Source of the DNA: Lutimonas zeaxanthinifaciens
GTDB lineage: Bacteria > Bacteroidota > Bacteroidia > Flavobacteriales > Flavobacteriaceae
Length of the DNA stretch: 64,000 nt
Direction of reading: 5' to 3'
Assembly (NCBI RefSeq): GCF_030503675.1
Contig: NZ_CP129964.1
Location: forward strand, 124,001-188,000
Of the stretch, positions 1-64,000 are shown piece after piece; the stretch's first letter is position 1; each line of letters opens with the position of its first letter. The notes beneath the pieces are model-generated. The model did no database searches and was not told where the DNA came from. It worked only from the letters and a program-made list of their open reading frames with translations. The position numbers and the translations under genes were made by a program.

Positions 1-11
1 TTAACCTCAAA

Positions 12-1052
12 ATGAGCATCAATTTAAAGCCCCTTCTAGCAATCCTGATCTTACTTTCAGTATCAGAGTTATTCGCCCAGCAATACGCATCGACTCGAGT
101 TCGTGACAAGTACTCTGTCTACAAGGATAGTTTAAAACAGGTGGAATACAACTACCTCTTCCCAATTTGGGGTCAAAAAGCATATAGCAAAGGTTTTGAC
201 CTGCCTTATCCCGCAGGTATCATGGGTAACTTTCTGTGGATGGATCAGGGAATCATCGTTGAGAATCTCCAACTTGGACTTAAAACCGATGAACTTGACG
301 TTCCATTAACTCCAATCGAATTTATCGAATTTGGAGACAATAGCAACAGTTCCTACACAGTGAATGTGAGACCTGACCTTTGGGTGTTGCCCTTTCTTAA
401 TGTTTACGGGATATTTGGTTATGGAAACTCCACAACCCGAGTGAATGTGACCGTCCCGATTGAATTGCAATCGACGGTTGAACAGGGGATTCAAACCTCT
501 GGTTTTGGTGTCATGGGAGCGGGTGGCATCGGACCTGTATGGTTCTCAATTGATGCCAATTGGACTTGGAACAAACCCGAACTTCTTGAAAAGGCAGTCC
601 AGGTGAATGTAATGGGGATTCGTATTGGCCATACCTTTACTTTTAAAAATAATCCCGACAGCAATTTGGCATTATGGGCTGGAGGCATGAGAGTTGAGAT
701 GGGTTCGGAGACTGTTGGCGAAATTCAGCTCATTGATGTGTTGTCTCCTGAAGCCTGGGAAAGACGTGACGAGATCGTTGATAACTACAACGACTGGTAC
801 GAAAATGAGGCTACTCCAGCTCAAAAGATCGCTGCCGACAAGGTCCTCACTCCCATCGTTGAAAGAATTGAAGCCGCTGATGGAAGTTCGATAATTCGTT
901 ACGGTATGGACAAAAGGGTGAAGGAGAAATGGAATGGTATTTTTGGAGCCCAGTATCAATTGAACAAACGCTGGATGCTTCGAACAGAGGCAGGAATCAT
1001 AGGCGATCGCAAGTCATTTTTGGTCTCACTGAACTATAGATTCTTGCTCTAG
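12..1052 (+). CDS. Outer-membrane beta-barrel-like protein, function unknown
   Basis: 346 residues. Residues 1 to about 22 form a Sec signal peptide: a lysine, a long Leu/Ile core, then a cleavage region ending in FAQ. The mature part has alternating aromatic and polar segments with many glycines and ends in a strand-like LNYRFLL, as in Bacteroidota outer-membrane barrels. A hydrophilic stretch near residues 235-300 (many Glu, Asp, Lys) could be a loop or a periplasmic insert. I do not recognise a specific family. The ATG lies 11 bases from the window start, so no upstream context is visible. The gene is probably complete because the signal peptide starts at this ATG. Location in the outer membrane is inferred from composition only. 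Confidence 0.7.
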   Translation: MSINLKPLLAILILLSVSELFAQQYASTRVRDKYSVYKDSLKQVEYNYLFPIWGQKAYSKGFDLPYPAGIMGNFLWMDQGIIVENLQLGLKTDELDVPLTPIEFIEFGDNSNSSYTVNVRPDLWVLPFLNVYGIFGYGNSTTRVNVTVPIELQSTVEQGIQTSGFGVMGAGGIGPVWFSIDANWTWNKPELLEKAVQVNVMGIRIGHTFTFKNNPDSNLALWAGGMRVEMGSETVGEIQLIDVLSPEAWERRDEIVDNYNDWYENEATPAQKIAADKVLTPIVERIEAADGSSIIRYGMDKRVKEKWNGIFGAQYQLNKRWMLRTEAGIIGDRKSFLVSLNYRFLL

Positions 1053-1296
1053 CGGGATCTAGATAAGAACAGCTCCTTCAAACCCGTACGCCTAAGACGG
1101 ATAAATCCTTATGACTCCGTTTCACTAAGTCATATGGTCTTTCTGAGACACTTCAGCGTTCAGAATTCCTTGTTCAACCCGCCACGCCGGCAGGAGTGGT
1201 ATTCGATATTCATAAGGAGGATTACTAGCGTGATCCAGATGAGAACCTCGGCTGCGAATACAATCCCCATTGCTCCGCTGCGCTGTGCAATATGCG

Positions 1297-1356
1297 ATTT
1301 TTCATTTCCAAGCCTTATGAAAGCAAGTAGCTTTCAACGCCTTGTAAATGAAAAAT
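1297..1356. repeat. Long imperfect palindrome beside the tRNA-Val terminator
   Basis: An 11-bp outer stem (1297-1307 with 1346-1356), a 4-bp middle stem (1309-1312 with 1341-1344) and a 7-bp inner stem (1318-1324 with 1330-1336) close a 5-base loop. The outer arm shares bases 1350-1356 with the terminator hairpin, so the two structures compete. It could be a degraded REP-like element or part of the terminator region. Confidence 0.5.
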
Positions 1357-1384
1357 CCCAGTGCATCTTCGATGCATCGGGATT
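1350..1384 (-). terminator. Rho-independent terminator of tRNA-Val
   Basis: On the minus strand, just after the tRNA, an AATCCC/GGGATT stem continues through a tandem mismatch into a TGCATC/GATGCA stem with a 3-base loop. A T-run (TTTTTC) follows at about 1351-1355. Confidence 0.75.
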
Positions 1385-1394
1385 CTATTCGATG

Positions 1395-1469
1395 TGGGTC
1401 ATACTGGATTCGAACCAGTGACTTCTACCCTGTCAAGGTAACACTCTAAACCAACTGAGTTAATGACCC
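1395..1469 (-). tRNA. tRNA-Val (anticodon GAC)
   Basis: Read on the minus strand, this gives a full cloverleaf: acceptor stem GGGTCAT/ATGACCC, D-arm with AGTTGGTTT, anticodon stem TTACC/GGTAG with loop TTGACAG (anticodon GAC), and T-arm with GGTTCGAATCC. The discriminator base is A at 1395. The CCA end is not encoded. A terminator follows directly. There is no neighbouring tRNA in tandem. Confidence 0.93.
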
Positions 1470-1524
1470 TTTATTCATTTAAAAACGAGTGTCCAAAACT
1501 ACAAATATTTTTGATATTTAAGGT

Positions 1525-2310
1525 TCAATCCAAACTACTTTTTGCCGGGTTATTCTCAGGAGGATTGTTTACACTTTCAAGCAGGTTTTCCACTCGCCAT
1601 TCACTTAGCTGTTTTATTCGGTTAAGGACATTGGCAGTCACCCGATTGTGTACTGCTTCCCATAAAGAACTTATAAACCTTCGTTTTCCCTGCCATTCTT
1701 TACGGCCAAAAAAATTAAAACCTACGCCAAAAACCAACTGTGATTTGGTTGTCTCACCCATTTCCGGAATAGAGGACCGGACATAGATGGCTAAAAACCC
1801 AATCGGATATCCACCTGAGCATTCATAGAGCACATAGCGGGCATTGTCAAAGTCAAAATTATCCGGAACATCTTTTACTCTGATCGCTTTTAACAGAAAC
1901 AATGGAATCAACGGTAATCCAAAGAAACTTTTCATTGATTTGAAAGGATATCGTTTCCAGCCAAAAGGAAGCATTCGAATGTTTTTGAAATCATTATTAA
2001 TTCGATCCACATTAGCGATATGGTTTGGCCAACAGCGCGGATTGCCGTCAAAGAGTATTAACTCATTGAAGATATTATTTACCGGGGCATCAATTCCAAT
2101 TTTATTGATGTTTAACACAGAGTATTGATCGGAATCAATACCAATTCTTTGTATGATCCTGTTGTTGTATTGGTAGCGTTCTTCTGATGAATCAAATTTG
2201 ATAAACGTATCATATTTTGGTTTATTTATAAAGAAGTTCGCAATATCTGACAGAATTCCCTTGCTTGGTGCAGGAGGTTTTTTCTCAGAGATATGTTCTT
2301 TAATATTCAT
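1525..2310 (-). CDS. Conserved hypothetical protein
   Basis: 261 residues, starting at ATG 2308-2310. There is no signal peptide. The N-terminus is hydrophilic and Lys/Pro rich. A hydrophobic stretch of about 12-15 residues near position 130 (FFGLPLIPLFLL) is short for a membrane helix but could sit at a membrane. The central part has conserved-looking motifs (NPRCWPNH, FGWKRYPF) and the C-terminus is rich in Asn and Pro. I recognise no domain. It stands alone between the two tRNA genes, with the same codon use as its surroundings. Function unknown. Confidence 0.6.
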   Translation of the reverse strand: MNIKEHISEKKPPAPSKGILSDIANFFINKPKYDTFIKFDSSEERYQYNNRIIQRIGIDSDQYSVLNINKIGIDAPVNNIFNELILFDGNPRCWPNHIANVDRINNDFKNIRMLPFGWKRYPFKSMKSFFGLPLIPLFLLKAIRVKDVPDNFDFDNARYVLYECSGGYPIGFLAIYVRSSIPEMGETTKSQLVFGVGFNFFGRKEWQGKRRFISSLWEAVHNRVTANVLNRIKQLSEWRVENLLESVNNPPENNPAKSSLD

Positions 2311-2455
2311 TTTTTCGGAAATAGACCTTCAAGTTAGCCATAAAACAAATGAGAATCAAGGAGGTGGCCTGATTTGCTTATTTCAATTTTAACTATTTTA
2401 ATTGAGGATTAACTTTGTTGATCCCAAAAGGGTGCGCCTAACAAGGAAAAAGAAA

Positions 2456-2481
2456 ACCACGCTTAACACGTGGTCTTTTTT
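2456..2481. terminator. Bidirectional hairpin terminator
   Basis: ACCACG (2456-2461) pairs with CGTGGT (2469-2474) around a 7-base loop. CTTTTTT follows on the plus strand, and TTTCTTTTT follows on the minus strand. It lies between tRNA-Ala and the hypothetical gene and could stop transcription from either side. Confidence 0.65.
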
Positions 2482-2533
2482 GTTCCCAAATATTTTATCC
2501 TCAAACTTTGCTTGGCACAAAATATTTGACAAC

Positions 2534-2558
2534 AAAAAAAAGCCTTCTATCGAAGACT
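2534..2558 (-). terminator. Rho-independent terminator of tRNA-Ala
   Basis: On the minus strand AGTCTTC pairs with GAAGGCT (one G-U pair) around a 4-base loop, followed by seven T residues. It lies about 15 bases past the tRNA-Ala 3' end. Confidence 0.75.
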
Positions 2559-2572
2559 TTTCCTTTTCCTTG

Positions 2573-2646
2573 TGGAGCTACGGGGATTCGAACCCCGGAC
2601 CTCTTGACTGCCAGTCAAGCACTCTAGCCAACTGAGCTATAGCCCC
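2573..2646 (-). tRNA. tRNA-Ala (anticodon GGC)
   Basis: Minus-strand cloverleaf with acceptor GGGGCTA/TAGCTCC. It includes the G3-U70 wobble pair that marks alanine tRNAs. The anticodon stem CTTGA/TCAAG holds loop CTGGCAG (anticodon GGC). The T-arm contains GGTTCGAATCC. The discriminator base is A at 2573 and CCA is not encoded. It is followed by its own terminator. The universal stress gene lies just upstream (its stop is 19 bases away) on the same strand. Confidence 0.95.
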
Positions 2647-2665
2647 TTTAAATTCAGAACGCAAA

Positions 2666-3463
2666 TTACGACATTCCTTTTAAAACAAGCAAAGGAATCT
2701 TGCTTTCAAAATCAACTTTTTTCACGCGGTCATCTTCCCAGAGTTTTTTAAAGAACCCTCTTTTTCTTCGTATCACGCAAATCATATCCGGGTCTTCTTC
2801 ATGCAAGAACTCAAGGACTCCCTGGTAAACCGTGGCATTATTGGTTGGAACCAATTTATTGATATGACTTTCCAGGGTTTCGTTCAGTTCCATGTCCTTA
2901 GCTTCAAGTTTTGGTGTTTTTACCTGTAAAAGATTGATTGTAGAATCAAACTTCTGTTTTATTTTAATTAAAAGGTCCAGGGTAGAAACGGAATTAATAG
3001 ATCCTGATTTAATCGTCATTAAGATTTTTTTCATGGGCTTAAAGGACACCTTCGATGGAACGATCAAAACAGGAACTTTCGTGTCTTTTATGATATTTCC
3101 GGTAATTTTTCCAACAAAAATGGTTTCGTCAGCACTGTCATTTTTCGTAGAAGCTATGATCAGGTCTATATTTAAAAGCCTGTTTAATTGTTTTAATGTA
3201 TCAATTATCGAATACCCTTTTAAGGTGCTTGTTACAATCTCAACATTTTTTTTATCAACCTTAGCCAAATGATCTTTTAAAATAGACTTACTGTCTCTTT
3301 CCATGATCTGATCTACGTTTAGGATGCTTCCACTGATCTTGGGGCTGCTGTAAACATGAACCAAATAGATTTTAGCTTCAAACGCCTGTGCAAAATCAAT
3401 TGCGTATTGCAACGTATTCGTTGCGTGATCATTGTTTCCAATAGGAACCAAAATGTTTTTCAT
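2666..3463 (-). CDS. Universal stress protein, tandem UspA domains
   Basis: 265 residues with two Usp domains: about 1-140 and 145-265. The first opens with a beta-strand typical of the fold (MKNILVPIGNND) and ends with VPVLIVPSK. The second starts at KKILMTIKSG and ends with KIPLLVLKG. The ATP-binding pattern G-x2-G-x9-G-S/T is poorly kept in both halves, so nucleotide binding is doubtful. It is cytoplasmic, with no signal peptide. It follows ahcY on the same strand but is separated from it by a strong terminator, so it is probably its own unit. The family acts in stress survival; the exact role cannot be read from sequence. Confidence 0.85.
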   Translation of the reverse strand: MKNILVPIGNNDHATNTLQYAIDFAQAFEAKIYLVHVYSSPKISGSILNVDQIMERDSKSILKDHLAKVDKKNVEIVTSTLKGYSIIDTLKQLNRLLNIDLIIASTKNDSADETIFVGKITGNIIKDTKVPVLIVPSKVSFKPMKKILMTIKSGSINSVSTLDLLIKIKQKFDSTINLLQVKTPKLEAKDMELNETLESHINKLVPTNNATVYQGVLEFLHEEDPDMICVIRRKRGFFKKLWEDDRVKKVDFESKIPLLVLKGMS

Positions 3464-3494
3464 GAGTACTTGAATTAAAAATAAGGAAGGTTAA

Positions 3495-3540
3495 AAATAA
3501 ATAAAACTTCCAAGTTTTCACCAGGAAGTCTTATTTATTT
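3495..3540 (-). terminator. Terminator downstream of ahcY
   Basis: A 17-bp inverted repeat with one mismatch (3495-3511 and 3524-3540) closes a 12-base loop. On the minus strand the GGAAG stem runs into TTTTATTTATTTTT. It lies 16 bases after the ahcY stop codon. Confidence 0.8.
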
Positions 3541-3555
3541 GGTCATCTGCAATCT

Positions 3556-4872
3556 TTAGTATCTGTAGTATTCAGGTTTAAACGGACCCTCAACCTTAAC
3601 TCCGATATATTCAGCCTGATCAGGACGAAGTTCTTCAAGTTCCACACCTATTTTTGCCAGGTGAAGCCTTGCCACTTTCTCATCTAAATGCTTTGGAAGC
3701 ATATACACTTTATTTTCATAATTTTCGGCATTGTTCCAAAGTTCGATCTGTGCCAAAGTCTGGTTGGTAAACGAGTTACTCATCACGAAACTTGGATGCC
3801 CCGTAGCACATCCCAAGTTAACCAGTCTTCCTTCAGCCAGGACAAGAATCTCTTTCCCATCAATGTTGTACTGATCTACCTGAGGCTTGATCTCAACTTT
3901 GGTCGATCCGTAATTGTCGTTTAACCAGGCCATGTCAATTTCATTATCAAAATGCCCAATATTACATACAATGGCTTTGTCTTTAAGCGCTTTAAAATGA
4001 CGTGCCTGAACAATGTCTTTATTCCCGGTAGTGGTAATCACGATATCAGCTTTCCCAACTACATTATCCATTTTCTTTACTTCAAAACCTTCCATTGCGG
4101 CCTGAAGAGCACAAATCGGATCAATTTCAGTTACAATTACCCTTGCACCCGTTCCTTTAAAAGAAGCCGCAGTACCTTTTCCTACATCACCGTAACCAGC
4201 TACTACAACAACTTTACCTGCCATCATGGTATCCGTAGCTCTTCTTATCGCATCGACTGCACTTTCTCTACATCCGTATTTGTTATCGAATTTGGATTTG
4301 GTCACGGAATCATTCACATTGATCGCCGGCATTGGCAGCGTTCCTTCCTTCATTCTGTCATACAAACGATGAACCCCAGTTGTGGTTTCTTCAGAAAGAC
4401 CTCGAATTCCTTTTACCAATTCAGGATAACGATCAAAGACCATATTGGTAAGGTCTCCACCATCGTCAAGAATCATGTTAAGTGGTTTCTTTTCTTCTCC
4501 AAAGAACAAGGTTTGCTCTATACACCAGTCAAATTCTTCTTCAGTAAGGCCTTTCCATGCATATACCGATATTCCAGCTGCAGCTATTGCGGCGGCGGCC
4601 TGATCCTGCGTGGAAAATATATTACATGAACTCCAGGTCACTTCGGCACCCAGCTCAACTAAAGTCTCGATAAGTACAGCCGTTTGGATTGTCATATGTA
4701 AACAACCTGCAATACGGGCGCCTTTTAACGGTTTTTCATCTTTATACTCTTCTCTTAAACTCATTAATCCCGGCATTTCTGCTTCAGCCAAATGAATTTC
4801 TTTTCTTCCCCATTCTGCAAGGTTGAGGTCCTTAACCTTATATTTCACGTAAGTAGACGTTTCTGAACTCAT
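3556..4872 (-). CDS. ahcY: Adenosylhomocysteinase (S-adenosylhomocysteine hydrolase)
   Basis: 438 residues, within the usual length. It splits S-adenosylhomocysteine into adenosine and homocysteine with bound NAD, clearing the product inhibitor of methyltransferases. Visible motifs: substrate region [13 protein letters not shown] (near 59-71), DDGGD (136-140), KYGCRES (198-204), NAD-binding GYGDVGKG (226-233), [21 protein letters not shown], and the C-terminal KPEYYRY that reaches into the neighbouring subunit's NAD site. It is a cytosolic tetramer by family. It is transcribed alone, with a -7 box at 4898-4905 and a strong terminator after it. Identification is secure. Confidence 0.98.
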
Positions 4873-4878
4873 AATTTT

Positions 4879-4886
4879 TATATTTG
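4879..4886 (+). promoter_or_regulatory. -7 box (TATATTTG) of the phosphopantetheinyl transferase operon
   Basis: Matches the Bacteroidota -7 consensus TAnnTTTG. Transcription would start near 4892, so the first usable start codon is ATG 4928. This decides against the in-frame TTG at 4895. Confidence 0.55.
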
Positions 4887-4897
4887 TTTAGAGTTTG

Positions 4898-4905
4898 CAA
4901 AAATA
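4898..4905 (-). promoter_or_regulatory. -7 box (TATTTTTG) of ahcY
   Basis: Minus-strand match to TAnnTTTG, 26 bases before the ahcY ATG. It overlaps the region transcribed from the opposite promoter at 4879-4886, so the two divergent promoters interlock. Confidence 0.5.
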
Positions 4906-4927
4906 CAAAATACCTTTTAAACAAAGT

Positions 4928-5560
4928 ATGCCGATTTATAAAATCATTAATTCTGAAGGAGGAACTGCAATTCATGTTTGGAAAATAGAAGAATCTTTAG
5001 CGCAATTAAAGGAAGGGCTGGAATTAACGGAAAATAGCATCAACAGGATGAATGGAATGAAATCTGAGTTACATCAAAAAGGTTTTTTAAGTGTGAGAAA
5101 TTTATTGGTTCATGCCGGGTACGAAGATGTTAATCTGCGATATAATGAATATGGCAAACCACTTTTGAACAATGGTAAGCATATTTCAATTACGCATTCC
5201 TTCGAGTTTGCAGCCATTTTGATCAGTGATCGTGAAGCAGGTGTGGATATTGAAAAAAACAGGGAAAAGATCGTTAATATTCAGCATCGATTTGTAAATA
5301 CGGAAGTTGATTCCCTGTCTGACGAAGACCTTGTTAAGCAGCTTACCGTTATATGGGGCGCCAAAGAGTCCATGTACAAAACCTATCCTTACGGAGGTTT
5401 AAGCTTTCATGACCATATTGGGATCAATCCTTTTTTATTTGCAGATGGCAGATCCTCGGGAAGAGTTATATTTGGGGACTGGAAAAGGGAATATGAAATA
5501 AAGTTTGAGTTTTTTAAGGAAGGATTCACCTTGGTCTATGCCATTGAAAAAGACCGCTGA
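4928..5560 (+). CDS. 4'-phosphopantetheinyl transferase superfamily protein
   Basis: 210 residues from ATG 4928; an upstream TTG at 4895 is rejected because it sits at the predicted transcription start. The family moves the 4'-phosphopantetheine arm from CoA to a serine of acyl or peptidyl carrier proteins. The two hallmark motifs are present: GVDIE (105-109) and WGAKESMYK (143-151), whose Asp107 and Glu147 would bind Mg2+. The two-subdomain length (about 210-230) fits the Sfp-like group rather than the short AcpS group. First gene of an operon that runs through GGGP synthase and the thiamine genes. Which carrier protein it serves is not visible here. Confidence 0.88.
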   Translation: MPIYKIINSEGGTAIHVWKIEESLAQLKEGLELTENSINRMNGMKSELHQKGFLSVRNLLVHAGYEDVNLRYNEYGKPLLNNGKHISITHSFEFAAILISDREAGVDIEKNREKIVNIQHRFVNTEVDSLSDEDLVKQLTVIWGAKESMYKTYPYGGLSFHDHIGINPFLFADGRSSGRVIFGDWKREYEIKFEFFKEGFTLVYAIEKDR

Positions 5561-5608
5561 AATTTAAATTAAAAACTAAATCCAAAAGGTGCTTCGCGCT
5601 GAACAGTA

Positions 5609-6346
5609 ATGAGGATATATGATCAAATAGTAACTTCGAGTCAGCAGGGAAGAAAGCTCCTTGCAATCTTGCTGGACCCTGATAAGGTAGAAGAAAACCA
5701 TTTGGAGCATATGTTTAACAGGATAGCCAACTCGGGTGTGGATATGATTTTTGTAGGCGGGAGCAGTGTTGAGGAAAAAATGACCGATAATCTGGTTTTA
5801 AAAATTCGTGAATATTCTGAATTACCTGTTGTATTGTTTCCGGGAAATTATGAGCAGATCTCTGTTCATGCCGATGCTATTTTGTTTTTGTCACTCATTT
5901 CCGGAAGAAATCCCGAATATTTAATTGAGCAACAGATCAAGGCCGTTCCTCACTTGCAAAAATCGAATCTCGAAATCATCCCTACAGGGTATATCCTTAT
6001 TGACGGAGGAAAGGAAACAGCCGTTCAACGAGTTAGTGAGACAAAGCCAATTTCGGCACAAAATGTCGAAGAAATAAGTCAAACTGCTGTGGCAGGAATG
6101 TATCTGGGAAAAAAGCTTATTTATCTGGAGGCCGGGAGCGGGGCCGCAACCCCTGTTTTGCCTGAGGTTATCAAGTCTGTAAAAAAGGCCCTGAATATTC
6201 CGTTGATCGTCGGAGGAGGAATCCGTTCAAAATCGTCTTTGGCAAAGGCTTATGAAAATGGTGCTGATCTTGTGGTAATTGGAACTGCATTTGAAGAAAA
6301 TGTCGAGTTTTTAGAAAAAATTGTGAACAATGAACATATCTGTTGA
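5609..6346 (+). CDS. Geranylgeranylglyceryl/heptaprenylglyceryl phosphate synthase family protein
   Basis: 245 residues, TIM-barrel prenyltransferase of the GGGPS/PcrB family. It would join a long prenyl diphosphate to glycerol-1-phosphate by an ether bond. Motifs seen: LLDPDK near residue 21-26, FVGGSS, FPGNYEQIS, GYILIDGGKET, YLEAGSGA, VGGGIRS and the closing phosphate-binding VIGTAFEEN. These match the bacterial subgroup found in many Flavobacteria. The start ATG follows the previous stop by 48 bases. The 3' end overlaps the next gene by 17 bases, so they are co-translated. What lipid is made, and the source of glycerol-1-phosphate, cannot be seen here. Confidence 0.88.
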   Translation: MRIYDQIVTSSQQGRKLLAILLDPDKVEENHLEHMFNRIANSGVDMIFVGGSSVEEKMTDNLVLKIREYSELPVVLFPGNYEQISVHADAILFLSLISGRNPEYLIEQQIKAVPHLQKSNLEIIPTGYILIDGGKETAVQRVSETKPISAQNVEEISQTAVAGMYLGKKLIYLEAGSGAATPVLPEVIKSVKKALNIPLIVGGGIRSKSSLAKAYENGADLVVIGTAFEENVEFLEKIVNNEHIC

Positions 6347-6590
6347 TATATCCATGTATCCTCTCCATAAAGATTTTGAGGAACCCATTATTAACTTTAT
6401 AAAGTCTCTAAGGGCTTCTGGTTTTCATGTTGAGGAAAATGGATTGAGTACTCAAATATTTGGAGAGTTTACAGAAGTGATGGACTTTGTGAACAAGAAT
6501 ATTCATAGTTCCCTTCTGGATGAAAAAAATTGTGTTTTTGTATTAAAAATAGTCACTGACGACCGCAGCAATCATGCAGCAGATTATTGA
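6330..6590 (+). CDS. Thiamine-binding / YkoF-MTH1187 family protein
   Basis: 86 residues, a small ferredoxin-like fold protein of the thiamine-binding (MTH1187/YkoF) family. It has the typical opening VDISMYPLHKDFEEPI and a central GFHVEENGLSTQIFGEF. The glutamate and serine/threonine residues around the latter bind the ligand in relatives. Cytosolic. It starts inside the end of the GGGP synthase gene (17-base overlap) and ends inside the start of the PnuC gene (17-base overlap), so translation is coupled. With a PnuC-type transporter next to it and a TPP riboswitch downstream, a role in thiamine handling is likely (inference). Confidence 0.82.
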   Translation: MNISVDISMYPLHKDFEEPIINFIKSLRASGFHVEENGLSTQIFGEFTEVMDFVNKNIHSSLLDEKNCVFVLKIVTDDRSNHAADY

Positions 6591-7197
6591 TTACTTGTTT
6601 GAGCAATATCAGGATTACCATACATTTGATATTGTATTAGAAATTGTCGCCGTAATTTTTGGATTTTTGTCGGTTTGGTTTTCCAAACAAAACAAGGTTC
6701 TGGTATTTCCAACGGGAATGATCAGTACTTTGATTTTTGTTTACCTTTTGTTTCAATGGGGCCTCTTGGGTGATATGATGATCAATGGGTATTACTTTAT
6801 TATGAGTGTTTACGGATGGTATATCTGGACACGAAAAGTTGATGCATCCCATGTAACTCCAATTAGCAGGACCACAACTTTGGAAAAGAAGCGGTCAGGA
6901 ATGATCTTTTTAGCCACGATAATCTTTGTTTTTATTGTGTATTATTACAATGATAAATGGACCAGTTGGACGGCCTACGTTGATACGGTAACCACGGCCA
7001 TATTCTTTGTTGGAATGTGGCTAATGGCCAAAAGAAAAATTGAGAACTGGATTTACTGGATCATTGGAGACATTATTTCGGTACCCTTGTACTTATACAA
7101 GGGACTGGCTTTTACGGCTTTTCAGTATCTTGGTTTCACATTTATCGCTATTTATGGATATCTAGCATGGAAAAAACACTTGAACAATTACCAATAA
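6574..7197 (+). CDS. pnuT: PnuC-family transporter, probably PnuT (thiamine)
   Basis: 207 residues with about seven membrane helices. The family motif region NWIYWIIGDIISVPLYLYKG lies near the C-terminus; an inner NGYYFIMSVYGWYIW carries the substrate-facing Trp/Tyr residues. PnuC carries nicotinamide riboside, and the Bacteroidota variant PnuT carries thiamine by facilitated diffusion. Here the preceding gene is a thiamine-binding protein and a TPP riboswitch lies downstream, which argues for thiamine. The next gene, a NadR-like kinase, would instead fit nicotinamide riboside trapping. The substrate is therefore open. It overlaps both neighbours (17 and 31 bases). Confidence 0.8.
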   Translation: MQQIIDYLFEQYQDYHTFDIVLEIVAVIFGFLSVWFSKQNKVLVFPTGMISTLIFVYLLFQWGLLGDMMINGYYFIMSVYGWYIWTRKVDASHVTPISRTTTLEKKRSGMIFLATIIFVFIVYYYNDKWTSWTAYVDTVTTAIFFVGMWLMAKRKIENWIYWIIGDIISVPLYLYKGLAFTAFQYLGFTFIAIYGYLAWKKHLNNYQ

Positions 7198-7763
7198 ATT
7201 TAATCAAAGTAGTCTTGTTCGGTCCCGAATCAACGGGTAAGACAACCATGTCAGAACTTCTTGCCAAACATTACAATACGGTCTGGGTTCCTGAGTATGC
7301 ACGTGAGTATCTTCAAAACAAATGGAACAATGAGAGGAAAACCTGTGAGGATACTGATTTACTGCCCATCGCGAGAGGACAGATAAAACTGGAAAACGAA
7401 TTGGCATTAAAGGCGGATAAAGTACTTATTTGTGACACGGACCTTTTAGAAACCAAAGTGTATTCGGAAGAATATTACGGGGGAATTGTCCATCCGGAAC
7501 TCGATAAATATGCCCTAAAAAATCAATATGACCTTTATCTGTTGACCAATATTGATACGCCCTGGGAAGCAGACGATTTGAGGGATCGTCCTGAACAACG
7601 CGAGGAAATGTACGCAGCTTTTGAAAATGCCCTAATCAATAATAACCGTCCATTTATCAGGTTGAATGGGGATATAAAAGCCAGGCTTAAGGTAGCCGTT
7701 ATGGCCATCGATGAGTTGATGAATAAACGGGATAATCTGAGTACCTATTCAGGAAGTCTTTAA
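7167..7763 (+). CDS. NadR-like ATPase/kinase (ribosylnicotinamide kinase domain)
   Basis: 198 residues. P-loop GPESTGKTT at residues 19-27, followed by the NadR-kinase signature VPEYAREYL, and a Walker-B-like LICDTDLLETKVYSEEYYG. The NMN adenylyltransferase domain of full NadR is missing, so this is the stand-alone kinase half. In the family it phosphorylates nicotinamide riboside. Its start codon lies 31 bases inside the PnuC gene, pointing to a functional pair: transporter plus trapping kinase. Because the operon also carries thiamine genes, a different vitamin substrate cannot be excluded. Confidence 0.82.
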   Translation: MEKTLEQLPINLIKVVLFGPESTGKTTMSELLAKHYNTVWVPEYAREYLQNKWNNERKTCEDTDLLPIARGQIKLENELALKADKVLICDTDLLETKVYSEEYYGGIVHPELDKYALKNQYDLYLLTNIDTPWEADDLRDRPEQREEMYAAFENALINNNRPFIRLNGDIKARLKVAVMAIDELMNKRDNLSTYSGSL

Positions 7764-7788
7764 AGAATAAGCTTGATTCAAATAGAAC

Positions 7789-8193
7789 ATGGACCTGGAC
7801 CTGACAAAAGATGAATTAGAATACACAGCGGTAAGATCTGGCGGCCCAGGAGGGCAGCATGCCAATAAGGTTTCTTCCAAAGTAGTCCTGACCTTTGACC
7901 TCTGGCATTCAAAAGCCCTGAACGATCAAGAGAAAATTAGAATATCTCAAAAGCTGTCGTCGAAGTTTAATAAGCAGGGAAAATTGATTTTGACCTGTGA
8001 TCAGAGCAGAAGTCAGCATAAGAACAAAGAAATTGTCTATCAACGATTTTTAAAGTTAATAAGCGGAGCAGTAAAAAAAGAGAAAAAAAGAATTCCCACC
8101 AAAATAGGACGGCTCAAAAAAAAGAAAAGGCTTGATGAAAAGAAGAAACATTCTTATAAGAAATCACTGCGTCAAAAGCCTCGACTCGATTAA
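7789..8193 (+). CDS. arfB: Alternative ribosome-rescue factor ArfB (YaeJ/ICT1 type)
   Basis: 134 residues, close to the usual 140. Contains the GGQ motif in SGGPGGQHANKVSS (GGQ at 21-23), which drives peptidyl-tRNA hydrolysis on ribosomes stalled without a stop codon. The rest lacks the codon-recognition domains of RF1/RF2. The C-terminus is a lysine/arginine-rich tail (about 105-134) that enters the empty mRNA channel in the family. Last gene of the plus-strand operon, 25 bases after the kinase gene, and followed by the riboswitch leader of the TonB receptor. Confidence 0.9.
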   Translation: MDLDLTKDELEYTAVRSGGPGGQHANKVSSKVVLTFDLWHSKALNDQEKIRISQKLSSKFNKQGKLILTCDQSRSQHKNKEIVYQRFLKLISGAVKKEKKRIPTKIGRLKKKKRLDEKKKHSYKKSLRQKPRLD

Positions 8194-8228
8194 CTCAAAA
8201 TTTCATTTTTTAATTGATTTTTGTTGTT

Positions 8229-8236
8229 TAAATTTG
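8229..8236 (+). promoter_or_regulatory. -7 box (TAAATTTG) ahead of the TPP riboswitch
   Basis: Exact match to TAnnTTTG. A transcript would start near 8242, right at the first P1 base of the riboswitch. Confidence 0.6.
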
Positions 8237-8241
8237 CAGCA

Positions 8242-8339
8242 ATCTTAAAAGGGGTGCCAAATATCGGCTGAGATTAAACCCATGGAACCTGGAACAGGTA
8301 ATGCTGTTTAGGGAAGGCTATTCAAGATAAATGAATAGC
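8242..8339 (+). promoter_or_regulatory. TPP riboswitch (THI element) and following hairpin
   Basis: All conserved THI blocks are in order: GGGGTGCC (8251), GGCTGAGA (about 8266), ACCC, GAACCTG, AACAGGTAATGCTG and GGGAAGGC (8311-8318). P1 can form between ATCTT (8242-8246) and AAGAT (8324-8328). A GCTATTC/GAATAGC hairpin (8317-8339) overlaps the P1 3' strand and so competes with it, a likely switch. A second copy of ATCTT at 8357-8361 could also pair with AAGAT. The regulated gene is the TonB receptor, expected to be off when TPP is plentiful. Confidence 0.95.
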
Positions 8340-8411
8340 AGTGTAAAAAGCATCGAATCTTACCTCTTTAATTCGACTTTCATTAATTAAAAATCCTATT
8401 TGGAATAGAGA

Positions 8412-10595
8412 ATGAAACAGTTAACTGTAATTTTCATGATGTGCCTTTCTACCGTATTAATGGCACAGGAAAAAAGTATTTTAAAAGACACTATTGATTT
8501 AGATGAAGTGCTGGTCAAGGCCACTCGAGTTGATGAGAAAGCCCCTTTTGTCAGGAGTAATGTTAGTAAAGAAGAGATTGAATCGAGAAATCTCGGTCAG
8601 GACATACCGGTTTTGTTGAATTTTCTTCCCAATGTTGTTTCGACGTCTGATGCCGGGAATGGAATTGGTTATACAGGTATTCGGGTCAGGGGGAGTGATG
8701 CAACAAGGGTTAATGTAACAATCAACGGTATCCCGTTGAACGATAGTGAGTCCCATGGGGTTTTTTGGGTAAACCTTCCAGATTTTGCAACTTCAACACA
8801 GAGTATGCAGCTTCAAAGAGGTGTAGGTTCTTCCACAAATGGAGCAGGTGCTTTTGGGGCGAGCTTGAGTTTATCGACCAATGGAATCAGAGATGATTCC
8901 TACGGCGAAGTCGGTTTTTCAGGAGGTTCTTATAATACCCTTAAGGCTAATGTCCAGTTTGGATCAGGTATTATCGGCGCAGAAGGAAAATGGCAATCTG
9001 AGTTTACTGGCAGGGTATCCACAATTCAATCTGACGGTTATATTGACAGAGCCACTTCAGATCTCAGATCCATCTATCTGTCAGCAAGTTTCTTTAATGA
9101 AAATACTTTGGTCAAGGCTATAGCCTTTGGAGGCCATGAAATAACCTATCAGGCCTGGTATGGAATTGATCAGGAAACCCTAGAGACCAACAGGAAATAC
9201 AATCCGGCCGGGGAAATTTATGATGAAAATGGAGAATTGGTTGGATTTTATGACAATCAGGTAGATAATTATAAACAAGACCATTATCAGTTGCATATCA
9301 ACCATGACTTCGGTAATAACTGGACAGGGAACCTTGCCTTTCATTACACCTATGGAAGAGGTTTTTATGAGCAATATGAAAATGATGCGGACTTTTCAGT
9401 TTATGGATTTGACCCGATAAATGTGGATGGTGAGGAAATAAGTTCTACAGATCTGGTGCAGCGCAAGTGGCTTGACAATGATTTTTATGGAACAACTTTC
9501 TCGGTTCTGAAGAATTTTGAAAACGTCAATGTTATCATAGGGGGAGCATTCAATCAATACGATGGAGACCATTTTGGGGAGGTGAAATGGGCTAAATATG
9601 GCAGTGAGATGATCAACCAGCGGTTTTACGACAATACGGGTAAAAAGTCAGATTTCAATATGTATGCCAAAGCAGATTATACTTTAAACGATAGTTGGAG
9701 CCTGTTTGGTGATTTACAGTATCGCTATGTAGATTATACGGTAGAAGGAATTGATGAGGGTCCTGTAGGAATTTCTATAAACGATCAGAATAATTTTTTC
9801 AACCCTAAATTTGGTGTAAGTTATTTCCTTGACCGAAGCAATTTCTTTTTGTCTTATGCAAAAGGGAACAAGGAACCCAAAAGAGCCGATTATTTAGCTA
9901 ACCCTGACGTAAAACCTGAATCATTGGATGATTTTGAACTGGGCTGGAATTACGATGCCGATAATTTCAGGCTTAGAACAAATATCTATTATATGAATTA
10001 TATAGATCAGCTGGTTCTAACGGGAAATATTGATGACGTGGGAAACCCTATTGCGGACAACATTGGAAAAAGTTACAGGCTTGGACTCGAAGTTGATGCG
10101 GTCTTCAGGATTAATGAAAAACTGACCTGGCAACCCAATCTGGCCCTAAGTACGAACAAGAATATTGACAAGTATTATGAATTTGATGGAGAACTGGTGA
10201 ATTTTGGAAATACCGAACTTTCCTTTTCACCAAGTGTTATTGCAGGAAGCAACATTAGATTTGAGCCTTTCGAGAACCTTCAGTTTAGTTTACTTTCGAA
10301 GTACGTTGGGGAGCAATACATGAGCAATATAGAACTTGAGGACTCTAAGCTTGATGCGTATTTTGTAAATGATTTTCAAATGAGTTATGAAATCAGTACC
10401 AATAAATTATTTAAATCGATCGTTTTCAGCGGCCTGGTGAACAACCTATTTAACGTGAAATACGTTTCCAACGGCTATTTTTACACCTATGATGACACCT
10501 GGTCGGACCCTGATAAAGTCACAACATTAACGGGAGCCGGGTATTATCCGCAGGCAGAAATCAATTTTCTTTTAGGGGTTAATTTAAGGTTCTAG
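8412..10595 (+). CDS. TonB-dependent outer-membrane receptor under TPP riboswitch control (thiamine uptake candidate)
   Basis: 727 residues. Signal peptide 1-19 (ending MAQ). The plug domain (about 25-155) includes GIRVRGSDATRVNVTINGIPL and the Ser/Gly-rich GVGSSTNGAGAFG. A 22-strand barrel follows, ending in a terminal phenylalanine (GVNLRF). The protein lacks the N-terminal carboxypeptidase-like repeat common in SusC receptors. Control by a TPP riboswitch points to import of thiamine or a precursor across the outer membrane; this type of receptor is known in Bacteroidota thiamine regulons (OMR1). The inner-membrane partner is probably the PnuT-like transporter upstream. Ligand identity is inferred from regulation. 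Confidence 0.9.
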   Translation: MKQLTVIFMMCLSTVLMAQEKSILKDTIDLDEVLVKATRVDEKAPFVRSNVSKEEIESRNLGQDIPVLLNFLPNVVSTSDAGNGIGYTGIRVRGSDATRVNVTINGIPLNDSESHGVFWVNLPDFATSTQSMQLQRGVGSSTNGAGAFGASLSLSTNGIRDDSYGEVGFSGGSYNTLKANVQFGSGIIGAEGKWQSEFTGRVSTIQSDGYIDRATSDLRSIYLSASFFNENTLVKAIAFGGHEITYQAWYGIDQETLETNRKYNPAGEIYDENGELVGFYDNQVDNYKQDHYQLHINHDFGNNWTGNLAFHYTYGRGFYEQYENDADFSVYGFDPINVDGEEISSTDLVQRKWLDNDFYGTTFSVLKNFENVNVIIGGAFNQYDGDHFGEVKWAKYGSEMINQRFYDNTGKKSDFNMYAKADYTLNDSWSLFGDLQYRYVDYTVEGIDEGPVGISINDQNNFFNPKFGVSYFLDRSNFFLSYAKGNKEPKRADYLANPDVKPESLDDFELGWNYDADNFRLRTNIYYMNYIDQLVLTGNIDDVGNPIADNIGKSYRLGLEVDAVFRINEKLTWQPNLALSTNKNIDKYYEFDGELVNFGNTELSFSPSVIAGSNIRFEPFENLQFSLLSKYVGEQYMSNIELEDSKLDAYFVNDFQMSYEISTNKLFKSIVFSGLVNNLFNVKYVSNGYFYTYDDTWSDPDKVTTLTGAGYYPQAEINFLLGVNLRF

Positions 10596-10665
10596 GGGGC
10601 GTAAGGGACTCATTTGATACGCCACTAATTGCGAAACAAGGCTTATCCGGAGCAGGAATTTTATA

Positions 10666-11229
10666 TCAGGGAAAAGAAATGCTCCAGATTCCTCTCAGGT
10701 CTCCATCGCTAAATCCAGTGGCCAGATCGTTAGGGTAAAAAGATTTGATAACCGAATCAGCTTGTTTCGACAACTCCTTACCAATGGTTCCATGACACAT
10801 GAGACACTTTTTTTCGACTAAGATTGGGGCATAATAGTGCGGCTTTCCCGAATGGTCAATTTCAACGATGGCTTCGGGAGAAACATCTTTCTTCAACTGA
10901 GAGGTATACTTCTTCAAAACCTTCAACTCCTCTTCATTAGGTTCATTTAATGAATTTCTGGTTTTAAGACTTGTCCTTTTTATAGTTACCTTCTCAGCTT
11001 CTGATACTTTTGAGGTAAGGGGCAGTGCCGCCGTATTACAATACTCTACCGCCAAAGGAATACCTCCTTCTTTCATTTTTGACATAAGATTTCCGGACAG
11101 TTCCTCAGCTGTTTTTTGAACAATTTGATTTCCCCTTTCCTTAAAGAGTTCAGATTCTTTCTTGGTCAATTGTTTAGAACAGGAAAAAAACAGGACTGAT
11201 AAAAATAGAATAAAAGTGACTTCTTTCAT
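10666..11229 (-). CDS. DUF3365 (Tll0287-like) mono-haem c-type lipoprotein
   Basis: 187 residues. Lipobox LFFSC with Cys17 as lipidation site, so it is membrane-anchored on the periplasmic side. One haem-c motif CLMCH at 142-146. The C-terminal region (YPNDLATGFSDGDLRG) and the overall length match the DUF3365 family, seen in haem-based sensors and stand-alone cytochromes. It lies 21 bases downstream of the rhodanese lipoprotein on the same strand, so the pair is probably co-transcribed. Near a sulfur-oxidation gene set it could be an electron carrier or a sensor for sulfide or oxygen (inference). Confidence 0.85.
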   Translation of the reverse strand: MKEVTFILFLSVLFFSCSKQLTKKESELFKERGNQIVQKTAEELSGNLMSKMKEGGIPLAVEYCNTAALPLTSKVSEAEKVTIKRTSLKTRNSLNEPNEEELKVLKKYTSQLKKDVSPEAIVEIDHSGKPHYYAPILVEKKCLMCHGTIGKELSKQADSVIKSFYPNDLATGFSDGDLRGIWSISFP

Positions 11230-11250
11230 TTTAGTTAACTATTTATCATG

Positions 11251-11649
11251 TCATTTAACCGTTTTAAAACCTTCTTGTTCCCACTGAAGGATTCCTCCAT
11301 CAAGGTCATAAACACTTTTGAAACCCATGTCTTTCATTTTTTGAGCTGCATTGCTGCTCCGACCACCTTTTTTACAATAAACATAGACAGGTTGGGAGCG
11401 ATCCAGTACTTCGATTTGTTCCTGAAAATTATCGGCATAAAAGTCAATATTCACTGCGTTTTCAATATGTCCTGAGGCATATTCCTCAGGAGTTCTTACA
11501 TCAATCAGCAAGATATCTTTATTGGCCTGGTTCAATTCGGCCGGGGTGATCAGGGTATCGTTACTCCCTTTTTTCTGCTCACATGATACAAAAAGTACAG
11601 AAGAGACTAAAAGAAATAAGAGGGTTGATTTAAAGGCTTTCATATTCAT
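11251..11649 (-). CDS. Rhodanese-domain lipoprotein
   Basis: 132 residues. N-terminal signal with lipobox LFVSC (Cys23), so exported and lipid-anchored. Single rhodanese domain: IDVRTPEEYASGHI near 49-62 and the active loop with Cys92 in YCKKGGRS. The catalytic cysteine would carry a persulfide and pass sulfane sulfur. The start could also be ATG three codons in. It follows the terminator of the persulfide dioxygenase gene, so it has its own transcription start. With the DUF3365 cytochrome it forms a small periplasm-facing sulfur module. Confidence 0.88.
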   Translation of the reverse strand: MNMKAFKSTLLFLLVSSVLFVSCEQKKGSNDTLITPAELNQANKDILLIDVRTPEEYASGHIENAVNIDFYADNFQEQIEVLDRSQPVYVYCKKGGRSSNAAQKMKDMGFKSVYDLDGGILQWEQEGFKTVK

Positions 11650-11676
11650 TTAATTTAATGATTTCATTACAATGAT

Positions 11677-11705
11677 ACAAAAAAAGGGAGTCTTTAACTC
11701 CCTTT
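11677..11705 (-). terminator. Terminator after the persulfide dioxygenase gene
   Basis: On the minus strand AAAGGGAG (7-base loop) CTCCCTTT is followed by seven T residues. It lies about 24 bases after the stop codon and separates the fusion gene from the two lipoprotein genes. Confidence 0.85.
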
Positions 11706-11728
11706 CTAAACGATCACCCAGACCATAG

Positions 11729-13153
11729 TTACAATAATGTCGTTGGACATACGTATTCTGTCATTGGTGCTTCAGTTTCCTTTAAGTCCTTGAATCCACC
11801 TCTTACATCAGTTACCTTTTCAACGCCATTGGCCTTGAAAATTGAAGCAGCAACTAAAGACCGATATCCACTGGCACAATGCAGAAAGTATTCCTTTTCA
11901 GTATCTATTTCTGAGAAATTATCATGAATAAAATCGAGTGGAAAATTCTCTACCCCCACAACGTGTTCTGATAAATATTCTGATTCTTTACGCACATCTA
12001 CTGGCTTTTCCATTTCACCTTTGGCGAGTTTCTCTGCAAAAAGATGAGCAGAAATAGAACCTATTGTGTCTACTTTGAAACCATGACTTTTCCAGTTTGC
12101 GATACCGCCTTCCAAATATCCAAGAGTATTATCATAACCTACTCTTGAGAATCTTGTTACAATTTCATTTACCCTGTTTTCACTATCTGCAATAAAAATA
12201 ATCTTTTGGTTAATGTCTTTGATAAGGGCTCCAACCCAAGGAGCGAAACTACCATCAATTCCAATGTACCAGGCACCCGGAACCGTTCCTTCCTCAGCAT
12301 ATAATTCTTTACTACGCGTATCCACAACCAGAATATCTTTTTGTTCACTCATCTCTTTAAATGACGCCGCGTCAATAGGCGTTGTCCCTTTATGAAGAAT
12401 GTCTTCAATACTTGTATTGATCGTTTTGTTCATTCTCACATTATTCGGAAAATACTGAGGTGGTGGTTTTAGACCAGTTGTTACCTCATCAATAAATTCC
12501 TCTTTTGTCATGTCTGCTCGAAGCGCATAATTGGTTTTCTTCTGATTTCCCAGGGTGTCAAAGGTCTCACTACTCATATTCTTACCACATGCCGAACCAG
12601 CGCCATGATTTGGATAGATTATGATATCATCCGGTAGCGTCATAATTTTATTTCGCAGTGAATCATACAAGAAACCGGCTAGATCTTTTTCCGTCAGTTT
12701 ACCTTGTTTAACAGCTAAATCAGGTCTTCCCACATCCCCGATGAACAAGCAATCACCTGTACATACATAGGGCGTGTTTCCTTCTCCGTCAGTAATAAGG
12801 TAAGAGGAAGATTCCATAGTGTGACCAGGAGTGTGCAAAAGTGTTATTTTACCTTCCCCAAGAGGAAATTCCTCGCCATCCTTTGCATTGTATATATCGT
12901 ATTCTGCAGTCGCATTTGGACCAAAAATGATTTTTGCACCCGTTTTTTGAGCCAGGTCATATTGTCCGGAAACAAAATCCGCATGAAAATGAGTTAAGAA
13001 CACATATTTTATTTTCGCATTATCAGCTTCCGCCATTCTTAAATAAGGTTCAGTTTCTCTTAGTGGATCAATGATTGCAGCCTCTCCATTGGACTCAATA
13101 TAGTAGGCCATTTCAGCAAGACATCCTGTAAATAATTGTTCAACTTTCATCAT
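11729..13153 (-). CDS. Persulfide-dioxygenase-like metallo-beta-lactamase fused to two rhodanese domains
   Basis: 474 residues, cytosolic. Metallo-beta-lactamase domain (about 1-245): HFHADF at 55-60, PGHT with His111, TGDCLF with Asp134, PNHGAG with His183, as in ETHE1-type persulfide dioxygenases that turn glutathione or other persulfides into sulfite. First rhodanese (about 255-360) has Ala-Asp-Ser where the active cysteine should be, so it is inactive. Second rhodanese (about 375-460) keeps Cys426 in LHCASGYRS. Control: a GTAAC-N4-GTTAC palindrome and -7 box lie upstream (13173-13215). It is 79 bases downstream of sulP1 and has its own terminator. Substrate inferred from family. Confidence 0.9.
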   Translation of the reverse strand: MMKVEQLFTGCLAEMAYYIESNGEAAIIDPLRETEPYLRMAEADNAKIKYVFLTHFHADFVSGQYDLAQKTGAKIIFGPNATAEYDIYNAKDGEEFPLGEGKITLLHTPGHTMESSSYLITDGEGNTPYVCTGDCLFIGDVGRPDLAVKQGKLTEKDLAGFLYDSLRNKIMTLPDDIIIYPNHGAGSACGKNMSSETFDTLGNQKKTNYALRADMTKEEFIDEVTTGLKPPPQYFPNNVRMNKTINTSIEDILHKGTTPIDAASFKEMSEQKDILVVDTRSKELYAEEGTVPGAWYIGIDGSFAPWVGALIKDINQKIIFIADSENRVNEIVTRFSRVGYDNTLGYLEGGIANWKSHGFKVDTIGSISAHLFAEKLAKGEMEKPVDVRKESEYLSEHVVGVENFPLDFIHDNFSEIDTEKEYFLHCASGYRSLVAASIFKANGVEKVTDVRGGFKDLKETEAPMTEYVCPTTLL

Positions 13154-13172
13154 TTTTTATTTTAAATTTACT

Positions 13173-13215
13173 CAAAGTTAAGCAAAGGAATATTATCATA
13201 TGTAACACTTGTTAC
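13173..13215 (-). promoter_or_regulatory. Operator site A plus -7 box for the persulfide dioxygenase gene
   Basis: Palindrome GTAAC-ACTT-GTTAC at 13202-13215 (centre 13208.5). The minus-strand -7 box TAACTTTG (TAnnTTTG) is at 13173-13180. Distance from palindrome centre to the upstream end of the box is 28.5 bases, giving an operator near -40 relative to transcription start. The ATG is 20 bases past the box. The 5-4-5 geometry matches Crp/Fnr-family sites. Confidence 0.72.
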
Positions 13216-13232
13216 CTGAAAAATGCTCAACT

Positions 13233-14966
13233 TTAACGATTCGATTGTTTCGTATATTGCTGATAACTATATCGTTTCGGTAATTCAAAACAGTTTTCCT
13301 TATAGCAATCAACAGCTTCCTGTATACTCATAAAGCAATGATCGTACCGAATTTTTTTCATCAATTTTGACTTTACCAAAGTATCCCTTACCGGACCTTT
13401 TAATCCAGAAAACACGATGGTGATTCCTTTTTCGGTAAAGAAATCATGAATCTCCTCCAGAGCATAAATTGCACTACTGTCAAGTGCATTTAGGCTTTCT
13501 CCATCGATTATGAGCAGTTTGAGATCTTTTTCTTTTTCGGAGGCAAATTCCTTCAGTTTATCTTTAAAATATTGCGTGTTCGCAAAATACAACTGGGCAT
13601 CAAATCTGACAATAAGAATGTCTTTATGAACGATTACATCATTAAAACGTTTGACATTTCTGTAAAAATGAGTGCCCGGGACATTGCCGAGAACCGCAAT
13701 GTGGGGTTTTGTTGTTTTGTAAATCAACATCACCAAGGAGAGAATAATTCCAAACAGTATCCCTTCCTTGATCCCTATAAAAATCGTGACCAATAAGGTG
13801 CTGTTTAAAATAATCAGGTCTCTTATATTATAGGTCAATATTTTTTTAGGCATTGAAAAATCCAGTAGGCCATAAGCAGCAACGATAATGATACCGGCAA
13901 GTACGGCCTTGGGAAGATAGAAAAAAGCGGGTGTTAAAAAGAGTAAGGACAAAGCGATGACGATGGCCGCAAATAAGGAAGATAGAGGGGTCTTTGCTCC
14001 TGATTGATCATTGACTGCGGATCTTGCAAAACCTGCCGTTGCAGGATAGGTTTGAAAAAGAGACCCGACCATATTGCCAAACCCCAGAGCGACTAATTCT
14101 TTGTTGGCATCGACTCGGTAACTGTTGTGCTTTGACTCTATTGATTTCGCTATTGAAATGGCCTCCATAAAGCCAATTAAAGCAAGTGTCAACGCCAGTC
14201 CTGAAATTTCTTGCATCAGATCAGCATCAAAAACAGGTAGGATCAAGTGAGGCAGACCCGCAGGGATCTCGCCCAAAATAGCTACACCTTTGCTATCCAT
14301 GTCAAAAAGGTATACACTAAGAATAGAAAGAATAACGGCTATCAATGCCGCCGGAATTCTGTTATTTAATTTTTTTATTCCGGCAACTAATACAATGGAG
14401 ATAATCCCAATGAGTGCCGAGTACAGATGAATGTCATTGAATTCGTTAAAAACAGCCTTGATCAATTCCTGAAGCTGATTGCTTCTGTCCACTTCGATAC
14501 CCAATAAATTACCAATTTGATTCATTCCTATAATTATGGCAGATCCCGAGGTAAAGCCACTGATTACTGGTTTTGACAGGAAATTTACCAGAAAACCCAT
14601 CCGGAACATACCAAAAATAACCTGAAAAAACCCAACCATAAAGGCAAGCAATATGGCCAAAACAATAAAATGTTCAGAACCGATAGTTGCGAGTGTGGCA
14701 ATCCCTGAAGCCACAATCAATGAGTCCATCGCTGCAGGTCCAATGGCCAGTTGCCTTGAGGTTCCTAAAAATACGTAAACCAGTTGGGGTATTAGCGCTG
14801 TATAGAGACCATAAATAGGAGGGAGCCCTGCGATAATGGCGTAAGAAATTCCTTGCGGAATAAGGATGACTCCAATGGTAATTCCGGCAAAAAAATCATT
14901 TTTTAACCAGCTCAATTGATATTCTTTGAGCCATTGAAGAAAAGGAATATGCTTTTTCACCTGCAT
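13233..14966 (-). CDS. SulP-family inorganic anion transporter with STAS domain (copy 1)
   Basis: 577 residues. Opens with a cytosolic segment, then the SulP signature GVILIPQGISYAIIAGLPPIYGLY, here near residues 32-55, about 12-14 membrane helices to residue 420, and a C-terminal STAS domain (about 440-550, with LLIIDGESLNALDSSAIYAL). The family moves sulfate, bicarbonate or related anions. In this gene set sulfate or sulfite is the best guess. It is 55 bases downstream of a second SulP gene, so the two are tandem paralogues in one operon with the TlpA-like and molybdoenzyme genes. Confidence 0.92.
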   Translation of the reverse strand: MQVKKHIPFLQWLKEYQLSWLKNDFFAGITIGVILIPQGISYAIIAGLPPIYGLYTALIPQLVYVFLGTSRQLAIGPAAMDSLIVASGIATLATIGSEHFIVLAILLAFMVGFFQVIFGMFRMGFLVNFLSKPVISGFTSGSAIIIGMNQIGNLLGIEVDRSNQLQELIKAVFNEFNDIHLYSALIGIISIVLVAGIKKLNNRIPAALIAVILSILSVYLFDMDSKGVAILGEIPAGLPHLILPVFDADLMQEISGLALTLALIGFMEAISIAKSIESKHNSYRVDANKELVALGFGNMVGSLFQTYPATAGFARSAVNDQSGAKTPLSSLFAAIVIALSLLFLTPAFFYLPKAVLAGIIIVAAYGLLDFSMPKKILTYNIRDLIILNSTLLVTIFIGIKEGILFGIILSLVMLIYKTTKPHIAVLGNVPGTHFYRNVKRFNDVIVHKDILIVRFDAQLYFANTQYFKDKLKEFASEKEKDLKLLIIDGESLNALDSSAIYALEEIHDFFTEKGITIVFSGLKGPVRDTLVKSKLMKKIRYDHCFMSIQEAVDCYKENCFELPKRYSYQQYTKQSNR

Positions 14967-15021
14967 AACAGACTAGAAATAAAGGTATTGAGGAATTAGT
15001 AAATAATTAAAACTGTAGAAT

Positions 15022-16743
15022 TTAACATTCGTGAAAGATACGAACTTTACAGGTCTCACAAATGTTTTTGTCCAATTTGGAATAAATATCACTTATAGCA
15101 GAAGGTTTGTCCGGATAAAAATTTTCTTCGCCAATTTCCTCTCGAAAGCCGCCTTTTTTTAGAATTTGCTGACTTACAATTTTTAAGCCGCTAAAGTACA
15201 TGCCACCTCCTCGGTCCTGCCATTTTTTTGCTTCGTAAGCCAGCCAACTTGCTCCGGACAGATCAATAAAGTTTATTCCTTTGGCGATGATCAAAACGTG
15301 CTTTACTTCGCCTTTTTCGTAAAGATTCGAAAAGAATTCAGATACTACCTCGAGAGCACCAAAATAAATGGAGCCATCGATCCTGACTATTTTTAACTGC
15401 GGGCATTCTTTTACTTCCGGATTTCTGATGATGTTTATAAACCGATGCGCCTTTGTTGTGCCGAGAATAGCTATATTGGGCTTGGCTGTTTTTTCGAGAT
15501 AAAAAAACAGAGAGAGCCCGATTCCTGAAAACAGAGCGGTTTCCAATTCAAAAAATAATGCTCCAAACATTGTTGTTCCCAATACAATTATTTCACGGCC
15601 GCTGCTTTTCAAAACCTGATGAATATGATGAAAATCGATAAGGTTGTAACCGACCAGAAGAATAATTCCTCCCATGGCTGATTTAGGGAGGTAAGAGGCA
15701 TAAGGTGAAAAAAGCAAAAGTACGATCATCAAAAAAACAGCCGCAAAAATGGCGGATAGAGGAGTTTTCGCCCCCGCTTGATAATTAACACCCGACCTGG
15801 TAAAAGACCCTGATCCCACGTAGCTGGAAAAAAAACTGGCAATCATGTTAGACAATCCCTGCCCTTTGAATTCCTGATTTCCATCTATTCTTTGGTGGGA
15901 GGACAAGGCAATTGAACGGGCGATGGCAACGGCTTCAATAAGTCCGAGTAAGGCCAGGGTTAATGCCCCTGTACTGAGCTCCTGAATATTGGTAAGAGAA
16001 AATGCAGGAATACTAAAAGGGGGTAAATTTGAAGGAATTGTACCGATATTTTCTATCCCTTTTGCTTCTCCACCCAGTAAAAAGGCCAAAATACTTCCAA
16101 GAATCATTGCAATAAGCATATAGAACCTGGAAAGGGGGCGAATAAATTTCTTGATGATAATCGCAATCACCATGGTTCCAATAGCAACCGTAAAAACATA
16201 CCAGTTGGTTTGTTCAATGTTTGATATGATCGTTTTCAGAATGGTATAAAACGAACTTCCTCTTGGTATTTCCATTCCAAATACATGTTGTAATTGCTTG
16301 AAAGCGATCAGGACACCCGCACCTGCAGTAAAACCAATGATAACCGAATGTGATACAAAATTCACCAGTTTTCCCATTCTTGCCATCCCCATGGAGAATT
16401 GAATCAATCCTGCCATAAACGTAAGGACGAGGGTGAGTGAAACATAAGTTTCAATATCGGTCATGGGGTCTGCCATCTCACTTACTGTCGCAAAAACCAC
16501 AATTGAAATAGCGGTGGTTGGCCCGGAAATCAAATGGTATGACGATCCAAACAATGCAGCAATAATTGGAGTTATCATTGCCGTGTAAAAACCATAAATC
16601 GGGGGAAGCCCGGCGATAATTGCGAAAGCAACGGCTTGAGGAATTACAATAATTGTTCCTGTCAAACCGGCCACTAAATCATCTTTCCATGATTTTTTTG
16701 CCAGTGGTAACCATACCAGAAATGGAAATAATCGTTGTAACAT
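15022..16743 (-). CDS. SulP-family inorganic anion transporter with STAS domain (copy 2)
   Basis: 573 residues with the same architecture as its downstream paralogue: signature VIPQAVAFAIIAGLPPIYGF near 33-52, a long helical region, and a STAS domain (about 445-555). The Ser-rich loop GSGSFTRSGVNYQAGAKTP is kept. It differs at the C-terminus, which ends in a short cysteine-bearing tail (CETC ... HEC) absent from copy 1 and possibly redox-active or metal-binding. Sequence divergence from copy 1 is large, so the duplication is old or the two were recruited separately. Likely substrate is sulfate or sulfite (inference from neighbours). Confidence 0.92.
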   Translation of the reverse strand: MLQRLFPFLVWLPLAKKSWKDDLVAGLTGTIIVIPQAVAFAIIAGLPPIYGFYTAMITPIIAALFGSSYHLISGPTTAISIVVFATVSEMADPMTDIETYVSLTLVLTFMAGLIQFSMGMARMGKLVNFVSHSVIIGFTAGAGVLIAFKQLQHVFGMEIPRGSSFYTILKTIISNIEQTNWYVFTVAIGTMVIAIIIKKFIRPLSRFYMLIAMILGSILAFLLGGEAKGIENIGTIPSNLPPFSIPAFSLTNIQELSTGALTLALLGLIEAVAIARSIALSSHQRIDGNQEFKGQGLSNMIASFFSSYVGSGSFTRSGVNYQAGAKTPLSAIFAAVFLMIVLLLFSPYASYLPKSAMGGIILLVGYNLIDFHHIHQVLKSSGREIIVLGTTMFGALFFELETALFSGIGLSLFFYLEKTAKPNIAILGTTKAHRFINIIRNPEVKECPQLKIVRIDGSIYFGALEVVSEFFSNLYEKGEVKHVLIIAKGINFIDLSGASWLAYEAKKWQDRGGGMYFSGLKIVSQQILKKGGFREEIGEENFYPDKPSAISDIYSKLDKNICETCKVRIFHEC

Positions 16744-16800
16744 TGTTCAGAATTACCGATAAACTATAGACAGCCTCTTTTCTTTTCACGAAGCGACATC

Positions 16801-16839
16801 GGTCTCTTTCGGATAGAAATTTTCTCTGGGTAAGAGACC
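16801..16839. repeat. Inverted repeat in the leader of sulP copy 2
   Basis: GGTCTCTT (16801-16808) and AAGAGACC (16832-16839) form an 8-bp stem, with a nested AGAAA/TTTCT stem inside. It sits in the 169-base gap between the TlpA-like gene and sulP copy 2. There is no T-run, so it is not a plain terminator; it may shape the operon mRNA. Confidence 0.5.
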
Positions 16840-16912
16840 CATGTTTTCTGCTGAATATATGTTAAGTTGAGTCGGAGCTCTACTTATTTTATCTTATCTG
16901 AGGCCTTTACCT

Positions 16913-17944
16913 TTATATCTGTTCCTCATTGAAAAGCTCAATCAGCGCATCACTCGATGGCCTTGGAGCGCTCGGAGTTACGATGTTACCTTCAGGATCT
17001 ATAAGAATAAAACGAGGGATACCCCTTATTTTATAAGCTTCTACAAAATCAGATTTCCATCCTTCGGGTGCGAATAACTGAATACCACCTAATTCTTTTT
17101 CCTCAACCATTTTTCTCCAATCTTTATTAGCCTGTTCCCAGGATCCTCCATGCGATCTGTCGTCATCAATAGACAAACTTACAAATGCAATATTCTTATC
17201 ATGGTACATTTTTTCAACTTTTTTCAAAGAAGGAATCTCCGCCTTACAAGGTCCACACCAGGTCGCCCAAACATCAACATAAACATATTTACCCTTAAGA
17301 TCAGTGAGCGAAGTTGTTCCTCCTGAAAAATTTTCATAATCAGTGAACACAGGTGAAGCCGCTCCTTTTGGAAGGGCTCTTTTCATTGCGATATCTTCAT
17401 TGATATACCTTCTGTAAGAATTCAGCATGGGCTGAATTGTTTTGATACTGTTATTAACAATTGAAGTGTCGATTGACTGGTCTGAATTATAAAATTCTGT
17501 CAGTTGATTTTCTATTGAAGAAAATTTTTCTTCTCGCGATATTGAGTCCATCGCCATTAAGGCATCAAGATCTAATAATTCTTCCTGAAGCAATGCTTTT
17601 TTAGCTAAGAAATTACTGTGCTCCGCACCAGTACCTGAATACTTTACTGTTTCGTCAAACATCTTGGTGTCGAGCGAAATCACAAGGTCAAATCCGTTTT
17701 TCAAAAAGATAGAAGTAGATTCTCCTCCGTCATAAAAATTATAAGTTCCTGTTTCAACTTTAAGGGTATCTGAAAAACTTCCGTTTTCATCCACAGGAAT
17801 TGTTTTCGAATAAGTCCTGCTTCTGATTACTACGGAATCACTATTTTTATCTGTGATCTGCCCTGATATAGTGACGTAATCCTTAGGTTCATTTTGACAG
17901 GCTGCAACGGCCAGTACAACCAGTAAATATGCAATTTTTTTCAT
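16913..17944 (-). CDS. TlpA-like thiol-disulfide lipoprotein with DUF4369-type N-terminus
   Basis: 343 residues. Lipobox VAAC with Cys16, so anchored in the periplasm. Residues about 22-110 resemble the DUF4369 beta-domain; residues about 200-340 form a thioredoxin fold with active site WATWCGPCK (Cys230, Cys233) and the cis-proline loop GIPRFILID. It should reduce or exchange disulfides. It sits 59 bases downstream of the molybdoenzyme gene and 169 bases upstream of sulP copy 2, all same strand. A role in handling thiosulfate-derived or protein-bound sulfur fits the location but is not shown by sequence. Confidence 0.9.
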   Translation of the reverse strand: MKKIAYLLVVLAVAACQNEPKDYVTISGQITDKNSDSVVIRSRTYSKTIPVDENGSFSDTLKVETGTYNFYDGGESTSIFLKNGFDLVISLDTKMFDETVKYSGTGAEHSNFLAKKALLQEELLDLDALMAMDSISREEKFSSIENQLTEFYNSDQSIDTSIVNNSIKTIQPMLNSYRRYINEDIAMKRALPKGAASPVFTDYENFSGGTTSLTDLKGKYVYVDVWATWCGPCKAEIPSLKKVEKMYHDKNIAFVSLSIDDDRSHGGSWEQANKDWRKMVEEKELGGIQLFAPEGWKSDFVEAYKIRGIPRFILIDPEGNIVTPSAPRPSSDALIELFNEEQI

Positions 17945-18003
17945 TTGTGAGCTTTAAATTTAATTTCTAAAGCCAAATATAGAATTAATTATAGATTTAA
18001 GAT

Positions 18004-20895
18004 TTATTTTTCATCATCTTTTACATAGTAAGTAGATTCATCGGGTTTAAAAGCTCTTTTGAACCACAGAGGCCTTCTTAGACCATCGGGACCCGGAGCA
18101 GGCCTGGTCATCGACAACCACTCTTTATAAACCTCATGGGATTTATTGGTATCAACAAATATATCACCGTAGTTGTCATCCGGGCCGGGTTTTTCTATCC
18201 TTACCCTTTGATGCCAGGTATGCATTCCACTTATTGGATCCGGATGCACTGCATGGGTTATATTCTGATGGACTCCACCGTCTTTCCAAAAGATTCTCTT
18301 TGAATCCTTATCATCAGAATCAAAAGGTTTGATACCTCTCTTTGTAGTCATTTTCCATTTTCCATTTTCAGCGTTTTGAATGTCAACAGTATTCGTTGCC
18401 CATCGGTTTCCTATGGCATCCTGTTCTCGACGCCATCTTCCGATATGATGAGAACAGGCCACAACTCCGGGTTTCATTGACTGTGTAACCCAAACCTTAT
18501 CTACAAAGTAACCAATGTCAGTATTCATTTTTACCAGATCACCGGTTTTAAAATTCCATCTTGCCGCATCATCAGGGTGCATCCAGATGGGGTTTCTATT
18601 GGAAATTTCAACCAGCCATTTCGCGTTTCCTGACCTGGAATGAATCAGGGTAGGTAAACGGAAGGTTGGTACCAAAACATATTCACCTTTTGATTTATCA
18701 AGCACCTCATTATGAATGTGACTTTTTATGTATTGCGGAATGGCGTACTCCGGCCAGTTCCAGTCTACCATGGTCTGAGAATAAAATTCATTTTTACGTG
18801 ATGGTGTGGGAAAACCAACCATAGCTTTATCCTTTATCATCACCCCAATATCTTTTCCGTTCTTGCGGATGACCCCTGTGTTTTTATCAACAACAGCATC
18901 TTTGAGCTGCGCTTTAGTTAATAAGGTTTCGTTCTTTTTATAGGATTCTCCTTTTTCAATTTCAAAAGCACCGTATTTTGTCATGTACTGGAATTCTGTG
19001 AGCCCCTCTTTTTTGGCAGCTTCAGGCAATCCTTTGACGCGCTCAAAAATATACTGGTAATATTCTTCAATTGTTATTTTCTTACCGGGTCGATAAGGCG
19101 ATTCAAAATGTTTTCTAATGCCCATACTACCGTCAGGATCTATGCGCCAGCTCAATTCGATCCAGAATTCATCTTCTTCCCATACTTCTCCGGGATTGGC
19201 TTCATAAGTATATTCAACCGGTGAACCGTTTCGGCGTGCAGCTTCCCTTAAAACGGGTTGTCTGAACGCAACCCAGGTTCCTCCATGAGTAGCATAGGAA
19301 TTGATATCATGCCTTTCGGAGGCAAGGCCCATCGGTAAGACGAGATCTGCAAAAAATGCAGTTTCATTCCATGTAGGCGTCAAGGCAGTATGAAGCCCAA
19401 ATTTTGATTCGTCCATAAACATTTCCATCCAGGTAAATCCGTCCGGATAGGTCCAGACCGGATTAAACACTCGTGAAAAATAGACATCCATTTTCCCTCT
19501 TCCTTCCTTTAGAAAGTGAGGAAGTAACTGACTCATTTCAAAAAATGCCAGAGGATATTCTTTGGGAAAGTGCAATTCATTCCATTTTTTCTGTGGTTTT
19601 GGAGGATTCGGAACTTCGGGTTTAAATTTATTCCATGAATTAGGAGAAGTTCCTCCTTTTGCTCCAACGGCGCCTGTTAGTACCGTTAGAAAATGAAGAC
19701 ATCTTGCAACAGCCCAGCCTCCAAGGTTGGAGGCACCTGCACTTCTCCAGTTATGACTTGCAAAACGTTCTCCTGCTTCACCAATTTTAACGGCTATTTC
19801 CCTGATCATTTCCGCTTTGACACCGGACTCTTTTTCTGCGAATTCAGGTGTAAATTCCTTGTATTCTTCTTTCATTGCTTCGATGAAATTCTCAAAGACA
19901 AGCTTTTTATCCGGGTGTTTGGCCTTTAAATACGATTCCCAGTTGGTCCAGTTTTCAAGATACTCCCTGTTGTAAAGATCTTCCTGTAGAATAATAAGTG
20001 CCATTGCCAGTAAAACTGCAGCTTCAGTTCCCGGATAGGAAGGAAGCCAATAGTCACTCATCGAGGCTGTATTTGACAATCTGGGGTCCATTGTGGCGAG
20101 TTTTGCACCTTTCATTTTTCCCTCAATGATCCTTTGAGCATGAGGATTAAAATAATGTCCGGATTCTAGATGTGCTGAGATTAACAGTATAAATTTTGCT
20201 TCAGCATGATCCGGTGATGGCCTGTCATAACCATACCATATATTATAACCAAAGCGAGCTCCTGAAGAGCAAATATTCGTATGAGAATTATGACCGTCAA
20301 TGCCCCATGAGGGTAAAACCCAGTTCATAAACCCTTCGTGTCCCGGCCTTCCAACGTGATAGGCGATTTCATTATGTCGCTCTTCTTTTAATGCTTTTCT
20401 GATACGTTCTGCGATTGTATCCAGCGCTTCGTCCCAGGAAATTCTTTCCCATTCCCCATCGCCTCTTTTACCCTTTCTTTTCAAAGGAAAAAGTATTCTG
20501 TCAGGATCCGTGATCTGATTAATCGTTGCCGGCCCTTTTGCACAGTTTCTGCCCCTGCTTCCAGGGTGATATGGATTGCCTTCGAACTTTTTAACTTCTC
20601 CCGAAGACTTATCGATAAAAGCCGTTAGCCCACAGGCACTTTCACAGTTGAAACAAGTAGTGGGAACAATTTGATAATCTGTTCTTTTCTTTTTAGGCCA
20701 AACTTTGGGATCATACTCAGTCCAGTTATCCCATTTTTCCGGAGGTGGAAAATTCTCGTACATAGCAGCAACTTCGTCATCACTGAAATGACGCATGTCT
20801 TGATCGTGTTTTTGATAACCTTCTTTGTGAAGATCCGGAATAAGACCAATTTTTTCTGCCAGATTTTCTATAAAAGATGCCTTCTTATAGCCCAT
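18004..20895 (-). CDS. Molybdopterin oxidoreductase, catalytic subunit (SoeA/PsrA-like, cytoplasmic)
   Basis: 963 residues of the DMSO-reductase superfamily. N-terminal [4Fe-4S] ligands Cys81, Cys84, Cys88 and Cys118 (CFNCESAC ... GRNCAKG). Candidate molybdenum ligand Cys209 in NICSSGAR. The molybdopterin-dinucleotide-binding C-terminal domain (about 740-900) is complete. There is no twin-arginine signal, so the active site faces the cytoplasm, as in the sulfite-oxidising SoeABC enzymes and unlike periplasmic PsrA, PhsA or TtrA. It lies 54 bases downstream of the fused FeS-NrfD subunit and next to SulP, persulfide dioxygenase and cofactor genes. Sulfite oxidation is the favoured role; polysulfide or thiosulfate chemistry remains possible. 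Confidence 0.88.
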   Translation of the reverse strand: MGYKKASFIENLAEKIGLIPDLHKEGYQKHDQDMRHFSDDEVAAMYENFPPPEKWDNWTEYDPKVWPKKKRTDYQIVPTTCFNCESACGLTAFIDKSSGEVKKFEGNPYHPGSRGRNCAKGPATINQITDPDRILFPLKRKGKRGDGEWERISWDEALDTIAERIRKALKEERHNEIAYHVGRPGHEGFMNWVLPSWGIDGHNSHTNICSSGARFGYNIWYGYDRPSPDHAEAKFILLISAHLESGHYFNPHAQRIIEGKMKGAKLATMDPRLSNTASMSDYWLPSYPGTEAAVLLAMALIILQEDLYNREYLENWTNWESYLKAKHPDKKLVFENFIEAMKEEYKEFTPEFAEKESGVKAEMIREIAVKIGEAGERFASHNWRSAGASNLGGWAVARCLHFLTVLTGAVGAKGGTSPNSWNKFKPEVPNPPKPQKKWNELHFPKEYPLAFFEMSQLLPHFLKEGRGKMDVYFSRVFNPVWTYPDGFTWMEMFMDESKFGLHTALTPTWNETAFFADLVLPMGLASERHDINSYATHGGTWVAFRQPVLREAARRNGSPVEYTYEANPGEVWEEDEFWIELSWRIDPDGSMGIRKHFESPYRPGKKITIEEYYQYIFERVKGLPEAAKKEGLTEFQYMTKYGAFEIEKGESYKKNETLLTKAQLKDAVVDKNTGVIRKNGKDIGVMIKDKAMVGFPTPSRKNEFYSQTMVDWNWPEYAIPQYIKSHIHNEVLDKSKGEYVLVPTFRLPTLIHSRSGNAKWLVEISNRNPIWMHPDDAARWNFKTGDLVKMNTDIGYFVDKVWVTQSMKPGVVACSHHIGRWRREQDAIGNRWATNTVDIQNAENGKWKMTTKRGIKPFDSDDKDSKRIFWKDGGVHQNITHAVHPDPISGMHTWHQRVRIEKPGPDDNYGDIFVDTNKSHEVYKEWLSMTRPAPGPDGLRRPLWFKRAFKPDESTYYVKDDEK

Positions 20896-20949
20896 GTTTT
20901 TAGTTTAAAAGGGTTAAAATACTTCTATCTACAGTTACTATGAGTTCAT

Positions 20950-22566
20950 TTAAGCAAGAGGTATTCGCTGAGGTGCCTCCACCCATATTTTTTCAGTAAT
21001 ATAAATCCCAATCAGGATTAAAGCTCCTGCAACTGCAAGAGTTAATGTTCCCGGTACAAAGATGATCAACATCAGTGGTGCTATATTTCCGATAAGAACC
21101 GTTCCAATCCAGAACAGGCCTCGGTATTGTTCTTTTAGAATCATAGTCACAACCTTTTTTGCGGCCTTTGTTGGATGCGTAATTGTAAGTTCGCTTACCA
21201 GTGTCAACAGATTGATCACCAAAGAAACCGCTATTACAGTACCAAGCATTTCCATCCAGATTTCAGGTTGTAAGACCACTGCAAGTATCGCGAAAACGGC
21301 TGCCCCTGCCAGAACACTATGAACCAGCATGTGAATTGGAAGGGTTGGACTTTGCCAAAAATCTCTACCTTTTGCCTGAGCGAAAAGGAAGGCAGTATAA
21401 ATGGCTAAAATCACACCAAAGACTGCTGTAAGCCCCAAAATAAAGAATTCGGGAATGCTCCATTCAAAATAAGTAGCTGCACCCCAGATGGTCATCAGCA
21501 ATCCAAAAACGGAAATGGTATAACCACCTTTTACCAGCCAGGAATTCCATTGCGGACGTAATAGAACATTCAGAAATCTATCCGGACGATCTAAATCCAT
21601 CACAAGAAACAATCCGGTCAACCCGAGAAATCCAAGTGAAAGCCCTACGGAAACCAGCTTTGTGGTAAAAGATAACTCATAACCGAAAATCACTGCCAGT
21701 AGTGGGATCAAAAAGGCCCCTGCGGCGATGGCTTTTGTGGTTACGTAAGCAGATACCTCCCAACCCCAGAGAATTCCTTTGTCGGGTGTATCGTAAACAC
21801 GTCTGGCTTTTCCGTTGAGTACGTCAATGTAATTAGGATTTTTGGTTTCCTTTTTCTGATATGCAGCCTGAAGATCATTGTCAATACTCATTTGCAACAG
21901 GTTTATATCATCATTAGTATGCATTAGTTTTTCAGCGGCTTTAGCGTAGTGACCAACTCCCCTTGCCTGAGAATTCCATAGACCAGGACCTGATTTTGCT
22001 GTTGTATCCGGATCAAGAGACTGGTAATCACCGTTGATGTAAAACAAGTTAGGATTAGTTCCCTTTTCGGGTTTTCTTACCATTACCTGTTCTCTTGCAA
22101 GAAGCGTTGCAATCTCAGTATGTGGATTCTCCATATCACCTGCAATAATAGCGTGTTCCGGGCATACATCTACACAGGCCGGTGCTCTGCCCACCTCCAC
22201 TCTGTGTGCACAATAGTTGCATTTGGCTGCTGTTTTATTGTCAGGGTCAATGTACAGGGCATCATAAGGACATGCCTGCATACATGATTTACATCCTATA
22301 CATCGATTATTGTCAAAATCTACGATTCCATCTTCTCTTGTATAAAGTGCCTCGACAGGGCAGATCTCCACGCAAGGTGCATCAGCGCAATGGTTACATC
22401 GCATGACAGAAAAAATTCTTCTGGTATTCGGGAATACTCCTTTTTCAACTTGTTTTACATAGGTTCTGTTAACCCCTATGGGCACATCGTGCTCACTTTT
22501 ACAGGCAGTGGTGCACGCATGACAACCGATACATTTTCTGTTGTCAATAATAAATCCGTATTTCAT
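20950..22566 (-). CDS. Fused four-cluster ferredoxin and NrfD-type membrane subunit
   Basis: 538 residues. Residues 1-140 bind four [4Fe-4S] clusters through sixteen cysteines (12, 15, 18, 22; 57, 60, 65, 69; 89, 92, 95, 99; 116, 119, 131, 135). A linker to about 255 is followed by about eight membrane helices of the NrfD/PsrC family, including the LDRPDRFLNVLLRPQWNSW segment. In most complexes these are two proteins (B and C); here they are one. It would carry electrons between the cytoplasmic molybdoenzyme (next gene) and the quinone pool. First gene of the sulfur operon, with operator site B and a perfect -7 box upstream. Confidence 0.92.
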   Translation of the reverse strand: MKYGFIIDNRKCIGCHACTTACKSEHDVPIGVNRTYVKQVEKGVFPNTRRIFSVMRCNHCADAPCVEICPVEALYTREDGIVDFDNNRCIGCKSCMQACPYDALYIDPDNKTAAKCNYCAHRVEVGRAPACVDVCPEHAIIAGDMENPHTEIATLLAREQVMVRKPEKGTNPNLFYINGDYQSLDPDTTAKSGPGLWNSQARGVGHYAKAAEKLMHTNDDINLLQMSIDNDLQAAYQKKETKNPNYIDVLNGKARRVYDTPDKGILWGWEVSAYVTTKAIAAGAFLIPLLAVIFGYELSFTTKLVSVGLSLGFLGLTGLFLVMDLDRPDRFLNVLLRPQWNSWLVKGGYTISVFGLLMTIWGAATYFEWSIPEFFILGLTAVFGVILAIYTAFLFAQAKGRDFWQSPTLPIHMLVHSVLAGAAVFAILAVVLQPEIWMEMLGTVIAVSLVINLLTLVSELTITHPTKAAKKVVTMILKEQYRGLFWIGTVLIGNIAPLMLIIFVPGTLTLAVAGALILIGIYITEKIWVEAPQRIPLA

Positions 22567-22660
22567 ATGCGCAATGTCTTCTTGTTAGTTTAAACTTCTG
22601 AATAAGAAGGAATAAAGAACGAGTACGAGGATCGATAAGGAAGGTCCGGGTACAGTTACT

Positions 22661-22712
22661 CAAATTTAGTGAAAAGCCTCGGTTGGGTTGTAACATTAGT
22701 TACTTAAGTTAC
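22661..22712 (-). promoter_or_regulatory. Operator site B plus -7 box for the FeS-NrfD/molybdoenzyme operon
   Basis: Palindrome GTAAC-ATTA-GTTAC at 22690-22703 (centre 22696.5). An extra GTTAC half-site lies at 22708-22712. Minus-strand -7 box TAAATTTG at 22661-22668, again 28.5 bases from the palindrome centre. The 5' leader to ATG 22566 would be about 88 bases. A further half-site GTTAC (22655-22659) overlaps the start region. The site lies between divergent operons, so it could also affect moaDE. Confidence 0.75.
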
Positions 22713-22778
22713 ATTAAAGTATATCCATTTCCACTTTTCATTCGAGAGTGTTCATTTTTTCCTCTAGATTGTATTAAC

Positions 22779-22786
22779 TATTTTTG
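22779..22786 (+). promoter_or_regulatory. Possible -7 box (TATTTTTG) of moaDE
   Basis: Matches TAnnTTTG, 13 bases before the moaD ATG, giving a very short leader. No clear -33 element is seen. Confidence 0.35.
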
Positions 22787-22799
22787 TCAAAACGGAACC

Positions 22800-23042
22800 A
22801 TGAAGATTAAGATACTGTTCTTTGGTATGTCCAAGGACCTGGCCGGAACGAACGGCATGAACATTCAGGTAGAGAAAGAAATTACGGCTAAGGATGTCAG
22901 AGAATTACTTTTAAGAAACTATCCATCATTTAGTTCCATGGATACTTTTTCTCTTGCTATTAATGAAAGTTACGCAGAGGATGATACCCAGATCTACAAT
23001 AATGACGTAATTGCGGTTATACCGCCTGTTAGCGGAGGATAA
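22800..23042 (+). CDS. moaD: Molybdopterin synthase small subunit MoaD
   Basis: 80 residues from ATG 22800; an upstream in-frame start would add 39 residues with no homology to the family. Ubiquitin-like sulfur carrier: opens KIKILFFGMSKDLAG and ends in the required Gly-Gly (PPVSGG), which MoeB adenylates and which then carries the thiocarboxylate for the dithiolene of molybdopterin. It pairs with moaE, 3 bases downstream. The moaDE pair is transcribed away from the molybdoenzyme operon, while the rest of the pathway lies further along on the minus strand. Confidence 0.93.
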   Translation: MKIKILFFGMSKDLAGTNGMNIQVEKEITAKDVRELLLRNYPSFSSMDTFSLAINESYAEDDTQIYNNDVIAVIPPVSGG

Positions 23043-23045
23043 AGA

Positions 23046-23474
23046 ATGAGGAACAACAGAATTTTTGTTAAGCTTACCGATGCAACACTGTCTCTTGACG
23101 AATGCCATAAATTTGTACAGGATGACAATTGTGGAGGGCTGGTCTTTTTTGTGGGAACAGTTCGAAATAATACTCAGGAAAAAGAAGTTATGAAGCTTGA
23201 ATTTTCGGCCTATGACCCGATGGCTTTAAAGGAGATGAGTTTGATTGCCGAGCAGGCAGTCGAAAAGTTCGGAGTTCATAAACTGGCCTTGCACCACGCC
23301 AAGGGTGTATTGTCAATAGGGGAAGTTCCGGTAATCGTGGCTGTTTCTTCCGCGCATAGGGAAGCTGCATTCAAAGCTTGTCAGTATGCCATTGATACCT
23401 TAAAAAAAACAGTTCCGATTTGGAAAAAAGAATACTTTGAAGACGGAGAGGTCTGGGTCAATGCGCATCCCTGA
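23046..23474 (+). CDS. moaE: Molybdopterin synthase large subunit MoaE
   Basis: 142 residues, standard length. Together with MoaD it converts precursor Z (cPMP) into molybdopterin. Family features: CGGLVFFVGTVRNN near the start, LEFSAYDPMALKEM, HHAKGVLSIGEVPVIVAVSS and the active-site lysines in VPIWKKEYFEDG near the C-terminus. It follows moaD with a 3-base gap. The stop codon touches the 3' end of the convergent MutS-like gene (no intergenic space). Confidence 0.95.
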   Translation: MRNNRIFVKLTDATLSLDECHKFVQDDNCGGLVFFVGTVRNNTQEKEVMKLEFSAYDPMALKEMSLIAEQAVEKFGVHKLALHHAKGVLSIGEVPVIVAVSSAHREAAFKACQYAIDTLKKTVPIWKKEYFEDGEVWVNAHP

Positions 23475-25253
23475 TTAAATAATTTCCATTTTTTTTAATA
23501 GAAATGACGCATTCATGTTTTTGCAAACACCTTCTTTTAACTTATAGTCAAAGAACAATTCCTCATTTTGAATGGAAGCATCAAAATACTTGTTCTGAAC
23601 CTGACCGAATTTTTTTTGGATTTCACATAAGCTAAGATCATGAGTGGCGATGATTCCGGAAGAGCCTGAATTAATAAGTTTTTCGACAAATTTTATTGAC
23701 CCCAGGGCTTTATCCCTGCTGTTTGTTCCCTTAAGGATCTCATCAAGGATAATGAAATACGATTCATTTTTCATGGACTCCACTATAAATCTCAATCGCT
23801 TGATTTCGGCATAAAAGTAAGAGCTGTCATCTTTTAGTGAGTCACTGGTTCTCATGCTGGTTATCAATTTCATAGGACTGTATGTCATACTTTTTGCACA
23901 GACCGGCAACCCAACATTTGTCATGACCAGGGCGAGAGAAACCGTCCTTAAAAATGTGCTCTTACCCGCCATATTGGCACCGGTAATAATATGAAATTCC
24001 TTTTCTGTGATGTTATAATCATTTGAAACTCGCTGATCTTTGTGGATCAAAGGATGACCGAGCTCCCTGGCCTCCATAATTTGATTTGTTTTAACTATTG
24101 TGCTGAAATTATGATCGGGATGATTAAAAACATAATTTGATAATGAGATTTGGGCGTCAAAGTAAGCTATAACCTCGAACCAATGCTCTACCTGATGCCT
24201 GTATTGTGAAATCCAGGTATCTATTCTATTCGTATTTTTTATGTCCCATAACAGGAATCCGTTTCCAAGAATTCCGAAAAGCATATTATTTCTTTGATCG
24301 AAAGCATCGAGAATATTTGAAAATTCTTTAAAAATTTTTGAAGCTTTCTTATCGTCGGAGTGTATTTTGTTTTGTTGCTCCCTTGCGAGTATGGCATTTA
24401 TTTCAAGAGATTCTATCTGGCTTAATAAGGATTCATATTGTTTAAAGGTATTTTTAATCTTGCCTGATGTTAGGTATAGGGTATTTATTCTTTTAAAATA
24501 GGGTAGAGTGATCATCAATCCACCAAAGAACCAAATTACAAGCAGGTAAAAAGACATCACGGAAAAAGCTGCCAGGATCAAAAAGATAAGTGAAAGTGAA
24601 CTAAAGATCAGGGCTACCATTCTCATATATCCTGGAAGAAAGGCTTTGTGATTCTTTATCCAGGAAATAATAAGTTCAGGCTTGGTTTCATTCCTGACCA
24701 TTCTGGCTTGAGCAAGGAAATTTTGCCTCCAGCAGACTTTTTGTGACAGTTCACGCACAACAGATTGTTTCAGCTCTATTTGATCAATGCTGTTTTCAAG
24801 CAGCAGGGAGGCAAGTTTCGATTTTCCCGAAAGGGTGGCTGTCCTATTTAGGAATTGAAAAAAAGAGCCTTGTCCAAAAAGATCAATGTCGTTGCTATAG
24901 TAGTGATAAGAATCTGAAAATTCCAAACCCGAAGGGAACTGATGAAATTTTCCTTGCAAAATTTGAATTTCCTCGAGGTTTATATCTAACAAATGTCCGG
25001 ATAACTTCCTTTTTTTTCGGATCTTTTGGTATTTGAGAACAAGTATCAGAAAAAGGATTGAGCCTAAACTCAGAAGAATTATAAGTAACGAGGTCTGAGC
25101 TATCAGGAAATAACTTGAAATTACCAGCGTTAAAAAGAGTCCGGTCCTAAGAAGCCCTATAAATTTCAGTTGTGATTTTAGTGTGTTTCCAATGTGTTCC
25201 AATCTGCTTTTTTCTGATTGGTAGAAGGATATTGGTTTTGTCATGTCAGACAT
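23475..25253 (-). CDS. MutS-family ATPase with membrane helices
   Basis: 592 residues. C-terminal MutS domain V: Walker A GANMAGKST (425-433), later FIILDEILKGTNSRDKA (Walker B) and IIATHDLSLCE. The mismatch-recognition domain of MutS and the Smr domain of MutS2 are both absent. Instead there are two hydrophobic blocks, about 33-75 and 210-252, each long enough for one or two membrane helices, so the ATPase should be tethered to the inner membrane. It comes last on the minus strand after moeB (47-base gap) and may be co-transcribed with the cofactor operon. The family is common in Bacteroidota; function unknown. Confidence 0.85.
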   Translation of the reverse strand: MSDMTKPISFYQSEKSRLEHIGNTLKSQLKFIGLLRTGLFLTLVISSYFLIAQTSLLIILLSLGSILFLILVLKYQKIRKKRKLSGHLLDINLEEIQILQGKFHQFPSGLEFSDSYHYYSNDIDLFGQGSFFQFLNRTATLSGKSKLASLLLENSIDQIELKQSVVRELSQKVCWRQNFLAQARMVRNETKPELIISWIKNHKAFLPGYMRMVALIFSSLSLIFLILAAFSVMSFYLLVIWFFGGLMITLPYFKRINTLYLTSGKIKNTFKQYESLLSQIESLEINAILAREQQNKIHSDDKKASKIFKEFSNILDAFDQRNNMLFGILGNGFLLWDIKNTNRIDTWISQYRHQVEHWFEVIAYFDAQISLSNYVFNHPDHNFSTIVKTNQIMEARELGHPLIHKDQRVSNDYNITEKEFHIITGANMAGKSTFLRTVSLALVMTNVGLPVCAKSMTYSPMKLITSMRTSDSLKDDSSYFYAEIKRLRFIVESMKNESYFIILDEILKGTNSRDKALGSIKFVEKLINSGSSGIIATHDLSLCEIQKKFGQVQNKYFDASIQNEELFFDYKLKEGVCKNMNASFLLKKMEII

Positions 25254-25300
25254 CAGTTTACTTGGACTAATTATTAGTTAGTATAATAATTTAAACGATT

Positions 25301-26386
25301 TTATTGGAACTTGTCAATGCCGCCTTTCAGACTTAAGACTTTCATGTCAGGGAATTCTTTTTTTATACGTTTAGTTACTGAATAACTAGAGATACCTTTA
25401 TGACAGACCACAACAACATCATAATTTTGAAAAGACTCTAACTTTTCCGCATCAAATTTTTTTAAAGGCATTCTCAGGTCCACCTTAAACGGATGATTTA
25501 CCTCATCGTTTTCAATTACCGAGATTATTTTTAATTTTTCTGTGGATAGTCTTTCTTTCAATTCAAAGCCTTCAATTAACAGTGACCTTTCCTGGGATTC
25601 ACAAGCCGGGTCAAAATAGGATTGGTAATCATAGAAGGATTTGATTTTTGATTTTGAAAAACCGGGGTTGAGGTTCATTTTGTATTGTGAATTTTCAAGT
25701 GTATTGTAAATGAGAATACCGTTGATTAGAGGCTCTCCTAATCCTGTCACAATTTTAATGACTTCATTGGCCTGCATGATACCAATCATTCCCACAATTG
25801 GATTTAGGGTTCCTATCTCAGAACAATTGGGGACATGGTTTTTTGGCATTTCAGGAAAAGCATCTCTCAAATTCGATGTACGAACGTTTTCAATTTCCAA
25901 ATTGAATACGCCTACATATCCGTCATGCTTGTATAAAGAACCATAAACCAATACCTTGTCATAAAGCACACAGTAGTCGTTTAAAAGATATTTAGTCGAT
26001 AAACTATCTGTACAATCAATTATTAGAGGGAATTCAGATAATTTTGAATGAATTGTTTCTTTAGTCAAGGCCAGATTCCCGATACTGGTTTTTACAAAAG
26101 GATTTAAAGAAGAAATATGATCTGACAACACTTTAGCCTTACTTTCTCCAACCTGGTCAAAACGGTAAAAAACCTGACGATGAAGGTTACTTTGATCAAT
26201 TAGATCGTAATCAATAAGATGAATATGCCCGATTCCGCTTCCTGCAAGATATACGGCAGCAGCACTTCCCAATCCACCACAACCAATAACAGCGATTTTG
26301 GCCGAATTCAAACGTTCCTGGCCCTTTTGGCCTAATTCAGGCAAGGTAGTTTGTCGGATAAACATATTCTTTTTGAGATCTTTCAT
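25301..26386 (-). CDS. moeB: MoeB/ThiF-type adenylyltransferase with C-terminal rhodanese
   Basis: 361 residues. Residues 1-250: ThiF/HesA E1-like fold with nucleotide-binding GCGGLGSAAAVYLAGSGIG (about 35-53) and DCTDSLSTKYLLND. It would adenylate the MoaD C-terminus. Residues about 270-361: rhodanese-like domain whose candidate active cysteine is in VVVCHKGISS, suited to deliver the sulfur, as in MOCS3/Uba4. The paired CxxC zinc motifs of typical MoeB are not visible. Part of a minus-strand operon: moaA, moeA, moaC, mobA, moeB. It lies 10 bases downstream of mobA. Confidence 0.88.
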   Translation of the reverse strand: MKDLKKNMFIRQTTLPELGQKGQERLNSAKIAVIGCGGLGSAAAVYLAGSGIGHIHLIDYDLIDQSNLHRQVFYRFDQVGESKAKVLSDHISSLNPFVKTSIGNLALTKETIHSKLSEFPLIIDCTDSLSTKYLLNDYCVLYDKVLVYGSLYKHDGYVGVFNLEIENVRTSNLRDAFPEMPKNHVPNCSEIGTLNPIVGMIGIMQANEVIKIVTGLGEPLINGILIYNTLENSQYKMNLNPGFSKSKIKSFYDYQSYFDPACESQERSLLIEGFELKERLSTEKLKIISVIENDEVNHPFKVDLRMPLKKFDAEKLESFQNYDVVVVCHKGISSYSVTKRIKKEFPDMKVLSLKGGIDKFQ

Positions 26387-26396
26387 GGTCTCAGGC

Positions 26397-27512
26397 TTAT
26401 TTTTCTAAACTTTTTTTAACCACGGAAAACTCCTCAGGAGTATTTACGTTTACAATGTAATCATCATCGACTTCAACAATTTTTACATCTGAATTGATCA
26501 GAACTTTTCGAGGACATGATATCCCCATGGCCATGAAATGTAACATGAGCGGATAGGCCCTTGGTTCCCAAATCGTGATCAGAGGCTCTGGAAAACGCTT
26601 GTTTTTCCCTTTTAGGGCGGTGGCAACCTTGCTTGGATCTCTTTGATCAATCAAATTCCGTATCAATTTTTCATCAGCATAAGGCAGGTCAGTTGCCAAT
26701 ACGAGCCAGGCGTTATTTGGATTATACTGAAAAGCTGAACAAATTGCTCCAAAAGGACCAAGTCCAATGAATTTATCTTCAATAAGGTTGTCCTGATTGA
26801 TCTGTTGCTCCTTTCTGACCGACATATATGACTTCAAATTGAGTTTCTCAAGCATTTCTATTGAATACAAGCGCTGTGACTTGCCGAAATAATCTAAAAG
26901 ACCCTTGTCTTTTCCCATCCGTTCACTTTTACCACCCGCAAGCACTAAACCATGTAGCGGAGCAATATTCTGTTGAATCAATTTCTCAACATGTAAACTA
27001 ATATTTTCCAGATCATGAATGGAATAGGTTTTCAATTTTTCAATATCCTGGTGTTTGTCTTTTAGAAAATCAAAAATCCTGGAATTGTGATTTAAATTGA
27101 TAAGGAAGGCAATGTCATTGATCTGATCCAATCTTTTTAAGATGGAGGCCTCTTTATCCGGATCAAGTATCAATATTTGTTTATTGCCGGGATAATGATT
27201 TCCGTTTATAAAAACCAAGTCATAGTTTGAGAATAACAATTTATCCGTGTAGGGGTTTTTTTCAAAGTCAGAATTTGAACTGAGATTTCCGGAGGAATGA
27301 AAAACAAATTCATCAAAAACCGGTGCCTCCAGATTTTTATCATGAGAGGCATCTGCATAGGCTACTTTAAAATTCGAATTTATCCTTGAAGAAACTTCTC
27401 TTACAAGCTCTTTGATCAAAGAACATTTTGTGCCAAGAATAGCGAGTTCAAAGGAACCAATCTCTCCAGTTTTTCGTCGAGTGAGCTTTGCGTGTTTTCG
27501 ATGATTCTTCAT
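26397..27512 (-). CDS. mobA: MobA-like molybdenum cofactor nucleotidyltransferase with MobB-like N-terminus
   Basis: 371 residues, nearly twice the usual MobA. C-terminal half (about 185-371) is the nucleotidyltransferase: LAGGKSERMGKDKG at 191-204 and LVLATDLPYADE, consistent with attaching GMP (or CMP) to the cofactor. N-terminal half (about 20-180) has the layout of a MobB-type P-loop domain, but the loop reads GTKCSLIKEL (27-36) and lacks the GKT core, so it is probably not an ATPase. It overlaps moaC by 4 bases (ATGA) and precedes moeB by 10. The enzyme in the island belongs to the DMSO-reductase family, which needs the dinucleotide cofactor this makes. Confidence 0.85.
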   Translation of the reverse strand: MKNHRKHAKLTRRKTGEIGSFELAILGTKCSLIKELVREVSSRINSNFKVAYADASHDKNLEAPVFDEFVFHSSGNLSSNSDFEKNPYTDKLLFSNYDLVFINGNHYPGNKQILILDPDKEASILKRLDQINDIAFLINLNHNSRIFDFLKDKHQDIEKLKTYSIHDLENISLHVEKLIQQNIAPLHGLVLAGGKSERMGKDKGLLDYFGKSQRLYSIEMLEKLNLKSYMSVRKEQQINQDNLIEDKFIGLGPFGAICSAFQYNPNNAWLVLATDLPYADEKLIRNLIDQRDPSKVATALKGKNKRFPEPLITIWEPRAYPLMLHFMAMGISCPRKVLINSDVKIVEVDDDYIVNVNTPEEFSVVKKSLEK

Positions 27513-27982
27513 AGACCTATATCAGATTTACCTCCTCTTTTTTCGAGAAGTTTTACTTCCTTAATGATCATTTTCTGAGAGATAGCTTTGCACATATCAT
27601 ATACGGTCAGGGCAGAAACGCTGGCTCCTGTCAGAGCTTCCATTTCTACACCGGTTTTACCCTCCATTTCCACGGTGCAAAGAATTTTGAGCTCCTCTTT
27701 ATTAATGATTTCAATATCAATTTTGATTCCATCAAGGGGTAAAGGGTGACACATAGGAATCAGATCGGCTGTTTTCTTAACAGCCTGAATTCCGGCAATA
27801 ACAGCTGTTTGAAAAACCGGCCCTTTTTTGGTTTGGATCTCATCGTCGGTAAGGAGACTAATGATGTCTGTCCCTAAATACATCAAAGCCTGCGCCGAAG
27901 CCATTCGTTTGGTAATTTTTTTTGCACTAACATTTACCATTTTCGGTTTATTGTCCTTATCAATATGTGAAAATTTACTCAA
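27509..27982 (-). CDS. moaC: Cyclic pyranopterin monophosphate synthase MoaC
   Basis: 157 residues, standard. With MoaA it forms cPMP from GTP, the first step of molybdenum cofactor synthesis. Signature regions: MCHPLPLDGIKID and the GKTGVEMEALTGASV loop, followed by YDMCKAISQKMII. Starts 11 bases after moeA and overlaps mobA by 4 bases, so it is inside one tight operon. Confidence 0.96.
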   Translation of the reverse strand: MSKFSHIDKDNKPKMVNVSAKKITKRMASAQALMYLGTDIISLLTDDEIQTKKGPVFQTAVIAGIQAVKKTADLIPMCHPLPLDGIKIDIEIINKEELKILCTVEMEGKTGVEMEALTGASVSALTVYDMCKAISQKMIIKEVKLLEKRGGKSDIGL

Positions 27983-27993
27983 AGTATCTCTTT

Positions 27994-29205
27994 TTAGTAT
28001 TTATATGGAATAATTGGAAATATTTCTCCTTTTTTAAAGGATTCTCTCCCGGCTGGTAACTCCAAAAATGCATCGTTCAAGGTTAGGTTGGCAAGGTCTC
28101 CGGATCCATTTCCAACTTCTGGATTCGCCAAAAGGCTACCCTTATCATTTGTGATTTTGACTTGCAGGAAATAGGTTAACTCCGGCCGAAAGGAAAAATC
28201 ATCCGCTAAAACGGCATAGTTGTTATTATCAAAATCAAGACCTTGACTCTTCAGAAACCAGGGTATGAAGTATTTCAAACAACTTACAAAAGTTGACACC
28301 GGATTTCCCGGAAATGCAAAGATGGTGGCTTTGTTTTTTTTACCAAACCAAAAAGGTTTACCGGGCCTCTGCCTGACTTTGTGAAAATATTTTTCAACTC
28401 CCAATTCATCAAGTACCTCAGGCAAAAAATCAAATTTACCTTTGCTTACTGCACCACTGAACATCAGTACGTCAAATACTTTCAATAAATTAGCTATTTG
28501 AGATTTTAATAGGATTTTATCATCTGTTATGTGAAAAATAGATGTTTCCAGATTTTCATTTTGTAATAAGGCTGAAAGGGTATGCACATTGCTTTTCCTT
28601 ATTTGGTAGGGTTCCGGGATTTGATCAACGTTTACTAATTCATCTCCTGTTGAAATAATTGCAATTTTCGGGTTTCTCGCCACTTTTACCTTATCTTTTC
28701 CTACGGTAGCCAATACTCCAATTTCGGCAGATGAAATTTTTGTATTTATGGGTATTAATTCTTCTCCCTGTTTGTTGTCTAATCCTTTCTTATGGATATT
28801 CTGGAAGTGTTTTACATCTTCAATATTTACCTTGGCAATGTCATTTTCTATTGTGATAAGCTCATACGGAATTACTGCATCAGTGCCAAGTGGTAACATG
28901 GCACCAGTCATAGCTTCAAGACAGTTGAATTCGTTTTGTAAACTTAACTGTTTACTCCCGGCTGCCTGAACATTTTCTATTGGAAATTCTCTTTGTCCCG
29001 AATCAAATGCTTTAGAGCTTATTGCAATACCATCCATGCTTACCCGATCAAAAGGGGGAAGGTCCCTATCTGCCTTTATTGATTCTTTCAGGACCCTTCC
29101 TAAAGAATTGTTGAAATGAATTTCTTCCACGCCAAAATCTTCAGTCTGCCCAAGCACGATCTTGAGGGCTTCTTCGACGGGAATAAAGGATATTTTTTTA
29201 TTCAT
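27994..29205 (-). CDS. moeA: Molybdopterin molybdenumtransferase MoeA
   Basis: 403 residues, standard. It inserts molybdenum into adenylated molybdopterin. Motifs: DRDLPPFDRVSMDGIA in the N-terminal part, MTGAMLPLGTDAVIPYE, the central STGDEL and SGAVSKGKFD, and FAFPGNPVSTFVS. It follows moaA by 6 bases and precedes moaC by 11, same strand. The separate MogA adenylyltransferase is not in the window. Confidence 0.95.
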   Translation of the reverse strand: MNKKISFIPVEEALKIVLGQTEDFGVEEIHFNNSLGRVLKESIKADRDLPPFDRVSMDGIAISSKAFDSGQREFPIENVQAAGSKQLSLQNEFNCLEAMTGAMLPLGTDAVIPYELITIENDIAKVNIEDVKHFQNIHKKGLDNKQGEELIPINTKISSAEIGVLATVGKDKVKVARNPKIAIISTGDELVNVDQIPEPYQIRKSNVHTLSALLQNENLETSIFHITDDKILLKSQIANLLKVFDVLMFSGAVSKGKFDFLPEVLDELGVEKYFHKVRQRPGKPFWFGKKNKATIFAFPGNPVSTFVSCLKYFIPWFLKSQGLDFDNNNYAVLADDFSFRPELTYFLQVKITNDKGSLLANPEVGNGSGDLANLTLNDAFLELPAGRESFKKGEIFPIIPYKY

Positions 29206-29211
29206 AGTTTA

Positions 29212-30204
29212 TTATCCTCCAATAGTTGACATACTTTCAGAAACATTATTACCTTTTCTATTCGCTTCTGCCACAAAACCATTTTCAGGTTTCTTTTGAA
29301 CGGTCGAAATAAAAAGATTCTTAAGGTCTTCATCGGACGCTCCCTTTCGTAAAAAATCTTTTAGGTTAAAAACTCCGTCGTCAAACAAGCAATTTTTGAA
29401 CAGGCCTGTAGCGGTAATTCTTATTCTGTTGCAATCGTTACAGATACTTCGTGTAAATGCGGGAATAATGCCAAAGGACCCCTTATAAGTTTCAATTTTG
29501 AAATTCCTGGAAGTTGAAGAAGGATTAGATTTCAGAGGTTGGATACTTTGATAATCTGATTTGATGTGATCTAGAATTTTTGTAAAATCCCAAAGTTCAT
29601 CCACTTTCCTTATCCCTTTACCGTTAAAAGGCATTTCCTCTATAAACCGGACTGAAACCGTATTATTCTTCGTAAGCTCGACAAAATCAATAATTTCATT
29701 TGTATTCACTCCGGATTGCACAACTACATTAAGCTTTAAATTTACCTTGCTCCTCAACAGATCCTCAAAAGTTTGTTTCACTTTATCAAAAACATCCCGA
29801 CGCGTAATCTGGAAAAACTTTTCCCTGTTTAAACTGTCAATACTCAAATTAACCGATTTGACATTAATTTTTTCAAGCCGATCTATATAATTTGATATCA
29901 GTGCCCCATTTGTAGTGATGTTGATTTCCTTTAATTTATCATTGAAGGATAGGGACTCCAGAAAATTAATAAAATCTTTTCGCACAAAGGGTTCTCCCCC
30001 GGTTAACCGTACCTTGTCTACGCCAAGCTCACTTAAAACCCGGGTAATTCGATACATTTCTTTGTAGGTCAATAATTCTTTGCGGTCAACAATATCGATA
30101 CCCTTTGCAGGCATGCAGTATTGACATCGTAGATTACACCTGTCTGTCACAGCTAACCTCAGATAAGTTATTTTTCGTCCGTATTGATCAATTAATTGAT
30201 TCAT
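29212..30204 (-). CDS. moaA: GTP 3',8-cyclase MoaA (radical SAM)
   Basis: 330 residues. Radical SAM cluster Cys23, Cys27, Cys30 (CNLRCQYC), LTGGEPFVRKD for SAM binding, and a second C-terminal [4Fe-4S] site with CNDCNRIRIT and a later Cys. The C-terminal Gly-Gly (SMSTIGG) needed for activity is present. First gene of the minus-strand cofactor operon; the terminator of the YeeE pair (30236-30256) lies just upstream, so it starts its own transcript. Confidence 0.97.
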   Translation of the reverse strand: MNQLIDQYGRKITYLRLAVTDRCNLRCQYCMPAKGIDIVDRKELLTYKEMYRITRVLSELGVDKVRLTGGEPFVRKDFINFLESLSFNDKLKEINITTNGALISNYIDRLEKINVKSVNLSIDSLNREKFFQITRRDVFDKVKQTFEDLLRSKVNLKLNVVVQSGVNTNEIIDFVELTKNNTVSVRFIEEMPFNGKGIRKVDELWDFTKILDHIKSDYQSIQPLKSNPSSTSRNFKIETYKGSFGIIPAFTRSICNDCNRIRITATGLFKNCLFDDGVFNLKDFLRKGASDEDLKNLFISTVQKKPENGFVAEANRKGNNVSESMSTIGG

Positions 30205-30235
30205 AAATGATTGGGCAAATAAGCTGCTAAATTTA

Positions 30236-30256
30236 CAAAAAAGACTTCAGTCTTTA
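30236..30256 (-). terminator. Terminator after the YeeE/YedE pair
   Basis: On the minus strand AAAGAC-TGAA-GTCTTT is followed by a short T-run (TTTTTTG). It lies between the stop of the small YeeE gene and moaA. Confidence 0.65.
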
Positions 30257-30292
30257 TTTCAATAAGTGAGAATAGTCAACCCCTGTTTCGAA

Positions 30293-30706
30293 TTAGTGAG
30301 GAAGACGGTGTTTTAAGGCATGGTAAAGAAATGCCCCAAGATGTGCACCGAAAAGTACAACCAGGATAGAAATCACACCTTTTCCTACAAGAATGTACAT
30401 AGGTCCGGGGCATGCACCACCCAAGGCCCAACCCAATCCGAAAATAATTCCTCCCAACAGGTTTCTTGAAATACCTTTTTTCTTTGGCTCAACTGTTATA
30501 GGATTTCCATAAAGGGATTTAATCGACTCTTTTTTAAACAAGTAGATCAACACGATACCTATGGCCACGGCTGATCCAATCACCCCATACATATGAAAAG
30601 ACTGTAGTTTGAACATTTCATAAATTCGGAACCATGAAATAACTTCAGCCTTGCTCAGGGTAATTCCGAATAAAATTCCTACCAACAAATATTTAATAAA
30701 TTTCAT
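30293..30706 (-). CDS. YeeE/YedE (DUF6691) family membrane protein, small half
   Basis: 137 residues with about four membrane helices. Contains the family cysteine motif GGACPGP near the last third. The family includes TsuA, which imports thiosulfate through a pathway lined with cysteines. It lies 10 bases downstream of the larger half (30717-31274) on the same strand. Neither half alone has the length of full TsuA (about 330-350), so the two presumably assemble into one transporter. Its substrate in this island is likely thiosulfate or another sulfane compound (inference). Confidence 0.88.
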   Translation of the reverse strand: MKFIKYLLVGILFGITLSKAEVISWFRIYEMFKLQSFHMYGVIGSAVAIGIVLIYLFKKESIKSLYGNPITVEPKKKGISRNLLGGIIFGLGWALGGACPGPMYILVGKGVISILVVLFGAHLGAFLYHALKHRLPH

Positions 30707-30716
30707 CTTGTCCAGT

Positions 30717-31274
30717 TTAAAAAATGTAAGGTAAAATTAGCCAGGTCATGATCAAACCTCCTATAAAAAATCCTCCCACAGCAATGAAGGACTCCATGGA
30801 GAGACTGCTTAAACCTACGATTCCATGTCCTGAGGTACATCCTCCAGCATATCTTGATCCAAATCCCACCAGAATACCGGCAACAATCAAGATCAGGAAT
30901 CCTTTGACGGTTAACAAGGCATCCAAACTAAATATTTCATCAGGCAGGTAAGTTGATCCGGCATTTTGAATTCCAATTTCAGATAGCGCAACTACCGTGT
31001 CCGGATTTAATGCTACGGTATCATCTGGGGTAAGCCATTGATCTGCTATAAAACCGCCAAAGATAAGTCCGACAACAAAGGTCAGGTTCCACCAATTTTT
31101 TTTCCAGTCGAACCTAAAGAAATCGACAAATTTCCCGGCTCCTCCCATTGCACATACACTTTCGAGATTTGAAGAAACACCAAATTTCTTCCCGAAAAAG
31201 AACATCAGAAACATACAAAATGCGATGATGGGACCAGCTACATACCATGGCCATGGTTGTAAAATAAAATCCAT
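30717..31274 (-). CDS. YeeE/YedE family membrane protein, large half
   Basis: 185 residues, about five membrane helices. Key motif GSRYAGGCTSGHGI near residues 135-150 carries the conserved cysteine of thiosulfate transporters, with GGFFIGG after it. First gene of a two-gene unit whose promoter holds operator site C (31295-31337), and the Crp/Fnr gene ends just beyond. The shared operator with the persulfide dioxygenase and molybdoenzyme promoters ties this importer to the sulfur pathway. Confidence 0.88.
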   Translation of the reverse strand: MDFILQPWPWYVAGPIIAFCMFLMFFFGKKFGVSSNLESVCAMGGAGKFVDFFRFDWKKNWWNLTFVVGLIFGGFIADQWLTPDDTVALNPDTVVALSEIGIQNAGSTYLPDEIFSLDALLTVKGFLILIVAGILVGFGSRYAGGCTSGHGIVGLSSLSMESFIAVGGFFIGGLIMTWLILPYIF

Positions 31275-31294
31275 AATAAATCCAGGTTAATTCG

Positions 31295-31337
31295 TAAAAA
31301 TATATTTTTCAGTACTGTTACAGGTAACAAATGTTAC
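31295..31337 (-). promoter_or_regulatory. Operator site C plus -7-like box for the YeeE pair
   Basis: Palindrome GTAAC-AAAT-GTTAC at 31324-31337 (centre 31330.5), with an extra GTTAC half-site at 31317-31321. The minus-strand box TATTTTTA (one base off TAnnTTTG) is at 31295-31302, 28.5 bases from the palindrome centre. The gene start is 56 bases from the centre, nearly the same as at site A (55). The site ends 4 bases from the crp/fnr stop codon. Confidence 0.72.
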
Positions 31338-31340
31338 ATT

Positions 31341-31976
31341 CTAAAAATCCAGCACTTCTATTTTATTTCGAAACAATTTGATTCTACCCTCATTTTCAAG
31401 CTGTTTAAGCAGCCTGGAAACTACAACCCTGGAAGTATTCAGATCTACAGCAATTTCCTGATGAGTCGTAGTCAATTCGGTACTTCTCATAATCTGAACT
31501 TTATCGACAAGATACTTGAACAGACGTTCGTCCATTTTCAAAAATGCCAAGGTGTCAATGGCTTCCAGCATTTCGTTTAGACGTATATCATAGCTGTCAA
31601 TTACAAAACTTCTCCATGAAGCGTATTTAACCATCCATTCTTCCAGCTTTTCTACCGGTATAAAAATCAATTCAGAATCTTTTTCTGCAACTCCCCTTAC
31701 TTTACTTTTATGACTTTGAAGGCCACTGCCAAAGGTTATTGTACAAGTATCTCCACGTTCCAAAAAATAAAGTACAATTTCCTCCCCTTTTTTGGTTTCT
31801 CTGCTGATCTTGATCGCTCCTGTAAGAATTAAAGGAATCTGATGAAAGGTGTCACCTATATCGAGAAGTAAATCATTTTCCTTGACCTTTTTGTAGGTTC
31901 CGACTTTCGCTATTTCATCCAATAATTCCGGTTCGAAAACCACATTGTAATATTCTTCCAGTTTCTCTCTGATCAT
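31341..31976 (-). CDS. Crp/Fnr-family transcriptional regulator of the sulfur island
   Basis: 211 residues. Cyclic-nucleotide-like beta-roll (about 1-120), a long dimer helix (about 120-150), and a winged helix-turn-helix (about 168-205). The recognition helix TSRVVVSRLLKQL (181-193) keeps the Arg and Ser-Arg of Fnr/Crp but has Val where they use a base-reading Glu, in line with an unusual half-site. There are no N-terminal cluster cysteines; the only cysteine is Cys78 in GDTCTITF. It is transcribed towards the YeeE pair, whose operator lies 4 bases past its stop. It probably binds the GTAAC-N4-GTTAC sites (inference). Confidence 0.9.
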   Translation of the reverse strand: MIREKLEEYYNVVFEPELLDEIAKVGTYKKVKENDLLLDIGDTFHQIPLILTGAIKISRETKKGEEIVLYFLERGDTCTITFGSGLQSHKSKVRGVAEKDSELIFIPVEKLEEWMVKYASWRSFVIDSYDIRLNEMLEAIDTLAFLKMDERLFKYLVDKVQIMRSTELTTTHQEIAVDLNTSRVVVSRLLKQLENEGRIKLFRNKIEVLDF

Positions 31977-32006
31977 GCTCTGATTATTTAGGTGTGAAGT
32001 TAGTGA

Positions 32007-33245
32007 TTATTTGAGTTTTTTTAAGATATAACTACTAATAATTTCAGTTGCTCCTATGTGATTCTTAATGTATGATTTTGTGATATCACCTGTTTTTTCC
32101 CTTCGGAGCCCGTCTTCAACAAGAAGGTTTAAGGTTCTTATAAAACCAGATTCATCCTTTGCAACGAGACATCCTCCCAGGTTGACTAAATCTTTGGCTT
32201 CTTCGAATTTTTCAAATTCCGGTCCAATGAGCAATGGAATCCCAAATACTGCCGGTTCCAGGACGTTATGTACCCCATCCTTATCGAAACCTCCTCCAAT
32301 ATAAGCGATATGGGCGTAACTGTAAATTTTTGTCAAAATACCAACGGTGTCGGCAATAAAAACTTTCGAGTCAGCTGAAATTTCACCTTCCGAATACAAG
32401 CTTGTTTTACAATTAAAGGATTCTTTTAACCTGAGGATTTCTTTTGGAACGATATTATGAGGTGCTACAATCAGACGAATGGTTTCTTTTTGATTTTCAT
32501 TCATAAATTTTGTCAAAAATTTTTCATCCTTCGACCAGGTACTTCCGGCAACAATTACAATTCGATCTTTTACAAAATTTTCAAGAAATTTCAATTGATT
32601 ATTCTGCTCTAAGATATTGGAAACCCTGTCGAATCGTGTATCTCCACTTACGACAACATTTCTAAATTCAATTTGATTGAGCAATTTCCTGGATTCTTCA
32701 TTCTGAACAAAAAAATGAGTGAAAGCTTTTAAGGATTGCCTCATCCAGCCACCATAAGGCTTAAAAAACAATTGATCCTTTCTAAAGATCCCTGAAACAA
32801 GTATAGTTTCAATTTTATGAGACTTTAATTCCTTTAATATATTGGGCCAGAATTCATACTTAACGAAGAGCGCTATACTTGGATTTACTAATTGAATAAA
32901 TTTTTTAGCGTTTGCCTTTGAGTCAAGGGGAAGATATACCACTACATCAGCTCCATCATACTTTTTTTGAATTTCGTATCCTGAAGGAGAAAAAAAAGAA
33001 AGTACAATTTGATATCCCGGCAGGGACTTTTTGAGACTTTCAATGACGGGCCTGCCTTGCTCAAACTCACCGAGTGAGGCACAATGCATCCAGATGGTTT
33101 TATCCTCAAGAGTTATTCCTTTGGCAAGAGTCGAAAATGTCTCCTTTCTCCCTTTGACGAAGAGGCTCATTTTACCGTTGAATACGGCCACTATTCGGAC
33201 AGCAATTCCTATGATGAAAATCGCGAAATTATAGAGGTAACTCAT
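32007..33245 (-). CDS. waaA: 3-deoxy-D-manno-octulosonic acid transferase
   Basis: 412 residues. GT30-family enzyme that adds Kdo to lipid A precursor at the inner-membrane face. N-terminal hydrophobic anchor (about 5-20), then the family block CASLGEFEQGRPVIESLKK with its catalytic Glu, VKYEFWPN, SGDTRFDRV and, towards the end, GGGFDKDGVHNVLEPAVFG. Slightly shorter than the proteobacterial enzymes, as usual in Bacteroidota. It lies 30 bases upstream of the regulator gene on the same strand; a shared transcript is possible. Confidence 0.95.
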   Translation of the reverse strand: MSYLYNFAIFIIGIAVRIVAVFNGKMSLFVKGRKETFSTLAKGITLEDKTIWMHCASLGEFEQGRPVIESLKKSLPGYQIVLSFFSPSGYEIQKKYDGADVVVYLPLDSKANAKKFIQLVNPSIALFVKYEFWPNILKELKSHKIETILVSGIFRKDQLFFKPYGGWMRQSLKAFTHFFVQNEESRKLLNQIEFRNVVVSGDTRFDRVSNILEQNNQLKFLENFVKDRIVIVAGSTWSKDEKFLTKFMNENQKETIRLIVAPHNIVPKEILRLKESFNCKTSLYSEGEISADSKVFIADTVGILTKIYSYAHIAYIGGGFDKDGVHNVLEPAVFGIPLLIGPEFEKFEEAKDLVNLGGCLVAKDESGFIRTLNLLVEDGLRREKTGDITKSYIKNHIGATEIISSYILKKLK

Positions 33246-33292
33246 TTGGAAGCTAAATTAAAAATTTAGAGGTAGAGCGCGTAAAATATTTG

Positions 33293-33300
33293 TATTTTTG
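33293..33300 (+). promoter_or_regulatory. -7 box (TATTTTTG) of the aminotransferase-galE-rmlB unit
   Basis: Matches TAnnTTTG; leader to ATG 33340 about 33 bases. Confidence 0.5.
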
Positions 33301-33339
33301 TCAGGCTATAGCCAAATTTAAGAATTAAATTATACTCAA

Positions 33340-34488
33340 ATGAAGAAAATTCAAATGGTTGACCTGCAAAGTCAATATCAGAAAATCCAGCCCGAAATTG
33401 ATGCTGCCATTAGTGAAGTAGTAGCTTCTGCTGCGTTCATCAATGGGCCTGAAGTAAAAAAATTTCAATCGGATCTGGAGTCATACCTGAATGTGAAACA
33501 TGTTATTCCATGCGCCAACGGAACTGATGCCCTGCAAATTGCAATGATGGGGTTGGGATTGGAGCAGGGGGATGAGGTAATTACAGCTGATTTTACTTTT
33601 GCTGCAACTGTTGAGGTAATTGCCTTATTAAAGTTAACCCCAGTTTTGGTGGATGTTGACCCAAACTCCTTTAATATAGATCTCGAGGCACTTCAAAAGG
33701 CGATAACTCCTAAGACTAAAGCGATAGTCCCTGTTCATCTTTTCGGACAATGTGCAAATATGGAGGCTATTTTAAAAATAGCCAAAGAACATAATTTATA
33801 TGTGATTGAAGATACGGCTCAGGCGATTGGAGCTGACTACACATTTAGTGATGGAAGCACAAAAAAAGCAGGTACCATTGGAGACGTTGGTACCACTTCT
33901 TTTTTCCCCTCGAAAAATTTAGGTTGCTACGGTGACGGAGGAGCGATTTTTACGAATGACGATGATCTCGCTCACACCTTGCGAGGGATTGTCAACCACG
34001 GTATGTATAAACGATACTACCATGACGTGGTTGGGGTGAATTCTAGATTAGACAGTGTTCAGGCGGCGGTGCTTAGATTGAAACTCCCTCATCTGGACAA
34101 TTACTGTAGTGAAAGAAGAAAGGCGGCAAAATACTACAATCAGGGTTTTAGAAGCAATCCTAACATAGTTACCCCGGTTACTGAAAAATGTGGCGAGATC
34201 TGTGACACCTGTAATTGTCATGTTTTTCATCAATACACGTTGAAAATTACAAACGGGAAAAGAGATGCCTTGCACCAGCACTTGGTTGATAAAGGAATCC
34301 CTAATGCGATTTATTACCCTGTTGCCTTGCATAAACAAAAGGCATATCAGGATGAAAGATATAAGGAAGAGGATTTTGAAGTAACCAATGAACTTGTTAA
34401 AAACGTGATCTCATTGCCAATGCATACTGAACTCGAAAAGGAGCAACAGGATTTGATCATAAATACAATTTTGGATTTTATTCAGTAA
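33340..34488 (+). CDS. DegT/DnrJ/EryC1 PLP-dependent sugar aminotransferase
   Basis: 382 residues, fold-type I. PLP lysine in TSFFPSKNLGCYGDGG; other family blocks are NGPEVKKFQ, CANGTDALQIAM and VPVHLFGQCANM. A CDTCNCHVFHQY segment near residue 290 has clustered cysteines. The family transaminates a keto-sugar nucleotide in surface polysaccharide synthesis. The next genes are galE and rmlB, so it probably serves LPS or capsule sugars. The exact sugar cannot be told from sequence. Confidence 0.92.
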   Translation: MKKIQMVDLQSQYQKIQPEIDAAISEVVASAAFINGPEVKKFQSDLESYLNVKHVIPCANGTDALQIAMMGLGLEQGDEVITADFTFAATVEVIALLKLTPVLVDVDPNSFNIDLEALQKAITPKTKAIVPVHLFGQCANMEAILKIAKEHNLYVIEDTAQAIGADYTFSDGSTKKAGTIGDVGTTSFFPSKNLGCYGDGGAIFTNDDDLAHTLRGIVNHGMYKRYYHDVVGVNSRLDSVQAAVLRLKLPHLDNYCSERRKAAKYYNQGFRSNPNIVTPVTEKCGEICDTCNCHVFHQYTLKITNGKRDALHQHLVDKGIPNAIYYPVALHKQKAYQDERYKEEDFEVTNELVKNVISLPMHTELEKEQQDLIINTILDFIQ

Positions 34489-34528
34489 TTAAACATTAAA
34501 GTTCGAGTACTTGGCAAAAAATACATGC

Positions 34529-35542
34529 ATGAAAAAAAATAAGATTTTAGTAACAGGAGGACTTGGATTTATTGGCTCTCACACCGTAGTAGAATTGTTG
34601 AAAGAGGGGTATGAAGTTGTGATCATCGATGATCTCTCAAATACCCGGATGGAGGTTCTGGAAGGAATCAAAGCGATTTCAGGTGTTGGTCCTGAGTTCG
34701 TAAAACTAGACCTTAAAGAGAAGGAAAAGGTTCGAGCCTTTTTTAAGGAGCACAGCATTGATGGAGTGATTCATTTTGCTGCTTCAAAGGCTGTGGGCGA
34801 AAGTGTTGAGGAACCTTTAAAGTACTACGAGAATAATATCGCAACTTTGGTCTATCTTTTGCAGAGTATGGCTGAGAACAAGGTCTCTAATTTTATTTTT
34901 AGTTCATCCTGCACGGTTTATGGACAGGCTGATGAATTACCGATTACTGAAAATGCTCCTGTCAAAAAAGCGGAATCTCCTTATGGCAATACAAAGCAAA
35001 TCGGAGAAGAAATTATTCAAGATACCACAAAAGTAATGGACCTGAAGGCGATTGCTTTACGTTATTTTAATCCAATTGGAGCTCATGAAAGTGCCCATAT
35101 CGGAGAACTTCCGTTAGGAGTCCCTCAAAATTTGATTCCTTTTGTAACACAGACAGCAGCAGGAATACGTAAAGAACTCTCAGTTTTTGGAGATGACTAC
35201 CCTACTCAGGATGGCACAGCCGTCAGAGATTATATCCATGTGGTGGATCTTGCCCAGGCACATATATGCGCGTTGCAAAGGTTACTGGAAGGAAAGAACC
35301 AAGCCAAAATGGAATTTTTTAATGTGGGAACCGGAAAAGGGAGTTCTGTTCTTGAAGTGATCAAAGCATTTGAAGAAGCCAACGGGACAAAGGTGAACTA
35401 TAAAATAGCAGACAGGCGTGAAGGAGACATCACGGCAGCTTATGCCGATACAGAATTGGCCAACAAAGAGCTGGGCTGGCATGCCAAATTGGGATTAAAA
35501 GATGCCCTTTCTTCAGCATGGAAGTGGCAATTAAAACAATAA
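34529..35542 (+). CDS. galE: UDP-glucose 4-epimerase
   Basis: 337 residues from ATG 34529; an upstream TTG at 34511 is not used by homologues. NAD-binding GGLGFIGSHTVVELL at the N-terminus, the catalytic SSSCTVYG serine and the YxxxK in SPYGNTKQIGEE, then LRYFNPIGAH, all typical of GalE. It interconverts UDP-glucose and UDP-galactose. It follows the aminotransferase by 40 bases and precedes rmlB by 39. Confidence 0.95.
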   Translation: MKKNKILVTGGLGFIGSHTVVELLKEGYEVVIIDDLSNTRMEVLEGIKAISGVGPEFVKLDLKEKEKVRAFFKEHSIDGVIHFAASKAVGESVEEPLKYYENNIATLVYLLQSMAENKVSNFIFSSSCTVYGQADELPITENAPVKKAESPYGNTKQIGEEIIQDTTKVMDLKAIALRYFNPIGAHESAHIGELPLGVPQNLIPFVTQTAAGIRKELSVFGDDYPTQDGTAVRDYIHVVDLAQAHICALQRLLEGKNQAKMEFFNVGTGKGSSVLEVIKAFEEANGTKVNYKIADRREGDITAAYADTELANKELGWHAKLGLKDALSSAWKWQLKQ

Positions 35543-35581
35543 ATAGAAGAGATTCTCAAAAAAGATTAAAGCGCATTGTTT

Positions 35582-36640
35582 ATGACTAAAATTCAAAAGA
35601 AAATATTGATTACCGGAGGGGCCGGTTTTATAGGTTCACATGTAGTAAGGTTATTTGTAAAAAAATACCCGGATTACAGGATTTATAATCTTGATGCTTT
35701 GACCTATGCTGGGAACCTTGAAAACATAAAGGATGTTGAAAACGAACCTAACTATAAGTTTGTCAAAGGCGATATCAAGGATATAGAATTTATCAATTCT
35801 TTATTTGAGGAAATACAGTTTGATGCTGTTATCCATCTGGCTGCCGAGAGTCATGTGGACAGATCCATTACCAATCCTAACGAATTTATAGAAACCAATG
35901 TGCTGGGAACTGCAAATCTGCTGAATGCATTCAGAGACAGCAATAAAGGAAATTTTGAAGGGAAATTGTTTTATCATGTTTCCACGGACGAGGTCTATGG
36001 GTCGCTAGGTAAAACAGGACTTTTTAAGGAGACCACACCTTATGATCCGCAATCTCCTTATGCCTCTTCAAAAGCTGCCTCGGATCACCTGGTTCGCGCC
36101 TATGGCAACACCTATGGATTGCCTTTTGTAATTAGTAATTGTTCCAATAATTACGGAGCCAACCAATTTCCTGAAAAACTGATTCCACTTTTCATTAATA
36201 ACGTAAAACTCTCAAAGCCTCTTCCTGTTTACGGAGATGGTAATTATACACGTGACTGGCTGTATGTTGTGGATCATGCAAGAGCCATCGATGAAATTTT
36301 TCATCATGGAAAAAAGGGGGAAACCTATAATATAGGAGGCTTTAACGAATGGACGAATTTGAATTTGATCAAATTACTCTGCAAGCTGATGGATGAGAGA
36401 TTGAACAGGCCTGAAGGAAGTTCAGAAAAACTGATCACTTTTGTTAAGGATCGTGCCGGCCATGATCGTCGCTATGCCATTGATGCAGGTAAAATTAACA
36501 GTGAATTAGGCTGGAAACCTTCGGTTACTTTTGAAGAAGGGCTGGCCTTGACCCTGGATTGGTATCTGTCCAATGATGAATGGCTCGAAAGTGTAACCTC
36601 TGGATCCTATCAGGAATATTATAAAAAGATGTACAGTTAG
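35582..36640 (+). CDS. rmlB: dTDP-glucose 4,6-dehydratase
   Basis: 352 residues from ATG 35582; the in-frame TTG two codons upstream is less likely. NAD-binding GGAGFIGSHVVRLF, the dehydratase active site HVSTDEVYG (Thr-Asp-Glu) and the YASSKAASDHLVRAY helix identify RmlB rather than GalE. It produces dTDP-4-keto-6-deoxyglucose, precursor of rhamnose and related sugars. The remaining rml genes are not in the window. It ends convergent with the barrel gene at 36654. Confidence 0.95.
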   Translation: MTKIQKKILITGGAGFIGSHVVRLFVKKYPDYRIYNLDALTYAGNLENIKDVENEPNYKFVKGDIKDIEFINSLFEEIQFDAVIHLAAESHVDRSITNPNEFIETNVLGTANLLNAFRDSNKGNFEGKLFYHVSTDEVYGSLGKTGLFKETTPYDPQSPYASSKAASDHLVRAYGNTYGLPFVISNCSNNYGANQFPEKLIPLFINNVKLSKPLPVYGDGNYTRDWLYVVDHARAIDEIFHHGKKGETYNIGGFNEWTNLNLIKLLCKLMDERLNRPEGSSEKLITFVKDRAGHDRRYAIDAGKINSELGWKPSVTFEEGLALTLDWYLSNDEWLESVTSGSYQEYYKKMYS

Positions 36641-36653
36641 ATTGATAAAACAG

Positions 36654-38375
36654 CTAGAAGTCAAACTTGTATTTTACTCCGGCAAGAACCTGTAGCCCCT
36701 GAACTTTAAAGTTGGTATAAACCTGATAGTTATCGCTTAAAATGTTGTTGACATTCACAAATATGTCAAATTTGTCATCAATGGTATAAACGCCGTTCAG
36801 ATTGATGTCGAAATAAGCCGCATTTGTAATTCTGATATTTGTGTCAGGAATTATTGAGAGCTCATCCTTTCGATCTGTGGAAAAGAATAAATCGGCTCCT
36901 GCCCTCCATTTTTTTCTCGTGTATTTGGCAAGAAGCGTTGCTTTGACCAAAGGAAGGTTCCAGGCGTGTTCTTCATTTTTAAGGCTGTAGGAATTAAAGT
37001 CAATATTTCCACCAAATTTAAATTCCTGAAACAGATCAAATATGATTTCACCGTTAAAATGAATGGTATTCACATCGTCATAGACAACCTGAAAGGAATT
37101 TCCTGCCTCATAACCTGCTATAACCTCGTTTGAACCGTCAGTGAGCGAGGGGTTCAACCTGAATAACGCTTTATTCTCTTCGTTTATATATGCTGCTTTG
37201 AGATTGAATCGAATTTTTGAATTTAACAATCCTTTGATTCCTGCGTAGGCATTATACTGTTGGTTGGTTCTTTGAATATACAAGGTCGGAGACACAAAAG
37301 GATTTTCAGATACAAAATTCCTGTAACTGTTTTGATTCAGATCCCCAATCACCCCCGCGTAAGCAATCAGTGCCTCTTCGCTAATGTTATAAGAAGCGGT
37401 AACGTTAGGATAAATATAAAATTTACTTCCTTCAAAATTGTTGGTAATACTGTAATAAAGACGTGCTCCAATATTAAGTGTAAGGTTATCCCTCAAAACC
37501 TCAAAATTCGGACTGAACCCAAGATTGAAATACGTATAATCTATATTGTCAAGTTGAAAAAAATCATTTTCAAACTTTCCATTTAACAGTTCCAGGCTGA
37601 TTTCGGAATACATGAGTTCCTGGCCAATCGGAAAATCGATTACGGAATTCAACTCAACATGATTTTCACCGCTCTTGTATTTGTCTGAAAATCTGCTTAT
37701 TGAAACATCTCCGGAATGAAAAAGTGCATCGACAAACTCTATATTTCCACTAACAAAAATATCTGTGTAGGATTGCCTTTCGTCTATTGAGTTGATCGTT
37801 GATTCTGAATATGAAATTTCATCAGAAAGTCCGTACCAATTGTTAGATAAATAAGATAAACCACCTTTTACCTTCCAGTCAAAAGTCCGTTCAGATTGCT
37901 TGTAAAAAAGGTCAGCATCAAACCTTTTGAAATCATCGTTTAAAACGATTCCGTCAATTCCCCCTCCCGAGGAATGATAGTTCAGGAACCCACCAAAATC
38001 ATTGTATTTTGAGGAATTGCTATGGGCAAAAACCTCTATGAGCGGGGTGTTGTAACTACCGTATCCCACTGAGATAAAGTTATTATAAAAACGTTCCTTA
38101 GGAACCCTTTTAAGTGACTTGGCCTTTCCCTTGGCCGGCGTAAAAGTAGATGCTACAGGAACGGAATTGATCGAATAAGTTATTTCTTTTTTACCACCGA
38201 TATCAACACTGTCAATGACCGGTTCCGTATTTATTTTATAGGCTTCAGAAACTGTTGGAGAAAATGGTTTTACCACATTGACTTCTTCCGTGGTTATCCT
38301 GTCCTTTTTCTTCTTTTGAGAAAACACGGCACCACTTATCATAAATATTATGAAAAACAGGATAATTCTGATCAT
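36654..38375 (-). CDS. Outer-membrane beta-barrel protein (TonB-receptor-like)
   Basis: 573 residues. Signal peptide about 1-19 (ending VFSQ), then a basic segment and VNVVKPFSPTVSEAYKI. From residue about 100 to the end there are repeated amphipathic strands, ending in YKFDF, typical for outer-membrane barrels. No complete plug domain is visible, so it is not a standard TonB receptor. It lies 20 bases downstream of the large TPR gene and must be co-transcribed. I recognise the TPR-barrel pairing as common in Bacteroidota, but not its function. Confidence 0.8.
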   Translation of the reverse strand: MIRIILFFIIFMISGAVFSQKKKKDRITTEEVNVVKPFSPTVSEAYKINTEPVIDSVDIGGKKEITYSINSVPVASTFTPAKGKAKSLKRVPKERFYNNFISVGYGSYNTPLIEVFAHSNSSKYNDFGGFLNYHSSGGGIDGIVLNDDFKRFDADLFYKQSERTFDWKVKGGLSYLSNNWYGLSDEISYSESTINSIDERQSYTDIFVSGNIEFVDALFHSGDVSISRFSDKYKSGENHVELNSVIDFPIGQELMYSEISLELLNGKFENDFFQLDNIDYTYFNLGFSPNFEVLRDNLTLNIGARLYYSITNNFEGSKFYIYPNVTASYNISEEALIAYAGVIGDLNQNSYRNFVSENPFVSPTLYIQRTNQQYNAYAGIKGLLNSKIRFNLKAAYINEENKALFRLNPSLTDGSNEVIAGYEAGNSFQVVYDDVNTIHFNGEIIFDLFQEFKFGGNIDFNSYSLKNEEHAWNLPLVKATLLAKYTRKKWRAGADLFFSTDRKDELSIIPDTNIRITNAAYFDINLNGVYTIDDKFDIFVNVNNILSDNYQVYTNFKVQGLQVLAGVKYKFDF

Positions 38376-38395
38376 TGGATAAATTCTGATTTTAC

Positions 38396-41300
38396 TTATT
38401 CTTTTTCAATTATTACAGAGGAATTCGTTTTTGCTTCCTTTTCTTTTATTTTCATGAGTTCACTTCGCGATGCCTCAACAATATCTTCAAATTCCGAAAA
38501 TTTCTCAATCACACTCTCAAGTATGTATGTTGCCTGATAGGCATCCTCCAATGCGTAAAAATTCTTTGCCATAATCACCAGACCCTTTCCTCCCCAATAC
38601 CTGTAGGGTGAATAATCGGAAGCTAATTTTTGTACAGAAACATTGGAAAGCTTATAGTTCCCTTCTTCATGCTTAAAAAATGCATCATAGTAAATGGCTT
38701 CAGCTTTTAGCTCACCCGTAGCATTTTCCTCAACCTGTTTAAAAGCATCTCGTGCTTTTTCAAGGTTTCCTGTTTCAAATGCTGAACGGGCAATAATAAC
38801 CTGAGCATCGGAGATAATTTTAGAATCAGTTTTCGGTCTCGCCGAAATTTTTTCGGCATATTCCACGGCCAACTCGAAATTTTTCAAAGCGTAATTGCCT
38901 TTCATTAAGTTACTTTGAGCAAAAATGATGTTAGGCTCGTTCTCAGCTTCCTTTTCTAATCGGTTTAACCATTTTAAAGCCTCTTCCCAGTTTTCTTTTT
39001 GAAGATAGAATTCCACCACCTTGACCAAAGACTTCTCTGTATATGGCGTTTTTTCTTTCTCAAGTATGAACTGGTAATGAGGAATGGCTTTTTCGTCTTG
39101 ATTCAACCTGCTTAATGCGTCTGCCTGATAAAAATGTGCCGTAAGCGCGTTTGAGCCAGCAGGAAAACGATCGAGATACTTTTGAAAGGATTCAACTGAT
39201 TTTTCAAGATTATTGCTGAGGTAAAATTGCTCTGCGGAGGCAAACATGGTATTCTCAATCTCCTCGTCGCTTACATTCACAAAGTCAACATTTCTAATAA
39301 ACTGTTCATATTCATCCACACGGCCCTGTTGCACATAAATCTGTTTGGCATTTGCAACAGCTTCTTTGGCTTCTTCCGTTCCAGGATAATTGTTCACCAC
39401 CAATTTGTATTTAGCAAGGGCCGGATCATTTTGATCGTTATTAAAGTATACCAATCCTTGTTTTAGCAAAGATTTGGGAACAAGTGAGCTCATAGGATAA
39501 TATTCCACAACCTGATCATAGGCCTTAAGGGCATCATCTGTTTTATTCATTTTAACATATGAATTTCCCAATTCATAAAACGCATCATCTCGCAGGGTTG
39601 ATTTTAGATTCGTATCTGCAAAACGGTTTAAAGCATTAATTTTTTTCTCGGTATCTCCCATGTAGCCATAACAAAATGCGATCTGTAACTGGGCATAATC
39701 CACATCACTTTCGTTTGCTGAAATCACCTTTTCATAAGGAGGAATTGCCTTGAAATAATTGCTGAGTGCAAAATAGCAATCACCCAGCCTTAAATAACTA
39801 TCATTGATCAATTCGGAATTATCAGATGACCCTATAAACTCATTGAAATGACCTCCGGACTGGCTGTAATCCTTCATTTGAAAAAACGTATAGGCCAGAT
39901 GATATAGTAACAAAGAATTTTCCTTGGTTTCCTTCGCTTCATTCATGTCTCCAAATCTCCTGAATGAGTTCAGGGCCTGATCATATGATTTCAGCCGATA
40001 ATACGCTTCTCCTCTCCAAAATAGCGATCGAGCCTTGTACACAGAATTTTCTGATGTTTCAATGGCCAGGTCAAAGTTTTTAATGGCCTCTGAATAATTC
40101 TGGTCTTTAAAAAGCTGAGTCCCGTATAAAAAGGCAACTTTGTGGTATTCATCATTATTTTTAGCGGTTGAATTTTTCAAATAATTCAAGGCACCTTCAT
40201 AATCATTCGCGTTTAAATAAGCACTGATCAAATAATCCCGAACCTCAGACTGATCGAAATCATCCGGGTAAGCGGCAAGATATTCCTGAATCACTTCAGC
40301 AACACTTTTGTAAGGATTACCAATTTCATAACTTAATTTCGCGTAATTGAGCCAGGCATCCTTTTTTATTTTTTCATCAAAGCTCATTTGTTTTGCATTT
40401 CGAAATGCATTGAGTGCTTCTTGTTTTTTATCACTTTTCAAATAACACTCTCCAAGATGGTAATATGCATTCTGGGATACCGCATTATTCCCATCTATTA
40501 TTTTGGTGAACCAAGTCATGGCCTCTTCATAATTTTTTTGCTGATAATAGGCATATCCAAGGAGATAATAATCCGTATTGTTCCATTTGCCTTTTTTTCC
40601 TTCATATTCCAGAAGATAAGGAATGGCGTTATCGAATTCATTTAGATTAAAGTAGCTTTCTCCAACTATTTTGGAAAGCTCAGAACGCTGGATGCCATTT
40701 GATTCCTCCAGAAGAGGTTTTGCAGCATCAATGGCCTCCTTAAATTTTCCTGTTTTGAATTTAATATTAGCCATATAGTATGGAATGTCATCATCAAAGT
40801 TTTGGTCATCCGCCACTTGATTCAGGTATCTGTCAGCTTCGTCGTAATCATCTTCCTGATAGGCCATATATCCATAGTAGTACTTTGCCTGGGCGCCAAA
40901 CTTTTCTGAATTCAATAGACGGGAAAAGTATTTTCTGCTGTTGGCAAAGCTGCCGACGGCAAATAAAGCATAGGCTTTTTTAAAGTTGAATTCTTCCTGA
41001 TTGTAAAGGGTTAGGCTATTTTCATTTATTTTGTTAAACCATTTTAAAGCATAGGCATAACTTCTATTGTTGAAGTAATAATTTCCCACTTCAAGAAATG
41101 CGTTATTTCTTTTGGTGCTGGTCGGGAATTTTTCAAAAAATGAATTCATCAGGTCATCCCCGTTTTTCTGCTTCAGTCGAATGGCGCAAAACGCCTCGTA
41201 ATAATAAGAGCGGGCCTTTAATTCTGAAGCCTCATCAAAAGAAGTTTTTATTTTTTCAAAAATGAGTTGAGAAGCCACATAATCTTTACTCTCATAGAGT

Positions 41301-41413
41301 TTCATAGCATGGTTGAAATCAACCAGATCATGGGTGTAAATTATTGATTCCTGAGTGAATCCTTTGATAGAAGAAAACAGGCAGAGGAAAAGGATTATTT
41401 TTAGCAATTTCAT
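38396..41413 (-). CDS. Large tetratricopeptide-repeat protein, exported
   Basis: 1005 residues. Signal peptide (about 1-20, ending GFTQ). Nearly the whole mature chain is a TPR superhelix of some 20 or more repeats, for example YLLGYAYYQQKNYEEAMTWF and RLGDCYFALSNYFKAIPPYE, as in periplasmic or outer-membrane scaffold proteins (BamD/YbgF-like). It is followed by a barrel protein 20 bases on, so the two probably form an envelope complex in which the TPR part organises or loads the barrel (inference). Own -7 box at 41437-41444. Confidence 0.88.
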   Translation of the reverse strand: MKLLKIILFLCLFSSIKGFTQESIIYTHDLVDFNHAMKLYESKDYVASQLIFEKIKTSFDEASELKARSYYYEAFCAIRLKQKNGDDLMNSFFEKFPTSTKRNNAFLEVGNYYFNNRSYAYALKWFNKINENSLTLYNQEEFNFKKAYALFAVGSFANSRKYFSRLLNSEKFGAQAKYYYGYMAYQEDDYDEADRYLNQVADDQNFDDDIPYYMANIKFKTGKFKEAIDAAKPLLEESNGIQRSELSKIVGESYFNLNEFDNAIPYLLEYEGKKGKWNNTDYYLLGYAYYQQKNYEEAMTWFTKIIDGNNAVSQNAYYHLGECYLKSDKKQEALNAFRNAKQMSFDEKIKKDAWLNYAKLSYEIGNPYKSVAEVIQEYLAAYPDDFDQSEVRDYLISAYLNANDYEGALNYLKNSTAKNNDEYHKVAFLYGTQLFKDQNYSEAIKNFDLAIETSENSVYKARSLFWRGEAYYRLKSYDQALNSFRRFGDMNEAKETKENSLLLYHLAYTFFQMKDYSQSGGHFNEFIGSSDNSELINDSYLRLGDCYFALSNYFKAIPPYEKVISANESDVDYAQLQIAFCYGYMGDTEKKINALNRFADTNLKSTLRDDAFYELGNSYVKMNKTDDALKAYDQVVEYYPMSSLVPKSLLKQGLVYFNNDQNDPALAKYKLVVNNYPGTEEAKEAVANAKQIYVQQGRVDEYEQFIRNVDFVNVSDEEIENTMFASAEQFYLSNNLEKSVESFQKYLDRFPAGSNALTAHFYQADALSRLNQDEKAIPHYQFILEKEKTPYTEKSLVKVVEFYLQKENWEEALKWLNRLEKEAENEPNIIFAQSNLMKGNYALKNFELAVEYAEKISARPKTDSKIISDAQVIIARSAFETGNLEKARDAFKQVEENATGELKAEAIYYDAFFKHEEGNYKLSNVSVQKLASDYSPYRYWGGKGLVIMAKNFYALEDAYQATYILESVIEKFSEFEDIVEASRSELMKIKEKEAKTNSSVIIEKE

Positions 41414-41436
41414 TGCGTGAGAATCGAGATAAAAAT

Positions 41437-41444
41437 CAAAAATA
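41437..41444 (-). promoter_or_regulatory. -7 box (TATTTTTG) of the TPR-barrel operon
   Basis: Minus-strand match to TAnnTTTG, 24 bases before the TPR gene ATG. Confidence 0.5.
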
Positions 41445-41548
41445 GTACTTAGATTATTTAGCTAACGTGAAAAAAAAAATAAATTGTAAAATTGTTGATT
41501 AGTTGCCCGGATTGTTGAAAAGTAACAATAAATTTTGTGTTTTTCCGA

Positions 41549-42799
41549 TTACTCATTCAGCAAAGAACTCATGAACTGGTTAAAATCATCTACAAATTCT
41601 TCATAGTAAACACCTGTTGCAGGACCAGAGAACCCGGTATGAATTCGTCTTACTTTCCCTTTTTTATCTATAATTATTGAAGTTGGAAAAGATATCACTT
41701 TGTTCAGCATCGGGAGTGATTCCGAGGCCGATTTTGTGGAAGATGTTCCGGCGATTACAAAATCATAGGGAACATTCATTTTATCCTTCATCGTAAGTAC
41801 TCTTTCTTTTGCATAGTTATAGTCAGGCCTGATTTCATAAGCGAGTCCGAGAATCTCCACTTCTTCTGATTTGTTTTTTCGATACCAATCTGATAAGAAC
41901 CGGGTTTCATCCATACAATTGGGGCACCATGTTCCAAGGATCTGAAGAATCACCACTTTGTTCTCATATCTTTGATCTTTTAGGGAAATCAGGTTTCCTT
42001 CCAGATCCGGAAAAGAAAAATCAATTTCATCATATCCCTCCTTAAGATAGGTCAAACTATTCGCATCAGGCAGACGCGCGCTGTCATTCTTGACCGAAAC
42101 AAACGTTTTGTAGCTTGTTTTCCCTGACCAGAACTCACCTTTTAAGATACTGTCATTTTCCTTTTGGACTTTGAATTTATAAATATGATTTCCATCAAAA
42201 CTATAAAGGTGCATTGTGTCTTTTTCAACATAACCATCTAAAAACCTGTAATCACCTGTTTTACTGAGAAAGGTTCCATTTATTCCCGTGGAATCAGATT
42301 GGAAAAGGCCTATTGCAGAAGTGTTTTTCCCATTTTTATCCGTAAATGTGGTTTCCCATGTTCCGTCAAATTCATTGGATGCAGGTTTATTATCAAATCG
42401 CCCTTCTTTTCCATAAGTGGCCTTAAAAGGCAATACATACCCTTCCGCGTAATTCTTACTGTAGGATCCCGATAGCTTTTCCTGGTCGATTTTCGCCTTT
42501 ATATTGATATCAAAAATGTGCATGTCGAAGAACAAGGAATCACCGAAAATATCGATTCGATCAATTTTCAGCTTTTCCTTTCCATTGATAAGAAGAATCT
42601 CATAGGCTCCCTCATCTTTTTTGACCTCAAAGTTGAAAGGGATACTGTTTCCCTGTGCCGAAATTTCCCCTCTCCAGATTCCTGATTTTAAACCCAGTTC
42701 AGGCCTGGGTTCTTCACAGGAAATAAATATTGCTATCAAAGCAAGAAGACAAAACATTTGGAGTCTGTAGAATTTTATCAAATAATTATAGCCAATCAT
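41549..42799 (-). CDS. TlpA-family thiol-disulfide lipoprotein
   Basis: 416 residues from ATG 42799; an upstream TTG would add 23 residues ahead of a normal signal peptide. Another ATG 14 codons further in is also possible. Lipobox IFISC directs it to the membrane. A beta-rich N-terminal domain (about 35-250) is followed by a thioredoxin fold with active site GTWCPNCMDE and the cis-proline region ISFPTSIII. It should act as a periplasmic reductant. It stands alone, convergent with nothing, upstream of the TPR gene on the same strand, and is unrelated by position to the sulfur island. Confidence 0.85.
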   Translation of the reverse strand: MIGYNYLIKFYRLQMFCLLALIAIFISCEEPRPELGLKSGIWRGEISAQGNSIPFNFEVKKDEGAYEILLINGKEKLKIDRIDIFGDSLFFDMHIFDINIKAKIDQEKLSGSYSKNYAEGYVLPFKATYGKEGRFDNKPASNEFDGTWETTFTDKNGKNTSAIGLFQSDSTGINGTFLSKTGDYRFLDGYVEKDTMHLYSFDGNHIYKFKVQKENDSILKGEFWSGKTSYKTFVSVKNDSARLPDANSLTYLKEGYDEIDFSFPDLEGNLISLKDQRYENKVVILQILGTWCPNCMDETRFLSDWYRKNKSEEVEILGLAYEIRPDYNYAKERVLTMKDKMNVPYDFVIAGTSSTKSASESLPMLNKVISFPTSIIIDKKGKVRRIHTGFSGPATGVYYEEFVDDFNQFMSSLLNE

Positions 42800-42952
42800 A
42801 AAGGACGAAGTTAAGATCCTGGTTTCACATTTTCTTTTTAAGACGCTAAGATGGGCCAATCCTCTCAAATTTCAAGGATTTATTAGTTAAAAAGTTTGTT
42901 AAAAGATAAATAAATCCTTCAAAAGCAACTTTATTAATTCAATTTTATACAT

Positions 42953-42960
42953 TAAGTTTG
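42953..42960 (+). promoter_or_regulatory. -7 box (TAAGTTTG) of ftsE
   Basis: Matches TAnnTTTG; leader of about 65 bases to the ftsE ATG. Confidence 0.5.
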
Positions 42961-43031
42961 TTCCTCTTAGATTTCATCGACATATAATGACAGACAAGAA
43001 ATGAGGTCTATATCACTACAAAAAAAGTAAC

Positions 43032-43691
43032 ATGCTTCAACTTAAGAATGCAAACATATTTCAAAGAGAAAACTTAATACTTTCGGATATTAATCTTGAG
43101 ATTAAAAAAGGTGATTTTAATTATCTTATAGGAAAAACAGGCAGCGGAAAAAGCAGTTTGATGAAAACGCTTTATGGAGACCTGCCTTTGCAGGACGGTA
43201 GTGGATCAATTGTAGGTTTTGATCTGAAGAAACTCAAGGAAAAAGAGATTCCGTTCTTAAGGCGCAAGATAGGTATCGTATTTCAGGATTTTCAATTGTT
43301 GAATGACCGATCAGTCCATGAAAATTTACTTTTTGTTCTGCGAGCCACGGGATGGAAGGGTAAAAACCAAATGGATGCCAAAATCAATGAGGTTCTGGAA
43401 AAAGTGGATATGAAAACAAAAGGGTTTAAAATGCCCTATCAGTTATCAGGTGGAGAGCAACAAAGAATTGCAATTGCCCGCGCTTTGCTCAATACACCAG
43501 AAATGATTCTTGCAGATGAACCCACAGGAAACCTAGACCCTAAGACCTCTGTTGAAATTATGAATGTTCTTGAAGAAATTAACAAGGCAGGAATTACCAT
43601 ACTTATGGCGACTCACGATTATGCTTTGATTTTGAAATTCCCCCATAAGACAATTAAATGCGAAGGGGGTAAGATTTTTGAAGTAGTTTAA
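43032..43691 (+). CDS. ftsE: ABC transporter ATPase FtsE-like
   Basis: 219 residues. Walker A GKTGSGKSS (34-42), Q-loop FQDFQLLNDRSV, signature LSGGEQQRIAIARAL, Walker B MILADEPTGNLDP, H-loop ATHD. The short, single-domain form and these blocks match FtsE, which with FtsX controls peptidoglycan hydrolases at division. ftsX is not next to it here; in Bacteroidota the pair is often split. The 3' end overlaps the convergent glycosyltransferase by 4 bases. Confidence 0.88.
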   Translation: MLQLKNANIFQRENLILSDINLEIKKGDFNYLIGKTGSGKSSLMKTLYGDLPLQDGSGSIVGFDLKKLKEKEIPFLRRKIGIVFQDFQLLNDRSVHENLLFVLRATGWKGKNQMDAKINEVLEKVDMKTKGFKMPYQLSGGEQQRIAIARALLNTPEMILADEPTGNLDPKTSVEIMNVLEEINKAGITILMATHDYALILKFPHKTIKCEGGKIFEVV

Positions 43692-44815
43692 GCCTGGATT
43701 AAATTTATAAGTATTTCGGTATTTTTTTTGTTGTTGTATAATTCCAGTTCTTTTTTTCTTTGGGCAAGTATTTCTTTGGTAAAATTTGAATCGATTATTT
43801 TTAACAATTCAGTGATAATCTCGTCCGTCGTGTTGGCCTCAATGCAAAGGGATTCCAGGCCTGAACCATTTATCATTTTTTGATTTGCGATGACATGCCT
43901 GCTTTGAAAAAGGGCATTTAATAATTTCAGTTTTACACCTGATTTGTTTGAGGTAAAAAAAACATTGACCTGAGCCCGATGGAACAATTCGATGAGTTGG
44001 GCATCATTTTTTAATTCAATAAAACTAAGGTTTCGATATTCATCAATTCGGGAAAGAAGTTTAGTATTATCAGTTTGGCCTGCAATGATAAATGGAAAAT
44101 CAATTTTTTTGAAAATATCAATAAGATATAAAGCTGTTCTGATATTGTCTTTAACCCTTAGGTTCCCATGGTACAGTCCAAAATAACCTTTTTTTGAGAG
44201 TTCGTGTAATTTGTCACTTGAGTGAAATGCGGGTAGGAATTTTACTTTTTCTCCATACTTTTCATTCAAATTAGTACTGTCTGTCGTGGAAATGGGTAAG
44301 ATGAAATCCACTTTATTTAAGATTTTTTCATAGCGCTTCAATCTCAGGCTTTCAATCTGGAAAAATAATTTTTTTATCAGGTTATTCTCAGAATTTTTAA
44401 GTTCCTGATAATATTCGTGTTCAATATTGTGCATCCTTACAAGCAACTTTCGATCTTTGAAAAGATCTCTTTTAATGATCATAGTAGTATGAAGGCCTTC
44501 AAAAAGAATCGGAGCTTTAACCTTTTTCAGGTTTTCAATTAGTTCTTGACTTTTCCTTGATTTTACAATATAGGGAAGAAGGCCAAGAGCGTTTAACAAT
44601 CCCGTTTTTCGCTGGTAGTAAAAAACTTTTTTACAATATTCAGTCAAAATTTGCTGTGGTTTCCGTCCATAATGGAAAATGTGAAGATATATTTCAAAAC
44701 CTTCATTTGATAGTTGCTTTATTTTGTAGAAACTATCGATCACTCCTCCATAATCAGCAGGATAAGGAACATCAAAGCAGATGATATGAATTTTTCTATT
44801 TAATGTTTTTGACAA
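43688..44815 (-). CDS. Glycosyltransferase, GT-B fold
   Basis: 375 residues, starting at TTG 44815 (no ATG in the right place; the N-terminal strand KIHIICFDVPYPADYGG begins right after). GT-B two-Rossmann architecture, with VKLKLLNALFQSRHVIAN in the C-terminal sugar-nucleotide site. No signal peptide. Overlaps the upstream glycosyltransferase by 20 bases, so the two are co-translated. They probably add sugars to a surface polysaccharide; donor and acceptor are unknown. Confidence 0.85.
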   Translation of the reverse strand: MSKTLNRKIHIICFDVPYPADYGGVIDSFYKIKQLSNEGFEIYLHIFHYGRKPQQILTEYCKKVFYYQRKTGLLNALGLLPYIVKSRKSQELIENLKKVKAPILFEGLHTTMIIKRDLFKDRKLLVRMHNIEHEYYQELKNSENNLIKKLFFQIESLRLKRYEKILNKVDFILPISTTDSTNLNEKYGEKVKFLPAFHSSDKLHELSKKGYFGLYHGNLRVKDNIRTALYLIDIFKKIDFPFIIAGQTDNTKLLSRIDEYRNLSFIELKNDAQLIELFHRAQVNVFFTSNKSGVKLKLLNALFQSRHVIANQKMINGSGLESLCIEANTTDEIITELLKIIDSNFTKEILAQRKKELELYNNKKNTEILINLIQA

Positions 44816-45887
44816 TTTTTTTCAGTTTAATTTTCTCTTTATTCCAATTTAATTCTGTCGCAGCAACTTGTAAATTGTCCCTATAGGAATTTTTGTTTTT
44901 GACAACATGATCAATTGTAGAAGCCAACTTCTTAGGGTCACGATTTACCAGCACTTCTCCAATTTTGTAAGTATCTACTAAGTTACGAAGTAAAGGACGA
45001 TCTGTTACAATAACCGGAATAGCTCCGTGGATATAGTCAAAAACCTTGTTGGGAAGGCAATATCGGTAATTAAGGCCCAAATCCTCTTCCAGGCTTAAGC
45101 CCACATCTGATTGTTTTGTTTGTTCTTTTAGCTGGGTTGGAGCCAATCTTCCCATAAAGCAAATTTGCTTGTTAAGGCCTAAATCTTCAACTCGTTGCCT
45201 TAATAGGTGAGAAATATCGCCTTCGCCAATAATATTCAATTGATAATTTGGTAAAAATTTCATTGCATCTATCATTAACTCGATTCCCCTGCCGACGTTC
45301 AAGGCGCCCTGATAAATAATTTTTTTCTGTTTTAAATTTACATTACTAGATTTCTGTTCCCTATTCTGATAAGGAATAGGGACATTTCGAATGACTTCTA
45401 CGGGAACCCTGTATTTTGCAGAATAATAATCAGCAATTTTTCTATTTACGGTAATGACATTTTTTAGCCTGGGAAAGATCAGTTCCTCCAGTTTCATCCA
45501 AAAGGACCTTATATGTTTACGTGAAATTAACTCAGGTACTTCAGTAAAAAGCTCGTGACTGTCATAAATGAGTGGGGTCGAGGTTAATCTACTCACCAGA
45601 TAATTGGGTAATAGCGTATCCAGATCGTTGGAAAGGAGCATTTGTTTAGGGGTAAACAGTAATTTCCAGAATAATCGGATATTCAAATCCGCATAGAACA
45701 AAAAACCTTTATTGAATAAAAGCGAAAATTGCCTAATCTTAATATGTTTATCATAGGGTAAAACGGTTTTGCCATGTCTTCCGATCAACAATATTTCGAA
45801 CCCCATTTCGTTAAAACATTCACAGGTTCGATAAATGCGTTGATCTGTGGCCAAATCGTTGGAGGCGGATATGATAATTCTGTTCAA
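44796..45887 (-). CDS. Glycosyltransferase, GT4-like
   Basis: 363 residues from TTG 45887; the opening RIIISASNDLATDQRIYR is the expected first strand and helix, and no ATG fits. Contains KIIYQGALNVGRGIELMIDA and the donor-binding LNYRYCLPNKVFDYIHGAIPVIV typical of GT4, with the first part near residue 190 and the second near 275-297. Operon partner of the next glycosyltransferase, which it overlaps by 20 bases. It is divergent from the UpxY-ugd-wza unit. Confidence 0.87.
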   Translation of the reverse strand: MNRIIISASNDLATDQRIYRTCECFNEMGFEILLIGRHGKTVLPYDKHIKIRQFSLLFNKGFLFYADLNIRLFWKLLFTPKQMLLSNDLDTLLPNYLVSRLTSTPLIYDSHELFTEVPELISRKHIRSFWMKLEELIFPRLKNVITVNRKIADYYSAKYRVPVEVIRNVPIPYQNREQKSSNVNLKQKKIIYQGALNVGRGIELMIDAMKFLPNYQLNIIGEGDISHLLRQRVEDLGLNKQICFMGRLAPTQLKEQTKQSDVGLSLEEDLGLNYRYCLPNKVFDYIHGAIPVIVTDRPLLRNLVDTYKIGEVLVNRDPKKLASTIDHVVKNKNSYRDNLQVAATELNWNKEKIKLKKIVKNIK

Positions 45888-45961
45888 AGAAGGTACAATT
45901 AGAAGAGATTAAATTCAGCAATATATGTTGATAAAATCACAGTCGTAAATATATTAAATAT

Positions 45962-45969
45962 TATATTTG
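45962..45969 (+). promoter_or_regulatory. -7 box (TATATTTG) of the upxY-ugd-wza unit
   Basis: Matches TAnnTTTG. Leader of about 48 bases to ATG 46023, where UpxY-type antiterminators often act. Confidence 0.55.
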
Positions 45970-46022
45970 TTCGTTGAATGAAGAAGAGTATAAACTACTA
46001 TTGTTAATAAATGTTTTAACCC

Positions 46023-46565
46023 ATGAGTTTAAGTCAGAATGAAGAAAAGTATGAGTGGTTTGCCATTTTTACGAAACCAAGGTCGGAGAAAAAGGTTTAT
46101 GAGCGGATGCAGCAGCATGACATTGAGGCTTTTCTGCCTACGATAAAGACGGTAAGACAATGGAGTGACAGAAAAAAAACTATAGAACTTCCCCTGATAC
46201 CTTCTTATATTTTCGTTTATATGGAGGAAAAGGACCTTTATAAAACCTTGCCAATTCAAGGCACGGTAAGTGTTTTGAAACATCTCGGCAAACCGGCAAA
46301 GATCAGGCCTCTGGAAATAGAAAACCTTAGAATTTTAAGTGGCAATTCAGAGAGCCATCAGGTTTCAAATTGCATCAATGTTACTGCCGGCGATGATGTT
46401 GAAGTTACAAATGGCCCTTTCATGGGACTTATAGCTACCTGTATCAAGGAAGGGAACAACCATAGAGTTGTAGTAAAAATTGATTCCCTTGGAAGCTGTT
46501 TTAATGTCAATATTCCATTGAGTTTTTTAAGAAAAATTGAGAAAAAAGAATTTATAAAAGCATAA
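46023..46565 (+). CDS. UpxY-type NusG-like antiterminator
   Basis: 180 residues. NusG N-terminal domain opens WFAIFTKPRSEKKVYERM (about 11-28); an SYIFVYM core strand lies near 60; a KOW-like segment follows (TAGDDVEVTNGPFMG). Such specialised NusG paralogues bind RNA polymerase and let it read through one polysaccharide operon. It is the first gene of a three-gene unit (upxY, ugd, wza), 3 bases before ugd. The unit is unusually short for a UpxY-controlled locus. Confidence 0.9.
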   Translation: MSLSQNEEKYEWFAIFTKPRSEKKVYERMQQHDIEAFLPTIKTVRQWSDRKKTIELPLIPSYIFVYMEEKDLYKTLPIQGTVSVLKHLGKPAKIRPLEIENLRILSGNSESHQVSNCINVTAGDDVEVTNGPFMGLIATCIKEGNNHRVVVKIDSLGSCFNVNIPLSFLRKIEKKEFIKA

Positions 46566-46568
46566 ATT

Positions 46569-47909
46569 ATGAACATTACCGTTGTTGGTTCAGGCTATGT
46601 AGGACTTGTAACAGGTACGTGTTTTGCCGAAATGGGAAACACCGTTACCTGCATCGATATTGACCAAGATAAAATCGATAAACTAAAGAAGGGAATTATT
46701 CCTATATATGAGCCAGGACTGGAGTCGATGGTTTTAAAAAATGTAGAAAACAAGAGTCTTCATTTTAGCACGAAACTGGAAGACGGTTTAAAAAGATCGA
46801 AAGTAGTTTTTATTGCAGTGGGTACACCCATGGGTGAGGACGGGTCTGCAGATCTTCAATATGTTTTAAGCGTCGCTCGTGAAATTGGGCAGAAAATGAT
46901 ACATCCTTTAATTGTTGTGGATAAGTCGACTGTTCCTGTTGGAACCGCAGATAAGGTAAAAAAGGTAATTGAAGAGGAACTTCAATCTCGGAATACAGAT
47001 ATCAGTTTTGATGTGGTTTCGAATCCGGAATTTTTAAAAGAAGGAGCCGCCATTCAGGATTTTATGAAACCCGACAGAATTGTTATTGGAGCGGAAAGCC
47101 CAAGAGCCTTTGAGGTCATGAGAGATCTCTATGCTCCTTTCACCCACAATCATGATCGAATGATCGAAATGGATATTCGCTCTGCGGAAATGACAAAATA
47201 TGTGGCAAATGCCATGCTAGCTACCAAAATTTCTTTTATGAATGAGATTGCGAATATTTGTGAATTGGTGGATGCCGATGTAAATCAGGTTAGGATAGGG
47301 ATTGGATCCGATTCAAGAATCGGTTACAGTTTTATTTATCCCGGAAGCGGGTATGGGGGTTCATGTTTCCCAAAAGATGTGAAGGCATTAAAAAAAATTG
47401 CAGAAGATAAAGGATACCAGGCAGACCTGATCGCTTCAGTTGAAGAAGTTAATGACAAACAAAAACTTGTCATTGCTGAAAAGATTATCCAACGATTTGG
47501 TGAAGACCTTTCAGATAAAACGTTTGCTCTTTGGGGACTGGCTTTTAAACCGGGGACTGATGATATGAGAGAGGCTCCGGCAATTTACATCGTTAAGGAA
47601 TTGGTTAAAAGAGGGGCTAACATTAAGGCTTATGATCCAAAAGCCATGCATGAAGCTAAAAGTTTTTATTTAAAGGACACTCCTAATGTGAGTTATTTTA
47701 ATTCGAAATATGAAACCCTGGGAGAGGCTAATGCCATGATTTTACTTACTGAATGGAAGGAGTTTCGTTCTCCTGACTTCGAGGAATTAAAATTAAATCT
47801 TAAAGACCCTATCATATTTGACGGCAGGAATCAATATTCCCACCTAAGACTTGGGTCTCGGGGATTTGAATATTATCAGATTGGCAAGAAACCAGAAATT
47901 TTAGAATAG
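46569..47909 (+). CDS. ugd: UDP-glucose 6-dehydrogenase
   Basis: 446 residues. NAD-binding GSGYVGLVTGTCFAEMG (7-23), catalytic Cys266 in GGSCFPKDVKAL, and SNPEFLKEGAAI. It oxidises UDP-glucose to UDP-glucuronate for acidic polysaccharides. Starts 3 bases after upxY; an 80-base gap to wza. Complete and canonical. Confidence 0.97.
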   Translation: MNITVVGSGYVGLVTGTCFAEMGNTVTCIDIDQDKIDKLKKGIIPIYEPGLESMVLKNVENKSLHFSTKLEDGLKRSKVVFIAVGTPMGEDGSADLQYVLSVAREIGQKMIHPLIVVDKSTVPVGTADKVKKVIEEELQSRNTDISFDVVSNPEFLKEGAAIQDFMKPDRIVIGAESPRAFEVMRDLYAPFTHNHDRMIEMDIRSAEMTKYVANAMLATKISFMNEIANICELVDADVNQVRIGIGSDSRIGYSFIYPGSGYGGSCFPKDVKALKKIAEDKGYQADLIASVEEVNDKQKLVIAEKIIQRFGEDLSDKTFALWGLAFKPGTDDMREAPAIYIVKELVKRGANIKAYDPKAMHEAKSFYLKDTPNVSYFNSKYETLGEANAMILLTEWKEFRSPDFEELKLNLKDPIIFDGRNQYSHLRLGSRGFEYYQIGKKPEILE

Positions 47910-47989
47910 TCTTGAGTCAATGGACGAAATAGTAGGCATTTGTTGAATAGAAATAAATAAGTATATTCGTTCTGTAAAAACCCCTCGTT

Positions 47990-48769
47990 ATGAAAAAAAT
48001 TATATCCTTTACTTTATTAATTGGTTTATTGTTTTCTTGTGCTACCAAGGACGACGTAGTTTATTTTAATGGTATGGATAGTTCTGACAACTCCATTGGA
48101 CTGGACAGTTACTCTCCAACCTATCATATTGATGATGAACTTATCATTGTTGTCAATGCCTTGGATGCGGAAGCGGCTAAGCCATTTAATAAATCTTCGG
48201 TGAATATATCTCAAAATATTATTGATGCTCAAGGGAGAGAAACTATACAAACTTACAGAGTGGATCCTGATGGCAATATTAATTTTCCTGTTTTGGGAAT
48301 GTTAAAGATAGCTGGCCTGAACAGAGCACAAGCGACAATTATGCTGCAAGACAAGTTATCCGATTATATAAAAAACCCAATTGTAGATATTGAAACGGTT
48401 AATTATCGAATAACCGTTTTGGGAGAAGTTAACAGACCGGGAACCTTCACGGCAACAAACGAACGTATAACCTTGGTGGAAGCTATTTCACTTGCCGGGG
48501 ATTTGACAATTTACGGTGAAAGAGAGAATGTTTTGGTTATACAGGATTATGATGGAAAAAAAACATATACTAGGGTTAATTTAAAATCTGATGAGCTTTT
48601 CAATTCACCGGTATATTACCTGTCTCAAAATGATGTGGTGTATGTTGAGCCAAATAAGACCAGAGCAAAAAATTCATCGATTGGAGCCCAAACAGGAGTC
48701 ATATTGACCTCGATGAGTTTGTTGATTTCAATGACTGCGCTGGTCGTGACAATTTTAAATAACAACTAA
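47990..48769 (+). CDS. Polysaccharide export lipoprotein (Wza-like)
   Basis: 259 residues. Lipobox LFSC with Cys17. Poly-saccharide biosynthesis/export domain (about 40-140: YHIDDELIIVVNALD, YRVDPDGNINFPVLG) and one SLBB domain (about 145-215: VLGEVNRPGTFTATNERITLVEAI). A C-terminal hydrophobic segment (about 235-255) could reach the outer membrane. Forms the outer-membrane export channel. Its usual partner, a Wzc-like tyrosine kinase, is not adjacent. Followed by a strong terminator. Confidence 0.92.
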   Translation: MKKIISFTLLIGLLFSCATKDDVVYFNGMDSSDNSIGLDSYSPTYHIDDELIIVVNALDAEAAKPFNKSSVNISQNIIDAQGRETIQTYRVDPDGNINFPVLGMLKIAGLNRAQATIMLQDKLSDYIKNPIVDIETVNYRITVLGEVNRPGTFTATNERITLVEAISLAGDLTIYGERENVLVIQDYDGKKTYTRVNLKSDELFNSPVYYLSQNDVVYVEPNKTRAKNSSIGAQTGVILTSMSLLISMTALVVTILNNN

Positions 48770-48771
48770 AT

Positions 48772-48797
48772 AAAGAGCTCTCAGGAGCTCTTTTTTT
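48772..48797 (+). terminator. Terminator of the upxY-ugd-wza unit, inside the osmC 3' end
   Basis: AAAGAGCTC, loop TCAG, GAGCTC, then seven T residues. The T-run lies in the last codons of the convergent osmC gene (Lys-rich C-terminus), so one sequence serves as a terminator and as coding DNA. Confidence 0.8.
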
Positions 48798-49209
48798 CTT
48801 TGTACTTTACCACAGTCGTAATTTCGGCAAATTGCCGAAACATTTCCATAACACCACAATATTTATCTGCTGAAAGTTTTATCGCTTTTTCTATTTTATC
48901 TTTTTTCAGGTCCTTACCATAAAAGATATATTCCAAAGTTACCTTGTTATAAAATTTAGGGTGCTCATCGGTCAATTCTCCCGAAACATTGATTTCCATA
49001 TCATCTACTTCAGCTCTCATTTTTTTGAGTAGGGAGACCATATCCATACCCGTGCAGCCCGCAAGTGAAGTCAGCATTAATGCCTTTGGCCGTACGCCTT
49101 TTCCTTGACCACCTGATTCAGCCGCAGCGTCAATCTTAAAATTACCCCCTAAAGTATCGGCATTAAAGAGCATATTGCCAAGCCATTGTGTTTTTATTTC
49201 CTGTGCCAT
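48781..49209 (-). CDS. OsmC-family peroxiredoxin-like protein
   Basis: 142 residues. OsmC/YhfA fold with two conserved cysteines, one in SLAGCTGMDMVSLLKKM (about 48-64) and one in ADKYCGVMEMFRQ (about 113-125). The YhfA-like group is less clearly a peroxidase than true OsmC, so function is left open. The coding end overlaps the wza terminator. It lies 22 bases downstream of the dipeptide epimerase gene on the same strand. Confidence 0.87.
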   Translation of the reverse strand: MAQEIKTQWLGNMLFNADTLGGNFKIDAAAESGGQGKGVRPKALMLTSLAGCTGMDMVSLLKKMRAEVDDMEINVSGELTDEHPKFYNKVTLEYIFYGKDLKKDKIEKAIKLSADKYCGVMEMFRQFAEITTVVKYKEKKSS

Positions 49210-49231
49210 AAGATTTTATTGAATTTATATT

Positions 49232-50275
49232 TCATGAATGTTTAGTAATCGGTTTTAAATCAAGAAGTTTTACTCCGGTTCCGTTAAGACCTGAGTATAC
49301 GATCTTTCCTTTTTTCAGGGAAACTCCTTCAGCTATATCCTGTTTGAGCAAGATTGCGCCATCCATATCTACATAATCGAGTTCAGGAACCAAATGTGCA
49401 ATTGCTGATATTCCAACAGAGGATTCTGTCATACAACCCACCATTTTCTTCATCCCCAGCTCTTGTGCACGATGAAGCATTCGCCTGGCAGGAGTTAGCC
49501 CGCCACATTTTACAAGCTTTATGTTGACACCATGAAATAATCCAAAACAAGTATCAACATCAGATTCTTTTTGACAACTTTCGTCTGCTATTAATGGCAA
49601 AGCAGATTTTTTATACAAATATTTCATACCATCCACTTCCTCGGCGGGAAGAGGTTGTTCCAAAAACTCAACTCCAAGATCTTTGAGTGTAAGCGCGTTG
49701 CTAAGGGTTTCTTCTACGCTCCAGGCACAGTTAGCATCAATTCTAAATACAGCATTCGTATGCTTTCGAAGCGCCTTTATAATTTTCAGATCTTCCTTTG
49801 TACCAAGCTTGATCTTATAGATTGGCCAGGGGGTATCTTTCATTTTTGAAAGCATATTTTCAACGGAATCAATACCTATGGTGAAATTTGAAAGTATATT
49901 GTTTTCAATATGATATCCCCAAAGTTCATATAATTTTTTGTTTTTCTGACGGGAATAAAGATCATGATAAGCGATGTCAAGAGCACATAATGCAAATAGA
50001 TTATGTTTTAATAGGGGATACATCCTATTCCAAAAAGTTTCAGGAGTTTCAGAATTTAAAGCATTTCCTTCAATATTGGACTTCACGGCAAGAAGATCCC
50101 TAATCATATCTCCCAGATTATGGTTATAATATGGATTTTCAGAGGCTTCTCCATATCCCGAGATGGTCCCGTCTTTTAATTCGACAACCATCACTTTTTT
50201 ATGATCAAAGGACTGTCTGGAAATACGAAAAGTATGCCGGAGTTCTAAATTATATGTTCGTATTATAAGTTGCAT
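49232..50275 (-). CDS. Dipeptide (L-Ala-D/L-Glu type) epimerase, enolase superfamily
   Basis: 347 residues. Muconate-lactonising subgroup: catalytic lysine in IYKIKLG, metal ligands in RIDANCAW, FLEQPLPAEE and IADESC, and the second lysine in NIKLVKCGG. This fits AE-epimerases, which recycle the murein dipeptide L-Ala-D-Glu. It is followed by osmC and preceded by rsmI (21-base gap), likely one operon. Substrate specificity within the superfamily is an inference. Confidence 0.9.
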   Translation of the reverse strand: MQLIIRTYNLELRHTFRISRQSFDHKKVMVVELKDGTISGYGEASENPYYNHNLGDMIRDLLAVKSNIEGNALNSETPETFWNRMYPLLKHNLFALCALDIAYHDLYSRQKNKKLYELWGYHIENNILSNFTIGIDSVENMLSKMKDTPWPIYKIKLGTKEDLKIIKALRKHTNAVFRIDANCAWSVEETLSNALTLKDLGVEFLEQPLPAEEVDGMKYLYKKSALPLIADESCQKESDVDTCFGLFHGVNIKLVKCGGLTPARRMLHRAQELGMKKMVGCMTESSVGISAIAHLVPELDYVDMDGAILLKQDIAEGVSLKKGKIVYSGLNGTGVKLLDLKPITKHS

Positions 50276-50296
50276 GGATACTGGCGAAGATCGAAT

Positions 50297-51004
50297 TTAT
50301 TTTTTATCAGCTCCTTTCAGGATAATCACAATTTCACCTTTGGGAGGATTATTTAGAAAATGCTGTTTGATATCAATGATTTTTCCTCTTAGCGTTTCTT
50401 CAAACATCTTTGTCAATTCCCTTGAAACAGAAACCAAGCGGTCCTCTCCGAAATACACTGCGAACTGATCCAGGGTTTTATTCAATTTATGTGGAGATTC
50501 ATAAAAAATGATGGTCCTCGTTTCTTCAGCTAATGTCTTTAGTCGTGTTTGCCTTCCTTTTTTAATGGGGAGAAACCCTTCAAATACAAACTTATCACTT
50601 GGAAAACCACTATTTACAAGTGCCGGTACAAAAGCCGTTGCCCCCGGTAGACACTCAACTTCAAGGCCTTTTTCAATGCAGGCCCGTGTGAGAAGAAATC
50701 CCGGATCCGAAATTCCGGGCGTACCTGCATCCGTGATCAGGGCAACCTTCTCACCACCCGCTATCCTTTCAGTGATTCTTTCGGTCATTTTATGCTCGTT
50801 GTGCATGTGATGCGACAACATCGGGGTTTCTATGTTATAATGCTTTAGCAATTTTGAAGACGTACGGGTATCTTCCGCCAAAATAAGATCTACCTCTTTT
50901 AAGATCCGTATGGCCCGCAGGGTGATATCCTCCAGGTTGCCAATAGGTGTGGGAACTAAATAGAGTTTTGAAGTATTATCCAGATCGGGATCCACGTTTT
51001 TCAT
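50297..51004 (-). CDS. rsmI: 16S rRNA (cytidine-1402-2'-O)-methyltransferase RsmI
   Basis: 235 residues. Tetrapyrrole-methylase fold with LYLVPTPIGNLEDITLRAI, AEDTRTSSKLLKHY, TDAGTPGISDPG and FYESPHKLNKTL. Methylates the ribose of C1402 in 16S rRNA. The predicted -7 box (51011-51018) is only 7 bases upstream of the ATG, so the message may have almost no leader. First gene of the rsmI-epimerase-osmC run. Confidence 0.95.
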   Translation of the reverse strand: MKNVDPDLDNTSKLYLVPTPIGNLEDITLRAIRILKEVDLILAEDTRTSSKLLKHYNIETPMLSHHMHNEHKMTERITERIAGGEKVALITDAGTPGISDPGFLLTRACIEKGLEVECLPGATAFVPALVNSGFPSDKFVFEGFLPIKKGRQTRLKTLAEETRTIIFYESPHKLNKTLDQFAVYFGEDRLVSVSRELTKMFEETLRGKIIDIKQHFLNNPPKGEIVIILKGADKK

Positions 51005-51010
51005 TTTTTA

Positions 51011-51018
51011 CAAATATA
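51011..51018 (-). promoter_or_regulatory. -7 box (TATATTTG) of rsmI
   Basis: Minus-strand match to TAnnTTTG, 7 bases before the rsmI ATG, suggesting a leaderless or near-leaderless message. Confidence 0.4.
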
Positions 51019-51140
51019 ATTTTTAATTCCTTCTTGGCTTAAGATATTTGTTCATTTCTGTTTTGATTACCGGATATTTGAACGGGAAAAAAGAGGTGAG
51101 AAAATTTATTTTAAATTCATTGAATCTCATACTTATATGC

Positions 51141-51148
51141 TAAATTTG
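51141..51148 (+). promoter_or_regulatory. -7 box (TAAATTTG) of aspS
   Basis: Perfect TAnnTTTG; a TTG at 51120-51122 lies 18 bases upstream as a -33 element. Leader of about 20-25 bases to ATG 51174. Confidence 0.6.
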
Positions 51149-51173
51149 CACCTTCAATAAAAAGAGCAGGATA

Positions 51174-52925
51174 ATGTACAGAAGTCATAATAACGGAGAG
51201 TTAAGACTGGAACATGAAGGAATGGAAGTTCTATTGTCAGGATGGGTTCAGAAAGTCAGAGACAAGGGGTTCATGGTATGGGTAGATCTTCGAGACAGAT
51301 ACGGGATAACACAGTTAATATTTGATGGTGAAAGAACGGATTCTGAAATCGTTGATAAGGCGAGAAGCCTGGGTCGGGAATTTGTGATTCAGATCAAAGG
51401 AAAGGTTATTGAAAGGGAGGCAAAGAATGATCAGATGCCAACTGGAAATATTGAGATACTTGTTTCTGAACTGAACATTTTAAACGAGGCAAAAGTACCT
51501 CCGTTCACCATAGAGAATGAAACGGATGGGGGGGATGAACTACGAATGAAGTACAGATATCTTGATATCCGCAGAAAACCGGTGCGAGATAACCTAATTT
51601 TTCGTTCAAATGTAACGATGGAAGTCAGAAATTATCTTTCTAAAGAAGGTTTTATCGATGTGGAAACGCCTTATCTTATAAAATCGACTCCTGAAGGAGC
51701 CCGTGATTTTGTTGTGCCTTCGAGAATGAATGAGGGCCAGTTCTATGCATTGCCTCAATCCCCACAGACTTTTAAACAATTACTAATGGTAGGGGGACTT
51801 GATAAATATTTTCAAATTGTCAAATGTTTCAGGGATGAGGATTTAAGGGCTGACAGGCAACCTGAATTCACACAGATAGATTGTGAAATGGCATTCGTGG
51901 AGCAGGAAGATATTCTCAATACTTTTGAGGGATTGGTCCGACACTTGTTAAAGGAAATCAATGGAGTCAAGGTAGCGGATTTCCCAAGAATGAGCTATGA
52001 GGAAGCTATAAAAACTTATGGAAACGACAAGCCGGATATCAGGTTTGATATGAAGTTTGGAGAATTAAATAATTTAGCTCAGGGAAAAGGTTTCGGAGTT
52101 TTTGACTCACAGGAACTAGTCGTTGGAATAGCCGTACCGGGATGTTCTGAGTTTTCAAGAAAGCAGCTTGACCAGATCATTGATTTCGTTAAAACCCCTC
52201 AGGTTGGGGCCAAAGGGCTGGTTTGGGTAAAATGTAACAAAGATGGAAGTTTTAAATCTTCAGTGGATAAATTCTTTGATCAGGAACAGCTAAAGAGCTG
52301 GTCAGAGGAGCTCGGTGCTTCAGCCGGTGATTTGCTTTTGGTCATGGCAGGAGAAGCTGATAAAACAAGAACACAATTGAGCACACTCCGGATGGAGATG
52401 GCCGAACAGTTAGGCTTGAGAAAGCCTGATGAATTTGCACCGCTCTGGGTGGTTGATTTCCCGTTATTGGAATGGGATGAGGACACAAAAAGGTATCATG
52501 CCATGCATCACCCTTTCACTTCCCCAAAGCCGGAAGATCTTGAATTACTGGATACCAATCCCGGAAAAGTTCGTGCCAATGCCTATGATATGGTATTAAA
52601 CGGAAACGAAATTGGAGGAGGATCGATTCGTATTTTTGATAAAGAAACCCAGTCGAGGATGTTTGACCTTCTTGGATTCTCAAAGGAAGAAGCTCAGGAA
52701 CAATTTGGGTTTTTAATGAATGCATTTGAATACGGGGCACCACCGCATGGTGGACTTGCATTCGGTTTGGACAGGCTGGTAGCAATTATGGGCGGTCAGG
52801 AAACAATTAGAGATTTTATTGCCTTTCCTAAAAACAATTCCGGACGGGATGTAATGATAGAAGCTCCATCGATGATCGATGAAGATCAGTTGAAAGAGCT
52901 ACATTTAAAATTGAATTTAAAATAA
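51174..52925 (+). CDS. aspS: Aspartate--tRNA ligase
   Basis: 583 residues, normal for the bacterial type. N-terminal OB-fold anticodon domain (about 1-110), class II catalytic core with motif 2 [18 protein letters not shown] and motif 3 [10 protein letters not shown], and a GAD-type insert between. Single gene with its own promoter and a strong terminator. Charges tRNA-Asp; no sign of a non-discriminating form can be read safely. Confidence 0.98.
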
Positions 52926-52935
52926 ATCAACAGTT

Positions 52936-52967
52936 AAAAATCCGAAATGTATATTTCGGATTTTTTT
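52936..52967 (+). terminator. Terminator of aspS
   Basis: AAATCCGAAAT and ATTTCGGATTT form an 11-bp stem with a 4-base loop, followed by a T-run. It lies 12 bases past the stop codon. Confidence 0.88.
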
Positions 52968-53028
52968 GTGCTTGGCTTTTAATTGCTACTTTTATTAACT
53001 GTTAACTCTTTGATGTAACTTTTGATCA

Positions 53029-54816
53029 ATGCCAACCCTGAAAAAGCTTAGAAAAAGATTTTTTAAATGGAGATATAAGCATATCACCAATCAGCAGTTT
53101 ATTTATGCACTGAGTATTTTAGTCGGTTTTTTGGCGGGTCTTGGGACTGTGATCATAAAGAATCTAACGCATTTTATCCAATCGTTGCTTCAGGGTAAAA
53201 TCATCGTGGATTACCATCACAGTCTGTATTTTATTTTTCCTTTGATTGGATTGATCCTTGTTTATCTTATCCAAAAATATGTTATCCGAAGAAAGATAGG
53301 CCATGCCATTCCATCTACCTTGTTTTCCTTGTCCAAGAGAAAGGGCCTGATTGAAAGATACAAGATGTATGCCTCCCTGATCACGGCTCCTTTAACAGTT
53401 GGATTCGGAGGTTCCGTCGGTTTACAGGGCCCGGCAATTAACACGGGAGCGGCGGTGGCTTCGAATATTGCACAATATTTTCATGTCAGTGCGAGAAACA
53501 GGTCATTATTGATCGGATGTGCTTCGGCAGGGGCGGTTGCTTCGATGTTTAAGGCTCCGATTGCGGCTGTAATTTTTGCCGTTGAGATCTTCAGTCTGGA
53601 CCTTGCTTTTGCTTCCATGATTCCGTTATTACTGGCTTCGGTTTCGGCAGTTATCACCTCCTACCTTTTTCTGGGATCTGAAATACTCTTTAGTTTCGAA
53701 ATTCAAGACAAGTTTTCAATAGATGATATTCTGTTCTATGTGGTTTTGGGAATTGGATCCGCCATAGCTTCCGTATATTTTTCGAAGATGTATTTTTGGA
53801 TCACGGGGCTTTTTGACAGAATACACGGAGAGGTAAAAAAATTATTTATCGGAGGAATAATCATCGGGATTCTGTTGTTTTTTATTCCACCACTCTACGG
53901 GGAGGGTTTTGATCTGATCAATAATCTTTTACGAGGCAATCACATGAAAGCAATTGGCAGTATTCCGTTTGCTCAGGTTGTGGAGGAAAATATCTGGATG
54001 ATCATACTCCTGCTAATCGGCATAACTGTTTTTAAGGCTGTCGCGATGACTGTAACCTTCTCAGCGGGAGGGGTCGGAGGGATATTTATTCCGACTCTTG
54101 TGATGGGGAGTGCACTTGGAAATGTTTACGCGAAAGTGGTAAACAATCTTGGATGGGATTTTTCAATTTCTGAATCAAACTTCACACTTATTGGAATGAC
54201 AGGCCTTATGGCCGGGGTGCTTCATGCTCCCTTGACCGCGATCTTCCTTATTGCCGATATCACGGGAGGATATGAATTGTTCGTTCCACTGATGATCGTT
54301 TCGGCGATTTCCTTCTCGCTGACCCGCTATTATGTTTCAAATTCCATATATACGATGGAGCTGGCAAAAAAAGGAGAATTACTCACACATAATAAGGATA
54401 AGAACGTGTTGATGATGATGGAAAAAAGTAAACTTATCGAGAGAGATTTCGTCAAGATCAAACCGGAATACAATCTGGGCGAAATGTTGAATAAAGCCGT
54501 CACAAAATCAAAGCGGAATATCTTTCCTGTAGTCAATGAAAAAAATGAATTTCTGGGAATTCTGCTACTTGATGACATTCGAAACATTATGTTTGACCAG
54601 AATATGTATGACAAGGTCCAGGTAGAGGAACTCATGCATAGGGCTCCTGATATTATTTTTCATGAAAAGGATAATATGGAGACTATTATGGAGAAATTTA
54701 AACAGACCGGAGCCTGGAATTTGCCCGTTGTGAAAAAAGGAGAATACCACGGATTCATTTCCAAATCCAAGCTGCTGACAGCCTACAGGAGGCAATTAAT
54801 TGAGGTTACTACTTAA
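53029..54816 (+). CDS. ClC-family chloride channel/antiporter with CBS pair
   Basis: 595 residues. About 10-12 membrane helices to residue 425, then two CBS domains (about 455-580). The helix-F motif, usually G-x-E-G/A-P, reads GLQGP at 131-135, so the gating glutamate is Gln133. The later blocks VTFSAGGVGGIFIPTLVMG and ITGGYELFVPLMI are normal. Replacement of this Glu in studied ClC proteins removes proton coupling, so this may be a channel rather than an antiporter (inference). The stop overlaps the convergent glpQ gene by 8 bases. Confidence 0.9.
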   Translation: MPTLKKLRKRFFKWRYKHITNQQFIYALSILVGFLAGLGTVIIKNLTHFIQSLLQGKIIVDYHHSLYFIFPLIGLILVYLIQKYVIRRKIGHAIPSTLFSLSKRKGLIERYKMYASLITAPLTVGFGGSVGLQGPAINTGAAVASNIAQYFHVSARNRSLLIGCASAGAVASMFKAPIAAVIFAVEIFSLDLAFASMIPLLLASVSAVITSYLFLGSEILFSFEIQDKFSIDDILFYVVLGIGSAIASVYFSKMYFWITGLFDRIHGEVKKLFIGGIIIGILLFFIPPLYGEGFDLINNLLRGNHMKAIGSIPFAQVVEENIWMIILLLIGITVFKAVAMTVTFSAGGVGGIFIPTLVMGSALGNVYAKVVNNLGWDFSISESNFTLIGMTGLMAGVLHAPLTAIFLIADITGGYELFVPLMIVSAISFSLTRYYVSNSIYTMELAKKGELLTHNKDKNVLMMMEKSKLIERDFVKIKPEYNLGEMLNKAVTKSKRNIFPVVNEKNEFLGILLLDDIRNIMFDQNMYDKVQVEELMHRAPDIIFHEKDNMETIMEKFKQTGAWNLPVVKKGEYHGFISKSKLLTAYRRQLIEVTT

Positions 54817-55774
54817 AATATTCCTTGACAGCATCCGGAAAGTCTGTAAATCCGCCATCTATATCCAGTTCCCTGAATGAAAAATCTAAAAGTTTCTCAA
54901 AAGTTTCAAAATTCGGATGTTCATCTTTTCTGAAAGTATAAGCGTGAATCTTAAGATTAAGATCTCTGGAGCGTTGAATGAGGGATTTTTTCTCAGCATC
55001 GGACTTCCCGTGGGCATAAAGGATAAGCTGCTCAATTGACGGCCCTATGGCATCGGCATAAGAACTATAGGTTTCAAGATTTTCAAATCCTTCAGGTAAC
55101 TCCATCAGTTGGGTAAGGAAAAGATCTGAATCCAGTTCTTCCCTGATTCTCCTTAATTCAATAGCGTCAAAGCACTGTAAAATACATGGATCCGTCTTCT
55201 TTGAATATCCAGTTGAATCCAAGACCTTTAATACGATACTTGAAATATCTTTGCCGTTTTCTTTATGAAACCCGGGATTTTTGATCTCAGGATAGATGCC
55301 GATATTCTTACCGGTACTTTTATTCAATCCCTGGATCATGGAAATCTCTTCTGAAAGAGTATGCAGCCTGAAATGGGAATCCTCCAATGGATACCTGTTC
55401 GGGAAAACTGTTTTCCCGGTGCCGAGATGAATTCGTTCATGAACCGTAAGCGATTTTAATTCGGCAAGCGTAAAATCGATCACATAGTATCGACCATCTG
55501 ACCGGTTTCTTTCCGGAAAAATAGTTTTAACGTTGGTTACTTCTTCCAGAAAAATGTCATGAATAACAATGGGGACATCGTCTTTGCTCAGGACAATGTC
55601 CTGTTCAATATAATCAGGGCCCATGGCAAAAGCCATTGCCTTTGACTCCATAGTGTGCTCAGGCAGATAACCGGAAGCCCCTCTATGGGCAATAACTATT
55701 TTTTCAGCAAATTGATCTTCAGGCATGGCACAGTTGGAAAAAAGTAATAAGGCTAATATTAGAATGAATTTCAA
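54809..55774 (-). CDS. glpQ: Glycerophosphodiester phosphodiesterase (lipoprotein)
   Basis: 321 residues. Lipobox FSNC with Cys15, so periplasmic and lipid-anchored. GDPD signature HRGASGYLPEHTMESKAMA with the two catalytic histidines and Glu; EQDIVLSKDDVPIVIHD adds Ca2+ ligands. Splits glycerophosphodiesters into glycerol-3-phosphate and alcohol. It matches the long periplasmic GlpQ form, not the cytosolic UgpQ form. Overlaps the convergent ClC gene by 8 bases. Confidence 0.94.
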   Translation of the reverse strand: MKFILILALLLFSNCAMPEDQFAEKIVIAHRGASGYLPEHTMESKAMAFAMGPDYIEQDIVLSKDDVPIVIHDIFLEEVTNVKTIFPERNRSDGRYYVIDFTLAELKSLTVHERIHLGTGKTVFPNRYPLEDSHFRLHTLSEEISMIQGLNKSTGKNIGIYPEIKNPGFHKENGKDISSIVLKVLDSTGYSKKTDPCILQCFDAIELRRIREELDSDLFLTQLMELPEGFENLETYSSYADAIGPSIEQLILYAHGKSDAEKKSLIQRSRDLNLKIHAYTFRKDEHPNFETFEKLLDFSFRELDIDGGFTDFPDAVKEYFK

Positions 55775-55821
55775 GACATGAACGGAATTAAAATTTATTA
55801 AGCTAAAGATAAGACATTTTG

Positions 55822-55829
55822 TAAATTTG
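55822..55829 (+). promoter_or_regulatory. -7 box (TAAATTTG) of the small membrane protein gene
   Basis: Perfect TAnnTTTG; the ATG at 55849 follows after 19 bases. Confidence 0.55.
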
Positions 55830-55848
55830 CAGTTAAACAGAACATTTC

Positions 55849-56082
55849 ATGAAAATAGCACTAAGAATTATACTTCTCCTGACCATATCTTTGATTGGGT
55901 ATGGTTATTATTTGAATTACGAGAATTCAGGAGCCGGTGAAAAGTTTATTGGGATCGGGGTTCTGATTTTTGCTTTTGTACTTATGCCTTTGTTTATTTA
56001 TCATCGCTACAGAAATAAGGACCTTAAAAATTATTCGATTAAGGATTTTTCCAAGTTGCACAAAAAGGATGATGAAGATTAA
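55849..56082 (+). CDS. Small two-helix membrane protein, unknown
   Basis: 77 residues with two membrane segments (about 4-21 and 33-50) and a charged C-terminal tail rich in Lys and Asp. No known family recognised. A clean -7 box and a start right after it support that it is real. It ends convergent with tadA, overlapping its stop by 4 bases. Confidence 0.7.
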   Translation: MKIALRIILLLTISLIGYGYYLNYENSGAGEKFIGIGVLIFAFVLMPLFIYHRYRNKDLKNYSIKDFSKLHKKDDED

Positions 56083-56528
56083 TTCAAATTGCGTTTTTCG
56101 ATAAAAAACCTGGTCAGAATTTCACCGCACTCTTTTTCCAGAATGCCACCTGTTACCTTGGTTTTTGGGTGTAGCGATGTTCCAAAATGCTTATAACCAC
56201 GTTGTGGATCAGTTGCCCCGAAGACGATCTGGTCAATTTGGGTCCAATAGCTCGCTCCGGCACACATCTGGCACGGTTCGAGAGTCACATAAAGCGTACA
56301 TTTTTTTAAATATTTGCCACCCAAATAATCCGAAGCTGATGTAAAAGCCTGCATTTCAGCGTGAGCTGTGACATCATTGAGTGTTTCGGTAAGGTTATGG
56401 GCCCTTGCAATAATTTTATCTCCAATAACGATGATGGCTCCGATAGGAACTTCATTTTTTTCAAAGGCCAATTCAGCTTCCTGAATGGCTTTTTTCATGA
56501 AATATTCGTGGGTGAATGGGCTTTCCAT
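56079..56528 (-). CDS. tadA: tRNA-specific adenosine deaminase TadA / nucleoside deaminase
   Basis: 149 residues from ATG 56528. A longer frame into murI exists but is rejected, since this ATG follows the murI stop directly and gives the normal length. Zinc/catalytic motif HAEMQ (His56, Glu58) and PCQMC (Cys86, Cys89). Turns A34 of tRNA-Arg into inosine, or deaminates free guanine/cytosine in related enzymes. The DPQRGYKHFGTSLHPKTKV region fits the TadA/GuaD group; tRNA editing is the likely role but not certain. Translationally coupled to murI. Confidence 0.88.
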   Translation of the reverse strand: MESPFTHEYFMKKAIQEAELAFEKNEVPIGAIIVIGDKIIARAHNLTETLNDVTAHAEMQAFTSASDYLGGKYLKKCTLYVTLEPCQMCAGASYWTQIDQIVFGATDPQRGYKHFGTSLHPKTKVTGGILEKECGEILTRFFIEKRNLN

Positions 56529-56529
56529 A

Positions 56530-57318
56530 TCAGAAATCAGTTTTAACGGCTTTGAATCCTTCATTAAATTCATCAAGTATCTTCTGCATGACCTGAGGAT
56601 CCTTATTTGTATAGAACATGCGATTAATTTTTCCATGATCCAAATTCAGTAAATCCTCCTGTTCCAGAATTACTTTGGTTTGTCTCGCTATTGCTTCACC
56701 TGAATCGAGAATTTTGACCGAAGAACCCACAATTTCTTCAATTTGATCGGTGAGAAAAGGATAATGAGTGCAACCCAAGACCAAATGATCTATTTTTTTA
56801 TCCATCATGGGTTTTATATGTTTCTTCAAAAGCATTGTCATCTCTTCAGAATGCATTTTCCCCGATTCGATTAGAGTTACTAGGCCTTCCCCAACCTGTT
56901 CAACTACTTCCACGCCTTGAGCAAACCTTTGTGAAGTTTCGAAGAGCAGATCACTTTTTAACGTACTTTTTGTAGCGAGAATCCCGACAATTTTCGTCTT
57001 GGAGTTCATTGCGGCAGGCTTTATTGCCGGCTGTACCCTGATAAATGGAAGCTCATAGTGTTCTCTGAGGTACTTTACGGCGTTTGTTGAGGCTGTATTG
57101 CAGGCAACGACGATTAATTTACATCCCTTTGAGAGAAGAAATTCAGTGTTTTTTACACTGATTTTTATGATCTCTTCTTTGGTTTTTTCTCCGTACGGTG
57201 CATTTTTGCTGTCCGCCAGATAAATAATATCTTCATTTGGCAATAGCCTATGAATCTCTTCATATATGGTCAATCCTCCTACTCCTGAGTCAAAAATTCC
57301 GATGGGGTTACTACGCAT
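56530..57318 (-). CDS. murI: Glutamate racemase
   Basis: 262 residues. Two catalytic cysteines: Cys73 in ACNTASTNAVKYL and the second in VLGCTHYPFL, plus the opening FDSGVGGLTIYEEI. Supplies D-glutamate for peptidoglycan. Its TGA ends one base before the tadA start. Its -7 box at 57351-57358 gives a leader of about 25-30 bases. Confidence 0.96.
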   Translation of the reverse strand: MRSNPIGIFDSGVGGLTIYEEIHRLLPNEDIIYLADSKNAPYGEKTKEEIIKISVKNTEFLLSKGCKLIVVACNTASTNAVKYLREHYELPFIRVQPAIKPAAMNSKTKIVGILATKSTLKSDLLFETSQRFAQGVEVVEQVGEGLVTLIESGKMHSEEMTMLLKKHIKPMMDKKIDHLVLGCTHYPFLTDQIEEIVGSSVKILDSGEAIARQTKVILEQEDLLNLDHGKINRMFYTNKDPQVMQKILDEFNEGFKAVKTDF

Positions 57319-57350
57319 GGCACATATGAAACTTATTATTTTGGCTCCAC

Positions 57351-57358
57351 CAAAGATA
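57351..57358 (-). promoter_or_regulatory. -7 box (TATCTTTG) of murI
   Basis: Minus-strand match to TAnnTTTG, 32 bases before the murI ATG. Confidence 0.5.
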
Positions 57359-57362
57359 ATCG

Positions 57363-57370
57363 TAGTTTTG
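57363..57370 (+). promoter_or_regulatory. -7 box (TAGTTTTG) of dxs
   Basis: Matches TAnnTTTG just 2 bases before the first possible dxs start (TTG 57373), so the dxs message may be leaderless. It lies back to back with the murI box. Confidence 0.4.
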
Positions 57371-57375
57371 CATTG

Positions 57376-59163
57376 GTGAGAAAAAAAAATTTAGAAAATA
57401 TCAACAATTCGGGCGATCTTAAAAAGCTAACGCTGGACGAACTTATTGATCTTTCAGGTGAGTTGAGAGATTTTATTATTGATATTGTATCAGTAAAAAA
57501 AGGACACCTTGGCGCAAGTTTGGGTGTGGTAGAACTGACCATTGCTTTACACTATATTTTTGATACCCCGGATGACATTTTGATCTGGGATGTTGGACAT
57601 CAGGCCTATCCACATAAAATTCTTACCGGAAGAAGAGATTCCTTCCACACCAACAGAGAGCTTGGGGGGATCTCGGGATTTCCCAAAATAGATGAGAGCG
57701 AGTATGATGCTTTTGGAACAGGCCATTCTTCAACTTCAATTTCGGCTGCCCTTGGAATGGCCATCGCTTCAAGCCTGGACGGAAACCATGAAAGAAATCA
57801 TATTGCTGTTATTGGAGATGCCAGTATAGCCAGTGGAATGGCTTTTGAAGGATTAAATCATGCAGGGGTAACCAAATCAAATTTGCTGATCATTTTAAAT
57901 GACAATGAAATGGGTATAGACCCAAATGTAGGGGCCCTGAAGAATTATCTTACCTCCGTAAAAAACGGAATGGATGCGCATCAAAAGAATATTTTCGAAG
58001 CTCTCGATTTCTCATATTCAGGACCTGTAGACGGACATGATATGCAGGCGCTTCTTGAGGAGTTGGGTCGTCTTAAAACAATTTCCGGCCCCAAATTACT
58101 TCATGTCATCACAACAAAAGGTAAAGGATTAAGTAAAGCTGAAAAGGATCAGATCACCTATCATGCACCGGGCCTCTTTGACAAGGAATCAGGAGAATTG
58201 ATTATAGAAAGTGAGTTCGAGAAGCCACCTAAATTTCAGGATGTATTTGGCCTGACCTTAGTTGAACTGGCTGATAAAAATGAAAATATTGTAGGGATTA
58301 CACCCGCTATGCCAACAGGATCGTCACTCAAATTTATGATTGAGAAGTTTCCGAACAGAGCATTTGACGTTGGGATTGCTGAGCAACACGCTGTTACACT
58401 GGCTGCAGGATTGGCAACCCAGGGAAAGATTCCTTATTGTGCTATATACTCCACATTCTTACAACGTTCTTACGATCAGATTATACATGACGTTGCCTTG
58501 CAGAATTTACCTGTGATTTTTTGTATCGACAGGGCAGGATTGGTAGGGGAGGACGGGCCGACTCACCACGGGGTATTTGATATTTCATTTTTGAACTGTA
58601 TTCCCAATATGATGATTTGTTGCCCCATGGATGAAATGGAATTGAGAAACATCATGTATACGGCGCAGCAGGGTTTAGATGGGCCGATTGCTATAAGATA
58701 CCCTAGAGGAAGAGGAGTTCATACCGACTGGACAAACTCTTTTGAATCGATTCCGATCGGAACAGGAAGAAGAATTCAGGAAGGCCATAGCCTGGCTATA
58801 CTGACAGTGGGACCTGTGGGTGAAGTAGTCAAAAATATTTGCCTTGAATCAGAGTTCGATTCTTTGGGCCACTATGATATGAGATTTGTGAAACCCCTTG
58901 ATACTGAGATTTTGGAGGAGGTCTTTTCCAGGTATGACAAGGTAATTACGATTGAGGAAGGTGTTCTTTCGGGTGGATTCGGGGCCTCAGTACTGAATTA
59001 TAAAAATGAGAATCTGATCAACCATGTAATGATTGAAAGTATTGGATTTCCGGATGAGTTTTTACAGCATGGAAACGTGTCTGAATTGAATAAAATTTGC
59101 GGTTTAGACAAGGAGGGTATAAAAAGCAGAATTCGTAAGGTTCAAAATACCGATAATAATTAA
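57376..59163 (+). CDS. dxs: 1-deoxy-D-xylulose-5-phosphate synthase
   Basis: About 595 residues. Thiamine-diphosphate enzyme that starts the MEP isoprenoid pathway from pyruvate and glyceraldehyde-3-phosphate. Blocks: KGHLGASLGVVELTIALHY, GHSSTSISAALGMA, the cofactor motif GDASIASGMAFEGLNHAG, and the C-terminal EEGVLSGGFG. The start is unclear: GTG 57376 or TTG 57373, both right behind the -7 box; no ATG fits, and the homologous region begins within ten residues. Shorter than the proteobacterial enzymes by about 30 residues, as usual in Bacteroidota. Confidence 0.94.
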   Translation: MRKKNLENINNSGDLKKLTLDELIDLSGELRDFIIDIVSVKKGHLGASLGVVELTIALHYIFDTPDDILIWDVGHQAYPHKILTGRRDSFHTNRELGGISGFPKIDESEYDAFGTGHSSTSISAALGMAIASSLDGNHERNHIAVIGDASIASGMAFEGLNHAGVTKSNLLIILNDNEMGIDPNVGALKNYLTSVKNGMDAHQKNIFEALDFSYSGPVDGHDMQALLEELGRLKTISGPKLLHVITTKGKGLSKAEKDQITYHAPGLFDKESGELIIESEFEKPPKFQDVFGLTLVELADKNENIVGITPAMPTGSSLKFMIEKFPNRAFDVGIAEQHAVTLAAGLATQGKIPYCAIYSTFLQRSYDQIIHDVALQNLPVIFCIDRAGLVGEDGPTHHGVFDISFLNCIPNMMICCPMDEMELRNIMYTAQQGLDGPIAIRYPRGRGVHTDWTNSFESIPIGTGRRIQEGHSLAILTVGPVGEVVKNICLESEFDSLGHYDMRFVKPLDTEILEEVFSRYDKVITIEEGVLSGGFGASVLNYKNENLINHVMIESIGFPDEFLQHGNVSELNKICGLDKEGIKSRIRKVQNTDNN

Positions 59164-59168
59164 ATTTG
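59161..59168 (+). promoter_or_regulatory. -7 box (TAAATTTG) inside the dxs stop, for the DUF3078 gene
   Basis: Perfect TAnnTTTG that begins with the dxs TAA stop codon; ATG 59187 follows after 18 bases. It supports ATG 59187 over the TTG at 59166. Confidence 0.5.
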
Positions 59169-59186
59169 CGTTTCTGTTTCAGTCAG

Positions 59187-60494
59187 ATGAGTAGAATTAT
59201 TAAAATACTTTTTTTAGCCCTCTTTTTCATCACATCGGCTCATGCTCAGATTAAAGATACGGTTGATGTTAAAATAGCCATTGATACAATGGCGTTGGTT
59301 CAGAGCATTGACAGCAGTTATATGCACAGACCTATCTATCCTGAAGACGATGGATTACTGGATAGCCTGGAGACATCAATTACGGAGCAACCCAAAATGA
59401 TAAGTGTTGAACGGGCACTTTTGGATTCCTTATTAAGCCCTTATTATAATATTGAGATCGATTCGACCAAGGAAAATGATTTGGGCAGATATATTGTGAT
59501 TACTCCTAAATACCGTATGACAATCGATCCGTATTCCGGGGATACTTCCTATGTGCCGATACCTAAAAAATTGGATTATTTTACGCAGCTTAAATCTGTT
59601 GGAATTGATACCGTGGGATTTTACAATGCTATTGAGCTTGTACAAATAAAAAGAACGAAAAAAGCGAAAGACCCTGTTTGGTGGAAACATGAAAACAGTA
59701 TAGGTCTTGATTTAAACGAGGTGGCTTTTGTCAATTGGAACGCCGGAGGTCAGAATTCTATTTCAGGTTTGTTCAAGGTATATTTTGCCAGAAATTATGA
59801 GAAATTATACACCTTATGGAATAATGAAATTTCGGCACGATACGGATTGAACAATCAGCAGAACACAGGCTTGATAAAGACCGATGATGAAATCAGGTTA
59901 TCCTCATCATTCGGCTACCGAAAAGATACAATATCAAAGTGGTATTTTTCATCTCAGTTCAATTTTAGAACACAGTTCACCGATGGATATAAGGAACCGG
60001 ATGATGAAGACCCTATTTCGAGATTCTTTGCACCGGCCTATTTACATTTGGGGATCGGGACAAAATACTACCTTAAGGATGAATTGTTTTCAATTTATAT
60101 GTCTCCACTAACCTTAAAAGCGACATATGTTTTTGATGAAAAACTTTCAAATGAAGGTGCTTTTGGAGTTACGCCCGGGGAAAATTCGAGGCATGAACTG
60201 GGAATTCTTATCAGGTCAAAATGGGAAAAAGAGATATTTAAAAATGTTGCGATGGTCAACGATCTGGAATTGTACACTGATTACATCAACAATTTCGGTA
60301 ATATAGATGTGGATTGGGTACTGAGCTTTCAGTTCAAAATCAATAAAGTTTTTCAGGCCAGTTTCAGGACCCATTTAATTTATGACGATGACATCAAAAT
60401 CAAAGAGACTAATGAGGATGGGGAAGTAGAGACCCTAGGGGCCCGGGTCCAGCTAAAACAGCAGTTGGGAATAGGGATTATCTATACTTTTTAA
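59187..60494 (+). CDS. DUF3078 family outer-membrane protein
   Basis: 435 residues from ATG 59187. Signal peptide about 1-21 (ending SAHAQ). A hydrophilic segment of about 120 residues is followed by the DUF3078 block WKHENSIGLDLNEVAFVNWNAGGQNSISG, here at about 165-193, then amphipathic strands to a C-terminal GIGIIYTF. The family is Bacteroidota-specific, predicted as an outer-membrane barrel, and its function is not known. It has its own promoter at the end of dxs and overlaps the convergent dgt gene by 4 bases. Confidence 0.85.
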   Translation: MSRIIKILFLALFFITSAHAQIKDTVDVKIAIDTMALVQSIDSSYMHRPIYPEDDGLLDSLETSITEQPKMISVERALLDSLLSPYYNIEIDSTKENDLGRYIVITPKYRMTIDPYSGDTSYVPIPKKLDYFTQLKSVGIDTVGFYNAIELVQIKRTKKAKDPVWWKHENSIGLDLNEVAFVNWNAGGQNSISGLFKVYFARNYEKLYTLWNNEISARYGLNNQQNTGLIKTDDEIRLSSSFGYRKDTISKWYFSSQFNFRTQFTDGYKEPDDEDPISRFFAPAYLHLGIGTKYYLKDELFSIYMSPLTLKATYVFDEKLSNEGAFGVTPGENSRHELGILIRSKWEKEIFKNVAMVNDLELYTDYINNFGNIDVDWVLSFQFKINKVFQASFRTHLIYDDDIKIKETNEDGEVETLGARVQLKQQLGIGIIYTF

Positions 60495-61834
60495 CCCAGG
60501 TCAAGGCCTTTTATTTTTTTATGTAACAAAATAGCATAGCTATCTGAAAAGTTGGCAACCAGATTGCAGATGCTCAGAATCCTTTTGTACAAATTTTCGG
60601 GGGTAGTTTTGTACTTATCAGGAAGCAACATCAAAATAAGCTTGTCATAATTTGAAAGCGAATCTTCATGCTTATTATTGACTGCTGAGATAAATACGTC
60701 CAACAGGTCTGCAATGACCTGATAACCTGCAATTTCTTTTTCTACGACTTCCTGGCTCTGATATATTTTTTCGACGCTGATTTTTATAATATCATTGATC
60801 TGTGCCTCATATTTGCATTTATCGAGAAGAGAATATTGAAATTCCCCTTTCAGAATGGAGGATTCATTTTTAATAAACATCCTTGCAGCTTCCTGAATGA
60901 GATTTCCAATGGCGAGCGCCCTCAAATAACTTATTCGATCCTGAGTGTTCTGTAAAGTGTTATACTTCTTGGTATTTATTGTATCCCTTACCAGATTGAT
61001 TAGGTATTCAAGGGCATAATCTTCTGAAATAAGCCCAAGGTTGATGCCATCTTCAAAGTCAATTATGGTATAGCAAATGTCATCAGCAGCCTCAACCAAA
61101 TAGGCCAGAGGGTGTCTGACATAAGAAATATCTTTGCTGTTTCCGGTTTTCTTCAGACCTAATTCATCAGCCAACTCTTTAAAAAAATCAAGTTCAGACT
61201 GAAAAACCCCATATTTTTTATCAGCAATATTAGGGCTTGGCTTTTTGGGTAATGACTCTTTGGGATATTTAATAAAGGCACCTAAAGTGGCATAGGATAA
61301 TCTCAATCCACCCTTAATGTTATTGACGGTTTCACAAAGTATTTTGAATCCATTGGCATTACCTTCAAAATCAATTAAATCCTGCCATTGTTTGGGATCG
61401 AGTTTTTCACGGAATTTTTGCCCTTTACCGGAAAGAAAAAATTCTCCAATTGACTTTTCTCCACTATGCCCAAAGGGAGGGTTACCTATGTCATGTGATA
61501 GGGCTGCAGCCGCTACAATGGCACCAAAATCATTTGAACGGTACCCTTTTTCCTTGAGTTCAGGATATTTTTCAAGTATATGCTTACCTACTATTCTGCC
61601 CAGGGATCTGGCCACCACAGAAACTTCAAGGCTATGGGTTAATCTTGTGTGTACGAAGTCAGTTTTTGATAATGGAACCACCTGGGTTTTATCCTGAAGG
61701 CTTCGAAAACTATCTGAAAAAATGATTCGGTCAAAATCAACTTCAAATCCAAGCCTGGTTTCATCCTGATCAATGCGTTTTCTTTCGGTAGTGTCGCCAA
61801 ACCGTTTCAATGAGAGTAATTTTTCCCAATTCAT
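60491..61834 (-). CDS. dgt: dGTP triphosphohydrolase
   Basis: 447 residues. HD-domain metal ligands: His67 in RLTHSLEV and the His-Asp pair 114-115 in SHDIGNPPFGHSGE, with a later Asp near 250 (EAADDICYTIIDFEDG). Splits dGTP into deoxyguanosine and triphosphate, adjusting nucleotide pools. Stand-alone gene with 185 bases upstream to the phosphate transporter. Convergent 4-base overlap with the DUF3078 gene. Confidence 0.94.
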   Translation of the reverse strand: MNWEKLLSLKRFGDTTERKRIDQDETRLGFEVDFDRIIFSDSFRSLQDKTQVVPLSKTDFVHTRLTHSLEVSVVARSLGRIVGKHILEKYPELKEKGYRSNDFGAIVAAAALSHDIGNPPFGHSGEKSIGEFFLSGKGQKFREKLDPKQWQDLIDFEGNANGFKILCETVNNIKGGLRLSYATLGAFIKYPKESLPKKPSPNIADKKYGVFQSELDFFKELADELGLKKTGNSKDISYVRHPLAYLVEAADDICYTIIDFEDGINLGLISEDYALEYLINLVRDTINTKKYNTLQNTQDRISYLRALAIGNLIQEAARMFIKNESSILKGEFQYSLLDKCKYEAQINDIIKISVEKIYQSQEVVEKEIAGYQVIADLLDVFISAVNNKHEDSLSNYDKLILMLLPDKYKTTPENLYKRILSICNLVANFSDSYAILLHKKIKGLDLG

Positions 61835-62019
61835 AAGTTGTAATTAAGTGCTGAAAGATACATTTTTTTAAACTTTTTTAAGGGTTAATTCGAGGGCCTG
61901 GGCTGTTTTTTTTTTGATCGGATGTTGGGGAATGGATTACTTTAGATAAAAATTTGAAAATTTATAAATAATTCCGAATTCTGATTATATTTAGAGCCTA
62001 ATTAGACCTTAAATAAATA

Positions 62020-64000
62020 ATGGAAAATATATATTTTTTAATGATCATTGCCCTGGTCATTCTGGCAATCGCCGATCTTGTTGTTGGCGTAAGTAATGAT
62101 GCAGTAAATTTTTTGAATTCTGCACTGGGCTCAAAAGCAGTCTCTTTCCGTACAATTATGATCGTGGCAAGCCTCGGTATTGCATTTGGAGCCATTTTCT
62201 CGAGTGGTATGATGGAAGTGGCGAGAAAGGGAATATTTGTTCCGGGTGAATTTTACTTTAACGAGATCATGATCATTTTTCTGGCAGTGATGATTACCGA
62301 TATCCTGTTGCTTGATTTTTTCAACACACTGGGAATGCCAACCTCGACAACCGTTTCCATAGTTTTTGAGTTACTCGGGGCGGCCGTTGCCATGGCTTTG
62401 ATAAAGATTGGAGCCGATAATGGTTCTGTTGGAGACGTCCTCAATTATATCAACACTGCAAAAGCAACAGAAATAATTTTGGGAATTCTGCTCTCCGTGG
62501 TTGTCGCTTTCTCAGTTGGTGCTATTGTACAGTATGTATCAAGGGTATTATTGTCATTTGATTTTGAAAGAAAAGCCAAATGGGTAGGTGCTGTTTTCGG
62601 TGGATTTGCCCTGGCAGCCATTACCTATTTTATTTTTATCAAGGGCTTGAAGGGCACTGATTATTACGCAGAAATAAAACCTTTAATAGAGGGAAAAACC
62701 TTAATGATCGTAGTGGTGAGTTTTGTTGTTTGGTCCCTTCTATCTTACCTTGTGGTGACTCTTTTCAAGCTGAACATCTATAAAATCATCATCATCGTTG
62801 GAACTTTTGCCCTTGCATTGGCTTTTGCAGGCAATGACCTGGTAAATTTTATTGGAGTTCCGATAGCGGCCTGGCAATCATATGAGGCATGGAATGCCTC
62901 CGGCATTCCGGCTTCTGAGTTCAGTATGGATGTTTTGAGTAAAAAAGTACCAACGCCCACTATGTTTTTAGTTGGAGCAGGATTGATCATGGTTCTTACG
63001 CTATGGTTATCAAGCAAGGCTAAAACGGTGGTTAAGACTTCTATTGATCTTTCAAGCCAGGAAGACACTAAAGAACGGTTTGAGCCTCATTTTATGTCGA
63101 GAAACCTGGTGAAGTTTACCTTGATGGTCACAGAATATATGAATACCATAATTCCCGACCCTTTACAAAGGAAAATTGAAAGTCAGTTTAAGAAACCTGT
63201 TATAAAGCTGGCTAAGGATAAAAAACACGAGTTACCTGCCTTTGATATGGTAAGAGCAGCTGTGAATTTAATGGTAGCGAGCGTATTGATCTCAATTGCG
63301 ACATCAATGAAATTACCTTTGTCTACTACGTATGTCACTTTTATGGTTGCGATGGGTACGTCTTTGGCTGACAGGGCCTGGGGAAGTGAAAGTGCGGTTT
63401 ACAGAGTTGCTGGTGTATTGAACGTAATCGGTGGTTGGTTCTTTACAGCTATATCGGCATTTATTGCAGCTGGAACAGTGGCTTATTTGATACATTTAGG
63501 AGGAGCAACAATGATTGCTGTATTGCTGTTGCTGGCTGTATTGCTTTTGTTAAGAAATTATATTAAACATATCCGGGCATCCAGAGAAATCAGGACAGAA
63601 GATAGTTTGAGTAAGGCTGAGAGCAGTTCAATACAAGGTGTAATTGAGGAAAGTGCTGATAATATATCAAAAGCCCTGAAAAGGGTAGGAAAGATCAATT
63701 CTACAACGATCAAAGGGTTGATCAATCAGGATATAAATGAGCTTAACAAAGCAAAAAAATCCGTTGTAAAGCTGGAAAATGAGATTGAAGACCTGCAAAA
63801 TGATATTTTTTACTTTATAAAGGACCTGGACGATTCTTACCTGGGTGCAAGTAAGTTTTACATTGATGTGATCGGAAGTTTACAGGACGTGGCTCAATCT
63901 TCCAGCCTTATAGCTAAAAAAAGCCATAAACATGTGCATAATCATCATAAGGCCTTGAAGAAGAAGCAAACCGAAGAACTTCTTGCGATTAATGATAAGT
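62020..64000 (+). CDS. Inorganic phosphate transporter (PiT family), 3' end beyond the window
   Basis: 660 residues from ATG 62020 to the window edge with no stop, so the gene is incomplete here. Two PiT repeats: the N-terminal copy with GVSNDAVNFLNSALGSKA and GMPTSTTVSIV, the later one with FAGNDLVNFIGVPIAAW and KLPLSTTYVTFMVAMG. About ten membrane helices lie in all. A long cytosolic C-terminal part (from about 520) is rich in Glu, Lys, Ser and has PhoU-like helical character. It moves phosphate with H+ or Na+. The fused PhoU-like tail is typical of the long Bacteroidota form. Confidence 0.9.
   Translation, partial: MENIYFLMIIALVILAIADLVVGVSNDAVNFLNSALGSKAVSFRTIMIVASLGIAFGAIFSSGMMEVARKGIFVPGEFYFNEIMIIFLAVMITDILLLDFFNTLGMPTSTTVSIVFELLGAAVAMALIKIGADNGSVGDVLNYINTAKATEIILGILLSVVVAFSVGAIVQYVSRVLLSFDFERKAKWVGAVFGGFALAAITYFIFIKGLKGTDYYAEIKPLIEGKTLMIVVVSFVVWSLLSYLVVTLFKLNIYKIIIIVGTFALALAFAGNDLVNFIGVPIAAWQSYEAWNASGIPASEFSMDVLSKKVPTPTMFLVGAGLIMVLTLWLSSKAKTVVKTSIDLSSQEDTKERFEPHFMSRNLVKFTLMVTEYMNTIIPDPLQRKIESQFKKPVIKLAKDKKHELPAFDMVRAAVNLMVASVLISIATSMKLPLSTTYVTFMVAMGTSLADRAWGSESAVYRVAGVLNVIGGWFFTAISAFIAAGTVAYLIHLGGATMIAVLLLLAVLLLLRNYIKHIRASREIRTEDSLSKAESSSIQGVIEESADNISKALKRVGKINSTTIKGLINQDINELNKAKKSVVKLENEIEDLQNDIFYFIKDLDDSYLGASKFYIDVIGSLQDVAQSSSLIAKKSHKHVHNHHKALKKKQTEELLAINDK

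Follow-up and report, generated by a model that had tools for sequence, protein, structure and literature searches.

We have found that a CRP/FNR-family regulator of Lutimonas zeaxanthinifaciens appears to activate the sulfur-oxidation genes that adjoin it through the palindrome GTAAC-N4-GTTAC (GTAACNNNNGTTAC). The gene lies in a stretch of 64,000 nucleotides (contig NZ_CP129964.1, positions 124,001 to 188,000; hereafter the window). We estimate at about 0.55 the probability that the protein would serve as a local activator of a sulfur-oxidation regulon and be switched by reactive sulfane sulfur at its only cysteine, Cys78, a reading built on comparisons of sequence. The regulator, its predicted sites and the neighbouring genes are as follows (positions in the window).

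31341..31976, minus strand: CRP/FNR-family regulator, 211 aa (ORF and translation, Pfam, AlphaFold2 model)
31743..31745, minus strand: codon of Cys78, the sole cysteine (sequence read; kept in 116/117 family rows)
31398..31436, minus strand: recognition helix TSRVVVSRLLKQL, residues 181-193 (alignment to CRP and NtcA)
31425-31427, minus strand: codon of Val184 (Val184 pairs with GTAAC, Glu184 with GTGAC)
31324..31337, no strand: predicted operator GTAACAAATGTTAC, exact motif, between the regulator and transporter genes
31295..31302, minus strand: -7-like box TATTTTTA, facing the transporter gene, one mismatch to TAnnTTTG
22690..22703, no strand: predicted operator GTAACATTAGTTAC, with box TAAATTTG at 22661-22668; composite with 0 mismatches
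13202..13215, no strand: predicted operator GTAACACTTGTTAC, with box TAACTTTG at 13173-13180; composite with 0 mismatches
30717..31274, minus strand: YeeE/TsuA-type sulfur-compound transporter, half 1 (Pfam Sulf_transp)
30293..30706, minus strand: DUF6691/YeeE-type transporter, half 2 (Pfam DUF6691 and Sulf_transp)
25301..30204, minus strand: Mo-cofactor genes moaA, moeA, moaC and mobAB and a ThiF/MoeB-type gene (ORFs)
20950-22566, minus strand: FeS/NrfD protein (Pfam Fer4_11, NrfD)
18004-20895, minus strand: molybdopterin oxidoreductase (Pfam Molybdopterin, Molydop_binding)
11729..13153, minus strand: metallo-beta-lactamase fold protein with two rhodanese stretches (Pfam Lactamase_B, Rhodanese twice)
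11251..11649, minus strand: small rhodanese, the next gene after 11729..13153 (ORF and translation, named by eye)

A CRP/FNR-family regulator with valine in its recognition helix

The regulator has both parts of a CRP/FNR superfamily member, a cNMP-type beta-roll and a C-terminal Crp helix-turn-helix (Pfam PF00027 cNMP_binding, E=3.4e-9, and PF13545 HTH_Crp_2, E=1.3e-10; both over cut-off), and its nearest named homologue, from Lutimonas saemankumensis, is 99% identical. An AlphaFold2 model of the single chain, for which 37 family members were the input, has a mean pLDDT of 90.4; the block with the lowest pLDDT, residues 81-90 (66), lies immediately C-terminal to Cys78, which itself immediately precedes helix 80-87. 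With matches that differ by no more than 1 Z taken as tied, the model resembles Pseudomonas aeruginosa Vfr (2oz6, Z 22.6) and Escherichia coli CRP (3ryp, Z 22.1; about 195 residues each), an uncharacterised Crp/Fnr protein of Eubacterium rectale (3dv8, Z 21.8 over 206 residues) and NtcA (2xkp, Z 20.3 over 184 residues). The Eubacterium protein is also the closest solved sequence (E=1e-16; profile 1.8e-42) and has a cysteine at the place of Cys78, but its helix is of the Arg-Glu type.

An earlier note on this DNA had claimed that valine replaces the glutamate, Glu181 in CRP, with which Crp and Fnr read the half-site, and profile alignments bear this out: R183, V184 and R188 of the regulator lie opposite R180, E181 and R185 of CRP, and the same residues face the stretch Arg-Val-Thr-Val-Thr-Arg of NtcA. 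The regulator shares with CRP and Vfr the overall fold and the two arginines, and differs from them in the valine and in its GTAAC-N4 site, as against TGTGA-N6. The valine is real but not confined to this protein: 72 of 117 sampled family members share it. The note left unsaid that the gene is read on the minus strand, as well as the promoter spacing of an activator type and the existence of a paralogue with an identical helix type (both described below). An Arg-Val-x-Val-x-Arg helix is the likeness to NtcA, which is the best NCBIfam match; orthology with NtcA is rejected on score all the same (TIGR03697, 52.5 bits against a cut-off of 244.95), as is orthology with the cAMP receptor CRP (NCBIfam CRP, 46 bits against 266). 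The note was right that Fnr cluster ligands are absent, since one cysteine in 211 residues, against the four ligands of a [4Fe-4S] cluster, rules out FNR-type cluster sensing, and right to place that cysteine, Cys78, in the sensor domain, where its context is GDTCTITF.

Among Crp-type helix-turn-helix proteins of the same genome (8 matches, 5 over the Pfam cut-off; 19 loci from Crp searches), the Arg-Val helix occurs within those five only in the window regulator and in a paralogue that is 54% identical to it (genome 2311685-2312311). The paralogue has the helix TSRVVVTRLL, Cys78, a GTAAC site with one mismatch at its own start and rhodanese genes nearby. We note that its locus (L048) has rhodanese-like genes upstream and, about 2 kb past the paralogue, a protein resembling sulfide:quinone reductase (8860-10098, named by eye), and is a second sulfur locus in this genome.

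Predicted operators in the window and the genome

The GTAAC motif named in the earlier note is present as three exact copies of GTAAC-N4-GTTAC in the window, at 13202, 22690 and 31324, where base composition predicts 0.07 and 300 dinucleotide shuffles gave a mean of 0.02 and a maximum of 1. Each site faces one or more sulfur genes: respectively a gene of the persulfide-dioxygenase type, a molybdenum oxidoreductase, and the thiosulfate-type transporter with the Mo-cofactor genes. At all three, the minus strand has a box resembling TAnnTTTG, which we take to be the Bacteroidota -7 element; the box is 28 bases away from the centre of the operator and faces the sulfur genes. On the transporter side the box has one mismatch, and the composite match spans 31295-31337. 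The position of the operator GTAACAAATGTTAC is repeated in six Lutimonas-type loci (L206-L210 and L212).

The sulfur enzymes of the window are named by family, and their substrates are putative. The two transporter halves and the Mo-cofactor genes, all on one strand, are probably one operon; the match of half 1 to NCBIfam TsuA is weak (26.6 bits against a cut-off of 400), and the MoaA, MobA and ThiF families support three of the five Mo-cofactor genes, with moeA and moaC named by eye from their translations. The FeS/NrfD protein and the molybdopterin oxidoreductase (18004..22566) are probably of the SoeABC/PsrABC type and would act on a sulfur compound, putatively sulfite, and the product of 11729..13153 may be a persulfide dioxygenase. 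Two SulP-like transporters are also encoded further downstream of the regulator on the same strand. At 22699-22712 a one-mismatch copy, GTTACTTAAGTTAC, overlaps the exact site at 22690 and may be an operator that serves the divergent MoaD/MoaE genes. An additional GTTAC half-site adjoins the operator at 31324 (31317-31321); it is absent from L206-L210 and so is probably a chance occurrence.

Taken across all 3.53 Mb of the genome, the bare motif shows no enrichment (10 exact copies, 4.1 expected, 14 for the reversed control), and it is therefore the placement of the window sites, not their count, that stands out. Four of the ten copies recur at steps of 1,644 bases within a long repeat (L047: 2832, 4476, 6120 and 7764) and are unlikely to be operators. 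In L046 an exact GTAAC site (6008-6021) lies between a fasciclin-type/cytochrome-like gene pair on the minus strand and an Rrf2 regulator on the plus strand, without an evident -7 box at the usual distance, and a further exact site lies about 650 bases upstream of a 2-oxoacid oxidoreductase-like gene, beside a likely terminator (L045, 6002-6015).

The composite of operator and TAnnTTTG is found without mismatch at only two places in the genome, both of them window sites. Three more matches have one mismatch, among them the third window site and a match upstream of a rhodanese. At up to two mismatches, composite matches do not exceed controls genome-wide (9 against 11; 6 against 12), and several one-mismatch matches fall within ORFs or precede genes without a link to sulfur. 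From these matches we retain as a candidate target the rhodanese at genome 608395, more weakly a TolC homologue at 2077147 (one mismatch; 45% and 43% identical to the site-adjacent TolC of L059 and L116), and, also weakly, a thioredoxin at 422384 (two mismatches). Composite matches inside ORFs (L195, L197, L199, L200 and L205) were dropped, and L201 and L204 were dropped from the regulon list.

Valine is paired with GTAAC and glutamate with GTGAC

Homologues with a match at E <=0.001 were found in 107 of 120 genomes in a family search and in 171 of 296 in a phylum search; loci are stretches of up to 12.6 kb around homologues (two are slightly longer), and those analysed are selections from the matches. 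In an unbiased scan of 5-base palindromes with gaps of 0-12, GTAAC with a gap of 4 far outnumbers every other palindrome in the 35 close Val loci (40 sites in 23 loci, 0.48 expected); GCACC with a gap of 7 has a higher ratio of observed to expected but only 4 sites. In 14 loci with a Glu regulator the palindrome that comes first is GTGAC, likewise with a gap of 4 (8 sites in 8 loci, fewer than 0.05 expected). Among loci holding a single type of regulator, a count that excludes four loci with Val and Glu regulators together, GTAAC lies within 3 kb in 36/68 Val and 0/40 Glu loci (Fisher p 5e-10), and GTGAC in 0/68 and 10/40 (Fisher p 2e-5), both p values being uncorrected for relatedness. Where both types share a locus (four loci, 8 rows), GTAAC lies close to every row, and GTGAC accompanies the Glu regulator of L122 and that of L134.

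The tree requires five changes between Val and Glu, and as many when restricted to well-supported branches. At least three separate parts of the tree hold Val with GTAAC (the main clade, L134_8605 and L155/L156/L160), and several hold Glu with GTGAC (L133, L141, L122_10155 and the clade around L084-L099). This pairing across relatives indicates that the link between protein and motif, which the earlier note had drawn, exceeds mere proximity.

The pairing is incomplete in that an exact GTAAC site within 3 kb is absent from 32 of the 68 Val rows. Two of the loci that lack an exact site, L052 and L053, whose regulators are 74% and 70% identical to that of the window, yet retain the transporter-Moa synteny, and a one-mismatch site at the correct box spacing is present in 6 of the 29 Val loci where no exact copy occurs. 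Among distant Val homologues, neither motif is present in the four loci of a first sample, and GTAAC is present in a few loci of a second (L155, L156 and L160). In a further 80 loci from named genomes, which overlap partly in organisms with the other sample, all 80 helices read TSRVV(V/I)SR, and there are 71 GTAAC sites in 45 loci, against 2 for the reversed control and 2 for GTGAC.

Box spacing suggests activation

Counting both strands of each site, about half of which cannot face a promoter, we found a distance of exactly 29 bases between the site centre and the start of TAnnTTTG for 34 of 125 site-strands and of 28 bases for 3, with at most 1 at any other distance. The spacing recurs in the named-genome loci, where of 142 site-strands 35 have 29 bases and 5 have 28, and Glu relatives repeat it at their GTGAC sites (8 of 26 with 29 bases, one with 30). 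A fixed spacing of 28-29 bases to the box would place the centre of the regulator dimer near -41, the position of a class II activator (centred about 41.5 bases before the start), with the start predicted from the box consensus. Sites of NtcA are described as centred near -41.5 in the available part of PMC3898017.

Cys78 and the neighbourhood of the family

Cys78 is conserved among homologues, a point on which the earlier note had let its proposal of a sensing cysteine depend: 116 of 117 family rows have it, and it is recognised in 79 of the 80 named-genome loci, where the remaining match begins too late for the pattern. None of 23 other Crp/Fnr proteins from this phylum has it. As expected of a thiol-based sensor of reactive sulfur, the window protein has a conserved cysteine in the sensor domain, and it has this one only. 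Additional cysteines at 84 (63/117) and 85 (64/117) do not occur in it. Of the covariation with GTAAC that the note had proposed to look for in Val and Cys78, only the part concerning Val stands; covariation of Cys78 with Val is rejected, as Glu/GTGAC relatives have the cysteine too, including some without a detected neighbouring sulfur gene. Cys78 is therefore a trait of the family, tied neither to Val nor to GTAAC. The lone exception is a serine in the second, Glu-type regulator of L054, whose gene lies directly downstream of the transporter halves (1947-2579; helix VSREAISRTLK); we note that it is a natural Cys-less test case.

Genes for persulfide dioxygenase, the transporter or the molybdoenzyme lie within 4.5 kb of 39/72 Val and 11/44 Glu regulators (together 50/116), a lower bound in that TauE (L060, L077), OsmC and small rhodaneses were outside the query set. 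The same genes are near none of 23 other Crp/Fnr loci, 20 of them chosen from weak matches plus three more. As judged by predicted sites and neighbours, the genes would make up a sulfide/persulfide-oxidation regulon. Of five TolC-type genes near family members, four are directly preceded by a GTAAC site (L059, L075, L116 and L117). Similar target genes, RND pumps included, are reported for sulfane-sulfur-responsive ArsR regulators of Hyphomicrobium and relatives in the available part of PMC12423496.

We also note that in 10 of 12 Glu-type loci a small gene resembling the YgaP membrane domain (one confirmed by Pfam, the others by eye) lies downstream of the regulator. It follows the Glu/GTGAC regulator by about 40-165 bases in L049, L084, L086, L089, L092, L094, L096, L097, L099 and L122 (10155), and in most of these loci the operator overlaps or trails the regulator stop codon.

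A proposed mechanism and its alternatives

The regulator, with Arg183, Val184 and Arg188 at the base-reading positions of CRP, would bind GTAAC-N4-GTTAC, the site with which its family is paired, and when reduced sulfur is present would turn on the persulfide dioxygenase, the molybdenum oxidoreductase (probably for sulfite) and the sulfur-compound importer with the Mo-cofactor genes; further targets may be a rhodanese encoded at another place in the genome and, probably, an operon for RND efflux. A sulfur regulon together with a near-invariant cysteine at the ligand-binding place makes reactive sulfur the likeliest signal and Cys78 a plausible candidate for its sensor. We infer that reactive sulfane sulfur (persulfide, polysulfide or perhaps a species derived from thiosulfate) would modify Cys78, which lies at the foot of the cyclic-nucleotide-binding fold, and stabilise the form that binds DNA. 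Cys78 might then carry a persulfide or a mixed polysulfide, or a polysulfide might bridge the subunits; with a single cysteine in each subunit, no bridge within a subunit could form. Such an activator would be turned on by reactive sulfur, the opposite of SqrR and CstR, which are released from DNA.

It is possible, though in our judgement unlikely, that the same activator controls the same regulon in response to a small molecule, such as a sulfur oxyanion or a nucleotide, held in the beta-roll pocket, with Cys78 in a structural or pocket-shaping role. The fold is like that of CRP, and the near-invariant cysteine occupies the position of the phosphate-binding cassette, the element that binds cAMP in CRP; moreover, Cys78 is spread more widely (Val and Glu members and the Firmicute protein 3dv8) than the sulfur gene set, and one cysteine is fewer than known sulfur sensors use. 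Arguing against such a pocket, the cAMP contacts Glu72 and Arg82 of CRP face T81 and S91, small polar residues, in the profile alignment, and a buried structural cysteine often becomes serine, alanine or valine, which is hardly seen here. Cys78 could instead be a ligand of haem or another metal, and the signal would then be a gas, sulfide or the redox state. The haem thiolate of CooA, Cys75, has a similar place in the fold, CooA structures (2hkx, 2fmy) are among the profile matches, and HcpR binds haem; we nevertheless give this little credence, as there is no conserved histidine at positions 79-93 following Cys78 and neither CXXCH nor an FNR-type cysteine set in the regulator.

We think it improbable, too, that the protein is a general sensor of oxidants (peroxide, hypochlorite or nitrosative stress) and controls sulfur genes only incidentally. 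A single conserved cysteine would fit sulfenic-acid chemistry, and thioredoxin and OsmC-type genes occur near some relatives, but the neighbours that recur are persulfide dioxygenase, transporter halves, rhodanese and TauE, a list that agrees with the ArsR targets given in the available part of PMC12423496, and they would favour reactive sulfur over general oxidants as the signal. Lastly, the 54%-identical paralogue, with its helix of the same type, its Cys78, its nearby rhodaneses and the one-mismatch site at its own start, might be the main reader of the window sites and leave the window regulator redundant. This we regard as very unlikely indeed: in the closest relatives the site directly follows the gene of the window-type regulator, as would fit a local regulator. 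We thus prefer a local activator switched by reactive sulfur at Cys78; its action on DNA through GTAAC-N4-GTTAC is the strong part of this reading, and sensing at Cys78 the more tentative one.

Relation to known regulators

The rule that position 181 selects a base is already known, being stated for HcpR2 and its relatives in the available part of Rodionov et al. 2005 (PMC1274295), and NtcA offers a parallel. As described there, HcpR2 has the predicted motif GTAACnnnnGTTAC, identical to that of our regulator, and in both proteins Glu181 is replaced and the FNR cysteine motif is lacking. HcpR2 differs in having proline at 181, where the window regulator has Val184, and in a predicted regulon that is mostly hcp (nitrosative stress) rather than sulfur oxidation. 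The NtcA consensus, GTAN8TAC in the part of PMC3898017 available, shares the outer GTA with the window site, but its inner half-site is not fixed as AC, and NtcA controls nitrogen genes and senses 2-oxoglutarate.

The known sensors of reactive sulfur, namely SqrR/BigR and sHdrR/SoxR (ArsR type), CstR (CsoR type) and FisR, have folds different from that of the window regulator, and their targets (pdo, rhodanese, TauE, YeeE-type transporters and RND pumps) largely match the predicted regulon. As far as the source texts available describe them, SqrR, BigR, sHdrR, SoxR and CstR are repressors and FisR is an activator, with two sensing cysteines in SqrR and CstR and three in FisR. Our regulator, with one cysteine and the spacing of a class II activator, would thus stand apart from proteins that have at least two and are mostly repressors. 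We found no CRP/FNR sulfur sensor of this kind described in the literature, a weakly supported negative in that the slash in the spelling probably limits matching.

We extend the proposal to the family with more reserve, as somewhat less likely than not: a phylum-wide branch of Bacteroidota CRP/FNR proteins may be thiol-based sensors of reactive sulfur that use one invariant cysteine and act as class II activators, in which a repeated switch between Glu and Val separates the operators of paralogues. Independently of what is sensed, a rule of one residue and one base pair that has switched repeatedly among paralogues makes operators predictable from sequence. If Cys78 is the sensor, the CRP/FNR fold would gain a branch, common in Bacteroidota, that senses sulfur, and a protein with a single cysteine would simplify testing how persulfidation alone switches a regulator. 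If the wider proposal is true, this branch would take in Bacteroidota the part played elsewhere by SqrR/BigR, CstR and FisR, and the separation of GTGAC from GTAAC would allow two regulators in one cell to read different sulfur signals or gene sets.
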